Below, piece by piece: positions 1 through 64,000 of a stretch of 64,000 nt of DNA. Origin of the DNA: Alistipes sp. (GTDB lineage: Bacteria; Bacteroidota; Bacteroidia; Bacteroidales; Rikenellaceae); contig JAGBXX010000034.1 in NCBI GenBank assembly GCA_017629035.1, positions 39,032-103,031 of the forward strand, written 5' to 3'. The notes beneath the pieces were generated by a model. The model worked only from the letters and a program-made list of their open reading frames with translations. It was not told where the DNA came from and searched no databases. Within the stretch, counting starts at the first letter, position 1, and each line of letters starts with the position of its first letter. Made by a program: the position numbers and the translations under genes.

Positions 1-759
1 TTCTTGCTCAAGGGTCGCACCACTATTGGCGATCTCTCGGCAGTTGTTACAGGTATGCTCCTTGCATTCAACCTCCCTGTGGGTATTCCATGGTGGATTG
101 TTGTCATCGGCTCGCTCGTAGCCATTGGCATTGGTAAGATGACCTTTGGTGGCTTGGGTTGCAACCCATTCAACCCTGCGCTCACAGGTCGTATCTTCCT
201 GCTCATTGCCTACCCAGTGCAGATGACTGATTGGACAACATCGGTGCCCGATGCTATCTCAGGCTCTACGATGTTGGCAAATGTCAAGGCTGGAGCCTTG
301 TCGCTAAGCGAGCTCGACTTCGTGTCGTTGCTTGGCGGCCACATGAACGGCTCTATGGGCGAGATTGGTGCCTTGGCACTCATCCTTGGTGGAGTATACT
401 TGCTCGTGCGTCGAGTTATCACATGGCACATCCCTGTTGCTGTGCTCGGCACAATGGCAATATTTGGCCTCTCGGTAGCTATCCCTGATGGTGGCGCAAC
501 ACTCTGGCAGCTACCACTCTTCCACCTCTTGGCTGGTGGTGCTATGCTTGGTGCTATCTTCATGGCCACAGACTACTCTACATCGCCTATGACCCACAAG
601 GGTATGATTATCTATGGTGTAGGTATCGGTGTCATCACCATGGTTATCCGTTTGTGGGGTGCATATCCCGAGGGTATGTCGTTTGCGATATTTATCATGA
701 ATGCCGCAACACCTCTTATTAATAAGTATTGTCGTCCTAAGCGCTTCGGCACAAAATAG
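1..759 (+). CDS. rnfD: RnfD, electron transport complex subunit D (5' truncated by window edge)
   Basis: Integral membrane subunit of the Rnf complex, which moves electrons between ferredoxin and NAD+ and couples this to ion translocation. The reading frame is open from base 1, so the true start lies upstream; about 250 of the usual 320-350 residues are here. Hydrophobic segments alternate with the RnfD/NqrB signature GCNPFNPALTGR. The SGST motif near residue 89 of the visible part matches the site where family members carry covalent FMN on threonine. rnfG follows 9 bases after the stop. The first visible TTG should not be taken as a start. Confidence 0.95.
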   Translation, partial: FLLKGRTTIGDLSAVVTGMLLAFNLPVGIPWWIVVIGSLVAIGIGKMTFGGLGCNPFNPALTGRIFLLIAYPVQMTDWTTSVPDAISGSTMLANVKAGALSLSELDFVSLLGGHMNGSMGEIGALALILGGVYLLVRRVITWHIPVAVLGTMAIFGLSVAIPDGGATLWQLPLFHLLAGGAMLGAIFMATDYSTSPMTHKGMIIYGVGIGVITMVIRLWGAYPEGMSFAIFIMNAATPLINKYCRPKRFGTK

Positions 760-768
760 CAAGAGAAG

Positions 769-1461
769 ATGAAGAGTACATTGAAAAATATGGTCTTGGT
801 GCTTTTCAGCATCACTGCCGTTGCAGCACTCCTCGTGGGCTTGGTGAACAACCTCACCAAGGGCACTATCGCAGAGACCGAGCAGCGCAACAAGGATCTT
901 GCAAAGCTCGAGGTATTGCCTAAGTTCGAGGGCGAGGCCGAGTTGCAGGATACTACACGTATGATTGGAGATTTCAATATCAACGTGACAACAGTTAAGG
1001 CTGGTGGCAACCTTGTGGGCTACGCTGTCGAGGCTCCAAGCATCACCAAGAATGGTTATGGCGATCGCATCTACCTCATGGTAGGCTTCGTGGAGCAGGA
1101 GGGCAAGACAACAATTAGCGGCGTTAAGGTTATCTCACAGAAGGAGACCCCAGGTCTTGGTGCCAATATGCTCAACCCTGGCAATAGCCTCGAGAAGAGC
1201 GTTCTTGGCATGTCACCTGCAGAGCTCAAGTTCGCAGTAAAGAAGGATAATGGTTCGTTCGACGCACTCACAGGCTCGACAATCTCGTCACGCGCCTACG
1301 CTAATGCTGTGGAGACAGCCTACGCTGGCTACCTCTGGGCTAAGGGCGAGCTCCCATCCGAGAACGATGCAGTGTCGGGTGCTACAACAACCACCGAGGC
1401 GGCCGAGAATAATAACCAGATGGAGCCTGAGGCTCAGAAAGGAGAGGTAAGCAATGAGTAA
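769..1461 (+). CDS. rnfG: RnfG, FMN-binding subunit of the Rnf complex
   Basis: Periplasm-facing flavin subunit of Rnf. It has one N-terminal membrane segment (about residues 8-28) followed by an FMN-binding domain. The motif LTGSTISS near the end of that domain matches the S/T-G-x-T signature whose threonine carries covalent FMN through phosphoester linkage. A polar, low-complexity tail of about 35 residues follows, rich in Glu, Asn and Thr. The start is an ATG after a purine-rich AAGAGAAG. The last eight bases overlap the start of rnfE, which suggests translational coupling. Confidence 0.95.
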   Translation: MKSTLKNMVLVLFSITAVAALLVGLVNNLTKGTIAETEQRNKDLAKLEVLPKFEGEAELQDTTRMIGDFNINVTTVKAGGNLVGYAVEAPSITKNGYGDRIYLMVGFVEQEGKTTISGVKVISQKETPGLGANMLNPGNSLEKSVLGMSPAELKFAVKKDNGSFDALTGSTISSRAYANAVETAYAGYLWAKGELPSENDAVSGATTTTEAAENNNQMEPEAQKGEVSNE

Positions 1462-2035
1462 GCTTCAACTTATAACTAAGGGTATCATCAAGGACAACCC
1501 AACGTTCGTACTTATCTTGGGTATGTGTCCTACGCTCGGTGTTACATCATCGGCCATCAACGGTATGGGTATGGGTGTTGCCACAATGGCTGTGCTCATC
1601 ATGTCGAACATGGTTATCTCTATGATTAAGGGCATCGTTCCTGACAAGGTGCGTATTCCTGTCTTTATCGTGGTTATCGCCTCGTTTGTTACCATCATCG
1701 AGATGTTGATGAAGGCTTATGTCCCTGCGCTCTACGCATCGCTGGGTGTCTTCATCCCACTTATCGTGGTTAACTGCGTTATCCTGGGTCGTGCCGAGGC
1801 CTTCGCTTCGAAGAATGGCATTGTCGACTCAGCACTCGATGGTATTGGCATCGGTCTTGGCTTCACGCTCTCGCTTACGGTGATTGGCGCTGTGCGTGAG
1901 ATTCTCGGTGCAGGCTCAATCTTCGGCTACACGTTCGCCGCCGATGTTATGCCACTGCTCTTTATCCTTGCACCAGGAGGCTTCCTTGTGCTTGGATACC
2001 TAATGGTATTGTTTAACAAAATAGCAAAACGATAA
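1454..2035 (+). CDS. rnfE: RnfE, electron transport complex subunit E
   Basis: Polytopic membrane subunit of Rnf, homologous to NqrD and RsxE. The 193-residue product carries the typical N-terminal NPTFVLILGMCPTLGVTSS segment and about six hydrophobic helices; RnfA has the matching half of this duplicated family. RnfE and RnfA together form the membrane core that holds an iron-sulfur site between them in studied complexes. Its start overlaps rnfG by eight bases and rnfA begins three bases after its stop, so the genes are one transcript. Confidence 0.95.
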   Translation: MSKLQLITKGIIKDNPTFVLILGMCPTLGVTSSAINGMGMGVATMAVLIMSNMVISMIKGIVPDKVRIPVFIVVIASFVTIIEMLMKAYVPALYASLGVFIPLIVVNCVILGRAEAFASKNGIVDSALDGIGIGLGFTLSLTVIGAVREILGAGSIFGYTFAADVMPLLFILAPGGFLVLGYLMVLFNKIAKR

Positions 2036-2038
2036 GAG

Positions 2039-2689
2039 ATGGTAGAGACTAATATTTCGAAAGAGGTCATCCAGGGTTTTGTGGATGGTACGATCAACGT
2101 AGAGTCGATCACCCTCTTCGCCGTAGTTATCGGCGCAATCTTCGTTAACAACGTCGTTCTCTCGCAGTTCTTGGGTATATGTCCATTCCTTGGCGTATCG
2201 TCGAAGGTAGATACATCACTTGGTATGGGTATGGCCGTAACCTTTGTTATGGCACTCGCCTCGGTTGTTACATGGACGTTGCAGAACTATATATTGGTGC
2301 CTTTCGGTATCGAGTATATGCAGACTATCGTCTTTATCTTGGTTATCGCCGCCCTTGTGCAGATGGTCGAGATTGTGCTTAAGAAGGTATCTCCATCGCT
2401 CTATCAGGCACTCGGTATCTTCCTTCCGCTCATCACGACAAACTGTGCCGTGCTCGGTGTGGCAATCATCGCCGTGCAGAAGGATTTCGACCTACTAACC
2501 AGCGTTGTCTACTCAGTATCAATCGCCGTGGGCTTCGCTATTGCTCTTGTACTCTTTGCGGGTATCCGTGAGCGTCTGGAGGTCGAGGATGTGCCACAGG
2601 GTATGCGTGGTGTGCCTATTGCGCTTATCACTGCAGGCCTGCTCGCCATGGCCTTCATGGGCTTTGCCAATGTAGTACCACTCCCCTAA
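2039..2689 (+). CDS. rnfA: RnfA, electron transport complex subunit A
   Basis: Membrane subunit of Rnf homologous to NqrE and RsxA. The signature [21 protein letters not shown] is split across the first membrane helix. At 216 residues it is about 20 longer than E. coli RsxA: an extra polar N-terminal stretch (residues 1-22) precedes the first helix. That stretch is in frame from the only well-placed ATG, three bases after rnfE, so it is probably real. This is the last gene of the operon, followed directly by a strong hairpin. Confidence 0.94.
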
Positions 2690-2704
2690 GGAGTAGATAG
2701 AATT

Positions 2705-2736
2705 AAGAAAGGGATGTCAGTTGACATCCCTTTCTT
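2705..2736. terminator. Bidirectional terminator between rnfA and the DUF4837 gene
   Basis: A 15-base-pair perfect inverted repeat (2705-2719 with 2722-2736) with A-rich and T-rich flanks. It lies 15 bases after the rnfA stop and 13 bases after the stop of the convergent minus-strand gene, so it can end both transcripts. Confidence 0.85.
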
Positions 2737-2749
2737 ATTATATATACAA

Positions 2750-3724
2750 CTATTTAACTGTATAGATCAGATACTCGAGTTCGCCCATAAGACCTCGCTG
2801 TGCCTCCTCGGGAGCATAGAGAGCAAAGAGAATAGTCTTGATTGTCTGACTCTCATCATCGAGCGTTGAGAAGCTCACAAACGGGCCACCCATCTGGTCG
2901 AAGGTCACCTCCCAGCAGCCACGCATCTCGTACCACACACGGTCGTTGATCACAAGCTCGCTCCAGTAGATTGGGGCATTCTGACTGATGGTCATATATG
3001 AGCCTGGCTTGTCGCTGTGCACCACGGCAAGCTTGTTTATAAGCATACGCTCAAGCCACTCTCCCGTAAGATCCGAAGGGTCGGTATACTCAGACGAGAA
3101 GGCAAAGATATACTGCGCCTTCTTCTCGTAATCACGCATAAACCAGAGCAGCGAGCGGTCACCACTATTTGCACGACCAAAGCCAGCAGGAATATGCATA
3201 TTGAGTCCCAGGTGCTTCTCGAACTGCTCCATGAGCTTGGGGGTGCTACTACGACGGCTGTCGCTTAGTGAGCGGTTGCGCTCGGCAATCTCAAACAGAC
3301 CACATATCTCACCACCATGCTCTGCGATATACTCCTTTGCCGCCTCGGCCGTAGGTGCATTTACCGTAACGACACACTGGGGACGGGCATATACGTTGTC
3401 TGCCACCATGATGCTTGGCTCCTCGTGGGCAACGTTGATATTCACGCTCAGGAGATTTGCATACTTACGATCCATGCTGGTAATACGCTGCGGATCACGG
3501 TGATCGACAACATAGAAGTAGCTCTCTGGGCGTGGCAGGCCAAGCACACGAGCACCGAGCGAGCGGTATATCACAGAGTCAAGACCTGAGTCCCAAGCCT
3601 CATCGGGCGCTATAACAAAGGCCTCGTAGGGCATGCCAATGGCTGTCTTGGTTGGCTGCTGTGGCTTTACGGTACAACCGACAAAGGCAAGAATAGCAAT
3701 AAATGATATAACAAGTCGTTTCAT
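2750..3724 (-). CDS. DUF4837 family lipoprotein
   Basis: Predicted exported lipoprotein of unknown function. The 324-residue product starts at the ATG at 3724, because only this start puts a clean signal peptide (MKRLVISFIAILAFVGC) at the N-terminus; the frame stays open ten codons further upstream. Lipidation is expected at the Cys of FVGC (residue 17). The mature part resembles DUF4837 proteins of Bacteroidota in length and in features such as ARPQCVVTVNAPT. The family is conserved in the phylum without a known role. A TACCTTTG box lies upstream at 3785-3792. Confidence 0.8.
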   Translation of the reverse strand: MKRLVISFIAILAFVGCTVKPQQPTKTAIGMPYEAFVIAPDEAWDSGLDSVIYRSLGARVLGLPRPESYFYVVDHRDPQRITSMDRKYANLLSVNINVAHEEPSIMVADNVYARPQCVVTVNAPTAEAAKEYIAEHGGEICGLFEIAERNRSLSDSRRSSTPKLMEQFEKHLGLNMHIPAGFGRANSGDRSLLWFMRDYEKKAQYIFAFSSEYTDPSDLTGEWLERMLINKLAVVHSDKPGSYMTISQNAPIYWSELVINDRVWYEMRGCWEVTFDQMGGPFVSFSTLDDESQTIKTILFALYAPEEAQRGLMGELEYLIYTVK

Positions 3725-3784
3725 AGGTATGAATTTTATGTTCCTAAAATGCAAATAGCGGGCAACTCACCCACTCATATTATA

Positions 3785-3830
3785 CAAAGGTAACCATATT
3801 TTTCAAATTGCGAAAAAAAAGTTATTTTTG
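3785..3830. promoter_or_regulatory. Divergent promoter region, DUF4837 gene and NodB deacetylase gene
   Basis: On the minus strand TACCTTTG (3785-3792) fits the Bacteroidota -7 box for the DUF4837 gene. On the plus strand TATTTTTG (3823-3830) fits the same consensus for the deacetylase gene. Neither has a convincing -33 TTTG at the usual 19-20 base spacing, so both calls rest on one element. Confidence 0.5.
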
Positions 3831-3863
3831 CATCGCTTAAGCTATATTAATAGCTAACGATTT

Positions 3864-4472
3864 ATGCGAATTGGACCAAGAAACATACTGCGTAGACTCT
3901 TTCCTGGCGTTGTCTGGGAGATTAATGACCCCGAGGGTTTGTACCTCACGTTCGACGATGGCCCCACGCCTGGCGTTACGGAGTGGATACTCAACACCCT
4001 TGATAGGTACGACGCCAAAGCCACATTCTTCGTGTTGGGCAAGAATGTGGAGCTCTATCCCGACCTCTACCAGATGATTCTCGACCGTGGACACAAAGTG
4101 GGTAACCACACCTACTCACACCAGAAGGGGTGGGGAATGACCTTAGAGCGCTATGTCGAGGATGTAGACCTTGCGGGCGACATGGTCCATAGCGAGCTCT
4201 ATCGCCCACCATACGGGCAGATTACCCAGACACAGCTGCGCACAATTCTGCAACGCTACCGTGTGGTGATGTGGAATGTGCTGAGCCGTGACTACAACAG
4301 ACATATCACGCCCAAGAAGTGTCTGCGTGGCACACTCAAGGGTCTGCGTGGCGGCGATATAGTGTCGCTGCATGATAGCGCTAAGTCTTTTAGAAACACG
4401 AGCTACGTGCTGCCACAGCTGCTGCGCAAGGCACGTGAAATGGGTCTTGAGTGTAAAATCTTAGAGTTGTAA
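3864..4472 (+). CDS. Polysaccharide deacetylase (NodB homology domain, CE4)
   Basis: Metal-dependent deacetylase of carbohydrate esterase family 4, acting on N- or O-acetyl groups of a glycan. The 202-residue protein is nearly all NodB domain. Visible motifs are TFDDGPTPG with Asp31 and Asp32, the metal-binding HTYSH (His82, His86), RPPYG at 114-118, and SLHDS near the C-terminus. There is no signal peptide; the N-terminus (RNILRRLFPGVVWEI) is basic and short, so its location is unclear. Peptidoglycan or a surface polysaccharide is a possible substrate. ubiX begins three bases after the stop. Confidence 0.9.
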   Translation: MRIGPRNILRRLFPGVVWEINDPEGLYLTFDDGPTPGVTEWILNTLDRYDAKATFFVLGKNVELYPDLYQMILDRGHKVGNHTYSHQKGWGMTLERYVEDVDLAGDMVHSELYRPPYGQITQTQLRTILQRYRVVMWNVLSRDYNRHITPKKCLRGTLKGLRGGDIVSLHDSAKSFRNTSYVLPQLLRKAREMGLECKILEL

Positions 4473-4474
4473 CT

Positions 4475-5023
4475 ATGAACATCATCCTATCCATAACAGG
4501 TGCCAGCGGTGCAATATATGCCCGTCAATGCCTCGAGCTACTCCTCTCCAATGATAACGTTGAGCGCATAGCTCTCATTTGCAGTGCCAATGCCAAGGGC
4601 GTCATGGCCCACGAGGGTGTTACACTACCCGAAAGCGAGCGTATCGAGCGCTACTCCAACGACGATATGTGGTCGTCGGTCGCAAGCGGCTCCTCGGTGT
4701 GGGATGCTATGATTGTTGTCCCTGCGTCGATGGGCACCGTGGGCCGTATTGCCTCGGGCGTGTCGCAGTCGCTTATCGAGCGTGCTGCCGATGTCATGCT
4801 CAAGGAGCGCCGAAGAATCGTTCTCGTGGTGCGTGAGGCACCCTACTCGCTCATCCACCTGCGCAATATGACGACTGTTACCGAGGCTGGTGGCATCATC
4901 ATCCCCGCCTCGCCATCCTTCTACTTCAACCCTCAGGATATCGAGAGCCTTGCTCTTAGCATCAGCACCCGAGCTGTCGAGCTACTCGGACTTAAAGTTA
5001 ACCACCCACACTGGGGAGAATAA
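4475..5023 (+). CDS. ubiX: UbiX, flavin prenyltransferase
   Basis: Makes prenylated FMN, the cofactor of UbiD-type decarboxylases, by joining dimethylallyl phosphate to FMNH2. The 182-residue length is normal. The N-terminal TGASGAIYA flavin-binding loop is intact, as is the VPASMGTVGRIASGVSQSLIERAADVMLKE region and the EAPYSLIHLRNM stretch of the active site. The gene is cotranscribed with the deacetylase upstream (two bases between stop and start). No ubiD partner is in this window. Confidence 0.95.
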   Translation: MNIILSITGASGAIYARQCLELLLSNDNVERIALICSANAKGVMAHEGVTLPESERIERYSNDDMWSSVASGSSVWDAMIVVPASMGTVGRIASGVSQSLIERAADVMLKERRRIVLVVREAPYSLIHLRNMTTVTEAGGIIIPASPSFYFNPQDIESLALSISTRAVELLGLKVNHPHWGE

Positions 5024-5024
5024 T

Positions 5025-5054
5025 AAAAAAGACGACACGAAGTCGTCTTTTTTT
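5025..5054 (+). terminator. Terminator after ubiX
   Basis: GACGAC / GTCGTC hairpin with a five-base loop, preceded by A6 and followed by T7, two bases after the ubiX stop. It is a classical intrinsic terminator that works in both orientations. Confidence 0.9.
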
Positions 5055-5190
5055 ATTTAGCATGGGGATTGGCTACTCCAGCAGACAAGACTGCTTTCGT
5101 GACGCCCATCCCTCCCGCTCGCCGCGGGGGCCCTAACAAAAATCCAAGCAAGAACTACAATGTAGTGCTCTTTTTGCTTGAATTTTTGTT

Positions 5191-5208
5191 GGAGCAAAGG
5201 GATTTGAA
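5191..5208 (-). repeat. Remnant copy of the tRNA-Val 3' end
   Basis: GGAGCAAAGGGATT matches exactly the 3' end of the tRNA-Val gene (5477-5490), then one mismatch, then GAA. The orientation is the same and the two lie about 285 bases apart. The rest of a tRNA is absent. A tRNA 3'-end repeat next to the intact gene is what an old integrase attachment site leaves behind. Confidence 0.45.
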
Positions 5209-5305
5209 TGCGAAGCATAGAGCCGATACCAAATAAAGAAGCGCAGTGCGTGGCACGAGCAATAAACCACTATCATATCGGCTCAACCCCCAATTTGTGA
5301 GCAAT

Positions 5306-5356
5306 GCCTGTGGTAGCAAGGTGATATGCAGAGTGGGCCACAGGCTTTTTGTTTTT
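5306..5356 (+). terminator. Orphan plus-strand terminator-like hairpin
   Basis: Eight-pair stem GCCTGTGG (5306-5313) with CCACAGGC (5338-5345), 24-base loop, then TTTTTGTTTTT. The nearest upstream plus-strand gene, ubiX, already has its own terminator, so this one has no known transcript to end. Confidence 0.45.
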
Positions 5357-5402
5357 GGGGCAATGTGGGTGCTTGCACACATGAGTTGACACAAAACAAA
5401 AA

Positions 5403-5422
5403 CAGACGACCGTAGTCGTCTG
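5403..5422 (-). terminator. Second GACGAC-type terminator downstream of tRNA-Val
   Basis: CAGACGAC/GTCGTCTG stem with a four-base loop. On the minus strand it is followed by TTTTTGTTTTG. It sits about 30 bases beyond the first tRNA-Val terminator and may act as a back-up. Confidence 0.6.
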
Positions 5423-5450
5423 CTCTGCATATCGCTGTACAAAAAACAAA

Positions 5451-5472
5451 AAAGACGACCTAAGTCGTCTTT
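5451..5472 (-). terminator. Terminator of tRNA-Val
   Basis: AAAGACGAC/GTCGTCTTT stem, four-base loop, followed on the minus strand by a T-rich run, beginning three bases after the mature tRNA-Val 3' end. Confidence 0.85.
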
Positions 5473-5474
5473 AG

Positions 5475-5549
5475 TGGGAGCAAAGGGATTCGAACCCCTG
5501 ACCCTCTGCTTGTAAGGCAGATGCTCTGAACCAGCTGAGCTATGCTCCC
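5475..5549 (-). tRNA. tRNA-Val (anticodon TAC)
   Basis: Reads as a full cloverleaf on the minus strand: seven-pair acceptor stem GGGAGCA/TGCTCCC, D-arm AGCTCAGCTGGTTCAGAGC, anticodon stem CTGC/GCAG around CTTACAA (anticodon TAC), and T-arm with GGTTCGAATCC. The discriminator base is A. CCA is not encoded. It has its own promoter and terminator. Confidence 0.97.
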
Positions 5550-5570
5550 GTTAGTTAATGCTTGGGACTG

Positions 5571-5601
5571 CAAAGGTAATCATTTTTTTTTAACCTGCAA
5601 A
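5571..5601 (-). promoter_or_regulatory. Promoter of tRNA-Val
   Basis: -7 box TACCTTTG (5571-5578) and -33 box TTTG (5598-5601), 19 bases between them, on the minus strand. The geometry is the same as for tRNA-Asn. Confidence 0.8.
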
Positions 5602-5756
5602 CTTTTCGATAAGTTTTTTTCAAAGGGTCTTGTCATCATAACCATTGAAGCTCGACCGCATCTACTGCTTATCGGGGCTGGGCTTTGTTCCTCCACCACC
5701 TGTGGCCTAAACCATGCAGCTTAGTTACCCCTATTTGTGCATCCCATGCACTTATG

Positions 5757-5830
5757 CGCCTGAACAAGGACTTGAACCTAGGACCCCATGATTAACAGTC
5801 ATGTGCTCTAACCAACTGAGCTATTCAGGC
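5757..5830 (-). tRNA. tRNA-Asn (anticodon GTT)
   Basis: Full cloverleaf on the minus strand: acceptor GCCTGAA/TTCAGGC with discriminator G, D-arm AGCTCAGTTGGTTAGAGC, anticodon stem CATGA/TCATG around CTGTTAA (anticodon GTT), and T-arm GGTTCAAGTCC. CCA is not encoded. The roughly 200 bases between this gene and tRNA-Val hold only the tRNA-Val promoter. Confidence 0.97.
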
Positions 5831-5863
5831 ATTGTAAAGAACCGTTATCTTTCGATTGCGGTG

Positions 5864-5894
5864 CAAAGGTACTACATTTTTTTATATCTCCAAA
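5864..5894 (-). promoter_or_regulatory. Promoter of tRNA-Asn
   Basis: -7 box TACCTTTG (5864-5871) and -33 box TTTG (5891-5894) on the minus strand, 19 bases apart, about 33 bases before the mature tRNA. Confidence 0.8.
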
Positions 5895-5998
5895 CTTTTT
5901 TGCAAAAAAAATCGATTTTTTATCGCAAAATCTCATTTTTCGACCAAAAACACCACTTTTTGCACCCTTTTATGGCTATTCGTTAGGCAAAATAGATG

Positions 5999-6391
5999 CT
6001 ACTCCTGGCCTACGGTGCACACCTCGACCTGAACCTCGCCATCGCACTCGGTAGTTACGGTAAACTCCTCGCCGAGCAAATCTCGTGGTATAGTCAATGA
6101 ATCGCCCTCATAGCGCAACACACCTCTAAAGGTCTCGCCCGTTGTAGAAGAGTAGACCTCAATGCTCATACTCTTAGTAGAGCATGCAGCAGCACGAGTA
6201 ATTGTCAAACTAAATTCGAAGTCAGAGAAGGTGTAGCGTGGACGCCACACAATGCCGTCGGGAGTAATCGGACGACGCTTAATGGGCTGCACAGGTCTTT
6301 CGGGATCATGAGGAGGATTATCCTCTCCTGGTTCTAATGCAGCACAGCCAACCAAACAAACGGCTAATAATATATATATAAGTATACGCAT
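5999..6391 (-). CDS. Small lipoprotein, paralog of the adjacent gene
   Basis: 130-residue predicted lipoprotein, lipidated at Cys16 (LAVCLVGC). A Pro-rich linker follows, then the segment QPIKRRPITPDG that it shares almost word for word with its upstream neighbour, and a short all-beta C-terminal half. The size, the RPI motif and the beta-rich mature part recall DUF3244-type small secreted proteins of Bacteroidales, but that match is tentative. It is the last gene of a three-gene minus-strand unit that begins with the TPR regulator; five bases separate it from the paralog. Function unknown. Confidence 0.7.
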   Translation of the reverse strand: MRILIYILLAVCLVGCAALEPGEDNPPHDPERPVQPIKRRPITPDGIVWRPRYTFSDFEFSLTITRAAACSTKSMSIEVYSSTTGETFRGVLRYEGDSLTIPRDLLGEEFTVTTECDGEVQVEVCTVGQE

Positions 6392-6395
6392 ATTC

Positions 6396-6818
6396 TTACA
6401 AAATTATATTCTCTACATAGTACACGCCATCGCCCTCGATAGTAAGAGTATACTCATTGGTATTCTCCATAAGCGGAAGAGTAACCACCGCATCACCGGC
6501 ATATATCAGCTCGGTGTACTCCTCGCCTGTTGACTCAGAGCGCAGCGTAACGCTATAGCACATAGGCTCGGACGTAGGGCCAAAACTTAGCTCAAATAGA
6601 CGATTTAACCTAAAGGTAAATCGTGGGCGCAGGGTCTTATCCTGAGGAGAGATAGGACGACGCTTGATAGGCTGCGAGGGCAGATCACCTTCAGGAACAT
6701 CGGGTCTTTCTGGATTGGGATTAATAGGCTCGGGAGGTGGTACCACTACATTGTCGCTACAAGGCTCACATCCGACAAACACCAACACCGATAGCAGTAT
6801 GTATAGTATCTTCTTCAT
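6396..6818 (-). CDS. Small lipoprotein, paralog of the adjacent gene
   Basis: 140-residue predicted lipoprotein with signal peptide and lipobox FVGC (Cys17). After a Pro/Asn-rich linker (VPPPEPINPNPERPD) it carries QPIKRRPISPQ and then a short beta-rich domain with the same pattern as the downstream protein: a hydrophobic strand, SxSTGEEYxELIYAGD, and a final strand pair. The two genes clearly arose by tandem duplication. The gene follows the TPR regulator by 20 bases and probably shares its transcript. No enzyme motif is visible. Confidence 0.7.
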   Translation of the reverse strand: MKKILYILLSVLVFVGCEPCSDNVVVPPPEPINPNPERPDVPEGDLPSQPIKRRPISPQDKTLRPRFTFRLNRLFELSFGPTSEPMCYSVTLRSESTGEEYTELIYAGDAVVTLPLMENTNEYTLTIEGDGVYYVENIIL

Positions 6819-6838
6819 TACTCCAAGGTATCACTTTA

Positions 6839-8509
6839 CTACTTTTCTGATAGTGCTGCGACGAGAGCCGACACATCGACACTCTCCACACTCTTGATCT
6901 TAGTCTTGATATTATACTTAATCTTTGACACCGACACAGGATCGCTGTCAATAAATATAGCGATAGCACGGCTCGAGAAACCGGCAAACGAGTAGAGCGC
7001 CACACGATAGTCACGCTCGCTAAGCTTGGGTAGCAGCTGGCGCAATCTACGCATGAGGCCATCACGATACTCATCAACAGCACGCTCAAGCTCGGCAATA
7101 CGCGCCGAGTCGCTCTTCATAGCATCGATAGTCTCGGTGAGCTTGTTGAAGACCATGCTCTTATGACGTGATGAGCCGCTATGGTCGTAGTATATGTCGC
7201 AGAGTTCGTTGAGCTCGCTGAAGCGATCACGATATAGAGCTCCGAGCGACGACGAGAGCTCACGTGGTACATTATCCAGGGCAACCGATAGTTCGTGGAT
7301 AGTCTCGACATAGTGGGCTATGGCCTCGTTCTTGCGGCGCATACGACGCCACAACATATATCCAACAAAGAGGATGATAACCGATATAGAGCAATATATC
7401 AGCGTGTTACGCTGGCGCACAAGCCTACGCTCACGATTTGCGGCATCGACCGAGCGCTGCAACATCTCTATCTGAATATTGAGCACGGGCTGCTCGAGCA
7501 CCTTGATCATAAGGTCATCCTGCTGGTGCTTGCTCTTCTCCTCCCAGCGCAACGCCTCCTGGCTATCGCCAACATTGCGGTAGATGATATATCGAGCATA
7601 CTCCAGATCGGCCCAGTCAGCATCGGGCTCAGCCTCGGCACGCTCCACAATGGCGAGTGCCTCCTCCTTGCGACCCTCGTGCGAGAGAAGCATAGCCTGC
7701 ATAGCACTCATGTGCGCCTGGCCAAATAGCAAGCAGTCGTGCTCGGCAAAACGTGCTACATACTCCCTACACATATCATAGTCATTGAGATAGATAGTGA
7801 GGTCGAGCAACTCGTGCAGCACGGCACACATAAAGCGCTTATTATCAACCCTCACGCCATAGCTCAAAGCCTGATCGAGGGCACGTTTAGCCTGCCAGTG
7901 CTCACGCAGCTGGATATATGTTGCACCCATATCGTAGAGCACACTCGCACTGTGATACTCCATGCCGAGCTGGTCGAAACACTCCTTAGCCGCAGCATAC
8001 GACTCAAGAGCATTGGCAAAGAGGCAGCCTGCACCATAGATATCGCCCTCAGTACGAAGCACAAGTGCTTTAAGGCGTAGGTCATCGACATGCTCAAGGC
8101 GTTTCTTAGCCTCGATAAGAGCCAACATAGCCTCGGCAAGATAGTTCTGACCCTTGCGCTTAAGCACGAGCGAGTGCTGATACAGGGCACGAGCACACTC
8201 ATGGTCATACTCCGAGTTGAGATAGAACTCCACTGCCCCACGAGTGAGAGTGTCGGAGTCAGAGTCTATATAATTGTGATACAATACCTCGCTCTTAATC
8301 AGCTGATAGCGAGCTACATCGCGCTTACCACGCACCTTTTCGAAATCGACGCTATCAAGCACAGCAAGAGCCTCCTCGGGCGAATCTTGCGCAATACTCT
8401 CGGCACGCAACAGAAGGCTCATCGTGCCACTATCGGTCGAACAGCCAATAGCAAGGAGCACAACGCCCAGGGCAATGAAAATATTTAGGACTCTCTGTCG
8501 CATAATCAC
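6839..8509 (-). CDS. TPR-repeat membrane-anchored regulator with C-terminal HTH-like domain
   Basis: 556-residue protein of a layout common in Bacteroidota: signal peptide with lipobox AIGC (Cys23), about 300 residues of TPR-like helical repeats (roughly 40-340), one transmembrane helix (about 369-388), a coiled stretch (395-490), and a C-terminal helix-turn-helix-like end around LSERDYRVALYSFAGFSSRAIA (496 onward). TPRs would lie outside the inner membrane and the DNA-binding-like end in the cytoplasm, so it may pass a periplasmic signal straight to transcription. Both a lipobox and a membrane helix are present; whether the Cys is lipidated is unclear. It leads two small lipoprotein genes, its likely partners. 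Start ATG at 8509 or the ATG two codons later. Confidence 0.75.
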   Translation of the reverse strand: MIMRQRVLNIFIALGVVLLAIGCSTDSGTMSLLLRAESIAQDSPEEALAVLDSVDFEKVRGKRDVARYQLIKSEVLYHNYIDSDSDTLTRGAVEFYLNSEYDHECARALYQHSLVLKRKGQNYLAEAMLALIEAKKRLEHVDDLRLKALVLRTEGDIYGAGCLFANALESYAAAKECFDQLGMEYHSASVLYDMGATYIQLREHWQAKRALDQALSYGVRVDNKRFMCAVLHELLDLTIYLNDYDMCREYVARFAEHDCLLFGQAHMSAMQAMLLSHEGRKEEALAIVERAEAEPDADWADLEYARYIIYRNVGDSQEALRWEEKSKHQQDDLMIKVLEQPVLNIQIEMLQRSVDAANRERRLVRQRNTLIYCSISVIILFVGYMLWRRMRRKNEAIAHYVETIHELSVALDNVPRELSSSLGALYRDRFSELNELCDIYYDHSGSSRHKSMVFNKLTETIDAMKSDSARIAELERAVDEYRDGLMRRLRQLLPKLSERDYRVALYSFAGFSSRAIAIFIDSDPVSVSKIKYNIKTKIKSVESVDVSALVAALSEK

Positions 8510-8527
8510 GCACGTTTATATTTGAGA

Positions 8528-8558
8528 CAAATATAAGAGTTTTTATCTAAATCGCAAA
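8528..8558 (-). promoter_or_regulatory. Promoter of the TPR regulator operon
   Basis: -7 box TATATTTG (8528-8535) and -33 box TTTG (8555-8558) on the minus strand, 19 bases between them, about 20 bases before the start codon. Confidence 0.75.
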
Positions 8559-8559
8559 A

Positions 8560-9081
8560 TCAGATCAAGAGCAACTGATACTCGTATACATCGACATACT
8601 CCGCACCACGGCGCAGCCAGTCACGGCGCAGACCACAGCGCTCAAAGCCGAGCGACTCGAACAGGGCCACACTCGCCTCATTATCCGAGGCCACCGAGGC
8701 CCATATCTGCTTAAGTCCCAAGACCTCACGAGCATAACCAGCAACGGCCTCGAGCGCCGCACGAGCATAGCCACGTCGGCGGTTCTCCTGAGCATAGATA
8801 AGCACACCTACACCAAAGCGCAGGTGCTGGGGGTCAAAGTCAATGATATCGACTGTGCCCACAGCAACACCCTCAGCCTCAACCACAAGACGCATCTGGC
8901 GAGTGGCATATATATCGTAGTTCTGCTCCTGTACAAAGCTACATAAGCGCTCATACGACAACGGAGCCACGGTGCCACTCACACGCCATACCTCGGGGTC
9001 ATTCTCCCACAAGTAGAGCATATCGACATCCGAGGGCTCAAGGGCACGCAGACGGCATATATTTGCCTCAAGCGACAACAT
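8560..9081 (-). CDS. GNAT family N-acetyltransferase
   Basis: Acetyl-CoA-dependent transferase of the RimJ/SpeG-like branch. From the ATG at 9081 the product is 173 residues. Visible family features are the substrate loop WENDPEVWRVSG, the core strand VAVGTVDIIDFD, the acetyl-CoA loop region QENRRRGYARAAL (Q/RxxGxG/A type) and ASDNEASVALFESLGFERCG near the end. The frame extends 19 codons further upstream into the ROK gene, but the ATG one base after the ROK stop is the better start and implies translational coupling. The substrate cannot be told. Confidence 0.88.
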   Translation of the reverse strand: MLSLEANICRLRALEPSDVDMLYLWENDPEVWRVSGTVAPLSYERLCSFVQEQNYDIYATRQMRLVVEAEGVAVGTVDIIDFDPQHLRFGVGVLIYAQENRRRGYARAALEAVAGYAREVLGLKQIWASVASDNEASVALFESLGFERCGLRRDWLRRGAEYVDVYEYQLLLI

Positions 9082-9082
9082 A

Positions 9083-10312
9083 CTACAAACCGATAATCTT
9101 GTTACGTATAAGCATTGCCACACCCCAAGCATTGGCACTATCGGTCATCTTCGAGGCACGGAACTTAGTATCCTTATACACGAGGTTGAGTGAGTACTTG
9201 TTTGTTGAGGATTTGAGCGGAAGCATGAAGTATTCGCCCGCCATAGCGAGGTTACCACCCACAATAACGGTCTCGGGATTGAAGGTATTGATAAGGAAGG
9301 CCACGGCCTTGCCCACCTTCTCGCCAGCCTCCTCGATAAGCTCGATAGCGAGGTTGTCGTCGTTCTGCGCAGCTGCGATAATATCGTTGATATGTATAGT
9401 CTCGCCACGGTCATACATCTCACGAAGACAGGTATTTACGCCATTGCGGATGAGATATACGATCTTATCCTCGATAGCAATACCCGACACCTCGGTCTCA
9501 AGACAACCCTTCTTGCCACAGCCGCAGATGATCTCATTATCGAAGAATGGAATGTGACCGAACTCTCCAGCAAAGCCATTCTTGCCGTAGTAGAGCTTGC
9601 CGTCGATGACAATACCGATAGCCACACCACGACCCATGTGCAGATAGAGCACATTGCTCTCGTTCTTCGACTTGCCCGTAGTATACTCTGCATAGCAACG
9701 TGCACGAGTATCGTTCTCGAGCATGACACGAATACCTATACGCTTCTGGATGATCTCCATGAGCGACTCCTCGCACGATGTGAAGTACTTATACGAACGG
9801 CCAGTCTCGGGGTTCACACGGCCCACAATCGAGACACCCACGCCCAATATCTTCTCTCGCTCAATGCCACATGTAGCCACAAACGACTCCACATTCTGGC
9901 ATATACGCTCAAGACACTGCGGACGATCCACAAGCTCAAAACTTGTATCCATGCGCTCGTGGATAACATTGTTCTGAAGATCGGTAACGACATAGGCCAT
10001 GTGGTCACGACCCACGTTGATACCTATAAAATATATTGCCGAGTTTGCCAAACCAAAGACATTGGGGCGACGTCCACCAGGGGTCTCCACCTTGCCCAGA
10101 TCGATCACGATATGGTCGTCGACAAGCTCCTGAACGAGCTTGGTCATCGTAGGCACACTGATATGTAGCTCTCGAGTAAGCTCGGAGAGTATACAATCGC
10201 CGTTGACTGCCATATAAGCGATAATGCTGCGCTTAATGATATTATTTTTGTGCATAATGCCTTTGAGAGTTGCGTCGGCATCAATATTGAAAAACTTGGC
10301 CAATGGTGTCAT
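9083..10312 (-). CDS. ROK family transcriptional regulator / sugar kinase-like protein
   Basis: 409 residues: N-terminal winged helix (about 25-80, ELTRELHISVPTMTKLVQELVDD) joined to a ROK domain. The zinc-binding CGCGKKGCLE motif is intact (Cys263, Cys265, Cys270), with His253 in GEFGHIPF, and the END motif (199-201) that provides the catalytic Asp in ROK kinases is kept. The layout is that of NagC/XylR-type repressors that sense a sugar or sugar phosphate. No sugar operon adjoins it; the coupled gene is a GNAT acetyltransferase, which leaves the regulon open. A TATCTTTG box lies at 10343-10350. Confidence 0.9.
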   Translation of the reverse strand: MTPLAKFFNIDADATLKGIMHKNNIIKRSIIAYMAVNGDCILSELTRELHISVPTMTKLVQELVDDHIVIDLGKVETPGGRRPNVFGLANSAIYFIGINVGRDHMAYVVTDLQNNVIHERMDTSFELVDRPQCLERICQNVESFVATCGIEREKILGVGVSIVGRVNPETGRSYKYFTSCEESLMEIIQKRIGIRVMLENDTRARCYAEYTTGKSKNESNVLYLHMGRGVAIGIVIDGKLYYGKNGFAGEFGHIPFFDNEIICGCGKKGCLETEVSGIAIEDKIVYLIRNGVNTCLREMYDRGETIHINDIIAAAQNDDNLAIELIEEAGEKVGKAVAFLINTFNPETVIVGGNLAMAGEYFMLPLKSSTNKYSLNLVYKDTKFRASKMTDSANAWGVAMLIRNKIIGL

Positions 10313-10342
10313 TTTATGCTTCTGATTTTTATATTAGTAGTA

Positions 10343-10350
10343 CAAAGATA
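10343..10350 (-). promoter_or_regulatory. Probable -7 box of the ROK gene
   Basis: TATCTTTG on the minus strand, about 30 bases before the start. No clear -33 TTTG at normal distance. Confidence 0.5.
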
Positions 10351-10425
10351 ATAAAAAAATTTCGGAATTATCTACAAATTTTAATAAATTTCATAAAGCA
10401 GAGTTCAACTTTTGCTATATATGCA

Positions 10426-10460
10426 AAGAGGCACTTAACCCTCGGGGTTAAATGCCTCTT
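10426..10460 (-). terminator. Terminator of the BACON lipoprotein gene
   Basis: 15-base arms (10426-10440 with 10446-10460, one mismatch) around CTCGG, 20 bases after the stop of the minus-strand gene. The downstream side on the minus strand is only moderately T-rich. Confidence 0.7.
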
Positions 10461-10480
10461 AGCGATTATTTCGCAACGAG

Positions 10481-12898
10481 CTATCGAGCCACAAAGCGCT
10501 CTGAGCGCTGCTGAGCACCAGCCTTGCGCTCTGCTGCGGCACTCACAAGAGCCTCGGCACGAATCTGCTGAGCCTTAAACTTAAGCTCTGCGCTCTTTGC
10601 CTCAGAGTAGATAGGAAGCGTAACCTCGCTCTGGCGACCCTTAGCAACAGGCTCGCTGACAACTACGCTCTTAGGAAGCACCGAGCAGCTCTTAGCCGAA
10701 GCCATAGCCTCGTACTCCTCGACGCTCGAGCAGCCATCCTCCGTGAAGTATACCACCTCGCGATAGAGTCGGCAAGGGTTGCGCATATCGTCGTAGGCAA
10801 CAGCGACAACGGTCATAACCTTATCGAAAGGTAGGAAGAAGTTAGCGCTCTCATAAGGAGCTCCATCCCAGAGATACTCATAAAATATCTCATCGGGATA
10901 ATCCTCGGTATCAGTAAGATCGTTGCCATAGAAGTCGTAGTAGAACTCCGAGTACTCACCCTCGATCTCAACCTTAATAGGGATCAAGGCGTTGCCTGCG
11001 TACATGCCAAAGCCCTCATAGCCAGCAGCGACAAGCTCGTCGACGCTGAAATACTTATCAATCAAGACACGGATGTCGATATCGGCATAGGTCACAGCAT
11101 CGGTGTGGAATACTTCGCTGAAGTAGACATCGCTGAGGAACTCGCACTTATCAAAGCCCATGATCACAATACCGAGCTTATAGTCAGTATCGGGAGCCAA
11201 GTCCCAAACAGTAGTTGTCTCATCGCCCTGCGTAAGCTCCCATGAGGCAAATACTGAGTAGTCGTTGTCGTAGCCACGCTTGATGATGACATTCTGGATA
11301 TAGTCCTTAACATCATCGCCAGTGTAGTTTGCAGGATAGATCATCCAGTGGTAGGCATGACCCTTGTCCGAAGGGACAATCTCGATCCAGGCATTATCCA
11401 CACCTGGGACAATATTTGTTGCGAAACTGCAATCCTCAGGGTTACCCGAAGCGAGGGTGTGGAATGGCTCACGCCAGATCTTCTGCGTTGTGAGCGTACC
11501 CGCCTTGTAGCCGAAGGCCACGATCGTGTAGTCGCTATCTGGACGCATGCTACCGAAAGTATTTGTAGAGTTGCCCTGGTAGGTGTACGAGCTAATGACG
11601 TAGTCGTACTCGCTCATGATAAGCTCGAAGAGCTCATCGTCGTTAAGGCCGCTAACAACATCGCTACGCAGCGGAAGAACTACATAAGGGTCGTTTGTAG
11701 TTGTCTGAGTCTTGACATCGACAGATGACTGCGTGAGGTTATTGAGCTCGATAGTGAGAACATTGTTCGAAGGGTCGAGGTGTGCCGATGTATGCTCTGT
11801 ATAGCCTACCTCGCCGATGATATCGCAGTTGTTGTTCCACTTAGCTGCAAAGATATAGTACTTCGTATCGGCCTTACACTCAAACCAGCCATCCTCCAAG
11901 ATATCCGAGAGGTTGTAGATATCAAAGAACTCTGTGCGCTCGCTGATATAACCCCAGTTCTGGAGCAGCTCGATTGTAGAGTCGATACTACCCTGCTGCA
12001 CCACCTCCTTGAGGCTATCGGTGCCAAGGCTCTGCTTCCAATAGTTGAGCTCCTGCTCGGACATGATACCACAATAGTAGTCTACGCCCGTGTGCGAAGG
12101 GGTAACGGTGTACTCCAAGATGAAGTCCTCCTCCTTGACCGAGAACTCAAAGGTGATATCGCCCTCGTGTGGAGGCTCAGTGCAGACCTCTACCGACATG
12201 ATATCTGTTGTGCGCTCACCCTCGAGCGAGATACCATATACATATACAACATACTCTGTATTTGGCGTAAGCTGTGCAATGCGGATAGAGCCCTCAGAGC
12301 CTGTACCCACAATCTGCATCAAGAAGTCGGCAAGCGAGATGTCGTTAATCTCGGCCAAGTACTGGAAATACTCCAAGTCGGCCTGGAAAATATCGTTCTG
12401 ATTGTCGTAGTACTCCCACGACTCCTTGTAGGTAACCATAGGCACCCACGTAAGCTCAGGGTCATCGGTAATTACAGACACGGTGATAGTCGTTGCATCG
12501 AAGTCGACAAGCTCAAGCTCAAGAGGTGCACCCTCAGAGGTTGTGACATAGTCCTGCGTAAGTGTCAGGATTACATCATCGGCACTCTTATATCTGAGTG
12601 TCACCTGCGCACTACGCTGCTCGTGCGAGAAGTTGCCAGAGGCTGTAATCTCCAATACACCCTCCTCGTCGGCCTCAATCTCAAGCCACTCGGCATCGGT
12701 CACGGCCTCAATACGCTCGTCCGAGATAGGATTTACAATCTCGTAGCTAACACTCTCGGTGCCACCACGCTCCGAAAACTCAATCTCGGTCTTCGATACT
12801 TTAATCTCGCTCTTTGCTACAACATCGGGCTCTGGGTTGCAGGCAGCAAAGCCGAGAGCGAAGAGTAGCATAGCGATAAATAGTCTAATGTGTTTCAT
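10481..12898 (-). CDS. Large BACON/Fn3-like repeat lipoprotein
   Basis: 805-residue predicted outer-membrane lipoprotein. Lipidation at Cys20 (FAAC) is followed by acidic residues (NPEPD) that fit a surface-export signal. Residues about 30-115 form a BACON-type domain (strands ending in VTLRYKSADDVILTLTQDY). Then come four to five beta-sandwich repeats of roughly 110-130 residues, each ending in a strand like NTEYVVYVYGIS or DSDYTIVAFGYKAG with a helical insert in the middle. The last 40 residues are basic and helical. It belongs to the same family as genes at 36835 and 54375-61455. BACON domains are thought to bind glycans or mucin; its ligand is unknown. Confidence 0.75.
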   Translation of the reverse strand: MKHIRLFIAMLLFALGFAACNPEPDVVAKSEIKVSKTEIEFSERGGTESVSYEIVNPISDERIEAVTDAEWLEIEADEEGVLEITASGNFSHEQRSAQVTLRYKSADDVILTLTQDYVTTSEGAPLELELVDFDATTITVSVITDDPELTWVPMVTYKESWEYYDNQNDIFQADLEYFQYLAEINDISLADFLMQIVGTGSEGSIRIAQLTPNTEYVVYVYGISLEGERTTDIMSVEVCTEPPHEGDITFEFSVKEEDFILEYTVTPSHTGVDYYCGIMSEQELNYWKQSLGTDSLKEVVQQGSIDSTIELLQNWGYISERTEFFDIYNLSDILEDGWFECKADTKYYIFAAKWNNNCDIIGEVGYTEHTSAHLDPSNNVLTIELNNLTQSSVDVKTQTTTNDPYVVLPLRSDVVSGLNDDELFELIMSEYDYVISSYTYQGNSTNTFGSMRPDSDYTIVAFGYKAGTLTTQKIWREPFHTLASGNPEDCSFATNIVPGVDNAWIEIVPSDKGHAYHWMIYPANYTGDDVKDYIQNVIIKRGYDNDYSVFASWELTQGDETTTVWDLAPDTDYKLGIVIMGFDKCEFLSDVYFSEVFHTDAVTYADIDIRVLIDKYFSVDELVAAGYEGFGMYAGNALIPIKVEIEGEYSEFYYDFYGNDLTDTEDYPDEIFYEYLWDGAPYESANFFLPFDKVMTVVAVAYDDMRNPCRLYREVVYFTEDGCSSVEEYEAMASAKSCSVLPKSVVVSEPVAKGRQSEVTLPIYSEAKSAELKFKAQQIRAEALVSAAAERKAGAQQRSERFVAR

Positions 12899-12925
12899 AC
12901 TCTTAAATAGATATTATGTGTAATG

Positions 12926-12933
12926 CAAAGATA
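12926..12933 (-). promoter_or_regulatory. Probable -7 box of the BACON lipoprotein gene
   Basis: TATCTTTG on the minus strand, 28 bases before the start codon. The -33 element is not clear. Confidence 0.5.
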
Positions 12934-13124
12934 TACAATTATTTCTTAAATAAAACACCTGACAAGAAAAAAAATAAAATGGTTTTTTTGCAACCCAAAC
13001 CTCACAAAAACAGCTTCGAACTCTTGTGGGGCATTACTGACAGGCCCAATAGAGCAGTTACGGCTATTAATCGGTGAAATACAACAAATTATAGCGACAT
13101 ATTAGCACGAGAAAAAATTTTTGC

Positions 13125-13132
13125 TACCTTTG
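13125..13132 (+). promoter_or_regulatory. Probable -7 box of fabD
   Basis: TACCTTTG, 36 bases before the fabD ATG. No TTTG at the expected -33 spacing. The remaining roughly 190 bases back to the divergent lipoprotein promoter hold nothing recognisable. Confidence 0.55.
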
Positions 13133-13168
13133 TGGCCGAAACATTGAATTAACAAAAGCTTGAAAACT

Positions 13169-14050
13169 ATGAAGCACGCTTATGTATTTCCAGGCCAGGG
13201 TTCACAGGCCGTAGGTATGGGTAAGGATATCTACGACAACGTTCCTGAGGCTAAGGAGCTCTTTGAGAAGGCTAACGAGATTCTCGGTTTTAGAATTACA
13301 GATATCATGTTTGCAGGCACCCCTGAGGAGCTTAAGCAGACAAAGGTTACACAGCCAGCAGTATTCCTCCACTCAGTGATCTTGGCTAAGGCTCTTGGCG
13401 CTAAGCCAGATGCTGTTGCAGGTCACTCACTCGGCGAGTTCTCAGCACTTGTAGTTGCTGGTGCACTCTCTTTCGAGGATGGTTTGAAGCTCGTATCTAA
13501 GCGAGCTATGGCTATGCAGCAGTGCTGCGAGCAGCAGCCAGGTGGCATGGCAGCAGTTCTCGGTCTTGATGACAAGACTATCGAGGATGTATGTGCTGCT
13601 GTCGAGGGCACAGTCGTTGCCGCTAACTACAACTGCCCTGGTCAGCTCGTTATCTCAGGTGCTGATGCAGCGGTTGACGAGGCATGTGTAAAGCTCAAGG
13701 AGGCTGGTGCACGTCGTGCATTGCGTCTGCCTGTAGGTGGTGCTTTCCACTCTCCACTCATGGAGCCAGCACGCCAGGAGCTCGAGCAGGCTATCGCCGA
13801 GGCTCAGTTCATGACACCTTCATGCCCTGTATACCAGAATGTCGACGCTCAGCCATATACCGACGCTGAGACTATCAAGAAGAACCTTATCGCTCAGCTC
13901 ACAGCTCCAGTACGTTGGACTCAAATTGTTGAGAATATGATTGCTGATGGCGTAACTGAGTTTACTGAGGTAGGTCCAGGCAACGTGCTCCAGGGTCTTG
14001 TATCGAAGGTTAGCCGTGAGGTGGCTGTAGAGTCAAAGTCTACGCTATAA
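13169..14050 (+). CDS. fabD: FabD, malonyl-CoA:ACP transacylase
   Basis: Transfers malonyl from CoA to acyl carrier protein to feed fatty acid elongation in the cytosol. From the ATG at 13169 (the in-frame TTG three codons earlier is unlikely) the product is 293 residues, a normal length. The nucleophile is Ser87 in GHSLGE, with the catalytic His194 in GGAFHSPLM; FPGQGSQ at 7-13 forms the start of the fold. It stands alone in this window, away from other fab genes, with its own promoter box and terminator. Confidence 0.96.
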   Translation: MKHAYVFPGQGSQAVGMGKDIYDNVPEAKELFEKANEILGFRITDIMFAGTPEELKQTKVTQPAVFLHSVILAKALGAKPDAVAGHSLGEFSALVVAGALSFEDGLKLVSKRAMAMQQCCEQQPGGMAAVLGLDDKTIEDVCAAVEGTVVAANYNCPGQLVISGADAAVDEACVKLKEAGARRALRLPVGGAFHSPLMEPARQELEQAIAEAQFMTPSCPVYQNVDAQPYTDAETIKKNLIAQLTAPVRWTQIVENMIADGVTEFTEVGPGNVLQGLVSKVSREVAVESKSTL

Positions 14051-14392
14051 TCCGAAGGCTAAAAGCAAAGTGAGTAGTTCCCGTCAAGCGACGCTTGGCG
14101 GGAATTATTGTTTTTGGGCGTGTCATTTCACCCCCACATTTTGTCATTTCGCCCCAAGAGCAAAATATTGCAAACAGCTAAAGACCCAAAGCTAACTCAC
14201 TGATTGGCACGCACTTTGCAACAACAATGCCGAATTATTGGGTTTAAAAGTCGAGATTTTGGCACAACAACGAATTTTGCAGTTTGCGAAAATATTCATA
14301 ACTTGCAGTCGAAATTAAAATTAATAACTAAAAAAAACTGTACTGCCTATCGACAAAACTCTACTCTTGAACTAACTTAAAATATTGAGAGT
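14051..14392. other. Intergene between fabD and the sigma factor gene
   Basis: 342 bases with no gene. The fabD terminator occupies the first part. The rest contains two similar pyrimidine-rich stretches (around GTCATTTCACCCCC and GTCATTTCGCCCC, near 14121 and 14142) and an AT-rich leader before the sigma factor gene. No TAnnTTTG box was found near the sigma gene. Confidence 0.6.
14078..14104 (+). terminator. Terminator of fabD
   Basis: TTCCCGTCAAGC / GCTTGGCGGGAA hairpin with one wobble and a short loop, followed by TTATTGTTTTT, about 28 bases after the fabD stop. Confidence 0.8.
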
Positions 14393-14983
14393 ATGAACGC
14401 GAATGTAAGTATGTTGAGCGACCGTGTGTTGCTTAATAATTACCTTTCGGGGGATAGGAGTGCTATATCTGAGCTTATCGAGCGCCACAGTCAGCGTGTG
14501 CGCAACTATATCGGCATGATGGTTCGTGACAACGACATCGCCGACGATATCTTCCAGGAGACATTTATTAAGGCCGTAAGGGTTATTGACGAGGGTCGCT
14601 ACACCGACTCTGGCAAGTTCCTGTCGTGGGTATTGCGTATTGCCCACAACAGAGTTCTCGACCACTTCCGTCGTGAGAAGTCGAGCCGTCAGCTCAATGA
14701 GGCTGAGGCAGGCTACGATATGATTGGCACTATGCGCATTGCCGAGCCTAATACCGAGGATGAGCTCGTGCAGGGCGAGATCGAACAGACCGTACGCAAC
14801 CTCGTGGATCTTCTGCCCGAGGAGCAGCAGGAGGTGGTACGCCTACGCTACTACTCTAAGCTCTCGTTTGCCGAGATTGCCGACGAGACTGGCGTGAGCA
14901 TCAACACTGCTCTGGGTCGTATGCGCTATGCGCTTATCAACCTGCGCAAGATGATCAAGGATAATAATATCGTATTAAGTTAA
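14393..14983 (+). CDS. ECF-type RNA polymerase sigma factor
   Basis: 196-residue sigma-70 family factor with regions 2 and 4 only. Region 2 covers about 25-95 (ISELIERHSQRVRNYIGMMV..DIADDIFQETFIKA..FLSWVLRIAHNRVLDHFRRE). Region 4 covers about 135-190 (LPEEQQEVVRLRYYSKLSFAEIADETGVSINTALGRMRYAL), an SigE-like helix-turn-helix. No anti-sigma factor with a membrane segment follows; the next frame is a 41-residue ORF. That arrangement suggests a factor controlled by expression or stability rather than by sequestering. Its target promoters cannot be read from the sequence. Confidence 0.92.
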   Translation: MNANVSMLSDRVLLNNYLSGDRSAISELIERHSQRVRNYIGMMVRDNDIADDIFQETFIKAVRVIDEGRYTDSGKFLSWVLRIAHNRVLDHFRREKSSRQLNEAEAGYDMIGTMRIAEPNTEDELVQGEIEQTVRNLVDLLPEEQQEVVRLRYYSKLSFAEIADETGVSINTALGRMRYALINLRKMIKDNNIVLS

Positions 14984-15047
14984 CTCCTCGCACAATAAAG
15001 CCGAGCTGGGCACGTTTAGATATCAAACAATCTAAACAGGGCTGCCT

Positions 15048-15173
15048 ATGCAAGAAATTGACAATCGCACGTTACAACTTTACAGTGAGGAGGATATGCT
15101 TATGAATGATGTGGTGGGTGGAGATCACGAGTTGCTATTTTTGGACAGCTATCTCGCCGACATCTTTCGATAA
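15048..15173 (+). CDS. Small 41-residue ORF downstream of the sigma factor
   Basis: Short frame from ATG at 15048 to TAA, 64 bases after the sigma factor stop. The peptide is acidic and has no signal peptide or membrane segment; it begins MQEIDNRTLQLYSEEDM and ends DSYLADIFR. It is too small to assign. It could be a small partner of the sigma factor or the remains of a longer gene. Codon use looks normal for the window, which is the main support. Confidence 0.4.
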   Translation: MQEIDNRTLQLYSEEDMLMNDVVGGDHELLFLDSYLADIFR

Positions 15174-15252
15174 TTATCTCTACCAGCATCAAGAGCATAA
15201 CCGAAATTAGGTTAGTATTATTTGTGACAAAATCGCCGATTTTGTACACCAG

Positions 15253-15282
15253 AGGGCTATCTCCCAGAGGGGTGATAGCCCT
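15253..15282. promoter_or_regulatory. Hairpin in the lipocalin leader
   Basis: Nine-pair stem AGGGCTATC/GATAGCCCT with a 12-base loop, 40 bases before the lipocalin start. There is no good T-tract, so it is either a weak terminator of the sigma-factor transcript or a leader structure. Confidence 0.4.
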
Positions 15283-15322
15283 TATGGCATAATAAATGTA
15301 TCTCGATAGTAAAACAACAGCT

Positions 15323-15841
15323 ATGAACAAGGGATATATTTTAGTTATGACAGCAATGTTATTTACAGCACTCTCGTCGAGTGCTAAGAGTTTTGAGATA
15401 GACCGCACCACAGTGCGTGACGTGGAGCTTAAGCGCTACATGGGGCGCTGGTACGAGATAGCTCGCTTCGACCACTCCTTTGAGCGCAACATGGAGTACT
15501 GCGAGGCCTTCTATGCGCTGCACGACGACGGTACAATATCGGTCACCAACACCGGCATAAACACCAAGACTGAGCGGCGCAAGACTGCATACGGCAAGGC
15601 TAAGCCTGGAGATCAACCAGGGCAGCTGCGGGTATCGTTCTTCTGGTTCTTCTACTCGGACTACAACATCCTGGCTCTTGACGAGGAGTATGAGTGGGCA
15701 CTTGTGGGCAGCAAATCGGATAAATATCTATGGATACTCGCCCGCACACGCCACCTCGACAGCAAGACCAAGAACAATATCATAGCCATTGCCAGCAGCC
15801 GAGGCTACGACACCTCGAAGCTGATATGGGTAAGGCAGTAA
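15323..15841 (+). CDS. Lipocalin (Blc-like)
   Basis: 172-residue exported lipocalin, a beta-barrel carrier of lipids or other hydrophobic molecules. The start at 15323 gives a normal signal peptide (MNKGYILVMTAMLFTALSSSA); the frame is open nine codons further back. The lipocalin GxW motif is present in YMGRWYEIARFDHSFE, followed by the Blc-like NTGINTKTERRKTAYGKAK and LRVSFFWFFYSDYNIL. Unlike E. coli Blc there is no lipobox Cys, so it should be a soluble periplasmic form. It has its own terminator. Confidence 0.88.
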   Translation: MNKGYILVMTAMLFTALSSSAKSFEIDRTTVRDVELKRYMGRWYEIARFDHSFERNMEYCEAFYALHDDGTISVTNTGINTKTERRKTAYGKAKPGDQPGQLRVSFFWFFYSDYNILALDEEYEWALVGSKSDKYLWILARTRHLDSKTKNNIIAIASSRGYDTSKLIWVRQ

Positions 15842-15846
15842 CAAAA

Positions 15847-15885
15847 AAAATAGGTGTTATCCCCGCCGAGGATAACACCTATTTT
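15847..15885. terminator. Bidirectional terminator, lipocalin / GT2
   Basis: 16-pair perfect stem (15847-15862 with 15870-15885), seven-base loop, A-rich on one side and T-rich on the other. It separates the lipocalin gene from the convergent glycan operon. Confidence 0.9.
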
Positions 15886-15888
15886 TAT

Positions 15889-16830
15889 CTATTTGAACAG
15901 AGCCACTAACTTGGTAAGTAGCTGTGCCACGATAGGCACATCGGAGCCACCGCCCCTGATCTTTGCACCACGCACAGCCTCGGCCAACCATGGATACTCC
16001 TTGAAGAGATCCAGACGGTAGAAGATAGAGTACCAGCCGGCTTGAATAAGTATGTCGTCAAAAATGCAAGCAACAGGGTTAACCTCCTGAGGCACATTGC
16101 AATACTTTTGATAGAGATCAATAAAGTTAAGCGCATACTCTCTTTTGCGCTTGCGACGCTGCTGGCTGGTGAGAGCCGTAGCCACACCCTTGCGATAGTG
16201 GTATATATCCTCATCGAGATATGCTACGCTCTTGGCAAGACCCACAATCTGTGTCGACACAAAGCAGTCCTCGGCATAGCCATACTTAGGCACAGCGATA
16301 TCGTTCTCTGTAAAGAGCGCTCGGCGCACACACTTGTTGCATAGTGTACCAAACGAGCGGTGGTTGTACATATTACGCACGTAGAGTCGCTGCTCACCAG
16401 CGCCATAGGCACGCTCCTTCTTCACACTTGAGCGTGTAGGATACTCCTTCACGTAGTTAAAGTATACGATATCTGCTCCACTCTCTGCAATCTTGGCTGC
16501 AATCTTAGCTATAGAGCCCTCCGAGAGCCAGTCGTCGGAGTCCACGTTGTAGATATAATCTCCCGTGGCGTGCTCCAGACCTGTGCGTCGTGCCGCAGGA
16601 AGACCTCCGTTGGCCTTGTGAACAATCTTGATCTGTGGGCGCAGGTGCTCATACTTCTGGGCAATAAGCTCCTCGAGAAGCTCGATAGAGCGATCCTTCG
16701 TGCCGTCGTTGACAAAGATAAACTCAATATGTGGATATGACTGTGAGAGAATGGAGTTGGCAAACTCTACAATATAGTTCTCCACACCATAGATTGGGGC
16801 AATAATCGAAATTGTAATATTCTGCTGCAT
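15889..16830 (-). CDS. Family 2 glycosyltransferase
   Basis: 313-residue GT-A fold transferase. It opens with ISIIAPIYGVENYIVEFANSILSQ, the usual GT2 start; the FVNDGTKDRS nucleotide-binding region and the metal-binding VDSDDW (Asp97, Asp99, Asp100) follow. The C-terminal third has a hydrophobic, membrane-associating character but no clear helix. It is the last gene of the minus-strand unit that starts with the second LicD gene, so it most likely adds a sugar to the same glycan that the phosphotransferases decorate. Confidence 0.9.
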   Translation of the reverse strand: MQQNITISIIAPIYGVENYIVEFANSILSQSYPHIEFIFVNDGTKDRSIELLEELIAQKYEHLRPQIKIVHKANGGLPAARRTGLEHATGDYIYNVDSDDWLSEGSIAKIAAKIAESGADIVYFNYVKEYPTRSSVKKERAYGAGEQRLYVRNMYNHRSFGTLCNKCVRRALFTENDIAVPKYGYAEDCFVSTQIVGLAKSVAYLDEDIYHYRKGVATALTSQQRRKRKREYALNFIDLYQKYCNVPQEVNPVACIFDDILIQAGWYSIFYRLDLFKEYPWLAEAVRGAKIRGGGSDVPIVAQLLTKLVALFK

Positions 16831-16839
16831 AAATACTTA

Positions 16840-17559
16840 CTACTTAAAGCTATAACCACCACTAATCTCCAAAACAGAGCCATTAACAAAGCCGTTGTTG
16901 ATGCAAAAACGCACCGCATCGGCCACCTCCTCAGGTGTTGCAAAACGCTTAACGGCGCTCTTGGCATAGATATTATCACGAATATGCTGTGGTTTTGTCG
17001 CCTGCCACTCTGTCTCGACAAAGCCTGGGGCAATGGCATTAACCGTGGTGTCGGTGCCCTCGAAACACTTCACGAGATTTAGCGCAAGGGCGTGCACCGC
17101 AGCCTTAGTAACACCATAGGCCAACGACGTGCCGTGAGGATATACACCCATCAACGAGCCAATGAAGATAATGCGGCTACCATTTGGGATACGACGATAT
17201 AGATCACGTATGAGATAGAGGCTACTATTAACATTCACCTGCATAGTCCTCTCCCAATCCTCATCGGTAATCGACTCGAGGTCGCAGCGCAGCGTTGCTC
17301 CTGCGTTGCAGACAATGCAATCTATGGTCTCAAGCTTTGCCATACGTGCCGCGAACTCACGCATAGCCATCTTGTCCGTCTGGTCGGCCTTGATTATCTC
17401 GAAGTGGGGCGACACCTTGGCGAGCTGCTCACGGCAATCATCCGCAGCCTTCTGGTCGTGGGCATAGGTAACAACGACATGGTAGCCCTCCTTGAGGAGC
17501 ATACGAGCCACTGCAAGGCCGATACCCTTTGTTGCACCCGTAACTATTGCGTTTCTCAT
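16840..17559 (-). CDS. SDR family oxidoreductase
   Basis: 239-residue short-chain dehydrogenase/reductase. TGATKGIG (7-14) binds NAD(P), NAGA lies near 85-88, and the catalytic set is Ser135, Tyr148 and Lys152 (YGVTK). It resembles FabG, but its place argues for a different substrate: its start overlaps the stop of the cytidylyltransferase/oxidoreductase fusion by four bases (ATGA), so the two are made together. A reductase beside a CDP-alcohol synthase usually makes the alcohol that is then activated, as in CDP-ribitol synthesis. That role is inference. Confidence 0.88.
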   Translation of the reverse strand: MRNAIVTGATKGIGLAVARMLLKEGYHVVVTYAHDQKAADDCREQLAKVSPHFEIIKADQTDKMAMREFAARMAKLETIDCIVCNAGATLRCDLESITDEDWERTMQVNVNSSLYLIRDLYRRIPNGSRIIFIGSLMGVYPHGTSLAYGVTKAAVHALALNLVKCFEGTDTTVNAIAPGFVETEWQATKPQHIRDNIYAKSAVKRFATPEEVADAVRFCINNGFVNGSVLEISGGYSFK

Positions 17560-18902
17560 AGTTCAAAGAAGTTAATACGATCGGTAAACTGCTGCATGAC
17601 ACGTGCCATGGCAATACTCTCCTGCGGACGCAGACGTGCCGAGGTAAGACGGTGGTTGATGATGCAGGCCACGAACTCCTGAAGCTCATATCTCAGGCCT
17701 GGCTCATCCCACTTATAGAAGTATTTCTTATTCTCGTTCTGATCCTCGTAGCGAAGCTCAAAATAGTCGGTCTTCCACCATGGCGAGGGGACATAGGCAT
17801 AGCCCTTAGTTCCCGAGATCACGAGGTTGCCCTCTGTCTTCACGCCCAGGCCGAGCTGGAACGAGGCAACGGCACTCTTATAACGCACAATACCTCGTGT
17901 ATATACATCCACACCATCGTCATTAAGACGGCTGTAGAGGTTGATATTCTCATACTCTGTGCCGAGCAGTCGCACAATAGGAAGGAGTGGATAGGAGCCC
18001 ATCTCGTAGATCGAGCCTCCCGCCTGCTTAGGGTCGAGCTCACGGCGCAGCTTATCCCTACCCCAGAGCTTTGACTCCGAGGCATCGATACCCACAACAT
18101 CGCCAATCAAGCCACTCTTAATCAGTGTTATAAGATGGTTAAACGCAGGGCAATATGCCGTCTTATTAGCCTCAACAAGCACCAGACCACGCTCCTCGGC
18201 AAGCGCAAATAGCTCCTTGGCATGAGCCTCGCTAAGCACCATAGGGGTCTCGCACAACACATGGCAGCCATGCTCCAGGGCATACTTAGCCTGAGTGTAG
18301 TGCATGAGATGTGGCGTAGCGATATATACCGCATCGACACTCTCGACAAGCTCCTCGAAGCTACTTGCAACCCTCGCACCCTCGGGGCATAGCTCCGCCG
18401 CAGCCTCCGCCGCAGTATCGTAGAGAGCCTCGATACGCACAGCATCGACCTTCTGCGACTCAGCAACAAGGCGTCGGGCGATACGTCCGCAGCCAACAAT
18501 ACCAAGGCGCACGATAGTCTCGCTCTCGGCACGCAGCATAGTCGACGAAACACCCTCGGTACGAGGCAGATATACCACATCGCAGAACTCTTTGAGGTAG
18601 TCGAACTTACCCTCCCAGTCCGAGCCTATAGCAAAGACATCGACATCGTACTTAAGTATGTCGTCTATCTTTTGCCCCACGTAGTCCTCGATAATCACCT
18701 GGTCTACAAAGCCTGTTGCCTTGACCGCCTCGACACGCTCAAGCACATTGTTACGCACATTGAGTTTACCACGGTCACGGTCAAAGCTATCGTTGGTAAC
18801 ACCCACGATAAGGTAGTCGCCAAGCTCCTTAGCTCGTCTAAGCAGGTTGACATGACCCTCGTGCAAGAGGTCGTAGGTGCCGTATGTAATAACTTTCTTC
18901 AT
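17556..18902 (-). CDS. Bifunctional fusion: glycerol-3-phosphate cytidylyltransferase-like domain + Gfo/Idh/MocA oxidoreductase
   Basis: 448 residues. Residues 1-125 are a TagD/GCT-type nucleotidyltransferase: HEGH at 14-17 is the HxGH active site and RTEGVSST (114-121) matches the C-terminal GCT signature. Residues 131-448 are a Gfo/Idh/MocA oxidoreductase with GIVGCGRIA at 134-142 binding NAD(P). Two usual residues of that family are changed: the EKP lysine is Thr219 (CETP), and the DxGxxxxH-type stretch reads YEMGSYPLLP. The domain may therefore use another mechanism or have lost activity. The fusion suggests that one polypeptide makes or modifies a phosphorylated alcohol and activates it with CTP. 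It sits between LicD and SDR genes in one operon. Confidence 0.88.
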   Translation of the reverse strand: MKKVITYGTYDLLHEGHVNLLRRAKELGDYLIVGVTNDSFDRDRGKLNVRNNVLERVEAVKATGFVDQVIIEDYVGQKIDDILKYDVDVFAIGSDWEGKFDYLKEFCDVVYLPRTEGVSSTMLRAESETIVRLGIVGCGRIARRLVAESQKVDAVRIEALYDTAAEAAAELCPEGARVASSFEELVESVDAVYIATPHLMHYTQAKYALEHGCHVLCETPMVLSEAHAKELFALAEERGLVLVEANKTAYCPAFNHLITLIKSGLIGDVVGIDASESKLWGRDKLRRELDPKQAGGSIYEMGSYPLLPIVRLLGTEYENINLYSRLNDDGVDVYTRGIVRYKSAVASFQLGLGVKTEGNLVISGTKGYAYVPSPWWKTDYFELRYEDQNENKKYFYKWDEPGLRYELQEFVACIINHRLTSARLRPQESIAMARVMQQFTDRINFFEL

Positions 18903-18911
18903 ACTAAAAGT

Positions 18912-19745
18912 TTATTTGCCAAAAAACTCCTCTATATACTCAGTCGAGTGCAGGCTACGTTTTATCTGCTCATCGCTGGGCAACTCACGCCAATTACCAT
19001 AGACATTGGTGAGGTAGGCATCGGTATTCTTCGGTGCAGGGAATTCGTGACCCTCGAACGAGATTGTCGTAAGAGGCAGAATATCTCGCTTAAAGAATTT
19101 GTGCTTAGCCCATCCTGTGCCCAAGGTATAGCGGTACTCGCCCTTGGGGTTAATCAAGCCCACAACCTTGAGTATCGGGTTGATAACTCCCAGACACAAC
19201 ACCTCGATAAGGCGAATAGCACATCGGCGCAATCGGCGGTTCTTGATATATATCGTGAGGTGCTCGGTATTGGCATATATAAAACGTGCCAACTTTGTGG
19301 CCACGAAGTTATTGCGCTCAATAGCAAAGACATCGATAAATGGCCCTCCCCATTTATAGTTCTGCCAGCGGCGATTGGTGACAGGTATCACTCTGCCATC
19401 CTGCTTGCGGAACTTGCCAAAGACATTTGTGTACTCAATATCGCTCTGCATGGTCTGGAACACAAAGCGTGGGTCGTTCATCTTTCGAAGCACTCTGGAG
19501 AGTCGTCGGTAGTCACGCTTAAACATCACTATATCGATATCATCGTCCCAGGGGATAAATCCCTTGTGGCGTGCTGCTCCAAGCAACGTGCCCGAGCTGA
19601 GCCACCACCTGATATTGTTCTTACGACAGATGTCGGCAAGCACAAGAAGTATCTCGAGCAGCTCCTTCTGATTCTCACGCAGCTTCGAGCCCTCGGGGTT
19701 AAAACGCTCAGTAAGCTGCTGGTTATCAACTAAATTTGGGGTCAT
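18912..19745 (-). CDS. LicD family phosphotransferase (copy 1)
   Basis: 277-residue member of the LicD family (nucleotidyltransferase fold), whose known members move phosphocholine or similar groups from a CDP-linked donor to a cell-surface glycan. The core is RWWLSSGTLLGAARHKGFIPWDDDID, about residues 44-70, with the acidic metal-binding cluster. The protein is closely related to the neighbouring copy along its whole length (both end LPSxEQIxRxxHxxEYI.E), so they are a duplicated pair. The fusion CDP-alcohol synthase follows after nine bases and is the obvious donor source. Confidence 0.9.
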   Translation of the reverse strand: MTPNLVDNQQLTERFNPEGSKLRENQKELLEILLVLADICRKNNIRWWLSSGTLLGAARHKGFIPWDDDIDIVMFKRDYRRLSRVLRKMNDPRFVFQTMQSDIEYTNVFGKFRKQDGRVIPVTNRRWQNYKWGGPFIDVFAIERNNFVATKLARFIYANTEHLTIYIKNRRLRRCAIRLIEVLCLGVINPILKVVGLINPKGEYRYTLGTGWAKHKFFKRDILPLTTISFEGHEFPAPKNTDAYLTNVYGNWRELPSDEQIKRSLHSTEYIEEFFGK

Positions 19746-19751
19746 AATCTT

Positions 19752-20594
19752 CTATTTATCCTGAACTCCGTATATCTCACGAATATATTCATTGCAGTGT
19801 ATGCAGCGTCGTATCTGCTCAGGGCTTGGTAGCTCACGCCAGTTGCCATAGACCTTTGTCAGGTAGGCATCCATATCCTTAGGCACAGGCAGTTCGACAC
19901 CCTCGAACTCTGCCGTAGCAAGAGGCATAGTATCGCTCATGAAGAACCTATGCTTGGCCCAACCCTGACCCAGTGAGTAGTGGTACTCGCCACGGGGGTT
20001 GATAAGTCCCACAAGACGCAACAGAGGGAAGATAAGAACAAACGAGAGCAACTCGATAAGACGAATAAGAGGCTTGCGGAGCCATCCCCAGCTAATATAC
20101 GACGTGAGGTGCTGGATATTGCCATAGATGGTGCTTGCCGCCTTGGCTGCAAAGAAATTTGTTTTCTCGATAGTGAATATATCGAAGCCTATGCCTCGCC
20201 ACTTGTAGTAGTTATAGCGCCTTGTCGACGACTCTACCCTACCCTCACGCTTGCGATATTTGGCAAAGCAGTTGACATACTCCACATCGCTACACACGGA
20301 GTGAAGCACAAACTCCTCGTTCTGCTCCTTGCGTAGTATACGCTCCAGACGACGATAGTCCTTGCGCAACATAACTATGTCGATGTCGTCGTCCCAGGGT
20401 ATAAATCCCTTGTGACGTGCTGCACCAAGCAGCGTGCCCGAGCTGAGCCACCACTTGATATCGTGCTCACGGCATATCTCGGCAACATGTTGCAACATAC
20501 GCAGCAACTCAAGCTGGTCGCTTCTGAGCCTTGAGCCATCGGGGTTGTAGCGTGCACGAAGTTGGGCCGCATCAAACATAAATCTACTCTCCAT
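19752..20594 (-). CDS. LicD family phosphotransferase (copy 2)
   Basis: 280-residue LicD protein and first gene of the five-gene minus-strand unit. It contains KWWLSSGTLLGAARHKGF followed by IPWDDDIDIVM, the nucleotidyltransferase signature. It matches copy 1 in order and spacing of all conserved parts, yet differs enough that the two may use different acceptors. Start at 20594 (an in-frame ATG five codons later is possible). Six bases separate it from copy 1. Confidence 0.9.
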   Translation of the reverse strand: MESRFMFDAAQLRARYNPDGSRLRSDQLELLRMLQHVAEICREHDIKWWLSSGTLLGAARHKGFIPWDDDIDIVMLRKDYRRLERILRKEQNEEFVLHSVCSDVEYVNCFAKYRKREGRVESSTRRYNYYKWRGIGFDIFTIEKTNFFAAKAASTIYGNIQHLTSYISWGWLRKPLIRLIELLSFVLIFPLLRLVGLINPRGEYHYSLGQGWAKHRFFMSDTMPLATAEFEGVELPVPKDMDAYLTKVYGNWRELPSPEQIRRCIHCNEYIREIYGVQDK

Positions 20595-20619
20595 TTCGGG
20601 GTCTCTTCATTAATATATG

Positions 20620-20666
20620 CAAAATTACACTTTTTTTCCCATTTGAGAATAATTTTCCTATCTTTG
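20620..20666. promoter_or_regulatory. Divergent promoter region, LicD operon and CDP-glycerol transferase gene
   Basis: Minus strand: TAATTTTG (20620-20627) fits the -7 consensus for the LicD operon. Plus strand: TATCTTTG (20659-20666) fits it for the glycerophosphotransferase gene. The -33 parts are not clear. The two units start back to back within 100 bases, which allows joint control. Confidence 0.5.
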
Positions 20667-20694
20667 TAGTAATAAATATTACTAAACCAAGATT

Positions 20695-21888
20695 ATGAAG
20701 AGAATTGGTGGTGCTATAGCCTGGGGTTTGAACCGAGCGATAAAGTCGCTGGGCAACCTACTATCATTGTTCGCACGCCTGGGTACTAAGGTTACTCCAG
20801 GCAGAGTGGTGTGCTGGGCATACAACTACAAACAATATGGTTGTAACCCTCGCTATCTCACCGAGTATCTACTTGAGCACTACCCAGATATGGAGATTGT
20901 ATGGGTATTCCGTCGTGGTGTCGATACCTCGGCTGTCGACCCTCGTGTCAAGTGCGTGAGGTTTCGCACGTGGGAGTACCTCAAGATGATCAACAGCGCA
21001 GAGTTCCTTGTGACAAACTCTCGCACCGACCCCTGGCATATCTACTGGCACAAACGCCCCGAGCAGAAGTATCTCATGCTCTGGCACGGAGGTGCCGCAC
21101 TCAAGCGCATAGAGCGTGATGTAGAGGAGAAGCTCGGCTTCAGCTACGTGCAGAAGGCCAAGCGTGACTCTAAGGTATGCAACCTTATGATCTCGGGATG
21201 CAGAGCCAACACCGAGCTTATAAAGCGCAGCTTCTGGTACTCGGGCGAGATTCTTGAGAGGGGTATTCCTCGCAACGACATATTCTTCGACACAACACGA
21301 CATAATGCTATACGTCAGCGCATTAACCGAGAGTATAACATAGCCCAGGATAGCCGCATAGTGCTCTACGCACCTACGTTTCGTCGTAGCGGCACACTCG
21401 AGCCATATCACATAGACTGGGACAAGATGCGCCCTGCGCTCAAACGTATATTGCAGTGCGACAATCTCACCGTCATCGTGCGCATGCACCCCAACCTTAT
21501 CAACAAGGTAGACACCTCGTCGCTTGTGAATTATGAAGGTGTTGTCGACGGCACACTCTACCCCGATATGCAGGAGCTGCTCTCGGCAAGCGACCTGCTT
21601 ATTACCGACTATTCAAGCTCGATGTTCGACTTCTCGATGCAGCGCCGCCCATGTCTGCTCTATGCCACCGACATTGAGCAGTACGACCGTGGCTACTACT
21701 ACGATTTCACCAAACTGCCCTACCCTTTGGCCCGCAACCAGGAGGATCTATTGCGCATAATAAGCGAGTTTAACAGCGAGGAGTACGGCTCACGCCTGGC
21801 AGATTTCTTGGACGACGAGCTCGGTATTGTGGAAAAGGGAGATGCAGCAAAAGCTCTTGCCGAATGGATGGTTAACTGCCGCAAATAG
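20695..21888 (+). CDS. CDP-glycerol glycerophosphotransferase family protein (TagB/TagF-like)
   Basis: 397-residue protein of the CDP-Glyphos_transf family, GT-B fold. Visible blocks are KYLMLWHGGAALKRIERD, NLMISGCRANTELIKRSFWY, the hinge VLYAPTFRRSG, VIVRMHPN, and the nucleotide-binding LLITDYSSSMFDF..RRPCLLYATDIEQYDRGYYYDF. Known members transfer glycerol phosphate or ribitol phosphate from the CDP form during teichoic acid synthesis. It has no membrane helix but an amphipathic, basic N-terminus, as in TagF-like enzymes. It lies divergent from the LicD operon that encodes a likely CDP-donor enzyme. Confidence 0.92.
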   Translation: MKRIGGAIAWGLNRAIKSLGNLLSLFARLGTKVTPGRVVCWAYNYKQYGCNPRYLTEYLLEHYPDMEIVWVFRRGVDTSAVDPRVKCVRFRTWEYLKMINSAEFLVTNSRTDPWHIYWHKRPEQKYLMLWHGGAALKRIERDVEEKLGFSYVQKAKRDSKVCNLMISGCRANTELIKRSFWYSGEILERGIPRNDIFFDTTRHNAIRQRINREYNIAQDSRIVLYAPTFRRSGTLEPYHIDWDKMRPALKRILQCDNLTVIVRMHPNLINKVDTSSLVNYEGVVDGTLYPDMQELLSASDLLITDYSSSMFDFSMQRRPCLLYATDIEQYDRGYYYDFTKLPYPLARNQEDLLRIISEFNSEEYGSRLADFLDDELGIVEKGDAAKALAEWMVNCRK

Positions 21889-21909
21889 AGAGTATTACGA
21901 CAAAATGAT

Positions 21910-21943
21910 AAAAGGTTGTCAGTCTTGTGGCTGACAACCTTTT
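21910..21943. terminator. Terminator, CDP-glycerol transferase / Stealth
   Basis: 13-pair stem AAAAGGTTGTCAG/CTGACAACCTTTT with an eight-base loop, A-rich before and T-rich after. It ends exactly one base before the stop codon of the convergent minus-strand gene. Confidence 0.88.
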
Positions 21944-22822
21944 CTATATCTCAAACTTTGATTTCTCGGGGAATATATCCTCAAAGACTCTATGCAACAT
22001 ATCGTGCATGGCTCTATACTGCTTATCGCCAAGTTGCACATCGTTGATGCAGACAAGGGCACGCTCAGGTGCTCGCAAATAGCTCTCGATCTTCTCGGGC
22101 GAGGCAACGGCCATGGAGAAGTGCTTACTGGGCTGGCGACGATTGATTATGCGACCCTTGAGATAGGCAAAATCGGTAAATAGATACTGCGTGATATTCT
22201 CCGCACGGCGTGTTCTGCTGAGTGTTGCGAGAATATCCTCCTTGACAGCCTCGTAGGCCTTGCTACACTCGCTACGAAACATCGGAGCGCAAATATGCTG
22301 AGGACGCAGGAAGCAGCACTTAGGCCTCATGCCCAGAGCCTTACGTGCAGCACGGTCGGAGTTACGGCATATCTTCTTGAACATATCCATAGAGAGCAGA
22401 TGTCTACTCATGCCGATAATGCCCCTACCCTCCTGGAAGAAGTCCTCGGCACGCATAGGCAGCATAGGGAATATATCGTCGTTGAAATAAAGGAACTCCT
22501 CGTCGAGATCCTTGATATTGAACATGTGAAGTTCTATGGTGTTGCTATTGAATGTTGGCAGATGCTCGGCAGGTATGATGTCGCTATGAAGCACAACATC
22601 TACCTCGTTGCGGTCCACCCACTCAGGCACCTGGCTCTGGGACGATACCACGAGGTGCACCTTGCGGATAAAGGGCATATTTCGCTCTATGCCACGAAAC
22701 AGATAGCGCAACGTGCCCCAATCACGAAAGCGCTTCGTGAGGATAGGGGTACTTGTAGTGCTCTCATACTGCTTCTGCCACAGGGGATCGAGTCCATTGA
22801 CAAATGTAATGACTATATCCAT
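21944..22822 (-). CDS. Stealth family sugar-phosphate transferase
   Basis: 292-residue Stealth protein. Conserved region 1 is DIVITFVNGLDPLW at the start. Region 2 runs from RFRDWGTLRYLFRGIERNMP through VVLHSDIIPAEHLPTFNSN to EEFLYFNDDIF (about 32-120). The later regions hold the expected HIC and FTDFAYLKGR segments. Characterised Stealth enzymes build capsules by moving a hexose-1-phosphate from a nucleotide sugar, making phosphodiester links. This fits the neighbouring LicD and CDP-glycerol-type enzymes. It is coupled (three bases) to the acyltransferase gene upstream. Confidence 0.92.
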   Translation of the reverse strand: MDIVITFVNGLDPLWQKQYESTTSTPILTKRFRDWGTLRYLFRGIERNMPFIRKVHLVVSSQSQVPEWVDRNEVDVVLHSDIIPAEHLPTFNSNTIELHMFNIKDLDEEFLYFNDDIFPMLPMRAEDFFQEGRGIIGMSRHLLSMDMFKKICRNSDRAARKALGMRPKCCFLRPQHICAPMFRSECSKAYEAVKEDILATLSRTRRAENITQYLFTDFAYLKGRIINRRQPSKHFSMAVASPEKIESYLRAPERALVCINDVQLGDKQYRAMHDMLHRVFEDIFPEKSKFEI

Positions 22823-22825
22823 AAA

Positions 22826-23776
22826 CTATTCAAGTGTTGACTTTCCAAATCTCTTGGCCTGCTTCTCGGGCGTATGCTTCCACCTGCGGTGCGACCACAT
22901 CCACAGCTCGGGAGTCTCACGTATCATGCTCTCAAGACGCTCGGCATAGCGACGCATAATCTCGTTCCTTGCCACCTGCTCCTGACCATCATAGATAAGC
23001 TCCATGGCTACACCATACTGACCCGCCCTGATGCGACGTATACGGCAGAAGTAGACTGGTAGCTTGAACTTTAGCGCCAGACGCTCGCCACCATCGACAA
23101 AGGCCGTGGGCTGGCCAAAGAACTCTATCCACTCGGTATCGGCCATAAGAATAGGGCTCTGATCCGAGATAAGTCCCAGGCCGATGCCATGCTCCGTGGA
23201 GCGATGCGTGATATAGTGACGCAGAGAGCTCTTCATAGGCACCTGATCGATATTCGGTGCGAACTGGCGGATGCGTCGGTAGTAGGCCTCGAAGACCTTG
23301 CTGCGCAGAGGATGGTAGACCGCCATAAACCTATCGCCCTCCGCCTCCCAGGCATACATCGGGAAATACTCCCAGCAGCCAAAGTGCGAGGCGAGAGCTA
23401 TCCAGTCACGGCCCGCAACAGCCTGGTGGTGCTCCGCGCCATTGTCCCACACTATATGCTTGCCACGGCTACGGTTGTCAATACCCGCCAAGCAGATGGT
23501 ATCAACAGCCACCTCCGAAAGTGTCGAATAGTAGCGGTTGCGAATCTTACGTAGCTCCGCCCTGGACTTCTCGGGAAATGCACCCTCGAGATTTGACATA
23601 ATCACACGTGAGCGGTAGCCGATAAGGCGAAATAGCAGAGTGACAAAGGGTTGGAAGATATAGAAGCGAAACCAACGGGGCGTAATACTCATCACTCGAC
23701 TAAAAGACCAAAGGAGTCCCAAGCCGAGGCGTTGAAGCAGGTTCAACTCTACGCTATTATGTTGTTTATCGCTCAT
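22826..23776 (-). CDS. LpxL/HtrB-like lipid A acyltransferase family protein
   Basis: 316-residue LpxL-type acyltransferase, which would add a fatty acid to lipid A or a related glycolipid at the inner membrane. The catalytic motif HFGCWE (His131-x4-Glu136) is intact. The N-terminal hydrophobic stretch (about 35-55) is the usual membrane anchor. ATG at 23776 is preferred, giving MSDKQHN; the frame is open eight codons further upstream. It heads a two-gene unit with the Stealth gene, which hints that the Stealth product decorates a lipid-linked glycan. Promoter at 23827-23858. Confidence 0.9.
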   Translation of the reverse strand: MSDKQHNSVELNLLQRLGLGLLWSFSRVMSITPRWFRFYIFQPFVTLLFRLIGYRSRVIMSNLEGAFPEKSRAELRKIRNRYYSTLSEVAVDTICLAGIDNRSRGKHIVWDNGAEHHQAVAGRDWIALASHFGCWEYFPMYAWEAEGDRFMAVYHPLRSKVFEAYYRRIRQFAPNIDQVPMKSSLRHYITHRSTEHGIGLGLISDQSPILMADTEWIEFFGQPTAFVDGGERLALKFKLPVYFCRIRRIRAGQYGVAMELIYDGQEQVARNEIMRRYAERLESMIRETPELWMWSHRRWKHTPEKQAKRFGKSTLE

Positions 23777-23826
23777 TTTCAACTGTTTGCTCAACAACAA
23801 GACGTTGTCGAGGGGTTCAATAGATG

Positions 23827-23858
23827 CAAATGTACTAAAAATTTATGCTTCGGGCAAA
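23827..23858 (-). promoter_or_regulatory. Promoter of the LpxL-like / Stealth unit
   Basis: -7 box TACATTTG (23827-23834) and -33 box TTTG (23855-23858) on the minus strand, 20 bases between them. The -33 box lies just before the end of the recX gene. Confidence 0.75.
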
Positions 23859-23872
23859 TATCGCCCCAATAA

Positions 23873-24394
23873 TTACTCCTCGCCGCCACGCATGACTGCC
23901 TCGACAGCCTCGCTCACGTCTGAGTAGTCAAAGCCCTGAGATAGTCCGTAGCGAAACAATTTGCCTCGGCGCTCAAAGTCCGTTTCGGCCTTTACCGTGC
24001 GGAGCTTACGACGTAATTTATCCTGTAGGCGCTGCTGCTGAGAATCGCCATCTATCTCACTAAGAGCCTTAGCTATAACATCTTGCGCCACGCCCTTTGT
24101 GCGTAGTTGCATAGCTATCTTGCGTGCGCCCCATCCCGAGAGGCGTGACTTCTCACGCACATAGGCCTCGGCATATCGCTGGTCATCGATAAAGCGACTC
24201 TCGACAAGTTTTTTAAGCACACCTGCCCGCTCACCTTCCGCAACACCCCAACGTTTCATCAGGCGCAAAGCATCGCCCGAAGACTTCTCGCTACGTGCAG
24301 CAAGGCGCATCAACGACTGCAGAGCCTGAGCCGCACTCTTGGGCTTAGGCTGCTTCGCATTGCCCTCCTCGGCTATAAACTCATCGTGGCGCAT
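23873..24394 (-). CDS. recX: RecX, RecA regulatory protein
   Basis: 173-residue RecX, which modulates RecA filaments. The helical repeats are visible: LMRLAARSEKSSGDALRLMKRWGV, then LVESRFIDDQRYAEAYVREKSRLSGWGARKIAMQLRTKGV, and a third repeat with FRYGLSQGFDYSDVSEAVEAVM. It is the last gene of the lptB-aroA-aroC-prmC-recX unit and overlaps prmC by 22 bases. recA is not in the window. Confidence 0.9.
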   Translation of the reverse strand: MRHDEFIAEEGNAKQPKPKSAAQALQSLMRLAARSEKSSGDALRLMKRWGVAEGERAGVLKKLVESRFIDDQRYAEAYVREKSRLSGWGARKIAMQLRTKGVAQDVIAKALSEIDGDSQQQRLQDKLRRKLRTVKAETDFERRGKLFRYGLSQGFDYSDVSEAVEAVMRGGEE

Positions 24395-25218
24395 ACCATT
24401 CGTTGTTTGCCTCTAAAATCCTCACGTACAACAACATCCTGATAGCCTTCAGCCTCGAGCATAGCCACCATATCGGCTGCATAGTGCTCGTAAATCTCGT
24501 AGAAGAGCTTACCCTGAGGCTTTAACATTTTGCGTGCTGTGCGGGCGATAGAGCGGTAAAAAATAAGTGGATCGGAGTCCTCGACAAAGAGAGCTGACGA
24601 GGGCTCATAATCGGTAACGTTGCGACGCATGGAGCTCTCGTCGCTGCGTGGAATATATGGGGGATTGGATACTACGACATCTAGCCTCTCACTGACAGCT
24701 GATGAGAAGTCAGCAAGCGCATCGCCCTCGACAAATTGAACGCTCGGAGCATACTTTGCACCATTGCGACGTGCTATGTCGAGTGCCTCGGGCGAGATAT
24801 CAAGAGCCCAGACACTGCTATTTTTCAATCTTCGACTAAGCGCCAGAGCGATACATCCCGAGCCTGTGCCTACGTCCAAAATACGAGCATCGTGGCCAAC
24901 CTCCGAGGCCACCCACTCCACAAGCTCCTCGGTCTCGGGACGAGGTATCAGTACCCCCTCACGCACCTCGAGCGACATATCGTCGAACTCGGCTCGACCA
25001 ATGACATACTGCACGGGACGCCACGATCGTAGCTCCTCGATAACTCTATCTATATCCTTGATTTCAAGCTCCTTATTTGGCTCAACAAGAAGCTGACTGC
25101 GAGTAATAGCTCCGCACTCGGTGACGATCATCTCGGCAATCTGACGTGCCTCGATATCGCCATAGAGCTCCGTAATAGACTCTGCAACACGCAAGTAAAG
25201 CTCTCTACGAGTGGCCAT
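24373..25218 (-). CDS. prmC: PrmC, release factor glutamine methyltransferase
   Basis: Methylates the GGQ glutamine of peptide chain release factors with S-adenosylmethionine. The 281-residue length is normal. The SAM-binding motif is LDVGTGSGCIALAL (about 114-127) and the catalytic NPPY is at 185-188, preceded by DVVVS. The N-terminal helical domain ends in RPVQYVIGRAEFDD, typical of HemK/PrmC. Three bases separate it from aroC. Confidence 0.95.
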   Translation of the reverse strand: MATRRELYLRVAESITELYGDIEARQIAEMIVTECGAITRSQLLVEPNKELEIKDIDRVIEELRSWRPVQYVIGRAEFDDMSLEVREGVLIPRPETEELVEWVASEVGHDARILDVGTGSGCIALALSRRLKNSSVWALDISPEALDIARRNGAKYAPSVQFVEGDALADFSSAVSERLDVVVSNPPYIPRSDESSMRRNVTDYEPSSALFVEDSDPLIFYRSIARTARKMLKPQGKLFYEIYEHYAADMVAMLEAEGYQDVVVREDFRGKQRMVCATMSL

Positions 25219-25221
25219 AGC

Positions 25222-26205
25222 TTAACGATTTTTAAGTGTTAGCTCGGCAAGGGCAAGGGCAACCATAGCCTCAACAACAACGGCGGCACGGCGTGCTATG
25301 CATGCATCGTGACGGCCACCGATAACAAGATCCTCAACAGAGCAACTATCAAAATCGTAGCTCTGCTGCTTGAGTGCAATGCTCGGCGTAGGCTTGATAG
25401 CCACACGAACAACTATATCATTTCCGTTGCTGATACCTCCGTTAATACCTCCCTCATTGTTTGTTCGGGTGGTACCCTTAGAATCTATGATTACATCGTT
25501 ACGCTCTGAGCCATAGCGCATTGCCGACTCAAAACCATCGCCAAACTCAACGCCCTTAACTCCCGGGATTGAGAATAGCAGATGCGAGATAATACTCTCC
25601 ACAGAGTCGAAAAATGGCTCGCCAAGAGTAGCGGGAACACCGCTCACGCAGCACTCCACAACACCACCTACCGAGTCACCCGCGGCTCGTGCCTGGGCAA
25701 TAATCGAATCGAACTCCTCGGGATTTGTAGAGCCTCCAACACGACATAGGCGAGTATCAAATTGTAGACCCTGAAGCAGCCTCTTTGCCACCACACCTGC
25801 GGCAACAAGGGCCACGGTCATACGTCCCGAGGCGATACCTCCGCCCGCAAGATTGTACTCTGAGCCATACTTGAGCCTCTGCGTGAGGTCGGCATGCGAA
25901 GGTCGTGGCTGACGACGCAGATGGTCGTAGTCCGAAGAGCGTGTATTTTTGTTTGCAAATGATATTGTGAGCCTTCCGCCCGTGGTAACACCCTCAGCAT
26001 CAAGGCCCTCTATTTTCGGAACATCCTCCTCATGGCGTGGAGTATCGCCCACAGCCTTAGGGCGACGACGCTCAAGATCCTGGGCAAAATCATCGACCGA
26101 GAGCCTCATGCCCTCGGGCACACCCTCGAGCACAACGCCTACACTCTCGGCATGCGAAGCACCAAAGATCGTAACACGAAGTATGTCACCGAAACTATTA
26201 TTCAC
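25222..26205 (-). CDS. aroC: AroC, chorismate synthase (divergent)
   Basis: Turns EPSP into chorismate with reduced FMN, last step of the shikimate pathway. The GTG at 26205 is chosen as start: NNSFGDILRVTIFGASH then aligns with the family start, and GTGAATAA overlaps the aroA stop by eight bases. The product is about 327 residues, shorter than the usual 350-360. Motifs are present but altered: GASHAESVG for GESHGxxxG, RPSHAD for RPGHAD, IASGRMT for SSARET; the C-terminal GRHDACIARRAAVVVEAM is good. Both key histidines remain. It should work, but is unusual. Confidence 0.88.
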   Translation of the reverse strand: MNNSFGDILRVTIFGASHAESVGVVLEGVPEGMRLSVDDFAQDLERRRPKAVGDTPRHEEDVPKIEGLDAEGVTTGGRLTISFANKNTRSSDYDHLRRQPRPSHADLTQRLKYGSEYNLAGGGIASGRMTVALVAAGVVAKRLLQGLQFDTRLCRVGGSTNPEEFDSIIAQARAAGDSVGGVVECCVSGVPATLGEPFFDSVESIISHLLFSIPGVKGVEFGDGFESAMRYGSERNDVIIDSKGTTRTNNEGGINGGISNGNDIVVRVAIKPTPSIALKQQSYDFDSCSVEDLVIGGRHDACIARRAAVVVEAMVALALAELTLKNR

Positions 26206-27469
26206 ACTTAGAAGTTTTGAGCATTTCGAGATCATCGAAGAACGAAGGATAGCTCTTGGCTACACATTCACGATTCTTTATATCGAGCTCCTCATCAATA
26301 CGCAACGCCGTAATTGCCAACGACATAGCGATACGATGATCATCGTGCGAGTCTACATTAGCAGCAACAACCTTACCGCCAACAACACGCATAACATTCT
26401 CCTCATAGTCGAGCTCGATCTCAATACCGAGCTTCTCGTACTCCTCCTTGAGCACCTCGCCACGATCGCTCTCCTTGCCTCTAAGACGCTCGATACCATA
26501 AATTGTCGAGACACCCTGGGCAGCTGCAGCCAAGGCAACAAGCGCAGGGAAGAGGTCGGGGCAGTGCGTAGCGTCGAAGGTAAAGGCCTCAAGGTCACGA
26601 TGCGACACTGTGATAGCATCCTCCTCGATAACGAGCGAGGCTCCAGCACGCTCCAGCGCACGGCAGATTGCCGTATCGGCCTGACGAGAGAGGGTTGAGA
26701 GGTTGGTAATACGCACCTCGTGGCCAGCAATAGCGGCAGCAACCATAATCATTGCCGCAGCACTCCAGTCACTCTCAATGGTATAATCGACAGCCTCATA
26801 GCTCTGGCCACCCTCAATAAAAAACTCGGAGTAATCGCCCTCCTGGTACATCACCTCGACACCAAAGCGCTCGAGAGTATCAAGAGTCATATCTATATAT
26901 GGTACCGATACTGCACCATGCACTTCGACCGTAGTATCACGCTCGGCAAGTGGCAGGGCGATAAGAAGACCTGTGACAAACTGCGACGACATGCTACCAT
27001 CGACAACCACACGACCACCTCGCATAGGGCCACACACCTCGATAGGGAGTCGTCCACCACCATCACGCACCTCGACGCCGAGCTCCTTGAGAGGCTCGAT
27101 CATCATCGACATAGGTCTGTGGAGCAACGTACCCTCACCCGAGATGCACATAGGCTTGCTGCCGAGTGCCGAAATTGGGGTAAACAGGCGTGCCGAGAGT
27201 CCCGACTCGCCGACATTTAGTCGATCAGTACGGGGATTAAAGCCGCCCTCAATAGCAATGGTATTCTCATCAATAATCTCGACTGTGGCACCCAAAGCCT
27301 CGATGGCCGAGATTGCCGAGCGTGTGTCACGACACAGCTCGATGCCACGAAGTGTGGTGCGTCCCGAAGCAAGAAGTGCTGCGGCCAACGCACGCTGAGC
27401 ATAGCTCTTAGAACATGGGGGAGTTATCGTTCCCCTCAAACGATTCCCTAAAGGGACACTACTATCCAT
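26198..27469 (-). CDS. aroA: AroA, EPSP synthase
   Basis: 3-phosphoshikimate 1-carboxyvinyltransferase, sixth step of the shikimate pathway. 423 residues, the usual length. Substrate-binding KSYAQR lies at about 20-25, LNVGESGLSARLF near 85-97 replaces the more common GNxGTxxR, and PIEVCGPMRGG and DGSMSSQFVTGLL follow in order. Its stop overlaps the aroC GTG start, so the two successive steps are translated together. Ten bases separate it from lptB. Confidence 0.94.
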   Translation of the reverse strand: MDSSVPLGNRLRGTITPPCSKSYAQRALAAALLASGRTTLRGIELCRDTRSAISAIEALGATVEIIDENTIAIEGGFNPRTDRLNVGESGLSARLFTPISALGSKPMCISGEGTLLHRPMSMMIEPLKELGVEVRDGGGRLPIEVCGPMRGGRVVVDGSMSSQFVTGLLIALPLAERDTTVEVHGAVSVPYIDMTLDTLERFGVEVMYQEGDYSEFFIEGGQSYEAVDYTIESDWSAAAMIMVAAAIAGHEVRITNLSTLSRQADTAICRALERAGASLVIEEDAITVSHRDLEAFTFDATHCPDLFPALVALAAAAQGVSTIYGIERLRGKESDRGEVLKEEYEKLGIEIELDYEENVMRVVGGKVVAANVDSHDDHRIAMSLAITALRIDEELDIKNRECVAKSYPSFFDDLEMLKTSKCE

Positions 27470-27478
27470 ATATGGTTA

Positions 27479-28339
27479 TTATTCGTTATCGTCAAATTCG
27501 TCGTCCTCCTCGTCACGTTGACTAACGTGACCAAGTGCACGCAATGCCTCCTCACGCTCACGCTCCTCCTGCTCACGCATCTGTCGCTTCATCTGTGGCG
27601 AGGTACGGAGCACGAAGTTGCTACCCAAGTACACACGACGCACCATCTCATCAGCAGCAAGATCCTCGGCAGTACCAGCCTTCAAAATCTTACCCTCGTA
27701 CAAGAGATATGTACGGTCGGTGATGGCCAACGTCTCGTCGACATTATGGTCGGTGATGATAACACCGATATTCTTATCCTTGAGCGTGCCCACAATGCTC
27801 TGGATATCCTCCACGGCGATAGGGTCGACACCCGCAAATGGCTCATCCAGAAGGATAAACGATGGATTGATAGCCACAGCACGAGCAATCTCGGTACGGC
27901 GGCGCTCACCACCCGAGAGCTGATTACCGTAGCTCTTGCGCACCTTCTGCAAGCGGAACTCCTCGATAAGCTGCTCGACACGCTCCCTCTGATACTGACG
28001 AGAGTAGTCGGTCATCTCGAGCACGGCACGTATATTGTCCTCGACAGTGAGGTGACGAAATACCGAAGCCTCCTGGGCAAGATAGCCAACACCCATCTGT
28101 GCACGACGATAGACAGGCTCCTTGGTGATATCAAGAACCTTTCCATTGTCATCCTCGAGGAAGATACGTCCCTCGTTAGGCTTGATAAGGCCTACTATCA
28201 TATAAAAGGTAGTTGTCTTACCAGCTCCGTTAGGACCGAGCAAACCTACAATCTCACCCTGTCGCACGTCGATCGAAACATGGTTTACGACAGTACGTGA
28301 TTTATAGGATTTTACCAATTCGCTTGTGAACAATCGCAT
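27479..28339 (-). CDS. lptB: LptB, lipopolysaccharide export ATPase
   Basis: ATPase of the LptBFG transporter that drives LPS from the inner membrane to the outer membrane. From ATG at 28339 (the frame is open 14 codons upstream) it has about 286 residues. Walker A is GPNGAGKT (35-42), the signature [14 protein letters not shown] and Walker [13 protein letters not shown] follow. The body ends near residue 250; an extra charged tail (QEEREREE... ending [10 protein letters not shown]) extends it some 40 residues past E. coli LptB. First gene of the operon leading to recX. Confidence 0.93.
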
Positions 28340-28359
28340 CTTTTTTCGTAAATTTTTCA

Positions 28360-28399
28360 CAAAGTTATTACTATTTTCCAAAAATATATATTATATTTG
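28360..28399. promoter_or_regulatory. Divergent promoter region, lptB and recQ
   Basis: Minus strand TAACTTTG (28360-28367) for the lptB operon and plus strand TATATTTG (28392-28399) for recQ, both fitting the -7 consensus and 20-30 bases from the start codons. No good -33 at the normal distance in either direction. Confidence 0.5.
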
Positions 28400-28426
28400 G
28401 ATAAAATTTTTTCACGACAAAAAATT

Positions 28427-30616
28427 ATGGACACCGAACAAGGAGGAATACTACACGACAAATTGCATGAGTATTTCGGTTTTACATCGTTCAAAGGCAA
28501 CCAGGAGGCCGTTATCAACAACGTACTTTCGGGCAAGGACACATTTGTGCTAATGCCTACGGGAGGCGGTAAATCGTTGTGCTACCAGCTCCCCGCGCTT
28601 ATCATGGATGGTGTGGCTATTGTCATATCGCCACTCATCGCCCTGATGAAAAACCAGGTGGACGCAATGCGTACATTCTCGACAGAGTCGGGCATTGCTC
28701 ACTTCCTAAACTCATCGCTCAACAAGTCGGCAATCGCCCAAGTGCGCCAGGATGTACTCGAGGGTCGCACCAAGCTGCTTTACTTTGCACCGGAGTCACT
28801 AACCAAGGAGGATAATATCGCATTTTTGCGTAAAATCAAGATATCGTTCTACGCTATCGACGAGGCGCATTGTATCTCGGAGTGGGGTCACGACTTCCGC
28901 CCTGAGTACCGCCGTATCCGTCCTATCATCAACGATATCGGTCAAGCACCGCTCATTGCCCTCACGGCAACAGCAACCCCCAAGGTGCAGATGGACATCC
29001 AGAAGAACCTCGGCATGACCGACGCTACGGTATTCCGTTCGTCGTTCAACCGACCCAACCTCTACTACGAGTTGCGCCCCAAGCACAACGTAGACCACGA
29101 CATCATCCGCTTCATTAAGCAGAATAGCGGCAAGAGCGGAATCATCTACTGCCTAAGCCGCAAGAAGGTCGAGGAGCTCGCCGAGCTGCTCGTGGCAAAT
29201 GGCATCAAGGCTCTGGCATACCATGCAGGTATGGATGCTCAGACACGTGCCGACAACCAGGATGACTTCTTGCACGAGCGTGTAGATGTCATCGTCGCCA
29301 CCATTGCCTTTGGTATGGGTATCGACAAGCCCGATGTGCGCTATGTGATACACTACGACATACCTAAGTCACTGGAGGGCTACTACCAGGAGACTGGCCG
29401 TGCTGGTCGTGACGGTGGCGAGGGCCACTGCCTCACGTTCTACAGCTACAAAGATATTCAGAAGCTCGAGAAGTTCATGCAGGGTAAGCCTGTTGCCGAG
29501 CAGGAGATTGGCAAGTTGCTGCTGCTCGAGACAGTGTCGTATGCCGAGAGCTCTATGTGCCGTCGTCGCTCGCTATTGCACTACTTTGGCGAGGAGTACA
29601 AAGAGGGTAACTGCGGCAGCTGCGACAACTGCTGCAACCCCAAGCCTAAGATGGAGGCTAAGGAGGAGCTTCAGCTCGCTCTCGAGGCACTCAAGGAGAT
29701 TGGCGACAAGTTCAAGATTGACCACCTCGTAGCAGTGCTCATGGGTAAGACCACAGCGATGATCAAGAGCTACGGACACAACAAACTTGAGATATTTGGT
29801 GCTGGCCAGGATAAGGATGCACGTTTCTGGAATGCCGTTGTGCGCCAGGGTCTTATCATGGGCTTCATCGACAAGAATATTGAGAACTACGGACTCATAT
29901 CGATCAACTCGCGTGGCGAGGAGTATATCAAGAGCCCTAAGTCAGTGACTATCACCCTGGATCACGACTACGACTCTGAGGAGGAGAACGAGGCAACAGG
30001 ACCTATAAAGGGTGGTGGCGCTGCCGACGAGGAGCTCTTTGCTATGCTCAAGGATCTACGTCGTAAGGTGGCAAAGCAGAATGGTCTTGCTCCATACGTT
30101 ATCTTCCAGGATCCTTCGCTCGAGGATATGTCTATCCAGTACCCAATCACCATGGAGGAGATGCAGACAATCTCGGGTGTTGGCGTGGGCAAGGCGCAGA
30201 AGTATGGCGCAGAGTTTATCGACCTTATCAAGCGCTATGTCGACGAGAAGGAGATCATCCGTCCTCAGGATATGGTCGTGAAGGGTGTTGCGAACAAGTC
30301 GAACAACAAGATCTTCATCATCCAGTCTATCGACCGCAAGATGGATTTCGAGGATATCGCACGTGCCCGCAACCTCGACATGGACGAGCTGCTCACCGAG
30401 ATCGAGACAATCGTCAACTCGGGCACTCGCCTTGATATTCAGTACTACCTCAACACCATCATGGACGAGGATAAGGTCGAGGATATCTACCTCTACTTCA
30501 AGGAGGATGCCGAGACCGACTCGCTCGATGCTGCTATCGAGGAGCTTGGCTCGGAGTATAGCGAGGAGGAGATACGTCTGGTGCGCATCAAGTTTATCTC
30601 GGAGGTGGCCAACTAA
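28427..30616 (+). CDS. recQ: RecQ, ATP-dependent DNA helicase
   Basis: 3'-5' superfamily 2 helicase for recombination and fork repair. From ATG at 28427 it has 729 residues. Walker A is MPTGGGKS (43-50), the DEAH box is in AIDEAHCISEWGHDFRPEY, and motif VI is YYQETGRAGRDG. The RQC zinc site uses Cys residues in CRRRSLLHYFG..GNCGSCDNCC. A HRDC-like domain follows near YPITMEEMQTISGVG. The last 130 residues (charged, acidic) extend beyond E. coli RecQ, as is common in Bacteroidota. Confidence 0.95.
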   Translation: MDTEQGGILHDKLHEYFGFTSFKGNQEAVINNVLSGKDTFVLMPTGGGKSLCYQLPALIMDGVAIVISPLIALMKNQVDAMRTFSTESGIAHFLNSSLNKSAIAQVRQDVLEGRTKLLYFAPESLTKEDNIAFLRKIKISFYAIDEAHCISEWGHDFRPEYRRIRPIINDIGQAPLIALTATATPKVQMDIQKNLGMTDATVFRSSFNRPNLYYELRPKHNVDHDIIRFIKQNSGKSGIIYCLSRKKVEELAELLVANGIKALAYHAGMDAQTRADNQDDFLHERVDVIVATIAFGMGIDKPDVRYVIHYDIPKSLEGYYQETGRAGRDGGEGHCLTFYSYKDIQKLEKFMQGKPVAEQEIGKLLLLETVSYAESSMCRRRSLLHYFGEEYKEGNCGSCDNCCNPKPKMEAKEELQLALEALKEIGDKFKIDHLVAVLMGKTTAMIKSYGHNKLEIFGAGQDKDARFWNAVVRQGLIMGFIDKNIENYGLISINSRGEEYIKSPKSVTITLDHDYDSEEENEATGPIKGGGAADEELFAMLKDLRRKVAKQNGLAPYVIFQDPSLEDMSIQYPITMEEMQTISGVGVGKAQKYGAEFIDLIKRYVDEKEIIRPQDMVVKGVANKSNNKIFIIQSIDRKMDFEDIARARNLDMDELLTEIETIVNSGTRLDIQYYLNTIMDEDKVEDIYLYFKEDAETDSLDAAIEELGSEYSEEEIRLVRIKFISEVAN

Positions 30617-30659
30617 TTTTTGATAATATTAACATAAGTATAACGACGAAGTATTACCA

Positions 30660-31445
30660 ATGGCTGAAGTTCGCGCAAAGAAGGCTCTCGGACAGCACTT
30701 CTTGACCGACCTAAATATCGCTCGCAAGATAGCCACATCGCTCTCTGGAGGAACACCTGAAAACCCCGACAAGGTGTTGGAGGTGGGCTGTGGCATGGGT
30801 GTTCTCACACAGTTCTTGTTGCAGCGTGACGACGTAGTGACCTACGGCGCCGAGATCGACTCGGAGTCTGTGGAGTATCTTCACGCCCACTACCCTGAGT
30901 TTGCGCCCCGACTCACCGAAGGCGACTTCCTAAAGATGGACCTCAAAGAGGTGTATGGCTCAAGGCTAAAGATTATCGGCAACTTTCCATACAACATCTC
31001 ATCGCAGATATTCTTCAAGGTGCTCGAAAATCGAGATATCGTTCCCGAGTGCGTGGGCATGATCCAGAAGGAGGTGGCCGTACGTCTTGCCGAGCCTCCA
31101 GGCTCAAAGGAGTATGGCATACTTAGCGTGCTGCTTCAGGCATGGTACGACATCGACTACCTCTTTACCGTTGGCGAGAAGGTATTCAACCCACCACCAA
31201 AGGTTAAGAGTGCCGTGGTACGTCTGGTGCGCAACAATGTTGAGCGTCTGGAGTGCGACGAGCAGCTATTCATCAAGGTCGTAAAGGCCTCGTTTGGACA
31301 GCGTCGCAAGATGATACGCAACTCGCTCAAGGCCGTCTTTGGCAACTTTGGTGGCCAGGAGCACCGCTTCTTCTCGATGCGTGCCGAGCAGCTCTCCGTA
31401 GCCGACTTCGTGGAGCTTACGCAGTGGGTTGACGAGCATAAATAA
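30660..31445 (+). CDS. rsmA: RsmA/KsgA, 16S rRNA dimethyladenosine transferase
   Basis: Dimethylates the two adjacent adenines near the 3' end of 16S rRNA during 30S assembly. 261 residues, normal. KKALGQHFLTD at the start, the SAM motif VLEVGCGMGVLTQ, and the catalytic NFPYNISSQI (NLPY type) are all present; the C-terminal domain carries FNPPPKVKSAVVRLVR. The gene lies 43 bases after recQ and 17 before the PH-domain gene on the same strand. Confidence 0.96.
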   Translation: MAEVRAKKALGQHFLTDLNIARKIATSLSGGTPENPDKVLEVGCGMGVLTQFLLQRDDVVTYGAEIDSESVEYLHAHYPEFAPRLTEGDFLKMDLKEVYGSRLKIIGNFPYNISSQIFFKVLENRDIVPECVGMIQKEVAVRLAEPPGSKEYGILSVLLQAWYDIDYLFTVGEKVFNPPPKVKSAVVRLVRNNVERLECDEQLFIKVVKASFGQRRKMIRNSLKAVFGNFGGQEHRFFSMRAEQLSVADFVELTQWVDEHK

Positions 31446-31462
31446 TTAAATATCATCACACT

Positions 31463-31969
31463 ATGGCTATAGGCAAGTATTACGTATCGCCATTTCGCTG
31501 GAGCAAGAGCGTGTGGGTAATCAGTATTGTCACCACGTTGGTACTCATAGGCATAGGCTTCATGTACCTACTCATTCCTGATGCTGAGATGGGCAGGGAG
31601 CGCTACCTTCTCATGATGTTAATGGTGCCATTCCCCGCAATAGTCTTCTGTACATCGCCACGCTACCTCTGCTTGTACGGCAACGAGCTTATCATCAAGC
31701 GCTGGGTGGGCAGAGTGACGATCTACACCAAGGATATCATCTCGATCGAGGAGGCTGATAGAAGCGTGATACTTCGCTCTAAGCGCACAATGGGCAATGG
31801 TGGCATGTTTGGCTACTTCGGCCATTTCCACTCTCGTCTTTATGGCAAGTATAGAATGTTCGCTGGCGAGTTATCGAACCTCTATCTAATACGAACATCG
31901 AAACAAGCCTACGTAATAAGTTGCCAGAACAAAGAGCTCATAGAGGCGCTCAAGGAGAAGATAAAGTAA
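31463..31969 (+). CDS. PH-like domain membrane protein
   Basis: 168-residue protein with two hydrophobic helices (about 18-37 and 47-63) followed by a soluble beta-rich part that looks like a bacterial PH-like domain (PF10882 type): LCLYGNELIIKRWVGRVTIYTKDIISIEEAD, then the closing strand YVISCQNKELIEALKEKIK. Such proteins are widespread without known function. It probably shares the recQ-rsmA transcript and is followed by a strong terminator. Confidence 0.75.
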   Translation: MAIGKYYVSPFRWSKSVWVISIVTTLVLIGIGFMYLLIPDAEMGRERYLLMMLMVPFPAIVFCTSPRYLCLYGNELIIKRWVGRVTIYTKDIISIEEADRSVILRSKRTMGNGGMFGYFGHFHSRLYGKYRMFAGELSNLYLIRTSKQAYVISCQNKELIEALKEKIK

Positions 31970-31974
31970 CGAGA

Positions 31975-32008
31975 AGAGGGGTTGTCCAAAGCAATGGACA
32001 ACCCCTCT
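31975..32008. terminator. Bidirectional terminator, PH-domain gene / GH20 gene
   Basis: 14-pair perfect stem AGAGGGGTTGTCCA/TGGACAACCCCTCT with a six-base loop, then AACTTTTT. It lies between convergent genes. Confidence 0.88.
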
Positions 32009-32026
32009 AACTTTTTCACGCACAAC

Positions 32027-34105
32027 CTATTTCACGACAATCTCGTCAACAAATAGGAAGCCTGTGTACTTGCTGCGGTGAGCCTTGTAGCGGATATATC
32101 GAGCCTTGATCTCACCCTCCCAGCCAAAGCTCTTGAACGAAGGAAGTTCGTCGATAATCACCTCATGCTCGATGTCGGCAATCTTTGTGTAGTTCTCGCC
32201 ATCCTCCGACACAGCAATCTCCACCAAGCATGGCATAAAGACGCCAGGGCCGCAAATCTGCATAAAGTCGGCCGAGATACTATGAATGGTAGTGACCTCG
32301 TCCATGTCGATGATAACATCGACACCACCACGACCGAGGAAACCCTGCCAACGCTCATCGGCATAGGTCCAAGTGCCTCGCTTACCGTCGGTTAGCGTTG
32401 CATCGTAGGCCGCAGCATACTTAGGTGCATAGTAGAACGATGGCTCGATATAGGTCACCTTCTTGCCTCGTGCCAGGTGCTCAACATCCTCCTTAGACTC
32501 TGGGCGGTTACCAATCTCATTCTTAAGATCAAAAGGTGTGTAACCCTCCTCAATCATACGATCTACAATTTTTACGGCACGCTCACGGAACATCGTATAA
32601 TCACGATTCTCTGGCTCAGACCAGCCAATCTCCGCCACAGCAATAGCACGTGGCCAGAGCATGTGCTCATAGTGCGAATCCTCGACAATAAACTCTGCCC
32701 AGAGGTTTGCCTGGACACCGAGGATATACTTGCCTACCTCCTCGGGCATGCTCTCTGGCACAGGCTCATAGGAGTACACCTTCTCCAGAGGCAAATAGCC
32801 ACCAATGCTCTCAGGCTGAGAGTATGGCGCATCCTGCGGAGCGTCGATATAGCAGTAGCCGTGAGGCGACATTACAACTTTATGACCCGCCTGGGCAGCG
32901 ATATGGCCCCCCTCCTCGCCTCGCCACGACATAACCGTAGCATTTGGCGCAAGGCCACCCTCCAAAATCTCATCCCAGCCGATAATCTGACGACCCTTCG
33001 AGTTGAGATACTCCTCCATGCGATGAATCATATAGCTCTGCAACTCATCGACACTCTCAAGGCCCTCCTGAAGCATACGGCGCTGACAATCCTCGCAGAG
33101 CTTCCAGTCGCCCTTGCCAGCCTCATCGCCACCTATATGTATATACTCCGATGGGAAGATCTCGATAACCTCGTCGAGAATAGCCTGCATCATCTCGAAT
33201 GTAGCCTCCTTGCCGATACACAAATCGCCCTGATACTCAGGCTTGTGCGAACACTTGAGCTCGGGATATGCTGCCAACACCTCGTCTGAGTGGCCAGGCA
33301 TCTCAATCTCAGGGATAATGGTGATATAGCGGTCGGCGGCATAGGCTACAAGTTCACGTGCCTCAGCCTTGGTAAGATATCCGCCCGAAGCACCCGGAGT
33401 ACCCTCGTCGACATACTTACGATCGCCATTCCACCAACCCTTCCAGTCGTGTGGCTTGCGCCATGCAGCAAAGCTGGTAAGGCGTGGATATGAGTCGATT
33501 TGCAAGCGCCAGCCCGCAGCATCGGTAAGGTGCAGGTGCAGACGATTCATCTTCAGACGTGCCATCATATCTATCTGACGCTTAAGGAAATCCACAGTGC
33601 GGAAGTGGCGTGAGATATCGATCAAAACACCACGATACTCAAAGCGTGGATAGTCGACAATAGCTCCAGTGAGCCACTCGCCACTCTCAACCAACTGACG
33701 CACGGTCTGCAAGGCATAGAAGGCTCCCGCAGCACTTCGGGCTGTAATGTCAACACAACGCTCCGAAGTGACTATTGCATAACCCTCCTCAAACGACATA
33801 CTATCGGGATTAATATAGATGTTTACGCAACTCTTAACCGAGGGTCGCTTAACAAGTTTTAGGTCAAGACCAGCAGCCTTGACAGCAGCAGCAATACGCT
33901 CCATATCCGCACCCTTAACGCCTTTAATACAGAGTGTTGAGAGCTGCGAAAAATCAAAAGGCATAGCTGGCATGCAGCCACTATCTGAACAGGTTCCACC
34001 ATACACACGAACAGGCGCAGGGGTGATATTGTTATTCTGTGCCGAGAGCTCAGCACCACAAATCAGAGTGGCAACAAGTGCCAAAACAAAGGTTTTAATT
34101 CTCAT
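32027..34105 (-). CDS. Beta-N-acetylhexosaminidase, GH20
   Basis: 692-residue exported glycoside hydrolase that removes terminal GlcNAc or GalNAc, for example from mucin or chitin oligosaccharides. Signal peptide (1-22, ending SAQ, no lipobox), GH20b domain (about 28-150), and catalytic TIM barrel from RFEYRGVLIDISRHF on. The catalytic pair is Asp327-Glu328 in HIGGDEAGKGDW. The last 130 residues form an F5/8-type carbohydrate-binding fold (TWTYADERWQGFLGRGGVDVIIDMDE to the end). It is monocistronic with its own promoter. Confidence 0.94.
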   Translation of the reverse strand: MRIKTFVLALVATLICGAELSAQNNNITPAPVRVYGGTCSDSGCMPAMPFDFSQLSTLCIKGVKGADMERIAAAVKAAGLDLKLVKRPSVKSCVNIYINPDSMSFEEGYAIVTSERCVDITARSAAGAFYALQTVRQLVESGEWLTGAIVDYPRFEYRGVLIDISRHFRTVDFLKRQIDMMARLKMNRLHLHLTDAAGWRLQIDSYPRLTSFAAWRKPHDWKGWWNGDRKYVDEGTPGASGGYLTKAEARELVAYAADRYITIIPEIEMPGHSDEVLAAYPELKCSHKPEYQGDLCIGKEATFEMMQAILDEVIEIFPSEYIHIGGDEAGKGDWKLCEDCQRRMLQEGLESVDELQSYMIHRMEEYLNSKGRQIIGWDEILEGGLAPNATVMSWRGEEGGHIAAQAGHKVVMSPHGYCYIDAPQDAPYSQPESIGGYLPLEKVYSYEPVPESMPEEVGKYILGVQANLWAEFIVEDSHYEHMLWPRAIAVAEIGWSEPENRDYTMFRERAVKIVDRMIEEGYTPFDLKNEIGNRPESKEDVEHLARGKKVTYIEPSFYYAPKYAAAYDATLTDGKRGTWTYADERWQGFLGRGGVDVIIDMDEVTTIHSISADFMQICGPGVFMPCLVEIAVSEDGENYTKIADIEHEVIIDELPSFKSFGWEGEIKARYIRYKAHRSKYTGFLFVDEIVVK

Positions 34106-34123
34106 ATCAATAGTTCATTTATG

Positions 34124-34154
34124 CAAAGATATGAATTTAGGTTGAAACTACAAA
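34124..34154 (-). promoter_or_regulatory. Promoter of the GH20 gene
   Basis: -7 box TATCTTTG (34124-34131) and -33 box TTTG (34151-34154) on the minus strand, 19 bases between them. Confidence 0.75.
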
Positions 34155-34176
34155 ATCCAAATTTTATAAAATAAAA

Positions 34177-34207
34177 TTGCGATAGTCACTTTTGTTTTGT
34201 AACTTTG
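34177..34207 (+). promoter_or_regulatory. Promoter of lysS
   Basis: -33 TTG (34177-34179) and -7 TAACTTTG (34200-34207) on the plus strand, 20 bases between them, about 39 bases before the chosen start codon. This rules out the upstream in-frame start at 34192. Confidence 0.75.
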
Positions 34208-34245
34208 TGGCGAATATTGCGAAAAAACTAAAAACATATATTTTT

Positions 34246-35973
34246 ATGATTGAACTCAGTGAACAGGAAGTATTGCGTCGTCAGTCGCTCAAGGCATTGC
34301 GTGAGTTGGGCATCAACCCATATCCAGCAGCTCGCTTCGAGGTGAACGCTTCGGCTAAGGAGATTGCCGAGAACTACGACGCAGAGAAGGGCAACTACCA
34401 GGAGGTATCGATTGCCGGTCGTATTATGAGCCGCCGTATCATGGGCTCAGCATCGTTCTTCGAGCTCCAGGACTCGACTGGTCGTATTCAGGTATATATC
34501 CGTCGTGACGACATCTGCCCCGAGGGCGACCCAACACTCTACAACACAGTATTCAAGAAGTTGCTCGACATTGGTGACTTTATCGGTGTAGAGGGCTTTG
34601 CCTTCCTCACAAATACTGGCGAGTTGTCGGTACACTGTAAGAAGTTTACCGTGCTCTCGAAGTCAGTACGCCCACTCCCTGTTGTTAAGCAGAAGGATGG
34701 CCAGACATTCGACGCCTTGACAGATCCTGAGGTGCGCTACCGCCAGCGCTACCTCGACCTCGTGGTTAACCCACACGTCAAGGATACATTCGTAAAGCGT
34801 GCCAAGATCATGCAGACAATGCGTGACTTCTTCAACGAGCGTGGCTACCTCGAGGTGGAGACACCTATCTTGCAGCCTATCCCTGGTGGTGCTGCTGCAC
34901 GTCCATTCATCACACACCACAACGCTCTGGATATCGACTTCTACATGCGAATTGCTACCGAGCTCTACCTCAAGCGCCTTATCGTGGGTGGCTTTGATGG
35001 TGTTTACGAGTTCGGCAAGAACTTCCGCAACGAGGGTATGGACCGTACACACAACCCAGAGTTTACATGTATGGAGATCTACGTTGCATACAAGGACTAT
35101 ATCTGGATGCAGGAGTTTACTGAGCAGATGTTGGAGCGTGTGGCAATGGCTGTTAACGGCACTACCGATGTGGTGCTCGATGGTCGCACAATCTCGTTCA
35201 AGGCACCTTTCCGCCGTGTGACAATGACCGATGCTATTCGTGAGAAGACAGGTTACGACATCACAGGTCAGTCTGAGGAGCAGCTTCGCGAGGCTTGTAA
35301 GCGTCTTAACGTCGAGATCGACGACACTATGGGTAAGGGTAAGCTTATTGACGCTATCTTTGGCCAGTACTGCGAGGAGGATCTCGTGCAGCCAACATTC
35401 GTAACTGACTACCCTATCGAGATGTCACCTCTCTGCAAGCGCCACCGTGACAACGAGGAGCTCACCGAGCGTTTCGAGCTCTTTGTAAATGGTAAGGAGC
35501 TTTGTAACGCATACTCAGAGCTCAACGATCCTATCGACCAGCTCGAGCGTTTCCAGGAGCAGATGCGACTCTCGGAGAAGGGCGACGACGAGGCTATGAC
35601 TATCGACATGGACTTCGTACGTGCCTTGGAGTATGGTATGCCATCGTGCTCAGGTATGGGTATCGGTATCGACCGACTCACAATGTTCATGACTGGCGAG
35701 ACATCTATCCAGGATGTATTGTTCTTCCCAACAATGCGCCCAGAGAAGAAGGTGGTTGCTGATGCTGAGGAGGTATACACCGAGGCAGGCATCCCTCAGG
35801 AGTGGGTTGCAGTAGTTCAGAAGATGGGCTACATCACCCTCGAGGCATTCAAGAACACCGCAACATCGGGTGGCATGAAGCTCTTCAACGACCTCTGTGG
35901 CTTCAACAAGAAGAACAAGCTTGGTCTTGCCACTGCCGAGATTAAGGCGTGGATCGAGAGTTGCAAGGAGTAA
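34246..35973 (+). CDS. lysS: LysS, lysyl-tRNA synthetase (class II)
   Basis: Charges tRNA-Lys. From ATG at 34246 it has 575 residues. The N-terminal OB-fold holds [32 protein letters not shown]. Class II motif 1 is [23 protein letters not shown], motif 2 [20 protein letters not shown], motif 3 near [13 protein letters not shown]. About 70 extra residues follow motif 3 (from [17 protein letters not shown]), an extension seen in Bacteroidota enzymes. tpiA begins 36 bases later. Confidence 0.96.
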
Positions 35974-36009
35974 TTAGTCAGGTATAAAATTAAACAACGA
36001 ATACAAACT

Positions 36010-36762
36010 ATGAGAAAGAAGATTGTTGCAGGTAACTGGAAGATGAATACACTTCCTGCAGAGGGTGTTGAGCTTGCTAAGAGCGTAGCTGCTGGCAGAG
36101 GCGAGGTTTGCGACTGCGTAAACTTCATCGTATGCCCTCCATTCACACACCTTGCAGGTGTTATCGAGGCACTCAAGGGTACAAACATCGCTGTGGGTGC
36201 TCAGGATTGCGCTACTGAGACTAAGGGTGCTTACACTGGCGAGGTATCGGCTGAGATGATCGCTGCGCTCGGTTGCCAGTATGTTATCCTTGGCCACTCT
36301 GAGCGTCGCCAGTACTATGGTGAGACATCTGAGACTTTGAACAAGAAGATGGCTCGTGCCTACGAGAACAACCTCGTGCCTATCTACTGTGTAGGCGAGA
36401 ACCTCGAGGAGCGTGAGGCAGGTCGCCACTTTGAGGTGTGCAAGCAGCAGCTCGAGGAGGTAGTATTCAACCTTACCGAGGAGCAGTTTGCAAAGCTCGT
36501 TATCGCCTACGAGCCAGTATGGGCTATCGGTACAGGTAAGACTGCTACTGCTGATCAGGCTGAGGAGATTCACGCATATATCCGCGAGGTATTGAGCTCT
36601 AAGTTCGGCAAGGCGGCTGAGGAGTGCCCAATCCTCTATGGTGGCTCTTGCAAGCCTTCGAACGCTGGCGAGATCTTCTCTAAGGAGAATGTTGACGGTG
36701 GTCTTATCGGTGGTGCTGCACTCAAGGCTGAGGACTTCCTCGGCATTGGCAAGGCATTCTAA
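36010..36762 (+). CDS. tpiA: TpiA, triosephosphate isomerase
   Basis: Interconverts dihydroxyacetone phosphate and glyceraldehyde 3-phosphate. 250 residues with GNWKMN at the start (Asn and Lys of the active site), GHSERRQYYGE with the catalytic His, AYEPVWAIGTG with the catalytic Glu and the flexible loop, and YGGSCKPSNAGEIF near the end for phosphate binding. Probably cotranscribed with lysS. Confidence 0.97.
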   Translation: MRKKIVAGNWKMNTLPAEGVELAKSVAAGRGEVCDCVNFIVCPPFTHLAGVIEALKGTNIAVGAQDCATETKGAYTGEVSAEMIAALGCQYVILGHSERRQYYGETSETLNKKMARAYENNLVPIYCVGENLEEREAGRHFEVCKQQLEEVVFNLTEEQFAKLVIAYEPVWAIGTGKTATADQAEEIHAYIREVLSSKFGKAAEECPILYGGSCKPSNAGEIFSKENVDGGLIGGAALKAEDFLGIGKAF

Positions 36763-36786
36763 TTAAGCCTATCTGCTATAAACATT

Positions 36787-36813
36787 AAGGGCTGTCCCAC
36801 AAGGACAGCCCTT
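36787..36813. terminator. Bidirectional terminator, tpiA / BACON lipoprotein
   Basis: 11-pair perfect stem AAGGGCTGTCC/GGACAGCCCTT with a five-base loop, between convergent genes. Confidence 0.85.
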
Positions 36814-36834
36814 ACTATTTATATATGTATCTGC

Positions 36835-38823
36835 TTACTTCATTACCACGGGGCGCATCACGCCATCACGGCCAACGCTCATAAGCTGCATATTTGGTGA
36901 GCGTGACTCCCACTTCTCGATAAACTCCTCGATAGGACGAATATCCTCCATAGTCCACTCGTAGAGCTCCGACATCCACATTGGAGTTACATTACCCTTA
37001 TAGTCGAAGGCTGCGGCACAAGCGTAGTGTCCACCATAATCGTAGATACCCTCACTAATCTCGAATGGATCGCAAGTATCGATTAGCAAGTCGTAGAAGG
37101 TTGTATCGTAGCCACCCCAATCATAATCCATCTTTGAGATAAAGTATGAGAATATATCGCTTGTAGGCTGGCTGGTCTTAACCTCCATAGTCACGATATA
37201 CTGCGACGAATCGTAGTAGTATGGCTGAGTGTAGTACTTAAAGGTCACAGGGTCGTAGTTGTACAAGTCGGATGGACGGTAAGGGCCACCAACTATGACA
37301 TCTGTTACCTCCAACTCACACTCTCCCTCCTTTTCGGTCTTGAATACCTCGGAGCATACCTCGGTTGTCACAACACCACCGCTATAGCCGAATACAACAA
37401 TAACATACTCGGTATTTGGGTAGAGGGTATTCATGTGCGTTGTAATCTCACCCTTGAACTCATAGGTGTAGTAGATAAACTCACCCAAGGCATAATCCAA
37501 CAAAGTCTCATTGTCGTAGTCATCTGGCAAGTAAGATGTTGGGGTAATCATCAAGAGCCAAGTCTCATCAGGATTTGATGGAGTAATTCGAATATCTGCT
37601 ACACGTACATAGCAATTAGTAACCTCGATATCAAAGGCCATATCCGACTGACCCACCTCCTCGGTCGAGAAGTTGATATACGAAGGCTCGCCTACAACCT
37701 GCACAAAGCCATCATACTCCGCAACAGGATAGACAAGTGCTGAGTAGAGAACATAAGAGTCGAGCTGGAGCTCCAACGACATATCACCCTTGTAGCAGAT
37801 GTTGTCGAGAATATCCTGCATAGAGTGTCCTGCGCTGAGGTTCGAAGAGTATACATCGACCCACTCATCAGCAATCTCTGCCATATAATCATCGTCAAAC
37901 GATACACCCTCGCCCACATAGAGTTCGTTGTTAGCATCAACAACCTTCACGACATAGTAGCCATCCCAGCTATTAGCGTCGACATCGAGCGTAACCTCGG
38001 CACCCTTAACATCGACACTAAGGTCAAACTCTACATCCTGCAGTGGCGCACGATCGGGACATATCACCTCCCAGCTAATCTCTGTCTGAGGCTCATACGA
38101 CGCACCATCATCGGCGAACTTCACGCCATAGACATACAATACTGACTTAACACCTGGACGAACGCTATTCCACTGCACACGCTGCTTACCCTGGAAGAGG
38201 ACATTTGCTGCCTCCATATACTCCTTAAGGTTCATGCCATTGTTCAACGCAGCACTCTCGAATGCCGCAAGGTCATCCTCCCAAAGTTGCTCAGCAGTAT
38301 AAATCTGGTTGAACTGCATGTACGATACCTCGTCAAGGAACATGACATAGTGCATCTTGTCATCGGCAGGCGTCACCTGCGTGATAGCCGATGCTGCGTG
38401 CACCTCCTGAACGTCGATCTTGAACCAAGCATCGGGCTGAGGCTCCTCACTCACGCCTGCCTGCTTCACAGTAACCTCGACACTCTGCTCAGAGTAGCTA
38501 ATCTTGATCACTGCCTCGCGTGCATCACCCTCGTTCTTTGCAACGGCAAAAGCACCCAAATCTTCGGCATATAGTTCAATCCACTCAGCCTCGCAGTAGA
38601 GTGTTGGCACTGGCTGTGGCACAGGGCTATTGCGAGTAACCTCCTCGAGAGTCCACTCAATAAGACCCTCACCACCCTCAACGCCAAACTCCATAAGCTG
38701 AGATGAGGTAAGAACAAAGGTATACTCCTTTTGAGTATCATTAGTCGGATCATCTGGCTGACACGCCACAAACATGAGTGGCACAGCAGCTAAAGCCAAA
38801 AAAAGTCTAAACAACGCTCTCAT
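36835..38823 (-). CDS. BACON/Fn3-like repeat lipoprotein
   Basis: 662-residue predicted surface lipoprotein, lipidated at Cys21 (FVAC) with acidic residues right after (QPDDP). Residues about 33-125 are a BACON-like domain almost parallel to that of the upstream gene: GGEGLIEWTLEEVTR, AEWIELYAEDLGAFAV, EAVIKISYSEQSVEVTVKQA. Four beta-sandwich repeats follow, each with a helical insert; the third contains ADIRITPSNPDE and NTEYVIVVFGYSGGVVTTE, the signature also found in the 54-61 kb paralogs. It is the second gene of a two-gene unit (28 bases). The ligand is unknown. Confidence 0.75.
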   Translation of the reverse strand: MRALFRLFLALAAVPLMFVACQPDDPTNDTQKEYTFVLTSSQLMEFGVEGGEGLIEWTLEEVTRNSPVPQPVPTLYCEAEWIELYAEDLGAFAVAKNEGDAREAVIKISYSEQSVEVTVKQAGVSEEPQPDAWFKIDVQEVHAASAITQVTPADDKMHYVMFLDEVSYMQFNQIYTAEQLWEDDLAAFESAALNNGMNLKEYMEAANVLFQGKQRVQWNSVRPGVKSVLYVYGVKFADDGASYEPQTEISWEVICPDRAPLQDVEFDLSVDVKGAEVTLDVDANSWDGYYVVKVVDANNELYVGEGVSFDDDYMAEIADEWVDVYSSNLSAGHSMQDILDNICYKGDMSLELQLDSYVLYSALVYPVAEYDGFVQVVGEPSYINFSTEEVGQSDMAFDIEVTNCYVRVADIRITPSNPDETWLLMITPTSYLPDDYDNETLLDYALGEFIYYTYEFKGEITTHMNTLYPNTEYVIVVFGYSGGVVTTEVCSEVFKTEKEGECELEVTDVIVGGPYRPSDLYNYDPVTFKYYTQPYYYDSSQYIVTMEVKTSQPTSDIFSYFISKMDYDWGGYDTTFYDLLIDTCDPFEISEGIYDYGGHYACAAAFDYKGNVTPMWMSELYEWTMEDIRPIEEFIEKWESRSPNMQLMSVGRDGVMRPVVMK

Positions 38824-38850
38824 AGATATAGTTTTAGTTAATAATTTTCG

Positions 38851-40635
38851 TTAGTTGTAGTAAGTCAAGATATTACCCTTGAACTCGATGGTTCTACCAT
38901 CAACTGTAACAAGGCGGACATTGTATGTATATAGGCCATTCTCCTTGCCAAGACCATTGTCTGAGTACTCGAATGTGAAGTCGTTGGTGTCGATATCAAT
39001 TTTTGACCCCTCATAGTTGATATAAGGCATGATAATCTTGCCGTTATAGAGGTTTACAACAAGCTCATTTTCATACTGGTCGTAGAAGTAGAAGTATCTA
39101 TCAACGCTCGACACCTTAATCATCTCTACATAGACTGGCGAGAATTTAAGTGGCTCAGCAACAACATCCTCAGCGTAGTTGATACCAGCAACGGCACCCG
39201 ACCACGAAAGCTCATAGATATTACCCTCGTAGACCCAGCTAAGCTCGAATGTAGTAGTGCCCGCCTCAAGGTCGTTTACGACAGTTGCCTGAGCACTTGT
39301 CACATCGCCATATACATCGCCATAGCCATGCACACAGTATGCTATGTCGATTGTGCCAGCTTCTGACGAGTAGTCGCCATCTGCCAAAGGCTTGCCAAGC
39401 AAGATATCATCCGACTTGAAACTGAACTTATGACCCGAGAACTCGTCGACCATGAAGAGGATATCTTTCTGGCCCGCCTTGTCGTAGTCAACCTTTGCCG
39501 ATAGAGCCTCAACAGTAAATGTCTTGCCCGTCTCCTTCTCATATACAAAGCCATCGACAACGCCAGTCCAATCAATAGTGATATGGTCACCCTGCTCTGA
39601 CTTGATATATCCAGTGATGGTTGTTGTGTTATCGGCATTGTGAACAAGCGTGATCTCAGCCTCCGTGAGCGAGCATGTCTGGTCGTTGCCAGTGCTAAAT
39701 GTCGACCATGAGCTGATAGTCTGCTGAGCATACGAGTATGTGCCAGCTGAGAGGAAATCGTCGTTAGGCGCTATCTCATCGAGCATATCGAGCTCGTGGT
39801 AGCGTGTGCCGTCGATATAGAGCTGAAGGAAGAAGTTACCAATCATGTAGTACTCAGCCTTCACACTAACAGGCTCAAAGGCAACAGGCTCACTCACAAT
39901 CTCCTGAACCATATTCTCTACCTCGCCACGATATGTATAGAGGAGCTCCTGGCCAGACTCAAGCGTAAGAGCGATGTCGAAGTCATACTCCTCGCCACTC
40001 AAGGCCACCTGGATGTCGCCATCAACGAACGCATACTCCTCACCGTCGATAGCAACAACGCTCATCTCAATATCAAGACCACCATTCTCAACGCTATATC
40101 TTCCTGCCTTAAGCACCTCATCCTCTTCAGCGCCAACAAGCAACAGACCGAGCTCGATACTCTCTGCCTCATCAGCAAATACAATAGCAAAGTTGTTTAG
40201 CTCAAGACCTGCATCCTGGCTCGAGAGGCGCTGGGCATAGTGTAGCTCCGTAGCCTTAGCCTCAGGCGCAGCCTGGCTGATAGCAACCTCAACAACCTGC
40301 TCAACGTATGTGATAGTAATCACAGCCTCACGTGCCTCACCCTCGTTAGGGGCAACAACAAAGGCTCCAAGCTGCTCAGTGCTGAGTGTAATCCACTCTG
40401 CCTGAGTAGCAAACATAAGCTCTGCCTCAGGATGTGGTTTAGTGCGTGTCACCTCGTTCAGAGTCCACTCAATAAGACCCTCGCCACCCTCGGCAGGGAA
40501 CTGCATAGAGGGCTGTGACGTAAGCTCAAATCTATACTCCTTAGCATCGGGAGTAGGCTCGTCGGGCGCACACGACACCAATGCAACAGTCGCAGCCACG
40601 AGCATAAGCATAAGATAGCGGAAAATGTTTTTCAT
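38851..40635 (-). CDS. BACON lipoprotein with a different repeat type
   Basis: 594-residue lipoprotein (Cys22, VSC, followed by APDEP). Its BACON-like N-terminal domain (about 30-125) is a close copy of that in the downstream gene. The rest differs: four repeats of about 110 residues, each opening with a strand pair, a G-x-Y turn (LKAGRYSVENG, LSAGTYSYAQQ, LADGDYSSEAG) and ending in a pattern such as ITIDWTGVV or YELSWSGAVAG. The same repeat type occurs in the lipoprotein at 61819-63102. The family appears to mix N-terminal and C-terminal modules. Promoter at 40698-40728. Confidence 0.72.
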   Translation of the reverse strand: MKNIFRYLMLMLVAATVALVSCAPDEPTPDAKEYRFELTSQPSMQFPAEGGEGLIEWTLNEVTRTKPHPEAELMFATQAEWITLSTEQLGAFVVAPNEGEAREAVITITYVEQVVEVAISQAAPEAKATELHYAQRLSSQDAGLELNNFAIVFADEAESIELGLLLVGAEEDEVLKAGRYSVENGGLDIEMSVVAIDGEEYAFVDGDIQVALSGEEYDFDIALTLESGQELLYTYRGEVENMVQEIVSEPVAFEPVSVKAEYYMIGNFFLQLYIDGTRYHELDMLDEIAPNDDFLSAGTYSYAQQTISSWSTFSTGNDQTCSLTEAEITLVHNADNTTTITGYIKSEQGDHITIDWTGVVDGFVYEKETGKTFTVEALSAKVDYDKAGQKDILFMVDEFSGHKFSFKSDDILLGKPLADGDYSSEAGTIDIAYCVHGYGDVYGDVTSAQATVVNDLEAGTTTFELSWVYEGNIYELSWSGAVAGINYAEDVVAEPLKFSPVYVEMIKVSSVDRYFYFYDQYENELVVNLYNGKIIMPYINYEGSKIDIDTNDFTFEYSDNGLGKENGLYTYNVRLVTVDGRTIEFKGNILTYYN

Positions 40636-40697
40636 TCTATTAGTAGGTTTTATCTCTCTAATCTTTAGTTGCAGGGTTGTACCCTTATAATTTTTAA

Positions 40698-40728
40698 CAA
40701 AATTATAGAAAATTTCGTTAACTGCAAA
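40698..40728 (-). promoter_or_regulatory. Promoter of the two-gene BACON lipoprotein unit
   Basis: -7 box TAATTTTG (40698-40705) and -33 box TTTG (40725-40728) on the minus strand, 19 bases between them. Confidence 0.7.
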
Positions 40729-40768
40729 ACATTACCCAAATATTTGTCGAGCACACCCCATAATAAAC

Positions 40769-40802
40769 AATGTCGTCCCAACCCAAAGATTGGAACGACA
40801 TA
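40769..40802 (-). terminator. Terminator of the xus-like operon
   Basis: Stem ATGTCGT-CCAA / TTGGAACGACAT with one mismatch, 16 bases after the stop of the PepSY gene, followed on the minus strand by TGTTTATTAT. Confidence 0.65.
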
Positions 40803-40817
40803 GTCTATGTTTTATCC

Positions 40818-41480
40818 CTATTTTTGGAAGAAATTGCGCTTGATCCAGAGGTAGTAGCCCGTGAGCGGGAGTGTACCTCCGACAATGGCAGCCAAGCACC
40901 ACAGCACTCGAGTAAACATGCCCCCGATTGTGCCTACATGCAGACTGCGCAACCACGATCTTGCCCCCTCGCCAAAGAGAGTATAGAAACCCTCACGATA
41001 CCAATCAAACGACCACACAAGGCCCGTAAGTGCCATGATTAGCAGGATGATCGTAGCCCAGAAACCTGCCGAGACGTGCAGATCGTACCAGAAACGATGC
41101 CACCCCTTGCGCACCGCTACAAGCGAGCGATTGCGCCACATCTTTATGCTCTTAGGCCACCACAACACGATACCCGAGATAAGCAGCACCACCATAGCTA
41201 TAGTACTGATACCCACTATCATCTTTCCCACACTCATCTCCCCTCGCGAAGCAGGGGCATCCATCAACCAGCGGTGGAGTCTAAACGTGGTCTTGAAAAA
41301 CTCCAGACGCTCAGGCTTGCCCGACTCGCTGACAACCTGCTCCACATCGGAGATTTCACGCACGACGCTGGTAATCTCCTTCTCGAACACTAGAATAGCT
41401 CCCGTAAAACAGGTGATAGAGATAACAACACCAAGAGGTATTGATAACCAGATATGTAGTTGCTTAATAAACTTTTTCAT
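40818..41480 (-). CDS. xusC: PepSY-associated TM protein, XusC-like
   Basis: 220-residue inner-membrane protein with about four helices (near 12-32, 88-108, 138-158, 190-212) and PepSY-TM family hallmarks: KKFIKQLHIWLSIPLGVVISITCFTGAILVFEKEI at the start, FRLHRWLM, WPKSIKMWRNR and YDLHVSAGFWATIILLIMALTGLVWSF. His residues in the helices are placed to bind heme or metal, and such proteins are thought to reduce iron. It is the last gene after a TonB receptor and a DUF4374 lipoprotein, the order of XusABC. The assignment rests on that context. Confidence 0.75.
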   Translation of the reverse strand: MKKFIKQLHIWLSIPLGVVISITCFTGAILVFEKEITSVVREISDVEQVVSESGKPERLEFFKTTFRLHRWLMDAPASRGEMSVGKMIVGISTIAMVVLLISGIVLWWPKSIKMWRNRSLVAVRKGWHRFWYDLHVSAGFWATIILLIMALTGLVWSFDWYREGFYTLFGEGARSWLRSLHVGTIGGMFTRVLWCLAAIVGGTLPLTGYYLWIKRNFFQK

Positions 41481-41540
41481 GATACTGCTAATAATAGCAC
41501 AAAGTTAAGAAAAATTATCCAAAATTTAGTCCAATCACCA

Positions 41541-42935
41541 CTACTTTATTGGCTCAAGGCGTCCCACGCCACTAATCTGCGTAGCCTGAATAGAGAGTCC
41601 CTTGGTTGCAATAGCCGACTCCGTGTCGATGACATATATCGCTGGGTAGTCGTCGGTGAGTGTCACAGGGACATATACCTTGCCACCCTCGGCATAGGGT
41701 GTAGAGCCGAAGCCCGAGATTGAGCTCACAGCAGGAAGACCCTTGACAGGTGTAAGCTTAGCAGCCTCAGCATCGAAAATAGCAAGCTCAGTTGCGGTCA
41801 TTGTCTTAGCAGGCTCCAACACACTGTCGTACATCAACATAAGGAACTTGCTACCACCAACATACCACGTGCGAAGGAATGATCGGCCGTCGGCCATAGC
41901 CTCGATGTTTACGTAGTAGCTTGGGTCGAACTCCTCGCTACCTGAGTTAATACGCACCACACCCGCAGGGAGTGTTGTTCGCTGACGCTCGTCGGCCATA
42001 GTCTTGGCATACGAGGGCGAGAAGACGTATACATCGCCACTCTCCGTGCGCCAGATCATCTGATAGTACTGCGACTTGTTGCGACCTGCAGCATAGCTAA
42101 TCTTATCGGTGCGAATAAGGCGCTTAGAGTCGAAGTTCTCATTATCGAAGATAGCCACCCAGCACTCATCGGGATACTGCGTCCACTGCAACTCCCCCTC
42201 CTTGTATGCACCCGAGCCAGAGCCTCCCGACTCCCTCTTAATCAAATCGGCATAGCCCTCACGCACCCACTTGCCACCATCGGCCTTCACACCATACTGA
42301 CTAAGACCCATAGGCACGGCAGCAGAGTATATTTTGCTGCCCACCTGCTCAATACCAGCCAGGGTCACAAACTCGCCATTGCCCAGGAAGTTCTCAGCAA
42401 GGTAGTGCTCCTCGAGGGTGTTGTTTGTTGCATAGGTCTCAGCCTTGACATTGAGCAGTGAGATAAGCAGACTCTTAGGAAGATAGCCATTCTCGTCGGC
42501 ATACTCCTGTGGCCCATCACCCGTCGAGGTTGTTACGATATAGTCGTTGTATATGCCCACGGTGGTAAATCGGCGCACGGCATACTCTGCCGAACGTGCC
42601 GAGAGAGTGTAGTCCTCGTTCATGACATAGGAGCGTGTAGTGCCAGCATTACCCTGGTTGTAAGTAAGGCCATATAGATACTTACCGCCCCAGAATACCC
42701 AATACGAGGCACCATCGTTAACAAGACCCTGATCCATGCCCACAACGCCACTATCAAGTGTCGAGGCAGTAAGCAGAGCATTGGTCGTGGTGTTGGAGAA
42801 TGTACCCTGCGAGGCGATAACATAGGGTCGCTCGCCCTCGATTACAGGGTTATTACCATTGTTTGGCGCAACCTCGCACGAGATAGCAAGTAGCGCTAAA
42901 AGTGTGACAGAGAGTAATTTAATAGTTTTATTCAT
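41541..42935 (-). CDS. xusB: DUF4374 surface lipoprotein, XusB-like
   Basis: 464-residue lipoprotein (lipobox AISC, Cys20) of the DUF4374 family. In Bacteroides thetaiotaomicron the family member XusB is a beta-propeller that binds ferric enterobactin outside the cell and hands it to the receptor XusA. Features seen here: [21 protein letters not shown] near the start, repeated propeller strands, [31 protein letters not shown] in the middle and [32 protein letters not shown] near the end. Which siderophore is bound cannot be told. It lies 27 bases after the receptor. Confidence 0.82.
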
Positions 42936-42962
42936 AGCTGTTTAATTTAAATTATCTGATAT

Positions 42963-45374
42963 TTATCGTCCACCGAAGCTCACACGCAACTTAGCATAGT
43001 AGGCACGACCTGCCTTCTGCAGACTGAAGTTGTCGTAGAGCTTCTCGTTAGTGAAGTTGCGACACTCAAGCGATATGTTATACTTGCCTGCACGTAAAGA
43101 GTAGCTGAGCGAGATATTGTGCGAGAACTGGTCGGGCACCATATATTCGTTCTTGTTTGTGCCTATGAGCGACGAGTAGTAGTAGAAACCTCTGAGATAC
43201 TGGTTGTCGTACGTGAGGCTCAGGTCGTTGCCACGACCCAGGCAGTCTCGCCATGTGAGTGTTATGTCCGAGTCGGCAAAGAGGTATGGCACGTTTGGCA
43301 TACGCTGGCCATAGCCGAGGTTGGGCATCGACGTTGTGCCGATGGCTATCTTCATATTATCACGCACATCGGTATAGGTCACATTGCCACCCACCGAGAG
43401 CCAGCCAGCAAAGGTGTAGCGCATCGAGAGGTTAGCACCCCAGGTGCGCACCTTGCCATAGTTTATGTAGCTTGCCGCCACCTTACCACCACTCAGATCC
43501 ACGATATTTCGCTGAATGTAATCGTTTGTATTTCTGAATATTGCACCCGCCTCGACGAAGACTCCATGCTGCATACTCTCGCCAAACGTGCGTGAGTAGC
43601 CGAAGCTTAGGTTGAGATTATCGCTGCTCTCAGGTCTTAGGCCAATCTCACCCATCTCGAGATCCTCGTCGCCAAACATCTCCTCGATAGTAGGCAGACG
43701 ATAGGCCTTCTCATAGGAGAACTTTGCCTGCAAATCGGGGATGATAAAGTAGGTCGAAGCAAGACCGTAGCCCAGAGCATTGCTGCTTCGCGAGGTCTTG
43801 ACAAAGTTTGTTGAGTTAGCATCCGTGGCAATAGGGCCAGAGAGTGATAACGCATAATATTTTGCAAACAACGAGATGTTCCAACGCTCAGAGGGGGCAT
43901 AGCGATACTGCAAACCCGAGATATTCTTCATCGTCTGCTTGTCGATAGGGTCACGCTGCTCCTGAGCAGCAAGCAGCGAGGTGTTGCTGCGGGTAAAGGC
44001 GCTAAAGAGGTGGTTGAACGTGAGGCTGTGGCCACGAGCAATACGGTAGTTGAGTGTAGCCGTAGCACTCCAGTTGTCGTTCTGCGAGCGAGTGTGCATA
44101 TAGCTCTGCTCACCAGGGGAGTTAAGACGCTTACGCTCGCCACGCCAGTTATATTTGTACTGAGCAGTGTCGATGTTGGTTGTTTTGTTGTGGTTGTAGT
44201 TTGCCGTGAGCGTAAGGTCAAGACCCTCGACCAGCAGGTTGCGCTTGAGATACTCTATCGTGGGCATTATGGTATAGCTACGGCGGTGCTTGTCGCCATA
44301 TACAACATCCTGGCGCACACCCGTTTGTATCTCCTTGTATGACTGCGAGTAGCTGACACTTGCCACGAGTCTATCTGCCCAGGGCTTATCCGTAACACCA
44401 AACTTGGCAACAACAGCCTCGTTGTGATATGTGTCGTTAAAGCGCTCCACACGCTCCCTCTTGAGCTTGTCGATACGCCCTGTCTCGAAATCCTCAACAG
44501 CAGCATCAATCTTGTAGTTATTATCCGAGTAGTTCTGAAAGGCGTTGATCTCCCACATAACTCCATTCTCGAAGCTCTGACCAGCGTTGACATTCGAGCG
44601 GTGAGTATTGAACGAGCCAAAGGAGTAGGATGCGTCGGCAAACCATCTGCGTCGGCTCTTGTTGGTCACAATATTCACCACGCCACCAATAGCATCGGCG
44701 CCAAAGCCCACAGGGACAACACCTCGATATACCTCGATACGGTCGGCATAGCCAGCAGGGATATTGTTGAGCGAGAAGGAGCTTCCAACACCCTCTTGAG
44801 GCACTCCGTCGATAAATACTTTGACATGTTTGCCCGTGAAGCCATCGAGCGATATAGCCATATCCGAGCCTACACCACCCGACTCACGCAGCCTGATTCC
44901 TGGAGCCTTAGAGAGTGCATCTGAGAGATTTTTCGAGGTATTTGCGAGCTCCTCGGTGCTAATAGCCACGGCGTTGAATGCCGAGCGACGCAGGTGGCCC
45001 ACGCCCGAGGCTGAGACAACGACCTCATCGATACGTGTCGAGGCCTCGGCAAGGGTGAAGTCGAGGTCCGACATATCGGCAGCGACGCTAAGACTCTTCG
45101 TTGCACTCTCATAGCCGAGTGTCGAGGCTGTAAGAGCATAATCACCCATCTCGAGCTGAAGAGTGTATCGGCCAGTGATATCGGTAGTAACACCAATCGT
45201 AGTACCCTCGATAAATACCGTGGCATAGGGCAGAGGCTCGCCACTGTGGTCAAAGACAAATCCCGAGAGCGTAGCAGTCATAGCCTTGGCATGTGGTGGC
45301 TCGGTAGCCTGTGTCGGCAGCGAGAGTCCCAACAGGGCCACGAGCATAAGAGGTATATATAAGTATCGTTGCAT
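42963..45374 (-). CDS. xusA: TonB-dependent receptor, XusA-like
   Basis: Outer-membrane importer of about 803 residues. The ATG at 45374 gives a clean signal peptide (MQRYLYIPLMLVALLGLSLPTQA). A carboxypeptidase-regulatory-like domain follows (GFVFDHSGEPLPYATVFIEGTTIGVTTD). Then comes the plug domain with LANTSKNLSDALSKAPGIRLRESG and IEVYRGVVPVGFGADAIGGVVNIVT, then the 22-strand barrel ending in the C-terminal signature YYAKLRVSFGGR. Being next to DUF4374 and PepSY genes, it is most likely the channel for a ferric siderophore. Confidence 0.88.
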   Translation of the reverse strand: MQRYLYIPLMLVALLGLSLPTQATEPPHAKAMTATLSGFVFDHSGEPLPYATVFIEGTTIGVTTDITGRYTLQLEMGDYALTASTLGYESATKSLSVAADMSDLDFTLAEASTRIDEVVVSASGVGHLRRSAFNAVAISTEELANTSKNLSDALSKAPGIRLRESGGVGSDMAISLDGFTGKHVKVFIDGVPQEGVGSSFSLNNIPAGYADRIEVYRGVVPVGFGADAIGGVVNIVTNKSRRRWFADASYSFGSFNTHRSNVNAGQSFENGVMWEINAFQNYSDNNYKIDAAVEDFETGRIDKLKRERVERFNDTYHNEAVVAKFGVTDKPWADRLVASVSYSQSYKEIQTGVRQDVVYGDKHRRSYTIMPTIEYLKRNLLVEGLDLTLTANYNHNKTTNIDTAQYKYNWRGERKRLNSPGEQSYMHTRSQNDNWSATATLNYRIARGHSLTFNHLFSAFTRSNTSLLAAQEQRDPIDKQTMKNISGLQYRYAPSERWNISLFAKYYALSLSGPIATDANSTNFVKTSRSSNALGYGLASTYFIIPDLQAKFSYEKAYRLPTIEEMFGDEDLEMGEIGLRPESSDNLNLSFGYSRTFGESMQHGVFVEAGAIFRNTNDYIQRNIVDLSGGKVAASYINYGKVRTWGANLSMRYTFAGWLSVGGNVTYTDVRDNMKIAIGTTSMPNLGYGQRMPNVPYLFADSDITLTWRDCLGRGNDLSLTYDNQYLRGFYYYSSLIGTNKNEYMVPDQFSHNISLSYSLRAGKYNISLECRNFTNEKLYDNFSLQKAGRAYYAKLRVSFGGR

Positions 45375-45410
45375 CCTTTTACCGTTTGAGATTAACATAT
45401 TTTCACGGTG

Positions 45411-45441
45411 CAAAGGTATTGCATTTCGACAAGGCCGACAA
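45411..45441 (-). promoter_or_regulatory. Promoter of the xus-like operon
   Basis: -7 box TACCTTTG (45411-45418) and -33 TTG (45439-45441) on the minus strand, 20 bases between them. No Fur box was recognised with confidence. Confidence 0.75.
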
Positions 45442-45456
45442 TCGCAAATAGTTGGT

Positions 45457-45500
45457 AAAAAAGAGTGACCTCACCCCCTATATTTAGGGGCGAGGCCACT
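45457..45500 (-). terminator. Terminator of the hemD-rnpA-yidD unit
   Basis: Imperfect stem AGTG-CCTC-CCCC (45464-45477) with GGGG-GAGG-CACT (45487-45500), two symmetric mismatches, followed on the minus strand by CTTTTTTACC, 29 bases after the yidD stop. Confidence 0.75.
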
Positions 45501-45529
45501 GTAACTATATAATATACTGATAAATAGAG

Positions 45530-45790
45530 CTAAGGCACTGGATCATATCCCGAGCCACCCCACGGATGACAGCGCAGAATACGGCGCACGGTGAGATAGG
45601 AGCCCTTAAGCGGACCATGCTTGCGCAGAGCCTCGATAGCATACTGCGAGCAGGTGGGCGTGAAACGGCATGTAGGGGGCTTGAGTGGCGATATGCATAG
45701 CTGATAGAAGCGCACCAGCAGAATAAAGGGGAAGGCCAATATGCGCTTAAGCACGAAGAGCGATCTCTGCCAAAATTTTGCTGACTGCAT
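45530..45790 (-). CDS. yidD: YidD, membrane protein insertion efficiency factor
   Basis: 86-residue YidD, which helps YidC insert inner-membrane proteins. The family pattern is complete: an amphipathic N-terminus, [28 protein letters not shown], and [17 protein letters not shown] at the C-terminus, with the conserved cysteines. It overlaps the end of rnpA by 44 bases, a common arrangement. Confidence 0.95.
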
Positions 45791-46133
45791 TGGCTATAGT
45801 TTTATACGGAAGCACCTCCTTGGTAGAGTAGACAAACGATATATCTACACTAACACCCTTGGCCTGTGCTGCAGCCGAGAGCGTAGACTTATTCAGGCGG
45901 TATGCCTCCTTGGTGCGACGGCGCAGAAGATTGCGCTTGTTGGCACGCTTATGGTTGCGCTTAGGAACCGAGAATAGCACCTCGACAGAGGGCGAGGTGC
46001 TACTTTCGATAAATACATTATATCTAAATGGGTAGACGAAACCAGAGTCGCCGTCGGTAAAGAGACGACGCACCGCCGCAAGCGAGTGTAGGCGCTCGCT
46101 CTTAGGGAGTGTTGCTGGTTCGATCTGCGACAT
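45747..46133 (-). CDS. rnpA: RnpA, ribonuclease P protein component
   Basis: Protein subunit of RNase P, which trims tRNA 5' leaders. 128 residues. The N-terminal [15 protein letters not shown] and the RNR-type motif [21 protein letters not shown] are clear. It lies two bases after hemD and overlaps yidD. Confidence 0.94.
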
Positions 46134-46135
46134 GA

Positions 46136-46990
46136 CTACTGAGCCTTGCGTGTGCGAGTACGAGTCTTCTTCTGGAGCTTTGACTGCTGTGCACGAATAA
46201 ACTCCTCCTTCTCCAAATCCTCCTTAACCTGAGCATCCTCGATAGCCACGCCATCCTCAAGCTTGCTGCAGTAGATATCAAGAGCCTTAACCATAGATGG
46301 TGCCTCGGGCGATGGTGCCGAAGCCTTGACACGGAGTCCTGCCTCGATAGCAGCACGCAACGTAGCCTCGCCAAAGGTAGCCACAACAGGGAGCTTAGCC
46401 ACATCGAAATTCTCGGTCAACGCCTTGACATCGGATGGAGAGTAGAGGGCTATAATATCGTAGTTCTCAGGGTTGAGCTCGCTCATATCGGCAGCAACGG
46501 TGCGGGCAAAAACCACAGGGCTAACCTTGAGCTTGAGCTTGAGAAGTGTATCGGGCAACTCGGGCTTGAAAGGCTCTGTGAGGGCGAGGATAAACTTCTC
46601 GTCCTTGTGCTTCACGATAAGCTCAAGAAGTGAGTTGAACGTACCATCAGCAAACGAGATCTTACGCTTGCGATATACGATATACTTCTGCAAGTAGAGG
46701 GCCACAGCCTCGGTATTGCAGATATACTTCATTGTCTCAGGAACAGTGATTCGAGCCTCCTCGCAGATACGGAAGAAGCTGTCGATAGTTGTTCGCGATG
46801 AGAATATCATTGTTGAGTGCTCGAGAATCTCGGTGCGCTGCGCACGGAACTCCTTAAGCGACACGCCCACAACACGAATCAGAGGCTTGTAGTCGATCTC
46901 AAGCTCGTGCTTTGACGAAAATTCGAAAAATGGGGATTTTTCTAATACGGCCGGACGGGGTTGCGACACTAAAATCTTACTTACTTTCAA
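46136..46990 (-). CDS. hemD: HemD, uroporphyrinogen-III synthase
   Basis: Closes and rearranges the linear tetrapyrrole in heme synthesis. 284 residues; recognised mainly by the two-lobed pattern (ILVSQPRP..SPFFE..KYDYKPLIRV-like start; FSSRTTIDSFFRIC; DIIALYSPSDVKALTENF; PVVATFGEATLRAAIEAGL) and by its classic place before rnpA-yidD in Bacteroidota. The family is poorly conserved. The last 40 residues are an unusual charged tail ending QKKTRTRTRKAQ. Other heme genes are not near. Confidence 0.85.
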   Translation of the reverse strand: MKVSKILVSQPRPAVLEKSPFFEFSSKHELEIDYKPLIRVVGVSLKEFRAQRTEILEHSTMIFSSRTTIDSFFRICEEARITVPETMKYICNTEAVALYLQKYIVYRKRKISFADGTFNSLLELIVKHKDEKFILALTEPFKPELPDTLLKLKLKVSPVVFARTVAADMSELNPENYDIIALYSPSDVKALTENFDVAKLPVVATFGEATLRAAIEAGLRVKASAPSPEAPSMVKALDIYCSKLEDGVAIEDAQVKEDLEKEEFIRAQQSKLQKKTRTRTRKAQ

Positions 46991-47110
46991 AGTCTTAAGT
47001 TATTTTATCTGTTACAATCTATTTCTATTTCTGGCTAAGTTACGCCATTTTTAGCTCCATTATCACTTATACAATAACCTGTTTACCAACATGATACAGC
47101 AACACAAAGC

Positions 47111-47974
47111 CTACATCTGCGCTGGTAACATAGTTACTACAAAGCTAATTGGTAGCAAAAAAGCGGTGCAAAGGTACAAAATCCAATACAAAATCGGAAT
47201 TTTTTTGCCGATAAAGAACACAAAAGTATCCTTTAAATATATCAAAAGTAGTAGAATAGTACCACAAATCACCGCAACACCCCACTCCGAGACACTCTCT
47301 CGCGAGGCAACCAACCAGGTAGCAACAAGGGGATAGAGCAACACTACATAACGCACAAAATTGATGGTCGAGATGCTCGACAACTCAGCCACGGCACTCG
47401 ACTGCGATATCCAGCCCGAGATGGTATGCAGGGCGTAGAGCCACGCCACAAGAACGCCAACAAAGAGCAACGAGGCAAAGGGCGCCACACTAAGAAAGAG
47501 TCCTGAATATAGTGGCGAGGAGGCGGGAAGCTCGATATCAACAATGCGCAGAGCCACCAGTGAGAGCATCATGACACCCACGATGATAGCCACCACCTTA
47601 AAGTAGCTGAGCGGAAGCTCGCCACCCTCGCTGGCCATATTTCGCTCGCTATGCACGCTGAAGATATTGCCCCAGATGACACCTATAAAGCCCCACGAGC
47701 GGAGCAACATGTGAAGGTAGAGGATGAACGATACTACTACAAAGAGCTGATAGATAGACGTATAGGTAAACGAGGGCTCGAGAGCCGAGACAACATCGGC
47801 CTCAACGAGCGACGAACCACTACCAAAAATCTCATCGGCCGTAACAGCACGATAGCCACCATCGTAGATTGGCTCACCCGAGCATAGTTGCGAGCTACGA
47901 CCAAATATCTCGGCAGGCTTCACAATATCGAAGCCAGCCAACTCCAGATCCTCTATATTGGTAGGTCTACTCAT
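47111..47974 (-). CDS. DUF4271 family membrane protein
   Basis: 287-residue membrane protein with a soluble N-terminus (about 1-75) and about seven hydrophobic helices. The C-terminal segment YLKDTFVFFIGKKIPILYWILYLCT is the DUF4271 hallmark. The family is conserved next to hemD in Bacteroidota and its function is unknown; a link to heme or membrane insertion is only guilt by association. It overlaps the histidine kinase gene by eight bases. A TACCTTTG box inside its 3' end (47169-47176) may drive hemD. Confidence 0.85.
   Translation of the reverse strand: MSRPTNIEDLELAGFDIVKPAEIFGRSSQLCSGEPIYDGGYRAVTADEIFGSGSSLVEADVVSALEPSFTYTSIYQLFVVVSFILYLHMLLRSWGFIGVIWGNIFSVHSERNMASEGGELPLSYFKVVAIIVGVMMLSLVALRIVDIELPASSPLYSGLFLSVAPFASLLFVGVLVAWLYALHTISGWISQSSAVAELSSISTINFVRYVVLLYPLVATWLVASRESVSEWGVAVICGTILLLLIYLKDTFVFFIGKKIPILYWILYLCTAFLLPISFVVTMLPAQM
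47169..47176 (-). promoter_or_regulatory. Possible internal -7 box for hemD-rnpA-yidD
   Basis: TACCTTTG on the minus strand inside the 3' end of the DUF4271 gene. The following 120 bases to hemD contain no gene, which suggests a separate start of transcription with a long leader. The -33 is unclear. Confidence 0.4.
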
Positions 47975-49211
47975 TTACGTTGCGGTTAAGTGTTACACGA
48001 ATTGTTGTTCCCTTGCCAATCTCGGAGCGCACCACGGCAATACGTCCCTTGTGATACTCCTCGATAATTCGGCGTGAAAGTGATAGTCCAAGGCCCCAGC
48101 CACGGGTCTTAGTGGTAAAGCCTGGCTCGAAAATACGGGTCCAATTACTCTTGGGGATACCCTTACCCGTATCGCTAACCTCGACAAAGACTGTGCTGTC
48201 GCTATCGCTCTCGCCCACAACGACCTCGATAGTTCCCTGACCCTGAAGTGCATCGAGCGAGTTCTTCATCAAATTTTCGACAACCCACTCAAACAGAGCA
48301 GCGTTTATCGGCACCTCGATAGGAGCCATGGCAAGACCATTGTACGTAAGGTTCACGTTGCGGGGCACACGGCGTCTGAAATAGAGCACCGTATCGCCAA
48401 CAACCTCATTGATATTCATCGGCGTGAGCTGCGTCTCGGAGCCAATCTTCGAGAAGCGGTCTACAATCTTGTTCAGATGCACCAGATCTTTGGCCATCTC
48501 CTCTACGGCCATCTGGTCGACAGGCTGACTACGCAGGTACTCCACCCAGCCAAGTAGCGACGAGGTAGGTGTTCCAAGCTGGTGAGCCGTCTCCTTGGCA
48601 AGACCTACCCACACACGGTTCTGCTCATTCTGCTTGGTCGACATGAAGGCGATATAGGCAAAAATCGCAAAGACAGCGATGATGATAAGCTGCACGTAGG
48701 GGAAGAACGCCAAAGCCTCGCTATGGGCACTCGACACAAGGGTCGAGTAGTCCGTTGTGCCATAGTAGATTGTAAAGTTCGTTGGCGGGATTAGGTAGGT
48801 GATGACAATGGGCTTATTATGGCGGCTCATCTCCATAATCTCGGCACGCAGACGTTTAGGGTCTGAGGTGATCTCCTTGGGGAGGTTTGTCACCAGGGGG
48901 CGCAGCGCATCGTCGGCAATGACCATAGGCACGGTAGTGTGCTCGGCCAGCTTATTGAGCAAGTTGGTGTCGTAGAAGATATATCCCGAAGACTTCGACG
49001 AACGCATAATATCCTCCCACATCTCGATAGCATTATGCTCCGTGTCACGCAGCTGCTGCACGGCGAGCTCATCCTCGTGGCGCATCTCTGCCGAGATACT
49101 CCAGGTGTAGTAGACCGACAACGCCGCAAGCGCCAGACCTATCACGATGACTATGGTGCGGCGGCGTGTAGAGAAGAATCTACCGGACAGGATATTTAGC
49201 TTAAGTTTCAT
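47967..49211 (-). CDS. Sensor histidine kinase
   Basis: 414-residue HisKA/HATPase kinase. Two membrane helices (about 18-38 and 171-190) enclose a periplasmic domain of about 130 residues. The phospho-accepting His210 is in KETAHQLGTPTSSLLGW, a H-box variant typical of Bacteroidota, followed by the N box NLMKNSLDA, G1 DTGKGIP and G2 GWGLGLSLSRRI. No response regulator gene lies nearby, so it is an orphan kinase. The gene overlaps DUF4271 by eight bases. Confidence 0.92.
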   Translation of the reverse strand: MKLKLNILSGRFFSTRRRTIVIVIGLALAALSVYYTWSISAEMRHEDELAVQQLRDTEHNAIEMWEDIMRSSKSSGYIFYDTNLLNKLAEHTTVPMVIADDALRPLVTNLPKEITSDPKRLRAEIMEMSRHNKPIVITYLIPPTNFTIYYGTTDYSTLVSSAHSEALAFFPYVQLIIIAVFAIFAYIAFMSTKQNEQNRVWVGLAKETAHQLGTPTSSLLGWVEYLRSQPVDQMAVEEMAKDLVHLNKIVDRFSKIGSETQLTPMNINEVVGDTVLYFRRRVPRNVNLTYNGLAMAPIEVPINAALFEWVVENLMKNSLDALQGQGTIEVVVGESDSDSTVFVEVSDTGKGIPKSNWTRIFEPGFTTKTRGWGLGLSLSRRIIEEYHKGRIAVVRSEIGKGTTIRVTLNRNVNE

Positions 49212-49230
49212 CTACGGCACTCTAACTGAA

Positions 49231-50913
49231 TTAGCGCTTCGAGAGATCCTGCTCACTCAGTATTCGGTTGTACTCCTCGCTATCGAGCAACAGCTGCACG
49301 GCACGCTCCACATCTGCATCCTTGACGATATTATGCTCCACAGCACCCTCGCTATATGCGTAGCGAGTGAGTATCTCGGATACTATTAGCTCCTCAATCT
49401 CACGGCGATAGGTCTGCATGTTCGACATCTTGTCGTCCTTGATAAGGTCGGCAAAACGGCGGAAGTCATCACGCAGAGCCTCGTCGTAGAGGTCTTTTTC
49501 GAGAGCCTCCTCGAGAATCTTCAACGCCGCACGGGTCTCAGACTCGTAGGGCACTTCCTTATCCTCGATAAAGCGACAGAAGTCGGCATAATCCTCATCG
49601 GTAAGCTCAAAGTTGCGAACATCGACCTTGAGGTCACGATGCTTGAGCACATACTCATCAACCCAATCTTTGATATGACCCTCGGCATATACTGCCACAG
49701 CAAAGCGGCTCCAGTACTTAGGCTCGATCTTAACATCGGGAACAATACCACCACCGTCGTAGACCTTGCGGCCACCACGTGTTCTGAACTCCGAGATAAG
49801 CGAATCGGGCACCTCGCCACTCTCGCCATTGTTGCGTGCCACATAGTCGTGAGCATGAACACAGCGACCCGAAGGGGTATAATACTTATCAGTTGTGACC
49901 TTGACGTATGCATTATAGCCCACAGGCACTGTCGCCTGAACCAAGCCCTTACCATAAGTACGCTGGCCCATAACCACAGCACGATCCTTATCCTGAAGTG
50001 ATCCTGCCAAGATCTCCGACGACGAAGCAGTCTTTGAGTTTACCAAAATCACGATAGGAAGATCACGAGCAATAGGTGCATGCGTAGTGTCGTAGTAGCG
50101 CAACGACGACGAGTCACGACCCATCATCGACACCACACGCTCGCCACGATCCACAAACAACGAGGCAATGTTGACAGCCTCATTCACCGGACCACCACTA
50201 TTTGAGCGATAGTCGAGCACCAAGCCACGAAGCTCGCCCTCGGCCTGCAACGCCTCGAGTGCACGGCGCACCTCGTCGTAGCTACCCTCGATAAAGTCCG
50301 TATGCGAGATATAACCAATGCCATCGTGCAACATACCGCTATACGAAACACTTGGAATAGCGATACGACTACGACGAATGGTGATGGTCTCGACCTCCGA
50401 GGTAAAGAAACGCTCGATGGTAACCACGACATCGGTACCAGGATCACCCTTGAGGTTGCTGCTGACAACATCAGCATCAGCACCCTTCATATCCTTGCCG
50501 TTGATTGCCAAGATCTTATCGCCCGCCTTGATACCCGCCAAGTCTGCTGGCGAGCCTTTATATGGCTCAGCGAAGATAATATAGTCGCCCTTCTTGCTGA
50601 TTGCCGAGCCCACGCCACCATACTTACCTGTGGTCATGATCTCGAAACCCTCCATATCCTTCTCAGAGTAGTATGCCGAGAAGGGGTCGGTAACACGTGT
50701 GATACCCATGACCGCAGAGCTTAGCATATCATCGACAGAGAGCTCCGAGACGAAGTGCTCATCGAAAGTACGCATCACATTGGCCAAGATCTCGATTGAG
50801 CGGCCAAGCTCAAAATCTCTACTGCTCTGCTCGCCACTCTGTGCCTTTGCCGAGTTGACAGAGGCGAAGAGTGCCGCAAGGGCAAAAACAAAATATACTA
50901 CTCCTCTTCTCAT
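49231..50913 (-). CDS. S41 family C-terminal processing peptidase (PDZ protease)
   Basis: 560-residue exported protease. ATG at 50913, one base after the upstream stop, gives a clean signal peptide (MRRGVVYFVFALAALFASVNSAKA); the frame continues further upstream without support. A PDZ domain (around GKYGGVGSAISKKGDYIIFAEPYKGSPADLAGIKAGDKILAIN) precedes the catalytic region with VILVNSKTASSSEILAGSLQD (nucleophile Ser in TASSSE) and TYGKGLVQ (Lys). The 130-residue C-terminal helical part resembles Prc/CtpA extensions. It would trim or degrade periplasmic proteins. Neighbours give no clear substrate. Confidence 0.9.
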   Translation of the reverse strand: MRRGVVYFVFALAALFASVNSAKAQSGEQSSRDFELGRSIEILANVMRTFDEHFVSELSVDDMLSSAVMGITRVTDPFSAYYSEKDMEGFEIMTTGKYGGVGSAISKKGDYIIFAEPYKGSPADLAGIKAGDKILAINGKDMKGADADVVSSNLKGDPGTDVVVTIERFFTSEVETITIRRSRIAIPSVSYSGMLHDGIGYISHTDFIEGSYDEVRRALEALQAEGELRGLVLDYRSNSGGPVNEAVNIASLFVDRGERVVSMMGRDSSSLRYYDTTHAPIARDLPIVILVNSKTASSSEILAGSLQDKDRAVVMGQRTYGKGLVQATVPVGYNAYVKVTTDKYYTPSGRCVHAHDYVARNNGESGEVPDSLISEFRTRGGRKVYDGGGIVPDVKIEPKYWSRFAVAVYAEGHIKDWVDEYVLKHRDLKVDVRNFELTDEDYADFCRFIEDKEVPYESETRAALKILEEALEKDLYDEALRDDFRRFADLIKDDKMSNMQTYRREIEELIVSEILTRYAYSEGAVEHNIVKDADVERAVQLLLDSEEYNRILSEQDLSKR

Positions 50914-50914
50914 A

Positions 50915-51397
50915 CTAATTATCCTGTTCATAACGACGGTTCTTGATATACGACTGCAACTGCAACGCCACACGTGCCACACTACGGCGAAGACCTCGAA
51001 GCTCAACGCCACCATCGACCTTGCTCACCTCGATATGATCCTCGAACATGAGCGAGAGACGGTGCACGATACCCTCGGCACGATACGTAAGCTTTGTGTC
51101 GCCCTCCTCAACGACTCTAAAGCCGAAGAGTCGCATGGCATTATCTATGCGCACTCTATCCTCAACAATATCGCACTCCTCGATGCGGCTACGCATGAAG
51201 CCAAACTTGGGGTAGAAGGCAGCAAGGAGGATAAAGACAATGACCATATAGAGGCCATTGCGGGTATTGAGGTGCGTGAGCAACTGCTGCCAAATAGTGG
51301 CAGCAGAAGGCTCAACAAGGCTCATAAGATAGGTCAGGCCTATGTACAAAACGCAGAGCAAGACCAGATATTTCAGTGATCGTACAACGTATTTCAT
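50915..51397 (-). CDS. Hypothetical two-helix membrane protein
   Basis: 160 residues with two hydrophobic helices (about 9-26 and 47-64) and a soluble cytoplasmic C-terminal part of about 90 residues, alpha/beta in pattern and highly charged. I do not recognise the family. The gene is packed between ispH and the S41 protease (29 bases and one base), so it is translated with them and is real. A role in envelope quality control is possible but unproven. Confidence 0.75.
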   Translation of the reverse strand: MKYVVRSLKYLVLLCVLYIGLTYLMSLVEPSAATIWQQLLTHLNTRNGLYMVIVFILLAAFYPKFGFMRSRIEECDIVEDRVRIDNAMRLFGFRVVEEGDTKLTYRAEGIVHRLSLMFEDHIEVSKVDGGVELRGLRRSVARVALQLQSYIKNRRYEQDN

Positions 51398-51426
51398 CTC
51401 TTCTGTTTTATTTCTTTTTCACTTGA

Positions 51427-52293
51427 CTACTTTTCATCTCCGCCACGAAGGGCTGCTGCCACCTGCTCCATAAGCCAACGAGGTGTCGACGTAGCACCAC
51501 AGATACCTACGCTCTCGGCACCCTCAAACCACTCGGCCTCGAGCTCCGAGGCCTCCTCGACCATATAGCAACGCTCGTTAGCCCTGCGGCAGACATCGCA
51601 CAGCACACGGCCATTTGAGGACTTGCGGCCCGACACGAAGATGACAACATCGACACTCTTCGAGAAGTCGGTGAGCAGCTGCTCACGGCCCGCAACACGT
51701 CGGCAGATAGTATCATCGAGCGTAACAGCATCAGCGCTCTTAGCACGGCGCATAATCACCTGGCCGAGGTGGTTAAAGAGGTCAATGCTCTGCGTGGTCT
51801 GCGATAGAAAGTATATAGGGCGGCTGAAGTCTACGGCATCGAGGTCTGCCTCGCTCTCCACAACCGTAACATCGTCACCGACCTGGCCCGTGAGTCCTAC
51901 AACCTCGGCATGGCCACGCTTACCAAGCAGCACCACCTGACCGCCAACGCTCTGCATCTTGTCGTAGGCCTCGCGCACACGGCGCTGAAGGCGTGCAACC
52001 ACAGGACACGTAGCATCGATAAGCTCGATACCCATACTCTTGGCCATCTCGTATGTACGTGGAGGCTCGCCATGGGCACGGATAAGGAGTGTTGCACCAC
52101 CGAGATTTGCGATATCCGAGTGTGTCACAGTGCGAAGACCCAAGGCCTCGAGGCGCTGCACCTCAACACGGTTGTGGACAATGTCGCCCAGCGAGCAGAC
52201 CTCGCCCAAGCGACTAAGTGCAGACTCTGCCTCGCCAATGGCACGCACTACACCAAAGCAGAAGCCCGAATTATCGTCAATAATAACACGCAT
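51427..52293 (-). CDS. ispH: IspH, 4-hydroxy-3-methylbut-2-enyl diphosphate reductase
   Basis: Last enzyme of the non-mevalonate isoprenoid pathway, an iron-sulfur protein that makes IPP and DMAPP. 288 residues. The three cluster cysteines are Cys12 (NSGFCFGV), Cys96 (DATCPVV) and Cys197 (DDTICRR); RAHGEPP and FLSQTTQS are also present. It lies ten bases after cmk, a pairing often seen in Bacteroidota. Confidence 0.96.
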   Translation of the reverse strand: MRVIIDDNSGFCFGVVRAIGEAESALSRLGEVCSLGDIVHNRVEVQRLEALGLRTVTHSDIANLGGATLLIRAHGEPPRTYEMAKSMGIELIDATCPVVARLQRRVREAYDKMQSVGGQVVLLGKRGHAEVVGLTGQVGDDVTVVESEADLDAVDFSRPIYFLSQTTQSIDLFNHLGQVIMRRAKSADAVTLDDTICRRVAGREQLLTDFSKSVDVVIFVSGRKSSNGRVLCDVCRRANERCYMVEEASELEAEWFEGAESVGICGATSTPRWLMEQVAAALRGGDEK

Positions 52294-52303
52294 AACCCCT
52301 CGA

Positions 52304-52999
52304 TTATTTTGCCACCGCCTCCTCGTAGCGCTCCATAAACCATGTCATCTGCTCCTCGACACTCATCTGCGAGTTATCCAAGACGATAGCATCGTCGGCC
52401 TTGCGCAGAGGCGAGATAGCACGGCTCATATCGGCCTTATCACGTGACACGACATTCTCGTAGATCTCCTCGAGCGTAACATTATCACCCTTGGCCGTAA
52501 GCTCCTTATATCGGCGCTCGGCACGCACCATAGGGTCGGCAGTCATGTATATCTTAAGCTCGGCATCGGGGAATACAACAGTGCCAATATCACGGCCATC
52601 CATGACAATACCACGGCGAAGACCCATCTCCTGCTGCATAGCTACAAGCTTTGAGCGCACCTCAGCAATAGAGCTCACAGCGCTCACGCAGTTGCTAACC
52701 TCGATGGTACGAATACGACCCTCGACCAGGTCGCCATTGACATATATATCCGAAGCACCACGCTCGGGATTAAAGCGGAAGTCGATGTTTATCTCACCAA
52801 GCATGCCGACCACACGCTCCTCGTCGACAATACCCGAGAGTATTGCTCCATGCTCAAGGGCATAGAGCGTAACGGCACGATACATCGCACCTGTGTCGAT
52901 GAAGATATACCCCAAGCGGGCAGCAATAGCCTTGGCAAACGTACTCTTGCCACACGACGAGTGACCGTCGATAGCAATAATAATCCTCTTATTGTTCAT
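52304..52999 (-). CDS. cmk: Cmk, cytidylate kinase
   Basis: Phosphorylates CMP and dCMP. From ATG at 52999 (frame open 22 codons upstream into the LysE gene) it has 231 residues. P-loop GHSSCGKST at 12-20, TGAMYRAVTLYAL, and DGRDIGTVVFPDAELKIYMTADPMVRAERR are textbook. The start lies one base before the upstream stop region, so it is coupled to the transporter gene. Confidence 0.95.
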   Translation of the reverse strand: MNNKRIIIAIDGHSSCGKSTFAKAIAARLGYIFIDTGAMYRAVTLYALEHGAILSGIVDEERVVGMLGEINIDFRFNPERGASDIYVNGDLVEGRIRTIEVSNCVSAVSSIAEVRSKLVAMQQEMGLRRGIVMDGRDIGTVVFPDAELKIYMTADPMVRAERRYKELTAKGDNVTLEEIYENVVSRDKADMSRAISPLRKADDAIVLDNSQMSVEEQMTWFMERYEEAVAK

Positions 53000-53000
53000 C

Positions 53001-53678
53001 TTACTTGATAATTGTTGAAAGGAGAGTGATAACGCCGAGCACACTGATAGTGATACCTGCAACACGATTTATCGTGAGCATGTGGCGTGGGCGAAATCGT
53101 TTTCTGAAAATATTGATAATCGAGGTGAGTGTAAACCACCACACCATAGCTCCCAGCAGGAAGCCCGCAATAACGAGCATGTTGCGCATCATGCGACCTA
53201 CCGAGGCAGCGCTAACCACCGACTCAGCGTCGGGAGCAATGCTGATATCGAGATTAAACATCGTGAAGAAGGCAAGGATGTAGGGGATGATGACAATGAA
53301 GTTGGCGAGCGTAACGCCAAACATTGAGCCGAAATCCTGCCATAGACGTGTCTGGCCAGCACGATTCTTGCGAATCTGAGGCACGGGATTCTGAAAAAAG
53401 ATGAAGATACCGATAATCACAACTATCGTACCACCCACAATCTGAATAATGGTGCTATACTCGTCGATATATGACTTGATAAGTGCATATACCGAGAATG
53501 CCAAAATCGCAAGCAGCGTATCGGCACACGCCACACCGAGGCCCGACATGATACCCGAGAGATGACCCTTGCTCAGCGTGCGCTGAATACAGAGCACAGC
53601 CACAGGGCCTACGGTCACCGACGAGGCAAGACCCACGCAAAGACCGCCAAAAAGTATTCTTAATATCTCAATAAACAT
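53001..53678 (-). CDS. LysE family translocator
   Basis: 225-residue membrane protein with six hydrophobic helices. The N-terminus ILFGGLCVGLASSVTVGPVAVLCIQRTLSKGHLSGIMSGLGVACADT matches LysE/RhtB exporters of amino acids or small metabolites, including the GP-x-x-x-x-x-I-Q motif. First gene of the long minus-strand run. The substrate is unknown. Confidence 0.88.
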   Translation of the reverse strand: MFIEILRILFGGLCVGLASSVTVGPVAVLCIQRTLSKGHLSGIMSGLGVACADTLLAILAFSVYALIKSYIDEYSTIIQIVGGTIVVIIGIFIFFQNPVPQIRKNRAGQTRLWQDFGSMFGVTLANFIVIIPYILAFFTMFNLDISIAPDAESVVSAASVGRMMRNMLVIAGFLLGAMVWWFTLTSIINIFRKRFRPRHMLTINRVAGITISVLGVITLLSTIIK

Positions 53679-53754
53679 CGTTAAATTCTACTTAATGTTA
53701 TCGTGGTGCAAGAGGGCAACGGCACATGCCTACACACCACAACATACCACGTTG

Positions 53755-53762
53755 CAAAGATA
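53755..53762 (-). promoter_or_regulatory. Possible -7 box of the LysE-cmk-ispH run
   Basis: TATCTTTG on the minus strand, 77 bases before the LysE-type start. No clear -33. Confidence 0.45.
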
Positions 53763-53846
53763 CAACCTTTTTGGCATATCTACCACACGATTTATCTCAA
53801 AAAATCAACATTTATCCTTTAGGATAGTTTTTTTACTGCCCGAATA

Positions 53847-53876
53847 TTGCTACTTGCGATAAAGTTTGTAACTTTA
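53847..53876 (+). promoter_or_regulatory. Promoter of the DUF3467 gene
   Basis: -33 TTG (53847-53849) and -7 TAACTTTA (53869-53876, one base off consensus), 19 bases between them. Confidence 0.6.
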
Positions 53877-53917
53877 CGCCACGAAGATGACAAAATAATT
53901 CAAAAAAGATTAATACT

Positions 53918-54223
53918 ATGAACGAAGTTAAGAAGCCAGGTATCGAGATTCAGCTCGACGAGCAGGTTGCTCAGGGCAACTACTGTAATCTCGCTATTAT
54001 CGCTCACTCTAATTCGGAGTTTATCCTCGATTTCGCAACCATGCTCCCAGGCCTTCCTAAGGCACGTGTTAAGAGCCGTGTAATCCTCACACCTGAGCAC
54101 GCAAAGCGCCTGCTGATGTCACTCCAGGAGAACATCACACGCTACGAGAGCAACATGGGCAAGATCAACATCCCAACTAAGCAGCCTATCCTCGATCCAT
54201 TCGGAGGCAAGGGCAACGCATAG
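53918..54223 (+). CDS. DUF3467 family protein
   Basis: 101-residue cytosolic protein of a short conserved family. The order of blocks is typical: a polar start (KKPGIEIQLDEQVAQG), YCNLAIIAHSNSEFILDFATMLPGLPKARVKSRVILTPEHAKRLLMSLQENI, and a Gly/Pro-rich tail. Function unknown. It is monocistronic with promoter and terminator and has the codon choice of a well-expressed gene. Confidence 0.88.
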   Translation: MNEVKKPGIEIQLDEQVAQGNYCNLAIIAHSNSEFILDFATMLPGLPKARVKSRVILTPEHAKRLLMSLQENITRYESNMGKINIPTKQPILDPFGGKGNA

Positions 54224-54249
54224 TCTAGAGATAGCGCACCTGTTCAGAA

Positions 54250-54288
54250 AAAAAGAGTAACTCAGCCCATGGCCGAGTTACTCTTTTT
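54250..54288 (+). terminator. Terminator of the DUF3467 gene
   Basis: 14-pair stem AAAAAGAGTAACTC/GAGTTACTCTTTTT, 11-base loop, then CTTTT, 27 bases after the stop. Confidence 0.9.
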
Positions 54289-54322
54289 CTTTTACTAATA
54301 TTTGATTATGAGCTGGTTACAT

Positions 54323-54344
54323 CAGAGTTAGAGAACTAACTCTG
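54323..54344 (-). terminator. Possible terminator of the 54 kb lipoprotein gene
   Basis: Nine-pair stem CAGAGTTAG/CTAACTCTG with a four-base loop, 30 bases after the minus-strand stop. No T-run follows, so it is a weak call. Confidence 0.4.
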
Positions 54345-54374
54345 TCCCTAATCTTTACTCCTTAAGTTTCCTAT

Positions 54375-56456
54375 TTACTCCACACGAGTAATCGTAGGCC
54401 TACACGCCGCAGACTCGGCAACGACCAACGATGCTGGCACATAGAGTGATGAACGAGTTGCGCTATTAAGCTCCTCAACAAGCGTGCGAAGCTCCTCGAT
54501 ATCGCTCTTATTCTCGGCTGTAGCACAAGCCAGGCTGCGGCCAATACCACCAATCTTACCGTTGGTATCTACGCAGTAAGCCAGAGCCGTCATAGCGACA
54601 TTCCACTCCGAGGTGTAGAAGCTATATGGCTGTGCCAGCTTACATGTTGCCCAATAGCCCGAAGCGAGTGTCCACAACTCGTTGTCTGGGTAGGCAACAA
54701 GACTCGTGCAATCACCCTCGAGCATGGTGGTAAAGAGCGTGCGGGCACTCTCGAGATCGGAGTACTTGACCACGACAATGGCCTTGCCTGCCGACATTGC
54801 AGCATTGCCAAAGATCGAGCCCGCCTCGTCATCACCCGAGTAGTAGCCCACAATCTCGACCTTTGGGGTTACGTCGCTAAGTGTCGAGGTGCGTGCCACG
54901 TTGTCAAACGTGAAGCTCTTGACGATCTTACCTGTGCGGCTATCCAGGGCGTAGATATAGGCCATGATATCAGTATCGGGCAGAAGTCCCGACACCATCA
55001 CGTTGCTCGTGCCGTTGTAGTAGTACTGATCGAGCACCTCGGCAATGGTTATGCTTGGATTGAAATCCTTAGAGCCCGCATAGTAGTAATCAAAGGCCTC
55101 CTGCTCCCAGGCCATATACTGCTCCTCGTTATACTCCGCAGGAACGCAAGCACCTGGAATATAGTAGATTGTAGGATCGGACGATGTGATATTCATATTG
55201 AAGCCATAGGGCGTAATACTGCTCACCGAGATCTGGAACTCCACCTCCTCGACATTGCCTCCGGGCAGCGTGCGGAAGGTCTTCATATATGCCTCGGTGG
55301 TGATACCGCCATCGTAGCCAAAGGCGATGATATAGTAGTCGGTATCTGCAGCAGGTAGCTTCATGGCGCTCGCTCCAGAGTGCTCAACAACACCCTTATC
55401 ATCGGCCATAACCTGCATCCAGCCACCCCACTGGTCAACAATCTGGTGCATAACCTCGTCAGCAGTAGAGCTACCATCCCAAGGCTGCACAAGTGCGCAG
55501 TAGAGCTCGTTGTTGTTAGATGGAGTGATGCGGAACGAGGCTTCCATCTGGCCAATATCCCACACCTCGATATCGAAGGTCATCTCCGACTTAGCAGCAC
55601 TCTGCGTAGTGTAGTTCGCCTTGCTGATATCCGTGCATATAACAATACCCTCAGAGTCCATGATAAGGCCCGCAACGAGGATTAGATAGTCGGTATTCTC
55701 GTTAAGTCCCGCAGCCTGAAGCTGAAGGCTACCCTGGTGGATAAGTGCCTCGATAATCTGCTCATCGGTATATCCAGCACCTCGATAAGCGTTGATATCC
55801 TGCTGGAAGAAGTACTCATAAAAATATCCCTCCGACATCTTATAACCATCCTCCGAGGTGACGTAGTAGTCGTAGGTCGCCTGAGGCATGGTGCAGAGAT
55901 ACCAGTATATCTCCTGATCCGAGGGCGTCACGCTGATAGTCACGCTATTGTCAACAACCTCGGTTGCCACCTCAAAGCTACAATTGCTCTTCTCCACAGC
56001 TAAGGTCTTGAATGCAACCTTCGTAAGCTCTGTGCAGGCCTCGTACTTGTCATCTACACCAAATACCAAGATATAGTACTCCGTATCGAGCGACAAGCCA
56101 GAGAAGGTAGCGCCCTCAATAGCACCATTATCCACCACCGAGGGCATATACTCTGCAAGAGTAAGACCCTTAGATGATGCCTCATCTGCAAGCTCCTGAA
56201 ACAGAGTAGCAATGACGAACTTCTCCTGCGTAAACTCATCGACCACGCTACGCTCCTCAACGACGCAGATATAGTCCGCAATCTCCTCAGAGGGAGCAAT
56301 GCTTACGGTAACGGTAGAGCGTGTAACACCGTCAATATTTACACGGAAATCAGGATGTGGTGTAGGGGGTGGCGGTGGGTCGACATCGACACCACAGGCA
56401 ACTACGATAACCATCGCAGCAACCATAGCCCACAATTTTGAAAATAGATTTCTCAT
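54375..56456 (-). CDS. Repeat lipoprotein, paralog 1 of 3
   Basis: 693-residue predicted surface lipoprotein (lipobox VVAC, Cys21; acidic and Pro-rich linker VDVDPPPPPTPHPD). Four beta-sandwich repeats of 110-135 residues follow, each with the pattern strand - xITPSxx - helical insert (such as FVIATLFQELADEASSKGLTLAEYMP) - DTEYYILVFGVD. The C-terminal module of about 160 residues begins VTPKVEIVGYYSGDDEAGSIFG and is shared with the next two genes. No BACON domain. The mature part is very acidic. I do not know the family; Fn3-like repeats in such proteins usually bind glycans or host proteins. Confidence 0.72.
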   Translation of the reverse strand: MRNLFSKLWAMVAAMVIVVACGVDVDPPPPPTPHPDFRVNIDGVTRSTVTVSIAPSEEIADYICVVEERSVVDEFTQEKFVIATLFQELADEASSKGLTLAEYMPSVVDNGAIEGATFSGLSLDTEYYILVFGVDDKYEACTELTKVAFKTLAVEKSNCSFEVATEVVDNSVTISVTPSDQEIYWYLCTMPQATYDYYVTSEDGYKMSEGYFYEYFFQQDINAYRGAGYTDEQIIEALIHQGSLQLQAAGLNENTDYLILVAGLIMDSEGIVICTDISKANYTTQSAAKSEMTFDIEVWDIGQMEASFRITPSNNNELYCALVQPWDGSSTADEVMHQIVDQWGGWMQVMADDKGVVEHSGASAMKLPAADTDYYIIAFGYDGGITTEAYMKTFRTLPGGNVEEVEFQISVSSITPYGFNMNITSSDPTIYYIPGACVPAEYNEEQYMAWEQEAFDYYYAGSKDFNPSITIAEVLDQYYYNGTSNVMVSGLLPDTDIMAYIYALDSRTGKIVKSFTFDNVARTSTLSDVTPKVEIVGYYSGDDEAGSIFGNAAMSAGKAIVVVKYSDLESARTLFTTMLEGDCTSLVAYPDNELWTLASGYWATCKLAQPYSFYTSEWNVAMTALAYCVDTNGKIGGIGRSLACATAENKSDIEELRTLVEELNSATRSSLYVPASLVVAESAACRPTITRVE

Positions 56457-56474
56457 AGACGAATCTTATTATTA

Positions 56475-56499
56475 AGGGCGTGCCCAAAGAACACGCCCT
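56475..56499 (-). terminator. Hairpin between lipoprotein paralogs 1 and 2
   Basis: AGGGCGTG/CACGCCCT stem with a nine-base loop, 25 bases after the stop of the 56524-58818 gene. On the minus strand the following bases are AT-rich but lack a T-run; it may only partly stop transcription into paralog 1, for which no separate promoter was found. Confidence 0.55.
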
Positions 56500-56523
56500 C
56501 GAATTACTATCTATATATACCTC

Positions 56524-58818
56524 TTAGAATGCGAAGCTCTTAACCACTGCAACGCTTACAAGGTCGCTTGCTGGACGCTCGAGAGCCTCAACAGCATGGT
56601 ATGTAACCTCGGCACCACGCAAAGGAGCAACCTCCTCGCTCCAGATGCACTCCATTGTTGGAGCAGCCACGTTGTAGTCAACAACGAGTGACTGACGCAT
56701 AGCCTGAGCTGCAGCGCCATTGCGCTCGTTTACATAGGCACGAAGCTCCTCGATATCGTCAACCTCGGTTGGGGTGATACCCATGCGTGCAACCTTACCC
56801 TCAGCGCCTGTTGCATCCTGAGCATACGACACGATAGACTGCTTGAGATCCCACTCAGCGATGAAGAACTCGTAAGGCACTGCGAGGTTTGTGATCTCGC
56901 TCCAGTAGCCACGGAACTCAGAGATGATGTAGCGGTCAGCCAAGGCGTTGATATCCTCGATAGCATCGGCAGAGATCGCTGTATAGAGTGCTGTAGCGCC
57001 ATCGATATTCTTGTGAGAAACAGCCACGATAGGCTTGCCGACAGTCATCGCTGCGTCGCCAAAGATTGTACCATTCTCATGGTCACCGTTGTAGACACCC
57101 AAGATCTCGATCTCAGGATTAACGCTACCTACTGAAGTTGTTGTAACAGTAGCATCCAAATCGAAGTAGCACTTAGCGAACTTACCAGTCTTAACGTCGA
57201 TAGCCAAAACATAGCCCATGTAGGTTGTATTAGGGTTGAGGTTAGCTACATAGAACTTAGCGCTACCATTGCGGTATGGGTAACCCTGCTGCTTGAGCTT
57301 GTCGAGAGCCTCCTGGTGAGTAAGACATGGGCTCTGACCCTCCATACACATCTGCATTACCAAGGCAAGCTGGTCGGCAGAAGCTGAGATAGCTGACTCT
57401 GGGTTGAAACCATCAGGATAAGCGATACCTGGCTGGTAGTAGATAGATGGGTCGCTTGACTCTACCTCGAATGTGAAGTCGTAAGGACCTACCTCAGTGA
57501 ACTTAAACTTGAACTCTGCGTTGTAAGGATCACCGTGCTCAGGAGTCTTGAACGATACATATACTGGAGCCGATGTGATAACACCAGGGTTAGTGTCATA
57601 CTCGCCAGTCTCCTCGTTCACAGTACCATAATTTGGGTTAGCCTCGAAGCTGAATGCTACGACGAAGTACTCAGTCTCGGCGATGTTCAACTCATAGCCA
57701 CTCAAATCAACAACACCACGGCTTGCATCACGAATAGCGATATTGCCACTCTCAGTCCAGTAGTAGAGATACTCCGAAATTGCTGCGTTAGCAATATCGA
57801 TTGGCTTCATACTCTTCTTCTTAGAGTCGATATAGCCGATGTAGTAGTAGTACTCAGCATTGAGATCCGATGGAGTGATCTTGATGTCAGCAGAGTAGTG
57901 CTCGATGTTTGTCACCTGGATGTCGAAAGCAAGGTCGCTCTCAGCAGCCTCACCAGAGTTGTAGCGCAACTCCTTAACCTCGGTAACAACAGCAACACCA
58001 TCGGCATCATACTGAACGCCAGCAACAAGGGCAGCATACTTAGTCTTAGGCTGGAGGCCTGAGGCGTTGAGTGTGCGGTAGCTCTTGTGGATAAGCTTAT
58101 CCTTGATCTCGTCGTCGCTCATACCCTGAGCCTTGAGAGTCTCGATCTCGGTGTTGAGATAGTTCTGGAAGAACTCCTTCTGTGTCCAGCCATACTCGCC
58201 ATCCTCGCTTGTGTATGTCTGCATCTCCTCGACAGCAACATTCACAAGATGCCATGTCTGGTTGAGATCAGATGGAGTAACGGTGATAGAGGCTGTTGTG
58301 AGGTATACCTCAGACTTAATGGTGAATGAACATGCTGACTGCTGAACATCCTTGGTCTTAAATCGTACGGCAGTGACATCGGTCGATGCAGCATACTCAG
58401 CCTGGGCATCAACACCAAACACGAGCAAGTAGTAGTTTGTATTCTGCGCAAGGCCCTTAACCTCGTGGTTCTCCAAGGCACCACGCTTAACAACCTCGGC
58501 CATATACTCTACGAATGTCTTGCCGTTAGCCTCAGCGTAGGCTGCGAACTCAGCATAGATCTTAACAATAATCTCAGCATCGGTAGCACACTGCTCAACA
58601 GTCACGGCAGGATATACCACTGACACGTAGTCAGCCTCGAGATTTGAAGGGGTAACATTTACAATTGCTGATGTGCGTGTAGTCTCCACAACAGAGGCCT
58701 CGAATGTAAGATCCTCTGTCTGTACTGGAGGTGTAGGCTCGTCGATAGGCTCCTTACAAGCAGTGAACGACACTGCAAAGAGCATCATGAGCGCCATCAA
58801 AAGGTTGATTTTTCTCAT
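56524..58818 (-). CDS. Repeat lipoprotein, paralog 2 of 3
   Basis: 764-residue lipoprotein (lipobox FTAC, Cys21, then KEPIDEP). The repeats line up with paralogs 1 and 3: repeat 1 has INVTPSNLEADYVSVVYPAV and NTNYYLLVFGVDAQ, repeat 2 ITVTPSDLNQTWHLVN, repeat 3 IKITPSDLNAEYYYYIGY with ETEYFVVAFSFEA, repeat 4 VESSDPSIYYQPGIAYPDGFN. The C-terminal module starts VNPEIEILGVYNGDHENGTIFG. It ends with an extra tail to VKSFAF. Longest of the three and the first to have a clear promoter after the 61 kb gene. Confidence 0.72.
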   Translation of the reverse strand: MRKINLLMALMMLFAVSFTACKEPIDEPTPPVQTEDLTFEASVVETTRTSAIVNVTPSNLEADYVSVVYPAVTVEQCATDAEIIVKIYAEFAAYAEANGKTFVEYMAEVVKRGALENHEVKGLAQNTNYYLLVFGVDAQAEYAASTDVTAVRFKTKDVQQSACSFTIKSEVYLTTASITVTPSDLNQTWHLVNVAVEEMQTYTSEDGEYGWTQKEFFQNYLNTEIETLKAQGMSDDEIKDKLIHKSYRTLNASGLQPKTKYAALVAGVQYDADGVAVVTEVKELRYNSGEAAESDLAFDIQVTNIEHYSADIKITPSDLNAEYYYYIGYIDSKKKSMKPIDIANAAISEYLYYWTESGNIAIRDASRGVVDLSGYELNIAETEYFVVAFSFEANPNYGTVNEETGEYDTNPGVITSAPVYVSFKTPEHGDPYNAEFKFKFTEVGPYDFTFEVESSDPSIYYQPGIAYPDGFNPESAISASADQLALVMQMCMEGQSPCLTHQEALDKLKQQGYPYRNGSAKFYVANLNPNTTYMGYVLAIDVKTGKFAKCYFDLDATVTTTSVGSVNPEIEILGVYNGDHENGTIFGDAAMTVGKPIVAVSHKNIDGATALYTAISADAIEDINALADRYIISEFRGYWSEITNLAVPYEFFIAEWDLKQSIVSYAQDATGAEGKVARMGITPTEVDDIEELRAYVNERNGAAAQAMRQSLVVDYNVAAPTMECIWSEEVAPLRGAEVTYHAVEALERPASDLVSVAVVKSFAF

Positions 58819-59170
58819 AGTTTAGTTAGTTGTATTAGTTTATAAATTAATTGTTTACACCTCGTTCGTGGCACAATACCCGCCATAGTCCCGCAGTGGG
58901 TAGGCATAAAGCACCATTTCTCCAATACAAAAGTATATTTTTTTAGGCGTACTGCCAAATTTTTCAGGGATAATTTACGTCGAGAAGATAAACTGATGAC
59001 GTGAGTTAGAGGGGGTTAGACGAGGATAGGGCATGATGTGTATTAATGAGTTAAAATGGGTTTCGATGTTTTAGTAGTGGCATAGCAACACATCTGACCC
59101 ATAGAGACACAAAGTATTCCTTCGATCAACAAGAGGGTAATTGGTAGTAGCCGCAACGCTCGGCAAAAAA
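58819..59170. other. Intergene upstream of lipoprotein paralog 2
   Basis: Holds the promoter at 58928-58959. From 58960 to 59170 I see no gene, repeat or RNA structure. The far end leads into the 3' element of the next gene. Confidence 0.6.
58928..58959 (-). promoter_or_regulatory. Promoter of lipoprotein paralog 2
   Basis: -7 box TACTTTTG (58928-58935) and -33 box TTTG (58956-58959) on the minus strand, 20 bases between them. It gives a leader of about 105 bases. Confidence 0.72.
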
Positions 59171-59256
59171 AAATGCGGATGGGCTGTACTTTGACGTACT
59201 GCCCATTCGCATTTAGTTTTTGATAGCGGCAGCAGATGCTGCCTTATCGTGGAAAA
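59171..59256 (-). repeat. 3'-end palindromic element, copy C
   Basis: Follows directly on the stop codon of the 59257-61455 gene. Hairpin arms are 59171-59184 and 59201-59214 with inner GTAC pairs, and a T-run follows the hairpin on the minus strand. The core (GGATGGG..GTAC....GTAC..CCCATTC) equals that of copies A and B, but the outer arms are AAATGC/GCATTT instead of AACTCCT/AGGAGTT. The flank GCAGATxxTGCCTTATC..AAAATTAC also matches. Confidence 0.75.
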
Positions 59257-61455
59257 TTACAAGTAGAAAGGACGGATATAACCACCTACCATAACCTCGT
59301 TTGCGTTGAGTGCAGGAGCTGCAACCTTAGCCTCAGCCTTAACCTCAGCTACTGGAGCCTCAACAACAACTGGAGAAGCTACATACTTAATACCCTCGCC
59401 GATAACTACAGACTCAGGCAATGCGAAGCTTGAACCCTCTGCAGCGTTGAGCTCAGCAACGAGGTCGATAAGCTCCTGGATGTCCTGCTTGTTCTCTACA
59501 GTAGGCATTGTATTCTGGCGACCGATACCACCAGGCTGGCCAGTAGTTGCGTCTACTGCGTAAGCCAAAGCTGTGTACTCGTAATCCCAGTCAGTTACAT
59601 AGAAACCGTAAGGCTGTGACATTGAGCATGCGTCCCAATAGCCAGTACCGTACTTCCAAAGCTCAGGATCAGTGTAGTTCATGAGGTTGTCACCAAGCAA
59701 AGTAGTGAAGAGTGAACGAGCACCATCGAAGTTAGAGTACTTAAAGACGCTGATAGCGCGACCCTTTGTAGCATCTGGCTGACCGAATACAGCACCTGCC
59801 TCATCGTTACCAGAGTAGTTACCGATGAACTCTACGGTAGGAGTTACACTACCAACAGCAGGTGTAGTTGCAAGGTTCTCGAATGTCTGAACCTTAGCCA
59901 CCTTACCAGTCTTGTGATCGATTGCGAAGATGTAACCCATGATAGTTGTCTCAGGCTGCATACCGCTTGCATCGATAGTGTAGTTACCCTTGTAGAAGTA
60001 CATACCCAAGAGCTGAGAGAGAGTTACGTTAGGATCGAACTGCTGCTGCATCTCAAGCATCTCAGCGATACCTGCCTCTACCTCTGAAACAAGAATCTCC
60101 TCGTCGTACTCCTCAGGCTTGCAAACACCTGGAGTGTAGTATGTAGAAGCAACTGATGATGTAACACCGATTGTCAAGCTATAAGGAGTGATTGATGAAG
60201 CAGTCATGTTAAACTCAGTCTCTGAAGCATCAGGAGCTGGCAATGTGTGGAATGTCTCCATAACTGGCTCAGTAGTGATACCACCAGCATAACCGAAGGC
60301 AACTACGTAGTAATCAGTATCTGGAGCGTCGAGCTTGTACTTGTATGCGCTACCTGGGCCACCAGTGTAGTCCTGAACGCCATAGTAGAGCATCATACCG
60401 CTGTTCATCCAGCTACCATACATAGCAACGATCTCGTTCATAATCTCCTCAGCAGTCTGCTGACCATCCCAAGCACCTACCATCCAGCAGAATGTAGCCT
60501 TGTCATCAGATGGAGTGATCTTGATAGCTGCACGGTCCATCTCAACGTCTGTTACAGAGATTGTAAGTGTCAAGTCAGCTGCCTTAGCATCACCTGTAGT
60601 GTAAGTAGATGTAGCTACGTCAGAAGCGAGTGTGATAGCACCTGTCTCGTCGATGATGAAACCTGCAACCATATTTGTGTAGTCTGTGTTGGCAGTAAGA
60701 TCCTTTGCCTGGAGTGTGAGAGCACCCTTGTGGAAGATAGCATTAAGAATCTGGTTGTCAGTATAGCCTGCACCACGGAGCTGGCCAATCTGCTGCTCCA
60801 AGCAGTAGAGGAGGAACTGATCGAGGCTCATATTGTAAGCATCTGGGCTCTGGTAGTAGTCGAAAGTTCCTGTAGAGATAGTGTAGAAGTACCAAATAAC
60901 CTCATTGTCAGATGGAGTAACCTCGAACTCTGCAGTATTACCGTCAACAGTAGTCTCAACCTCGAAAGTTACATCAAGCTTCTCGAAAGCAAGAGTAGTG
61001 AACTTTGTCTTGCTAACCTCAGAGCAAGCCTCGTAGTTGTTTGCTGGGTCAACACCGAAAACGATGATGTAGTAGTCAGACTCTGACGCAAGACGCTCGT
61101 ATGAATCCTCGAGAACGCCCTTATCAGTGTAAGTAGGCAAGAACTCAGCCAATGTCATACCCTCGGCACGTGCCTCAGCCTCGAGCTCCTGAAGGAGTGT
61201 AGCAACGAGATACTTGTCCTGAGTAAACTCCTCAACAGTCTCAGCATCGTACAAGATGCAGAGATACTCAGCCTCAAGGTCAGAAGGAGTAACAGTGTAC
61301 TCTACAGATGAGTAGGTGATCTCACCAAGCTCAACCTTGAAAGTAAGACCCTCTGGAGTTGGCTCTGGCTCTGGCTCCGGAGTAGGATTCTCACAAGCTG
61401 TAAATGCCATAGCAACCATTGCTACGAGCATCATCAACCAATTGAATTTTTTCAT
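59257..61455 (-). CDS. Repeat lipoprotein, paralog 3 of 3
   Basis: 732-residue lipoprotein (lipobox FTAC, Cys21) with a linker of Pro-Glu pairs (NPTPEPEPEPTPEG). It has four beta-sandwich repeats with helical inserts: VEYTVTPSDLEAEYLCILYD, AEFEVTPSDNEVIWYFY, AIKITPSDDKATFCWMV, and a fourth with VTSSVASTYYTPGVCKPEEY. The shared C-terminal module from VTPTVEFIGNYSGNDEAGAVFG follows. The last 45 residues (Val/Ala/Glu-rich, then GGYIRPFYL) differ from the paralogs. Codon use is more biased to frequent codons than in paralog 1, hinting at high expression. Confidence 0.73.
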   Translation of the reverse strand: MKKFNWLMMLVAMVAMAFTACENPTPEPEPEPTPEGLTFKVELGEITYSSVEYTVTPSDLEAEYLCILYDAETVEEFTQDKYLVATLLQELEAEARAEGMTLAEFLPTYTDKGVLEDSYERLASESDYYIIVFGVDPANNYEACSEVSKTKFTTLAFEKLDVTFEVETTVDGNTAEFEVTPSDNEVIWYFYTISTGTFDYYQSPDAYNMSLDQFLLYCLEQQIGQLRGAGYTDNQILNAIFHKGALTLQAKDLTANTDYTNMVAGFIIDETGAITLASDVATSTYTTGDAKAADLTLTISVTDVEMDRAAIKITPSDDKATFCWMVGAWDGQQTAEEIMNEIVAMYGSWMNSGMMLYYGVQDYTGGPGSAYKYKLDAPDTDYYVVAFGYAGGITTEPVMETFHTLPAPDASETEFNMTASSITPYSLTIGVTSSVASTYYTPGVCKPEEYDEEILVSEVEAGIAEMLEMQQQFDPNVTLSQLLGMYFYKGNYTIDASGMQPETTIMGYIFAIDHKTGKVAKVQTFENLATTPAVGSVTPTVEFIGNYSGNDEAGAVFGQPDATKGRAISVFKYSNFDGARSLFTTLLGDNLMNYTDPELWKYGTGYWDACSMSQPYGFYVTDWDYEYTALAYAVDATTGQPGGIGRQNTMPTVENKQDIQELIDLVAELNAAEGSSFALPESVVIGEGIKYVASPVVVEAPVAEVKAEAKVAAPALNANEVMVGGYIRPFYL

Positions 61456-61556
61456 AGTTTTAGTTTAGTTATAAAGTTGTTAATGTAATTGTCTCACAAT
61501 GTGTGTCTTACACCACGACACACAAGTCCTTAAAAAAGAACACACTATTCAAGCTA

Positions 61557-61587
61557 CAAAAATATAATATTTTTATCATTAGACAAA
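61557..61587 (-). promoter_or_regulatory. Promoter of lipoprotein paralog 3
   Basis: -7 box TATTTTTG (61557-61564) and -33 box TTTG (61584-61587) on the minus strand, 19 bases between them. The 118 bases from 61588 to the start of element copy A contain nothing recognisable. Confidence 0.72.
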
Positions 61588-61705
61588 AATTTTTGCCGCT
61601 TTTATGTAATAAAAAAGAGGGATCGGGAACAGCAAAGGCATAGAGAGTGCAAGCAGACAAGGGTGGGATAAGTCTCTGTAATGCGACATTTCTTCCACCA
61701 CCCTA

Positions 61706-61828
61706 TTTCTTGTTAGAAGTCGTGAGATGTGGTGCCAAATGAAAAACTCCTCGGATGGGTAGTACTTGGCGTACGTCCCATTCGAGGAGTTGAGTTTGGT
61801 GCCGCAGATTGCTATTTATCACAAGAAA
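61706..61828 (-). repeat. 3'-end palindromic element, copy A
   Basis: 123 bases, nearly identical to copy B (about one in twenty bases differs). A 15-pair central hairpin (61745-61759 with 61777-61791) is nested in further pairing between GGTGCCAAA and TTTGGTGCC and between ends reading TTTCTTGT and ACAAGAAA, so the whole element is an imperfect palindrome. It supplies the last two codons and the stop of the 61819-63102 gene, and has a T-run after the hairpin on that strand. Confidence 0.85.
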
Positions 61829-63102
61829 TTACCTGTCCAGTTAAGCGTGATGCGATTCTGCTTGGGAGCATCGTCGAGCGCATCAACAACGATGGTGTAT
61901 GTGCCATCGCCGTTAGCAGTAATGGTCACACTACCCTCATAGAGAGGTGCTTGCGACACGCAGAGGCCATCCTTGTAGACCATAAAGAGTGAGCCGAGGA
62001 GTAGGTCGGCATCGTCAGCTACGCGGAAGCCAGGAACAAAGACTCCTGGACGGAAGTCAGGCTTAGTAGGATCCTCCTCAGAGAAACCTGAGGCAACATA
62101 GGTACCCGTAAAATCGGTTGTAGAGTTGTTTAAGAAGTCGATAACGAGGTATGTGCCATACTTCATACCGTCGTTACATACAAACTCTATGCACCAGTTT
62201 TCATAGCCACAACTCCAATAGTCGCCATAGCAGTTAAAAGCAGCATAGCAGTTAGAGACGTCGATAGCAGTATCCTTCTTAAGGTTTGATACATAATCTG
62301 TTATGACGCTCAACGATAGCGAGTAGTCATTCTCAAAGACAACGCTATAAATTGTGTTATCAACCAAGGCCTCGAGCTCAAAGCGGTTGCCACGAACACT
62401 CAGCTTAGCATCGTCGAGAGGCAGTGCCCAGCCCTCCATATTCTCGTCAACCCACGAGTAGTCGGTATTGCCAATATCTACGATGGTATACTCGTCGTAG
62501 CGCAGAGTGTAGTCGAAGGTATAGTCGCCATCGGGGATACGGATATCGTTCATATCCTGAGGCATGGGGGCAATGAGATCCAGACGGAAATACTCGCCAC
62601 CTGTCACAGCAGCGCCGTCAACAAAGCCATCCTTAGTGAGGATAATCCAGTAGTGACCCACACCCTCTCGAAGATTATCGCCATAGTAGTTGCCAACAAG
62701 CTGATTAGCAACAATCTCAACACGCTCCAGGGGCGCATCAACGGCTGCATAGTCCTGCTCGACCTTAACAGTGAACGAGAGTGCTCCATAGCTAACAATA
62801 ACAGCGCCCTCACGAATTGCATCGGTGCTATTCTCCGAGATAGTGATAGCTACAACGCCTGCAACCGAGGTATCGGCACGTGTAATCATCGCCGAGTTGA
62901 TGACCGTAGCCTCCACGGCTGTGCCCTCAACAGGGTTTAGGAGCGAGTAGTGGATCTCAAACTCACCACCATTGCGATCTGCACGCAACTTATTCTCTGA
63001 TGTGAGCTCAAGCTGGGTCTTAGGTGTATCGTTGTTTGAGGGCTCACACGACGTGGCCACAAACATAAGCAAGGCCATAAGGCCAAAGAGTAGATTTCTC
63101 AT
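61819..63102 (-). CDS. BACON lipoprotein with G-x-Y beta repeats
   Basis: 427-residue lipoprotein (lipobox ATSC, Cys19, then EPSNND). Residues about 30-118 are a BACON-type domain (FEIHYSLLNPVEGTAVEAT ... ALSFTVKVEQDY). Two repeats follow of the kind seen at 38851-40635: each opens with a strand such as HYWIILTKDG or TYLVIDFLNN, has a PDGDYTFDY or FTGTYVAS turn, and ends like ITLNWTGNF. The last codons (Phe-Leu-stop) come from the terminal repeat of element copy A. First promoter-proximal gene of the four-lipoprotein region. Confidence 0.72.
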   Translation of the reverse strand: MRNLLFGLMALLMFVATSCEPSNNDTPKTQLELTSENKLRADRNGGEFEIHYSLLNPVEGTAVEATVINSAMITRADTSVAGVVAITISENSTDAIREGAVIVSYGALSFTVKVEQDYAAVDAPLERVEIVANQLVGNYYGDNLREGVGHYWIILTKDGFVDGAAVTGGEYFRLDLIAPMPQDMNDIRIPDGDYTFDYTLRYDEYTIVDIGNTDYSWVDENMEGWALPLDDAKLSVRGNRFELEALVDNTIYSVVFENDYSLSLSVITDYVSNLKKDTAIDVSNCYAAFNCYGDYWSCGYENWCIEFVCNDGMKYGTYLVIDFLNNSTTDFTGTYVASGFSEEDPTKPDFRPGVFVPGFRVADDADLLLGSLFMVYKDGLCVSQAPLYEGSVTITANGDGTYTIVVDALDDAPKQNRITLNWTGNFL

Positions 63103-63131
63103 ATTTGTTAGTTTTGATTACATTCCCAACG

Positions 63132-63161
63132 CAAAGGTAGCAAAATTTCAGCAATCACAAA
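63132..63161 (-). promoter_or_regulatory. Promoter of the 61819-63102 lipoprotein gene
   Basis: -7 box TACCTTTG (63132-63139) and -33 box TTTG (63158-63161) on the minus strand, 18 bases between them. Confidence 0.7.
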
Positions 63162-63178
63162 ATGGAGAATGAGGCACA

Positions 63179-63270
63179 GCCCGAAATTATGAATTAGGAC
63201 GGGGAGTTATTTGTGTACGTCCCATTCGGGGCAATGATTGAGAGGTTGCAGATGATACTCTGCTACACGA
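63179..63270 (-). repeat. 3'-end palindromic element, decayed copy D
   Basis: Keeps the half GTACGTCCCATTCGGGG and the following GTTGCAGAT segment of copies A and B, but the other half has diverged. A hairpin can still form with changed arms: GCCCGAA (63179-63185) with TTCGGGGC (63225-63232), and GGACG with CGTCC inside. It lies directly beyond copy B in the rplQ transcript direction. Confidence 0.55.
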
Positions 63271-63276
63271 TGTATT

Positions 63277-63398
63277 TTTCTTGTTAGAAGTCGTGAGATG
63301 TGGGGCCAAATGAAAAACTCCTCGGATGGGTAGTACTGGCGTACGTCCCATTCGAGGAGTTGAGTTTGGTGCCGCAGATTGCGACTTATCACAAGAAA
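63277..63398 (-). repeat. 3'-end palindromic element, copy B
   Basis: 122 bases ending two bases from the rplQ stop. The termini TTTCTTGTTAGAAGTCG (63277-63293) and CGACTTATCACAAGAAA (63382-63398) are inverted repeats matching at 15 of 17 positions. The central 15-pair hairpin is the same as in copy A and is followed on the minus strand by TTTTTC, so it can end the rplQ transcript. Confidence 0.85.
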
Positions 63399-63400
63399 AA

Positions 63401-63964
63401 TTACATCTTCTTGCCAACATTTGTCTTCTTAGCACCCTTAGCAGCAGAAGCCTTAGCAGCAGCCTTAGGAGCAGCCTGCTTTGTCTTCTTCTCAGCTACT
63501 ACAGTTGCATCCTCAACAGCGTCGGTCTTCTTTGCGCGTGAACGACGTGTCTTTGGCTTAGCCTCAGCTGCTGGAGCTGCTGCCTCACGACCGAATGTGT
63601 AAGTCTCGTTGAAGTCAACGAACTCGATGATACACATATCAGCACCGTCACCAAGACGGAAACCAGTCTTGAGGATACGAGTGTAACCACCTGGACGCTC
63701 CATGATCTTAGGAGCGATAGTGCGGAACAACTCAGTAACTGCCTCCTTCTGCTTGAGGTAAGAGAAAACTACACGACGTGAGTGAGTAGAATCCTCCTTA
63801 GACTTTGTTACAAGAGGCTCGATGAACTTCTGTACAGCCTTAGCCTTTGCAATGGTAGTCTGAATACGCTTGTGCAAGATGAGCGAAACAGCCATGTTTG
63901 AAAGCATAGCCTTACGGTGGCCCGCCTGTCTGCCAAGGTGATTAAAATTCTTATTGTGTCTCAT
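63401..63964 (-). CDS. rplQ: Large ribosomal subunit protein L17 with C-terminal extension
   Basis: Ribosomal protein L17. Residues 1-118 are the conserved core: [78 protein letters not shown]. The last 65 residues are an Ala/Lys-rich tail, low in complexity and basic ([18 protein letters not shown] ... [11 protein letters not shown]), as in many Bacteroidota L17 proteins. It is the last gene of the ribosomal/rpoA operon. Terminator element copy B follows at once. Confidence 0.96.
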
Positions 63965-63966
63965 AA

Positions 63967-64000
63967 TTAATCTTTATCAAGTTTGTAGATAGATACGTCC
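63967..64000 (-). CDS. rpoA: Probable 3' end of rpoA (RNA polymerase alpha), cut by the window edge
   Basis: Eleven codons of an open frame reading [10 protein letters not shown] then TAA, two bases before the rplQ ATG. Position is the main evidence: rpoA precedes rplQ in nearly all Bacteroidota. The short peptide fits an alpha-subunit C-terminus but cannot prove it. Confidence 0.5.

Follow-up and report, generated by a model that had tools for sequence, protein, structure and literature searches.

Which surface molecule would be modified by the products of eight neighbouring genes (positions 15889..23776) in a 64,000-nucleotide stretch of an Alistipes sp. genome, hereafter the window? Our best reading, which we hold at a little under even confidence, is that they form a relocating lipooligosaccharide (LOS)-remodelling cassette that adds phosphodiester-linked groups. 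An open reading frame check found all eight genes in place, and each protein gave at least one Pfam match above its curated cut-off in profile searches (Table 1), bearing out the families assigned in a preliminary description of this DNA. The same description had treated the genes as eight adjacent ones; all are present, but the TagF/TarF-like gene lies on the opposite strand from the rest, so the eight are not one operon. The two LicD, fusion, SDR and GT2 genes form one packed minus-strand group (spacing of 6-9 bp, with one 4-bp overlap), and the LpxL and Stealth genes form a second (3-bp gap). Among the matches listed, which for the SDR are the best 25 of 231, no NCBIfam equivalog scored above its cut-off for any of the eight proteins.

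Table 1. Features of the locus, in window coordinates.
Feature	Position	Strand	Matches and remarks
GT2 glycosyltransferase	15889..16830	-	PF00535 107 bits; after SDR in many related loci
SDR reductase, type A	16840..17559	-	PF13561 142 bits, PF00106 139 bits; YGVTK fits YxxxK motif
Fusion, TagD-like + Gfo/Idh/MocA	17556..18902	-	PF01467 65.6 bits; PF01408 78.3 bits (cut-off 24); PF22725
LicD 1	18912..19745	-	PF04991 136.1 bits (cut-off 22.6); PWDDDID motif
LicD 2	19752..20594	-	PF04991 129.8 bits (cut-off 22.6); PWDDDID motif
-7-like element TATCTTTG	20659..20666	+	28 bp before TagF/TarF-like gene; read from sequence
CDP-glycerol:glycerophosphotransferase-family (TagF/TarF-like)	20695..21888	+	PF04464 246 bits (cut-off 22.1)
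Stealth-family sugar-phosphate transferase	21944..22822	-	Stealth_CR2 110 bits
LpxL-B, late-acyltransferase paralogue	22826..23776 (23800 if TTG start)	-	PF03279 84.2 bits (cut-off 22.3)
Bacteroidetes-type promoter-like site	23827..23858	-	upstream of LpxL-B; TTTG-N17-23-TAnnTTTG

The CDP-alcohol-forming fusion proposed in the preliminary description is present with matching domains, a TagD-like cytidylyltransferase (residues ~1-126) and a Gfo/Idh/MocA oxidoreductase (residues ~130-440), but the standard product, CDP-glycerol, is unlikely: the protein scored 126 bits against a cut-off of 165.4 for TIGR01518, the glycerol-3-phosphate cytidylyltransferase equivalog. PF01128 cytidylyltransferase was unmatched at E 0.01, PF01467 being matched instead. 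Relatives of the fusion are common (at least 584 stretches by tblastn, under a criterion that admits partial ones, with Bacteroidales and Fibrobacter among their titles), so what is special here is the combination of genes. In the best 80 of these loci, where the relatives examined were near full length, the gene next after the fusion was an SDR, type A or B, in 62, and this order together with the TIGR01518 score suggests that the product is probably not plain CDP-glycerol. Judged by its sequence, the fusion is probably a CDP-alditol synthase and probably not a standard CDP-glycerol maker. Genomes G039 (98% complete) and G040 (97%) had no standalone TagD listed besides the fusion. A search of the open-access literature found no described activity for a TagD-Gfo/Idh/MocA fusion, and the open-access papers listed for LicD in Bacteroidetes, CDP-2-glycerol and Alistipes LPS structure yielded nothing on the locus.

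Ordinary CDP-glycerol chemistry, with CDP-glycerol as the fusion product and glycerol-phosphate as the sole group transferred, is compatible with any acceptor; it strikes us as quite improbable. It would account for the N-terminal half, whose top solved-structure matches were TagD and TarD and which aligned at ~50% identity with the TagD-like proteins of G006. The GSDW motif leans the same way: present in the window's fusion and five other fusions and different in 1coz, 2b7l and two G006 sequences, it turns up as well in a standalone, more distant relative from G017 and is not fusion-specific. Set against this, besides the TIGR01518 score, is the RGKLNV loop, found in the window's fusion and in 5/5 other fusion sequences and in 0/6 non-fusion sequences; moreover, neither the reductase domain nor the SDR has an evident role in turning glycerol-3-phosphate into CDP-glycerol. 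Near its active site, the window's fusion lacked both the TagD-like loop and G[DH]DW. Residues R44, G45, K46 and S94 were invariant across 34 fusion sequences and, like the RGKLNV and GSDW positions, may have a functional role. In the oxidoreductase half, the lysine of the EKP motif, which we take to be characteristic of Gfo/Idh/MocA oxidoreductases, was replaced at position 219 in nearly all of 87 sequences (T in 80, I in 6, K in 1), and K247, E300 and Y304 were present in all 87.

As a candidate CDP-alditol synthase, the fusion differs from Bcs1, the CDP-ribitol synthase of H. influenzae, in joining a TagD-type PF01467 domain to a Gfo/Idh/MocA domain, where Bcs1 has, we assume, other domain families. 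It would resemble Bcs1 in plan, that of a single protein that reduces a ketose phosphate and, with CTP activation, yields a CDP-alditol for a phosphodiester glycan, as described in PMC10299916. A second likeness is to C. jejuni HS5.18/HS5.17 and pneumococcal Mnp1/Mnp2 (CDP-6-glucitol, CDP-mannitol), in which cytidylyl transfer is followed by NADPH reduction of the open-chain sugar; those enzymes combine PF01128 with PF01370 (both points from PMC10918830), whereas the present locus has PF01467 and PF01408 plus a separate SDR. In a PDB sequence search the SDR matched FabG-like and other generic reductases.

To call the locus teichoic-acid-like, as had been done at the outset, is too strong. The likeness to the TagD/TarD and TagF/TarF steps of wall teichoic acid synthesis lies in the N-terminal half of the fusion and in the TagF/TarF-like protein, which matched the TagF structure at E 2.6e-42; both proteins nonetheless fell under their equivalog cut-offs (for the latter, 171.8 bits against 550 for TarF, NF041712), and primer, exporter and polymer genes are absent among the eight. 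The two LicD proteins, 59% identical to each other, fall into the LicD/fukutin-related family by PF04991 and, for LicD 2, by FKRP structures matched over a short stretch (E 3.9e-7), but reached only 77 and 72 bits against the Mf1 equivalog cut-off of 225. Of the four Stealth conserved regions, CR2 passed its cut-off in the Stealth protein, CR1 and CR4 fell short of theirs and CR3 was unmatched; the protein matched the structures 7dxi, GNPTAB and CpsY. Five loci with a type A SDR held fusion and LicD with no TagF-like gene in the flank, and at E 1e-20 a TagF-like match was absent from the whole of genomes G058, G011 and G034; these cases make LicD the likely user of the fusion product. In G006 it is a standalone TagD that lies amid the TagF-like, GT2 and Stealth genes, with LicD, the fusion and a type A or B SDR not beside them.

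The preliminary description was to be refuted if homologues were always scattered, with no shared neighbourhood, and that outcome did not arise: in related MAGs, most of them with Alistipes titles, the cassette families appear again close to the fusion, at several different chromosomal addresses. The eight genes are a recurring, relocating cassette. LicD at 57% identity or more occurred in 11 of 61 same-genus genomes, exactly those with a fusion at 78% or more, and LpxL-B in those 11 and two others. Within the 11, fusion and LpxL-B lay close together in five (G000, G058, G045, G034, G051), clearly apart in two (G039, G040) and on separate contigs in four (G011, G021, G024, G035). Across 24 Alistipes-type loci, chosen post hoc by the closeness of their neighbours and partly overlapping the 61 genomes, the flank included LpxL in 9 and Stealth in 14. 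Counts drawn from the reading of gene order in the loci, such as GT2 after the SDR, are lower bounds, since a long antisense frame was at times picked in place of the true gene (L056, L057); several loci are truncated at contig ends. None of the Stealth, LpxL or TagF-like matches listed for the remaining 56 of the best 80 loci exceeded 38%.

No export gene is conserved in the cassette, as had been proposed: 19 of the 24 loci, some of which are truncated at contig ends, had no protein of at least five predicted spans in the 6 kb around the fusion, and the other five had four different ones. The absence of an export gene from the set would make the cytoplasmic-face lipid A-core the most likely acceptor, and the product would then follow the ordinary LPS export route. 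Phospho-alditol or glycero decoration of the general protein O-glycan of Bacteroidota, or of some other undecaprenyl-linked glycan, is in our judgement unlikely. LpxL-B would then be a mere neighbour of the other genes, which its loose linkage to the fusion would suit. In its favour, a 2025 review (PMC12871550) describes phosphate, glycero or sugar-alcohol groups as rare on these O-glycans and the motif enrichment as shared by Fibrobacterota, a phylum whose name recurs in the Fibrobacter titles among the fusion relatives. The review also places metG and wzx at the O-glycan (LFG) locus; against this reading, neither turned up in a scan of the eight genes and two neighbours, the 24 loci share no conserved multi-span protein near the fusion, and LpxL-B seems to be a stand-in for the canonical copy.

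Slightly less probable still, as a target, is a capsule or exopolysaccharide assembled by genes at another site. The genome does have one priming transferase, its only PF02397 match, on another contig (C33), contig C16 encodes a LicD protein with what appears by eye to be a GT2-like half, and a distant LicD or TagF-like relative lay in the fusion flank in 37 of the other 56 loci. PF04932, though a model that may miss this family, had no match in the window's genome (84.7% complete), and those flanking genes that we named by eye, a minority of them, are housekeeping genes (the names RsmI, GT2b, Dpm1, MazG, PrsA, YihA, Lnt, FolC and PlsX were assigned by eye).

The pointer to lipid A and LOS is the canonical lpxL, which is missing at its usual site in most LpxL-B genomes that could be read there. 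LpxL-B was the sole PF03279 match found in the window's 84.7% complete genome, and its HFGCWE fits HX4E, which we take to be the late-acyltransferase motif; it scored 48.4 bits against 297.8 for TIGR02207, a cut-off that may not suit Bacteroidales LpxL. In a tree over part of the loci, rather than all 13 LpxL-B genomes, it formed its own branch (support 100/98). Identity was no separator (LpxL-B 49-58%, canonical copies up to 50%), and the 13 genomes were recognised by the position of LpxL-B next to Stealth or to another gene of the cassette. The rsmI-lpxL-GT site was readable in 11 of the 13, G034 and G050 being excluded, and lpxL was absent there in nine, including the window's genome, with an rsmI-GT2b gap of at most 180 bp; the other two keep both LpxL copies and have a gap of 928-930 bp. 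Three of 48 genomes without LpxL-B (G016, G041, G043) had no LpxL match, and the rsmI site was read in only a minority of the other 45. The Fisher value for LpxL replacement was 6e-8, inflated by kinship; on a single-gene tree, three well-supported independent contrasts all ran one way or were neutral (sign test p at least 0.25). LpxL-B seems to replace the ordinary lpxL. We rejected in part the view that LpxL is an accidental housekeeping neighbour, because lpxL is missing at the canonical site here; against that rejection stand G017 and G050, which have LpxL-B and Stealth with LicD and fusion absent, and the fact that LpxL-B is close to the fusion in only five of 11 genomes.

In B. thetaiotaomicron the single LpxL (BT2152) acts on lipid A, as its deletion showed, which favours the LOS reading; a second LpxL/LpxM homologue, in B. 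vulgatus, is presumed to serve aryl polyenes, which counts against it (both from PMC5850320). The same paper gives most Bacteroides a single PF03279 protein, as here; unlike BT2152, LpxL-B lies beside glycan genes and away from the rsmI-lpxL-GT site of related genomes, a comparison drawn by description only. Also likened by description only is the B. thetaiotaomicron BT3362-BT3380 cluster, which makes an LOS glycan without a repeating unit; 'LicD' does not occur in the text of PMC5850320. The least probable reading, to our mind, is a phosphorylated glycolipid or sphingolipid head group, with LpxL-B acylating that lipid and not lipid A. Mf1, a LicD relative, acts on a glycolipid (PMC11982090), and LpxL-B reached no NCBIfam LpxL-type cut-off among the matches listed. 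In Caulobacter a CDP-glycerate maker is used for a sphingolipid head group, although CpgD is not homologous to TagD (both from PMC12275187), and the glycolipid reading would leave nine genomes with no recognised lipid A late acyltransferase.

On the favoured LOS-remodelling reading, the TagD-like half of the fusion would couple CTP to a phosphorylated polyol or ketose, though not to sn-glycerol-3-phosphate, and the Gfo/Idh/MocA half and then the SDR would produce a CDP-alditol by reducing or re-setting a carbon. LicD, with the TagF/TarF-like protein where present, could transfer the alditol-phosphate to a sugar hydroxyl, forming the phosphodiester; GT2 would add a sugar and Stealth a sugar-1-phosphate, and LpxL-B would place the secondary acyl chain on lipid A instead of canonical LpxL. 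Gene content, the recurrent neighbourhood, co-occurrence and the lack of canonical lpxL at its usual site are observed, and from them each reaction, the acceptor and the identity of the alditol are inferred. More doubtful, taken as a whole, is the fuller proposal of an exchangeable cassette of Alistipes-like gut bacteria that puts a non-glycerol alditol-phosphate, made by a CDP-alditol synthase of a new class (TagD-Gfo/Idh/MocA), on LOS and swaps the lipid A late acyltransferase, switching surface charge and lipid A acylation together. Host TLR4 sensing of Bacteroides LPS, which is abundant in the gut, is influenced by lipid A acylation (PMC5850320), and the cassette could, if this reading is true, change how the host senses these gut microbes. 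A phosphodiester decoration tied to a swapped LpxL would, if real, be surface variation readable from genomes. With at least 584 relatives of the fusion and no described activity found in the open-access literature, a single enzyme assay could identify a CDP-alditol that is common in the gut.

The element TATCTTTG before the TagF/TarF-like gene resembles what we take to be the Bacteroidetes -7 element, and the two-part promoter pattern had no match at that site. The pattern TTTG-N17-23-TAnnTTTG, presumably the Bacteroidetes promoter consensus, occurs 10 times in the window against 0.78 expected.

All eight open reading frames of the cassette (GT2, SDR, the TagD-like-Gfo/Idh/MocA fusion, two LicD proteins, the TagF/TarF-like transferase, Stealth and the LpxL paralogue LpxL-B) were present and open and each matched its named family in Pfam, bearing out the gene content listed in the preliminary description. 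The TagF/TarF-like gene occupies the plus strand and two packed groups, LicD2-LicD1-fusion-SDR-GT2 and LpxL-Stealth, the minus strand. The cassette lies between lptB-aroA-aroC-prmC-recX and a lipocalin gene, as it does in compared locus L036, within a 1.80-Mb genome of 41 contigs that is 84.7% complete. The window also holds 10 sites of the form TTTG-N17-23-TAnnTTTG, the promoter pattern of Bacteroidetes type, against 0.78 expected, all on the minus strand. Among ten window ORFs scanned, six long ones (556-764 aa) had no Pfam match at E 1e-5. The same genome encodes a third LicD protein, GT2-like in its second half, downstream of a gene resembling acyl-protein synthetase, both by eye.

Positions of minor features and chromosomal addresses of cassette loci
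Feature	Location	Strand	Remark
Promoter-pattern site (example)	23827-23858	-	
Long ORF without Pfam match	6839-8509	-	
Long ORF without Pfam match	36835-38823	-	
Long ORF without Pfam match	38851-40635	-	
Long ORF without Pfam match	54375-56456	-	
Long ORF without Pfam match	56524-58818	-	
Long ORF without Pfam match	59257-61455	-	
Third LicD gene, own genome	contig C16, L003 1390-3213		
Stealth-like match beside LpxL-family match	G047:C2:174891-176214		
Address beside prsA-, yihA-, lnt-, folC-like genes	L045, L046, L047, L049, L052		by eye
Address beside plsX-like gene	L041, L043, L044		by eye
Further neighbour set	L037/L039		
Further neighbour set	L038/L040		

A scan of species genomes with the fusion returned at least 592 matching stretches, at least 584 of them encoding a relative, and we examined the best 80. 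Of these best 80 of at least 584, the 24 closest are Alistipes-type loci (L036-L058 and L067), with record titles naming Alistipes sp. (14, all from ruminant cecum, colon or rectum), Rikenellaceae (two) or otherwise (eight). All of them except L055, which shows fusion and SDR only, had recognisable close relatives of further cassette genes. The gene directly after the fusion is an SDR in 22 of the 24 loci (7 of type A, the window's kind, and 15 of type B) and in 40 of the remaining 56, giving 62/80. LicD and TagF-like relatives occur in 20/24 and 17/24 loci, and distant ones in 29/56 and 19/56 of the others; Stealth is found in 14/24 and LpxL in 9/24. All seven type A loci carry two LicD genes, as the window does, and in five of them the TagF-like gene is absent from the examined flank. 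The comparison of neighbourhoods named beforehand thus recovered the same set across genomes, at several chromosomal addresses, with flanking genes beyond the window named by eye.

Among 61 same-genus genomes, own genome included, the fusion was present in 14 at ≥69% identity and in 11 at ≥78%. LicD at ≥57% occurred in exactly those 11, LpxL-B in the same 11 and also in G017 and G050, Stealth at ≥56% in 18 genomes including 10 of the 11, and TagF-like at ≥58% in nine, namely 8 of the 11 plus G006 (Fisher 2e-12, 2e-10, 5e-6 and 5e-7, respectively, uncorrected for kinship). A RecQ tree covering 59 of the 61 genomes places the cassette trait in two separated clades and requires at least 7 changes of it, so within the limits of a single-gene tree there has been repeated gain or loss of the cassette; independent-pair tests found 4 supported pairs, too few for significance. 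Fusion and LpxL-B are close together in five genomes (G000, G058, G045, G034 and G051). G039 and G040 have them clearly apart, and G011, G021, G024 and G035 carry them on separate contigs.

The cassette copy of LpxL is the only PF03279 protein found in its own, 84.7% complete genome. A tree of part of the LpxL relatives placed the window copy and 14 cassette-linked copies on one side of a branch (100/98), set apart from copies at the rsmI-lpxL-GT2 site. Around eight non-cassette LpxL matches, lpxL invariably adjoins the same GT2 gene downstream of rsmI, either directly after rsmI (G002, G046, G039, G011) or with ~1.4 kb between (G012, G053, G059, G022). This site was readable in 11 of the 13 LpxL-B genomes: G011 and G039 keep canonical lpxL (gap between rsmI and GT2b, the GT2 gene there, 928-930 bp), and nine, own included, lack it there, with gaps of ≤180 bp, two of them overlaps under the start-codon rule used. 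By matches, canonical LpxL occurs in 2/13 LpxL-B genomes versus an LpxL in 45/48 others (Fisher 6e-8, yet only 3 supported independent contrasts). The excerpted text of PMC5850320 reports that deleting the single LpxL of B. thetaiotaomicron costs lipid A one acyl chain, and that a second homologue in B. vulgatus is part of an aryl polyene cluster. We read LpxL-B as a putative working lipid A late acyltransferase in its own genome. Elsewhere, five genomes (G003, G006, G027, G028, G036) carry two tandem LpxL-family genes about 100 bp apart, and in G047 a Stealth-like match (43% over part) adjoins a very divergent LpxL-family match (23%).

The TagD-like half of the fusion scored 126 bits, below the TIGR01518 cut-off of 165.4. 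Five other fusion rows share its loop RGKLNV, which all six non-fusion rows compared lack (two solved chains, two from G006, one each from G053 and G017). Where the solved chains and G006 have G[DH]DW, the fusion has GSDW, also seen in the G017 row; R44, G45, K46 and S94 do not vary across 34 fusion rows. For the Gfo/Idh/MocA half the nearest solved chain by sequence is 3e9m. At the lysine position of its EKP motif, 80 of 87 rows have threonine, six isoleucine and one lysine, and K247, E300 and Y304 are invariant in this alignment. We infer that the enzyme is functional, though altered. Known routes to CDP-ribitol (PMC10299916, in part) and to CDP-glucitol or CDP-mannitol (PMC10918830, likewise) combine cytidylyl transfer with reduction, in enzyme families other than the fusion's. 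Neither SDR type follows the fusion in 18 of the best 80 of at least 584 loci, so the fusion may suffice there, although a distant reductase is possible; the SDR may set stereochemistry.

Locus L132 of genome G006 has a standalone TagD-like gene (131 aa) surrounded by TagF-like, GT2 and Stealth genes, without adjacent fusion, type A/B SDR, LicD or LpxL-B; its outer neighbours, f12 and f21 (another SDR by eye), match those at the L037/L039 address. A second TagD-like gene of G006 lies elsewhere, next to a distant LicD. From these arrangements the donor-making slot appears exchangeable, with cassette-type LicD going with the fusion. The fusion query matched two stretches in each of G039 and G040, the fusion itself and one of Gfo type, so the TagF-like proteins there probably depend on what the fusion makes, unless there is a CDP-alcohol maker of another type.

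Proteins with at least five predicted spans were absent within 6 kb of the fusion in 19/24 loci, a test limited by the gene picker and contig ends; the other five loci hold four different multi-span proteins, one common to L057 and L058. The earlier claim that no export gene is present therefore stands for a conserved one near the fusion, and this fits cassette enzymes that would modify an acceptor exported by a route of its own, e.g. lipid A-core. Decoration of a Bacteroidota O-glycan is an unlikely alternative, kept alive by the phosphate, glycero or sugar-alcohol groups that such glycans bear in rare cases, according to part of PMC12871550. Excerpts of two further papers describe Mf1, a LicD relative that transfers phosphocholine to a glycolipid (PMC11982090), and a sphingolipid head-group cytidylyltransferase that is not TagD-like (PMC12275187). 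The initial interpretation, a teichoic-acid-like phosphodiester locus modifying an existing glycan, is retained in part and sharpened to a cassette for lipooligosaccharide remodelling, a tentative reading of the genes that we hold at slightly short of even. The families are known; what is new is the way they are combined, together with the class of fusion and the exchange of LpxL, and neither cassette nor fusion was named in the open-access literature searched (titles and abstract starts, cited papers further).

Loci L126 and L127 (G017 and G050) encode, near LpxL-B and Stealth, a 640-aa protein with Stealth-like and GT2-like halves by eye. At the same chromosomal site in G017, Stealth is followed by a small protein with HSD/HTN-type repeats and then a radical SAM-SPASM-like enzyme (by eye), possibly specifying a modified peptide.
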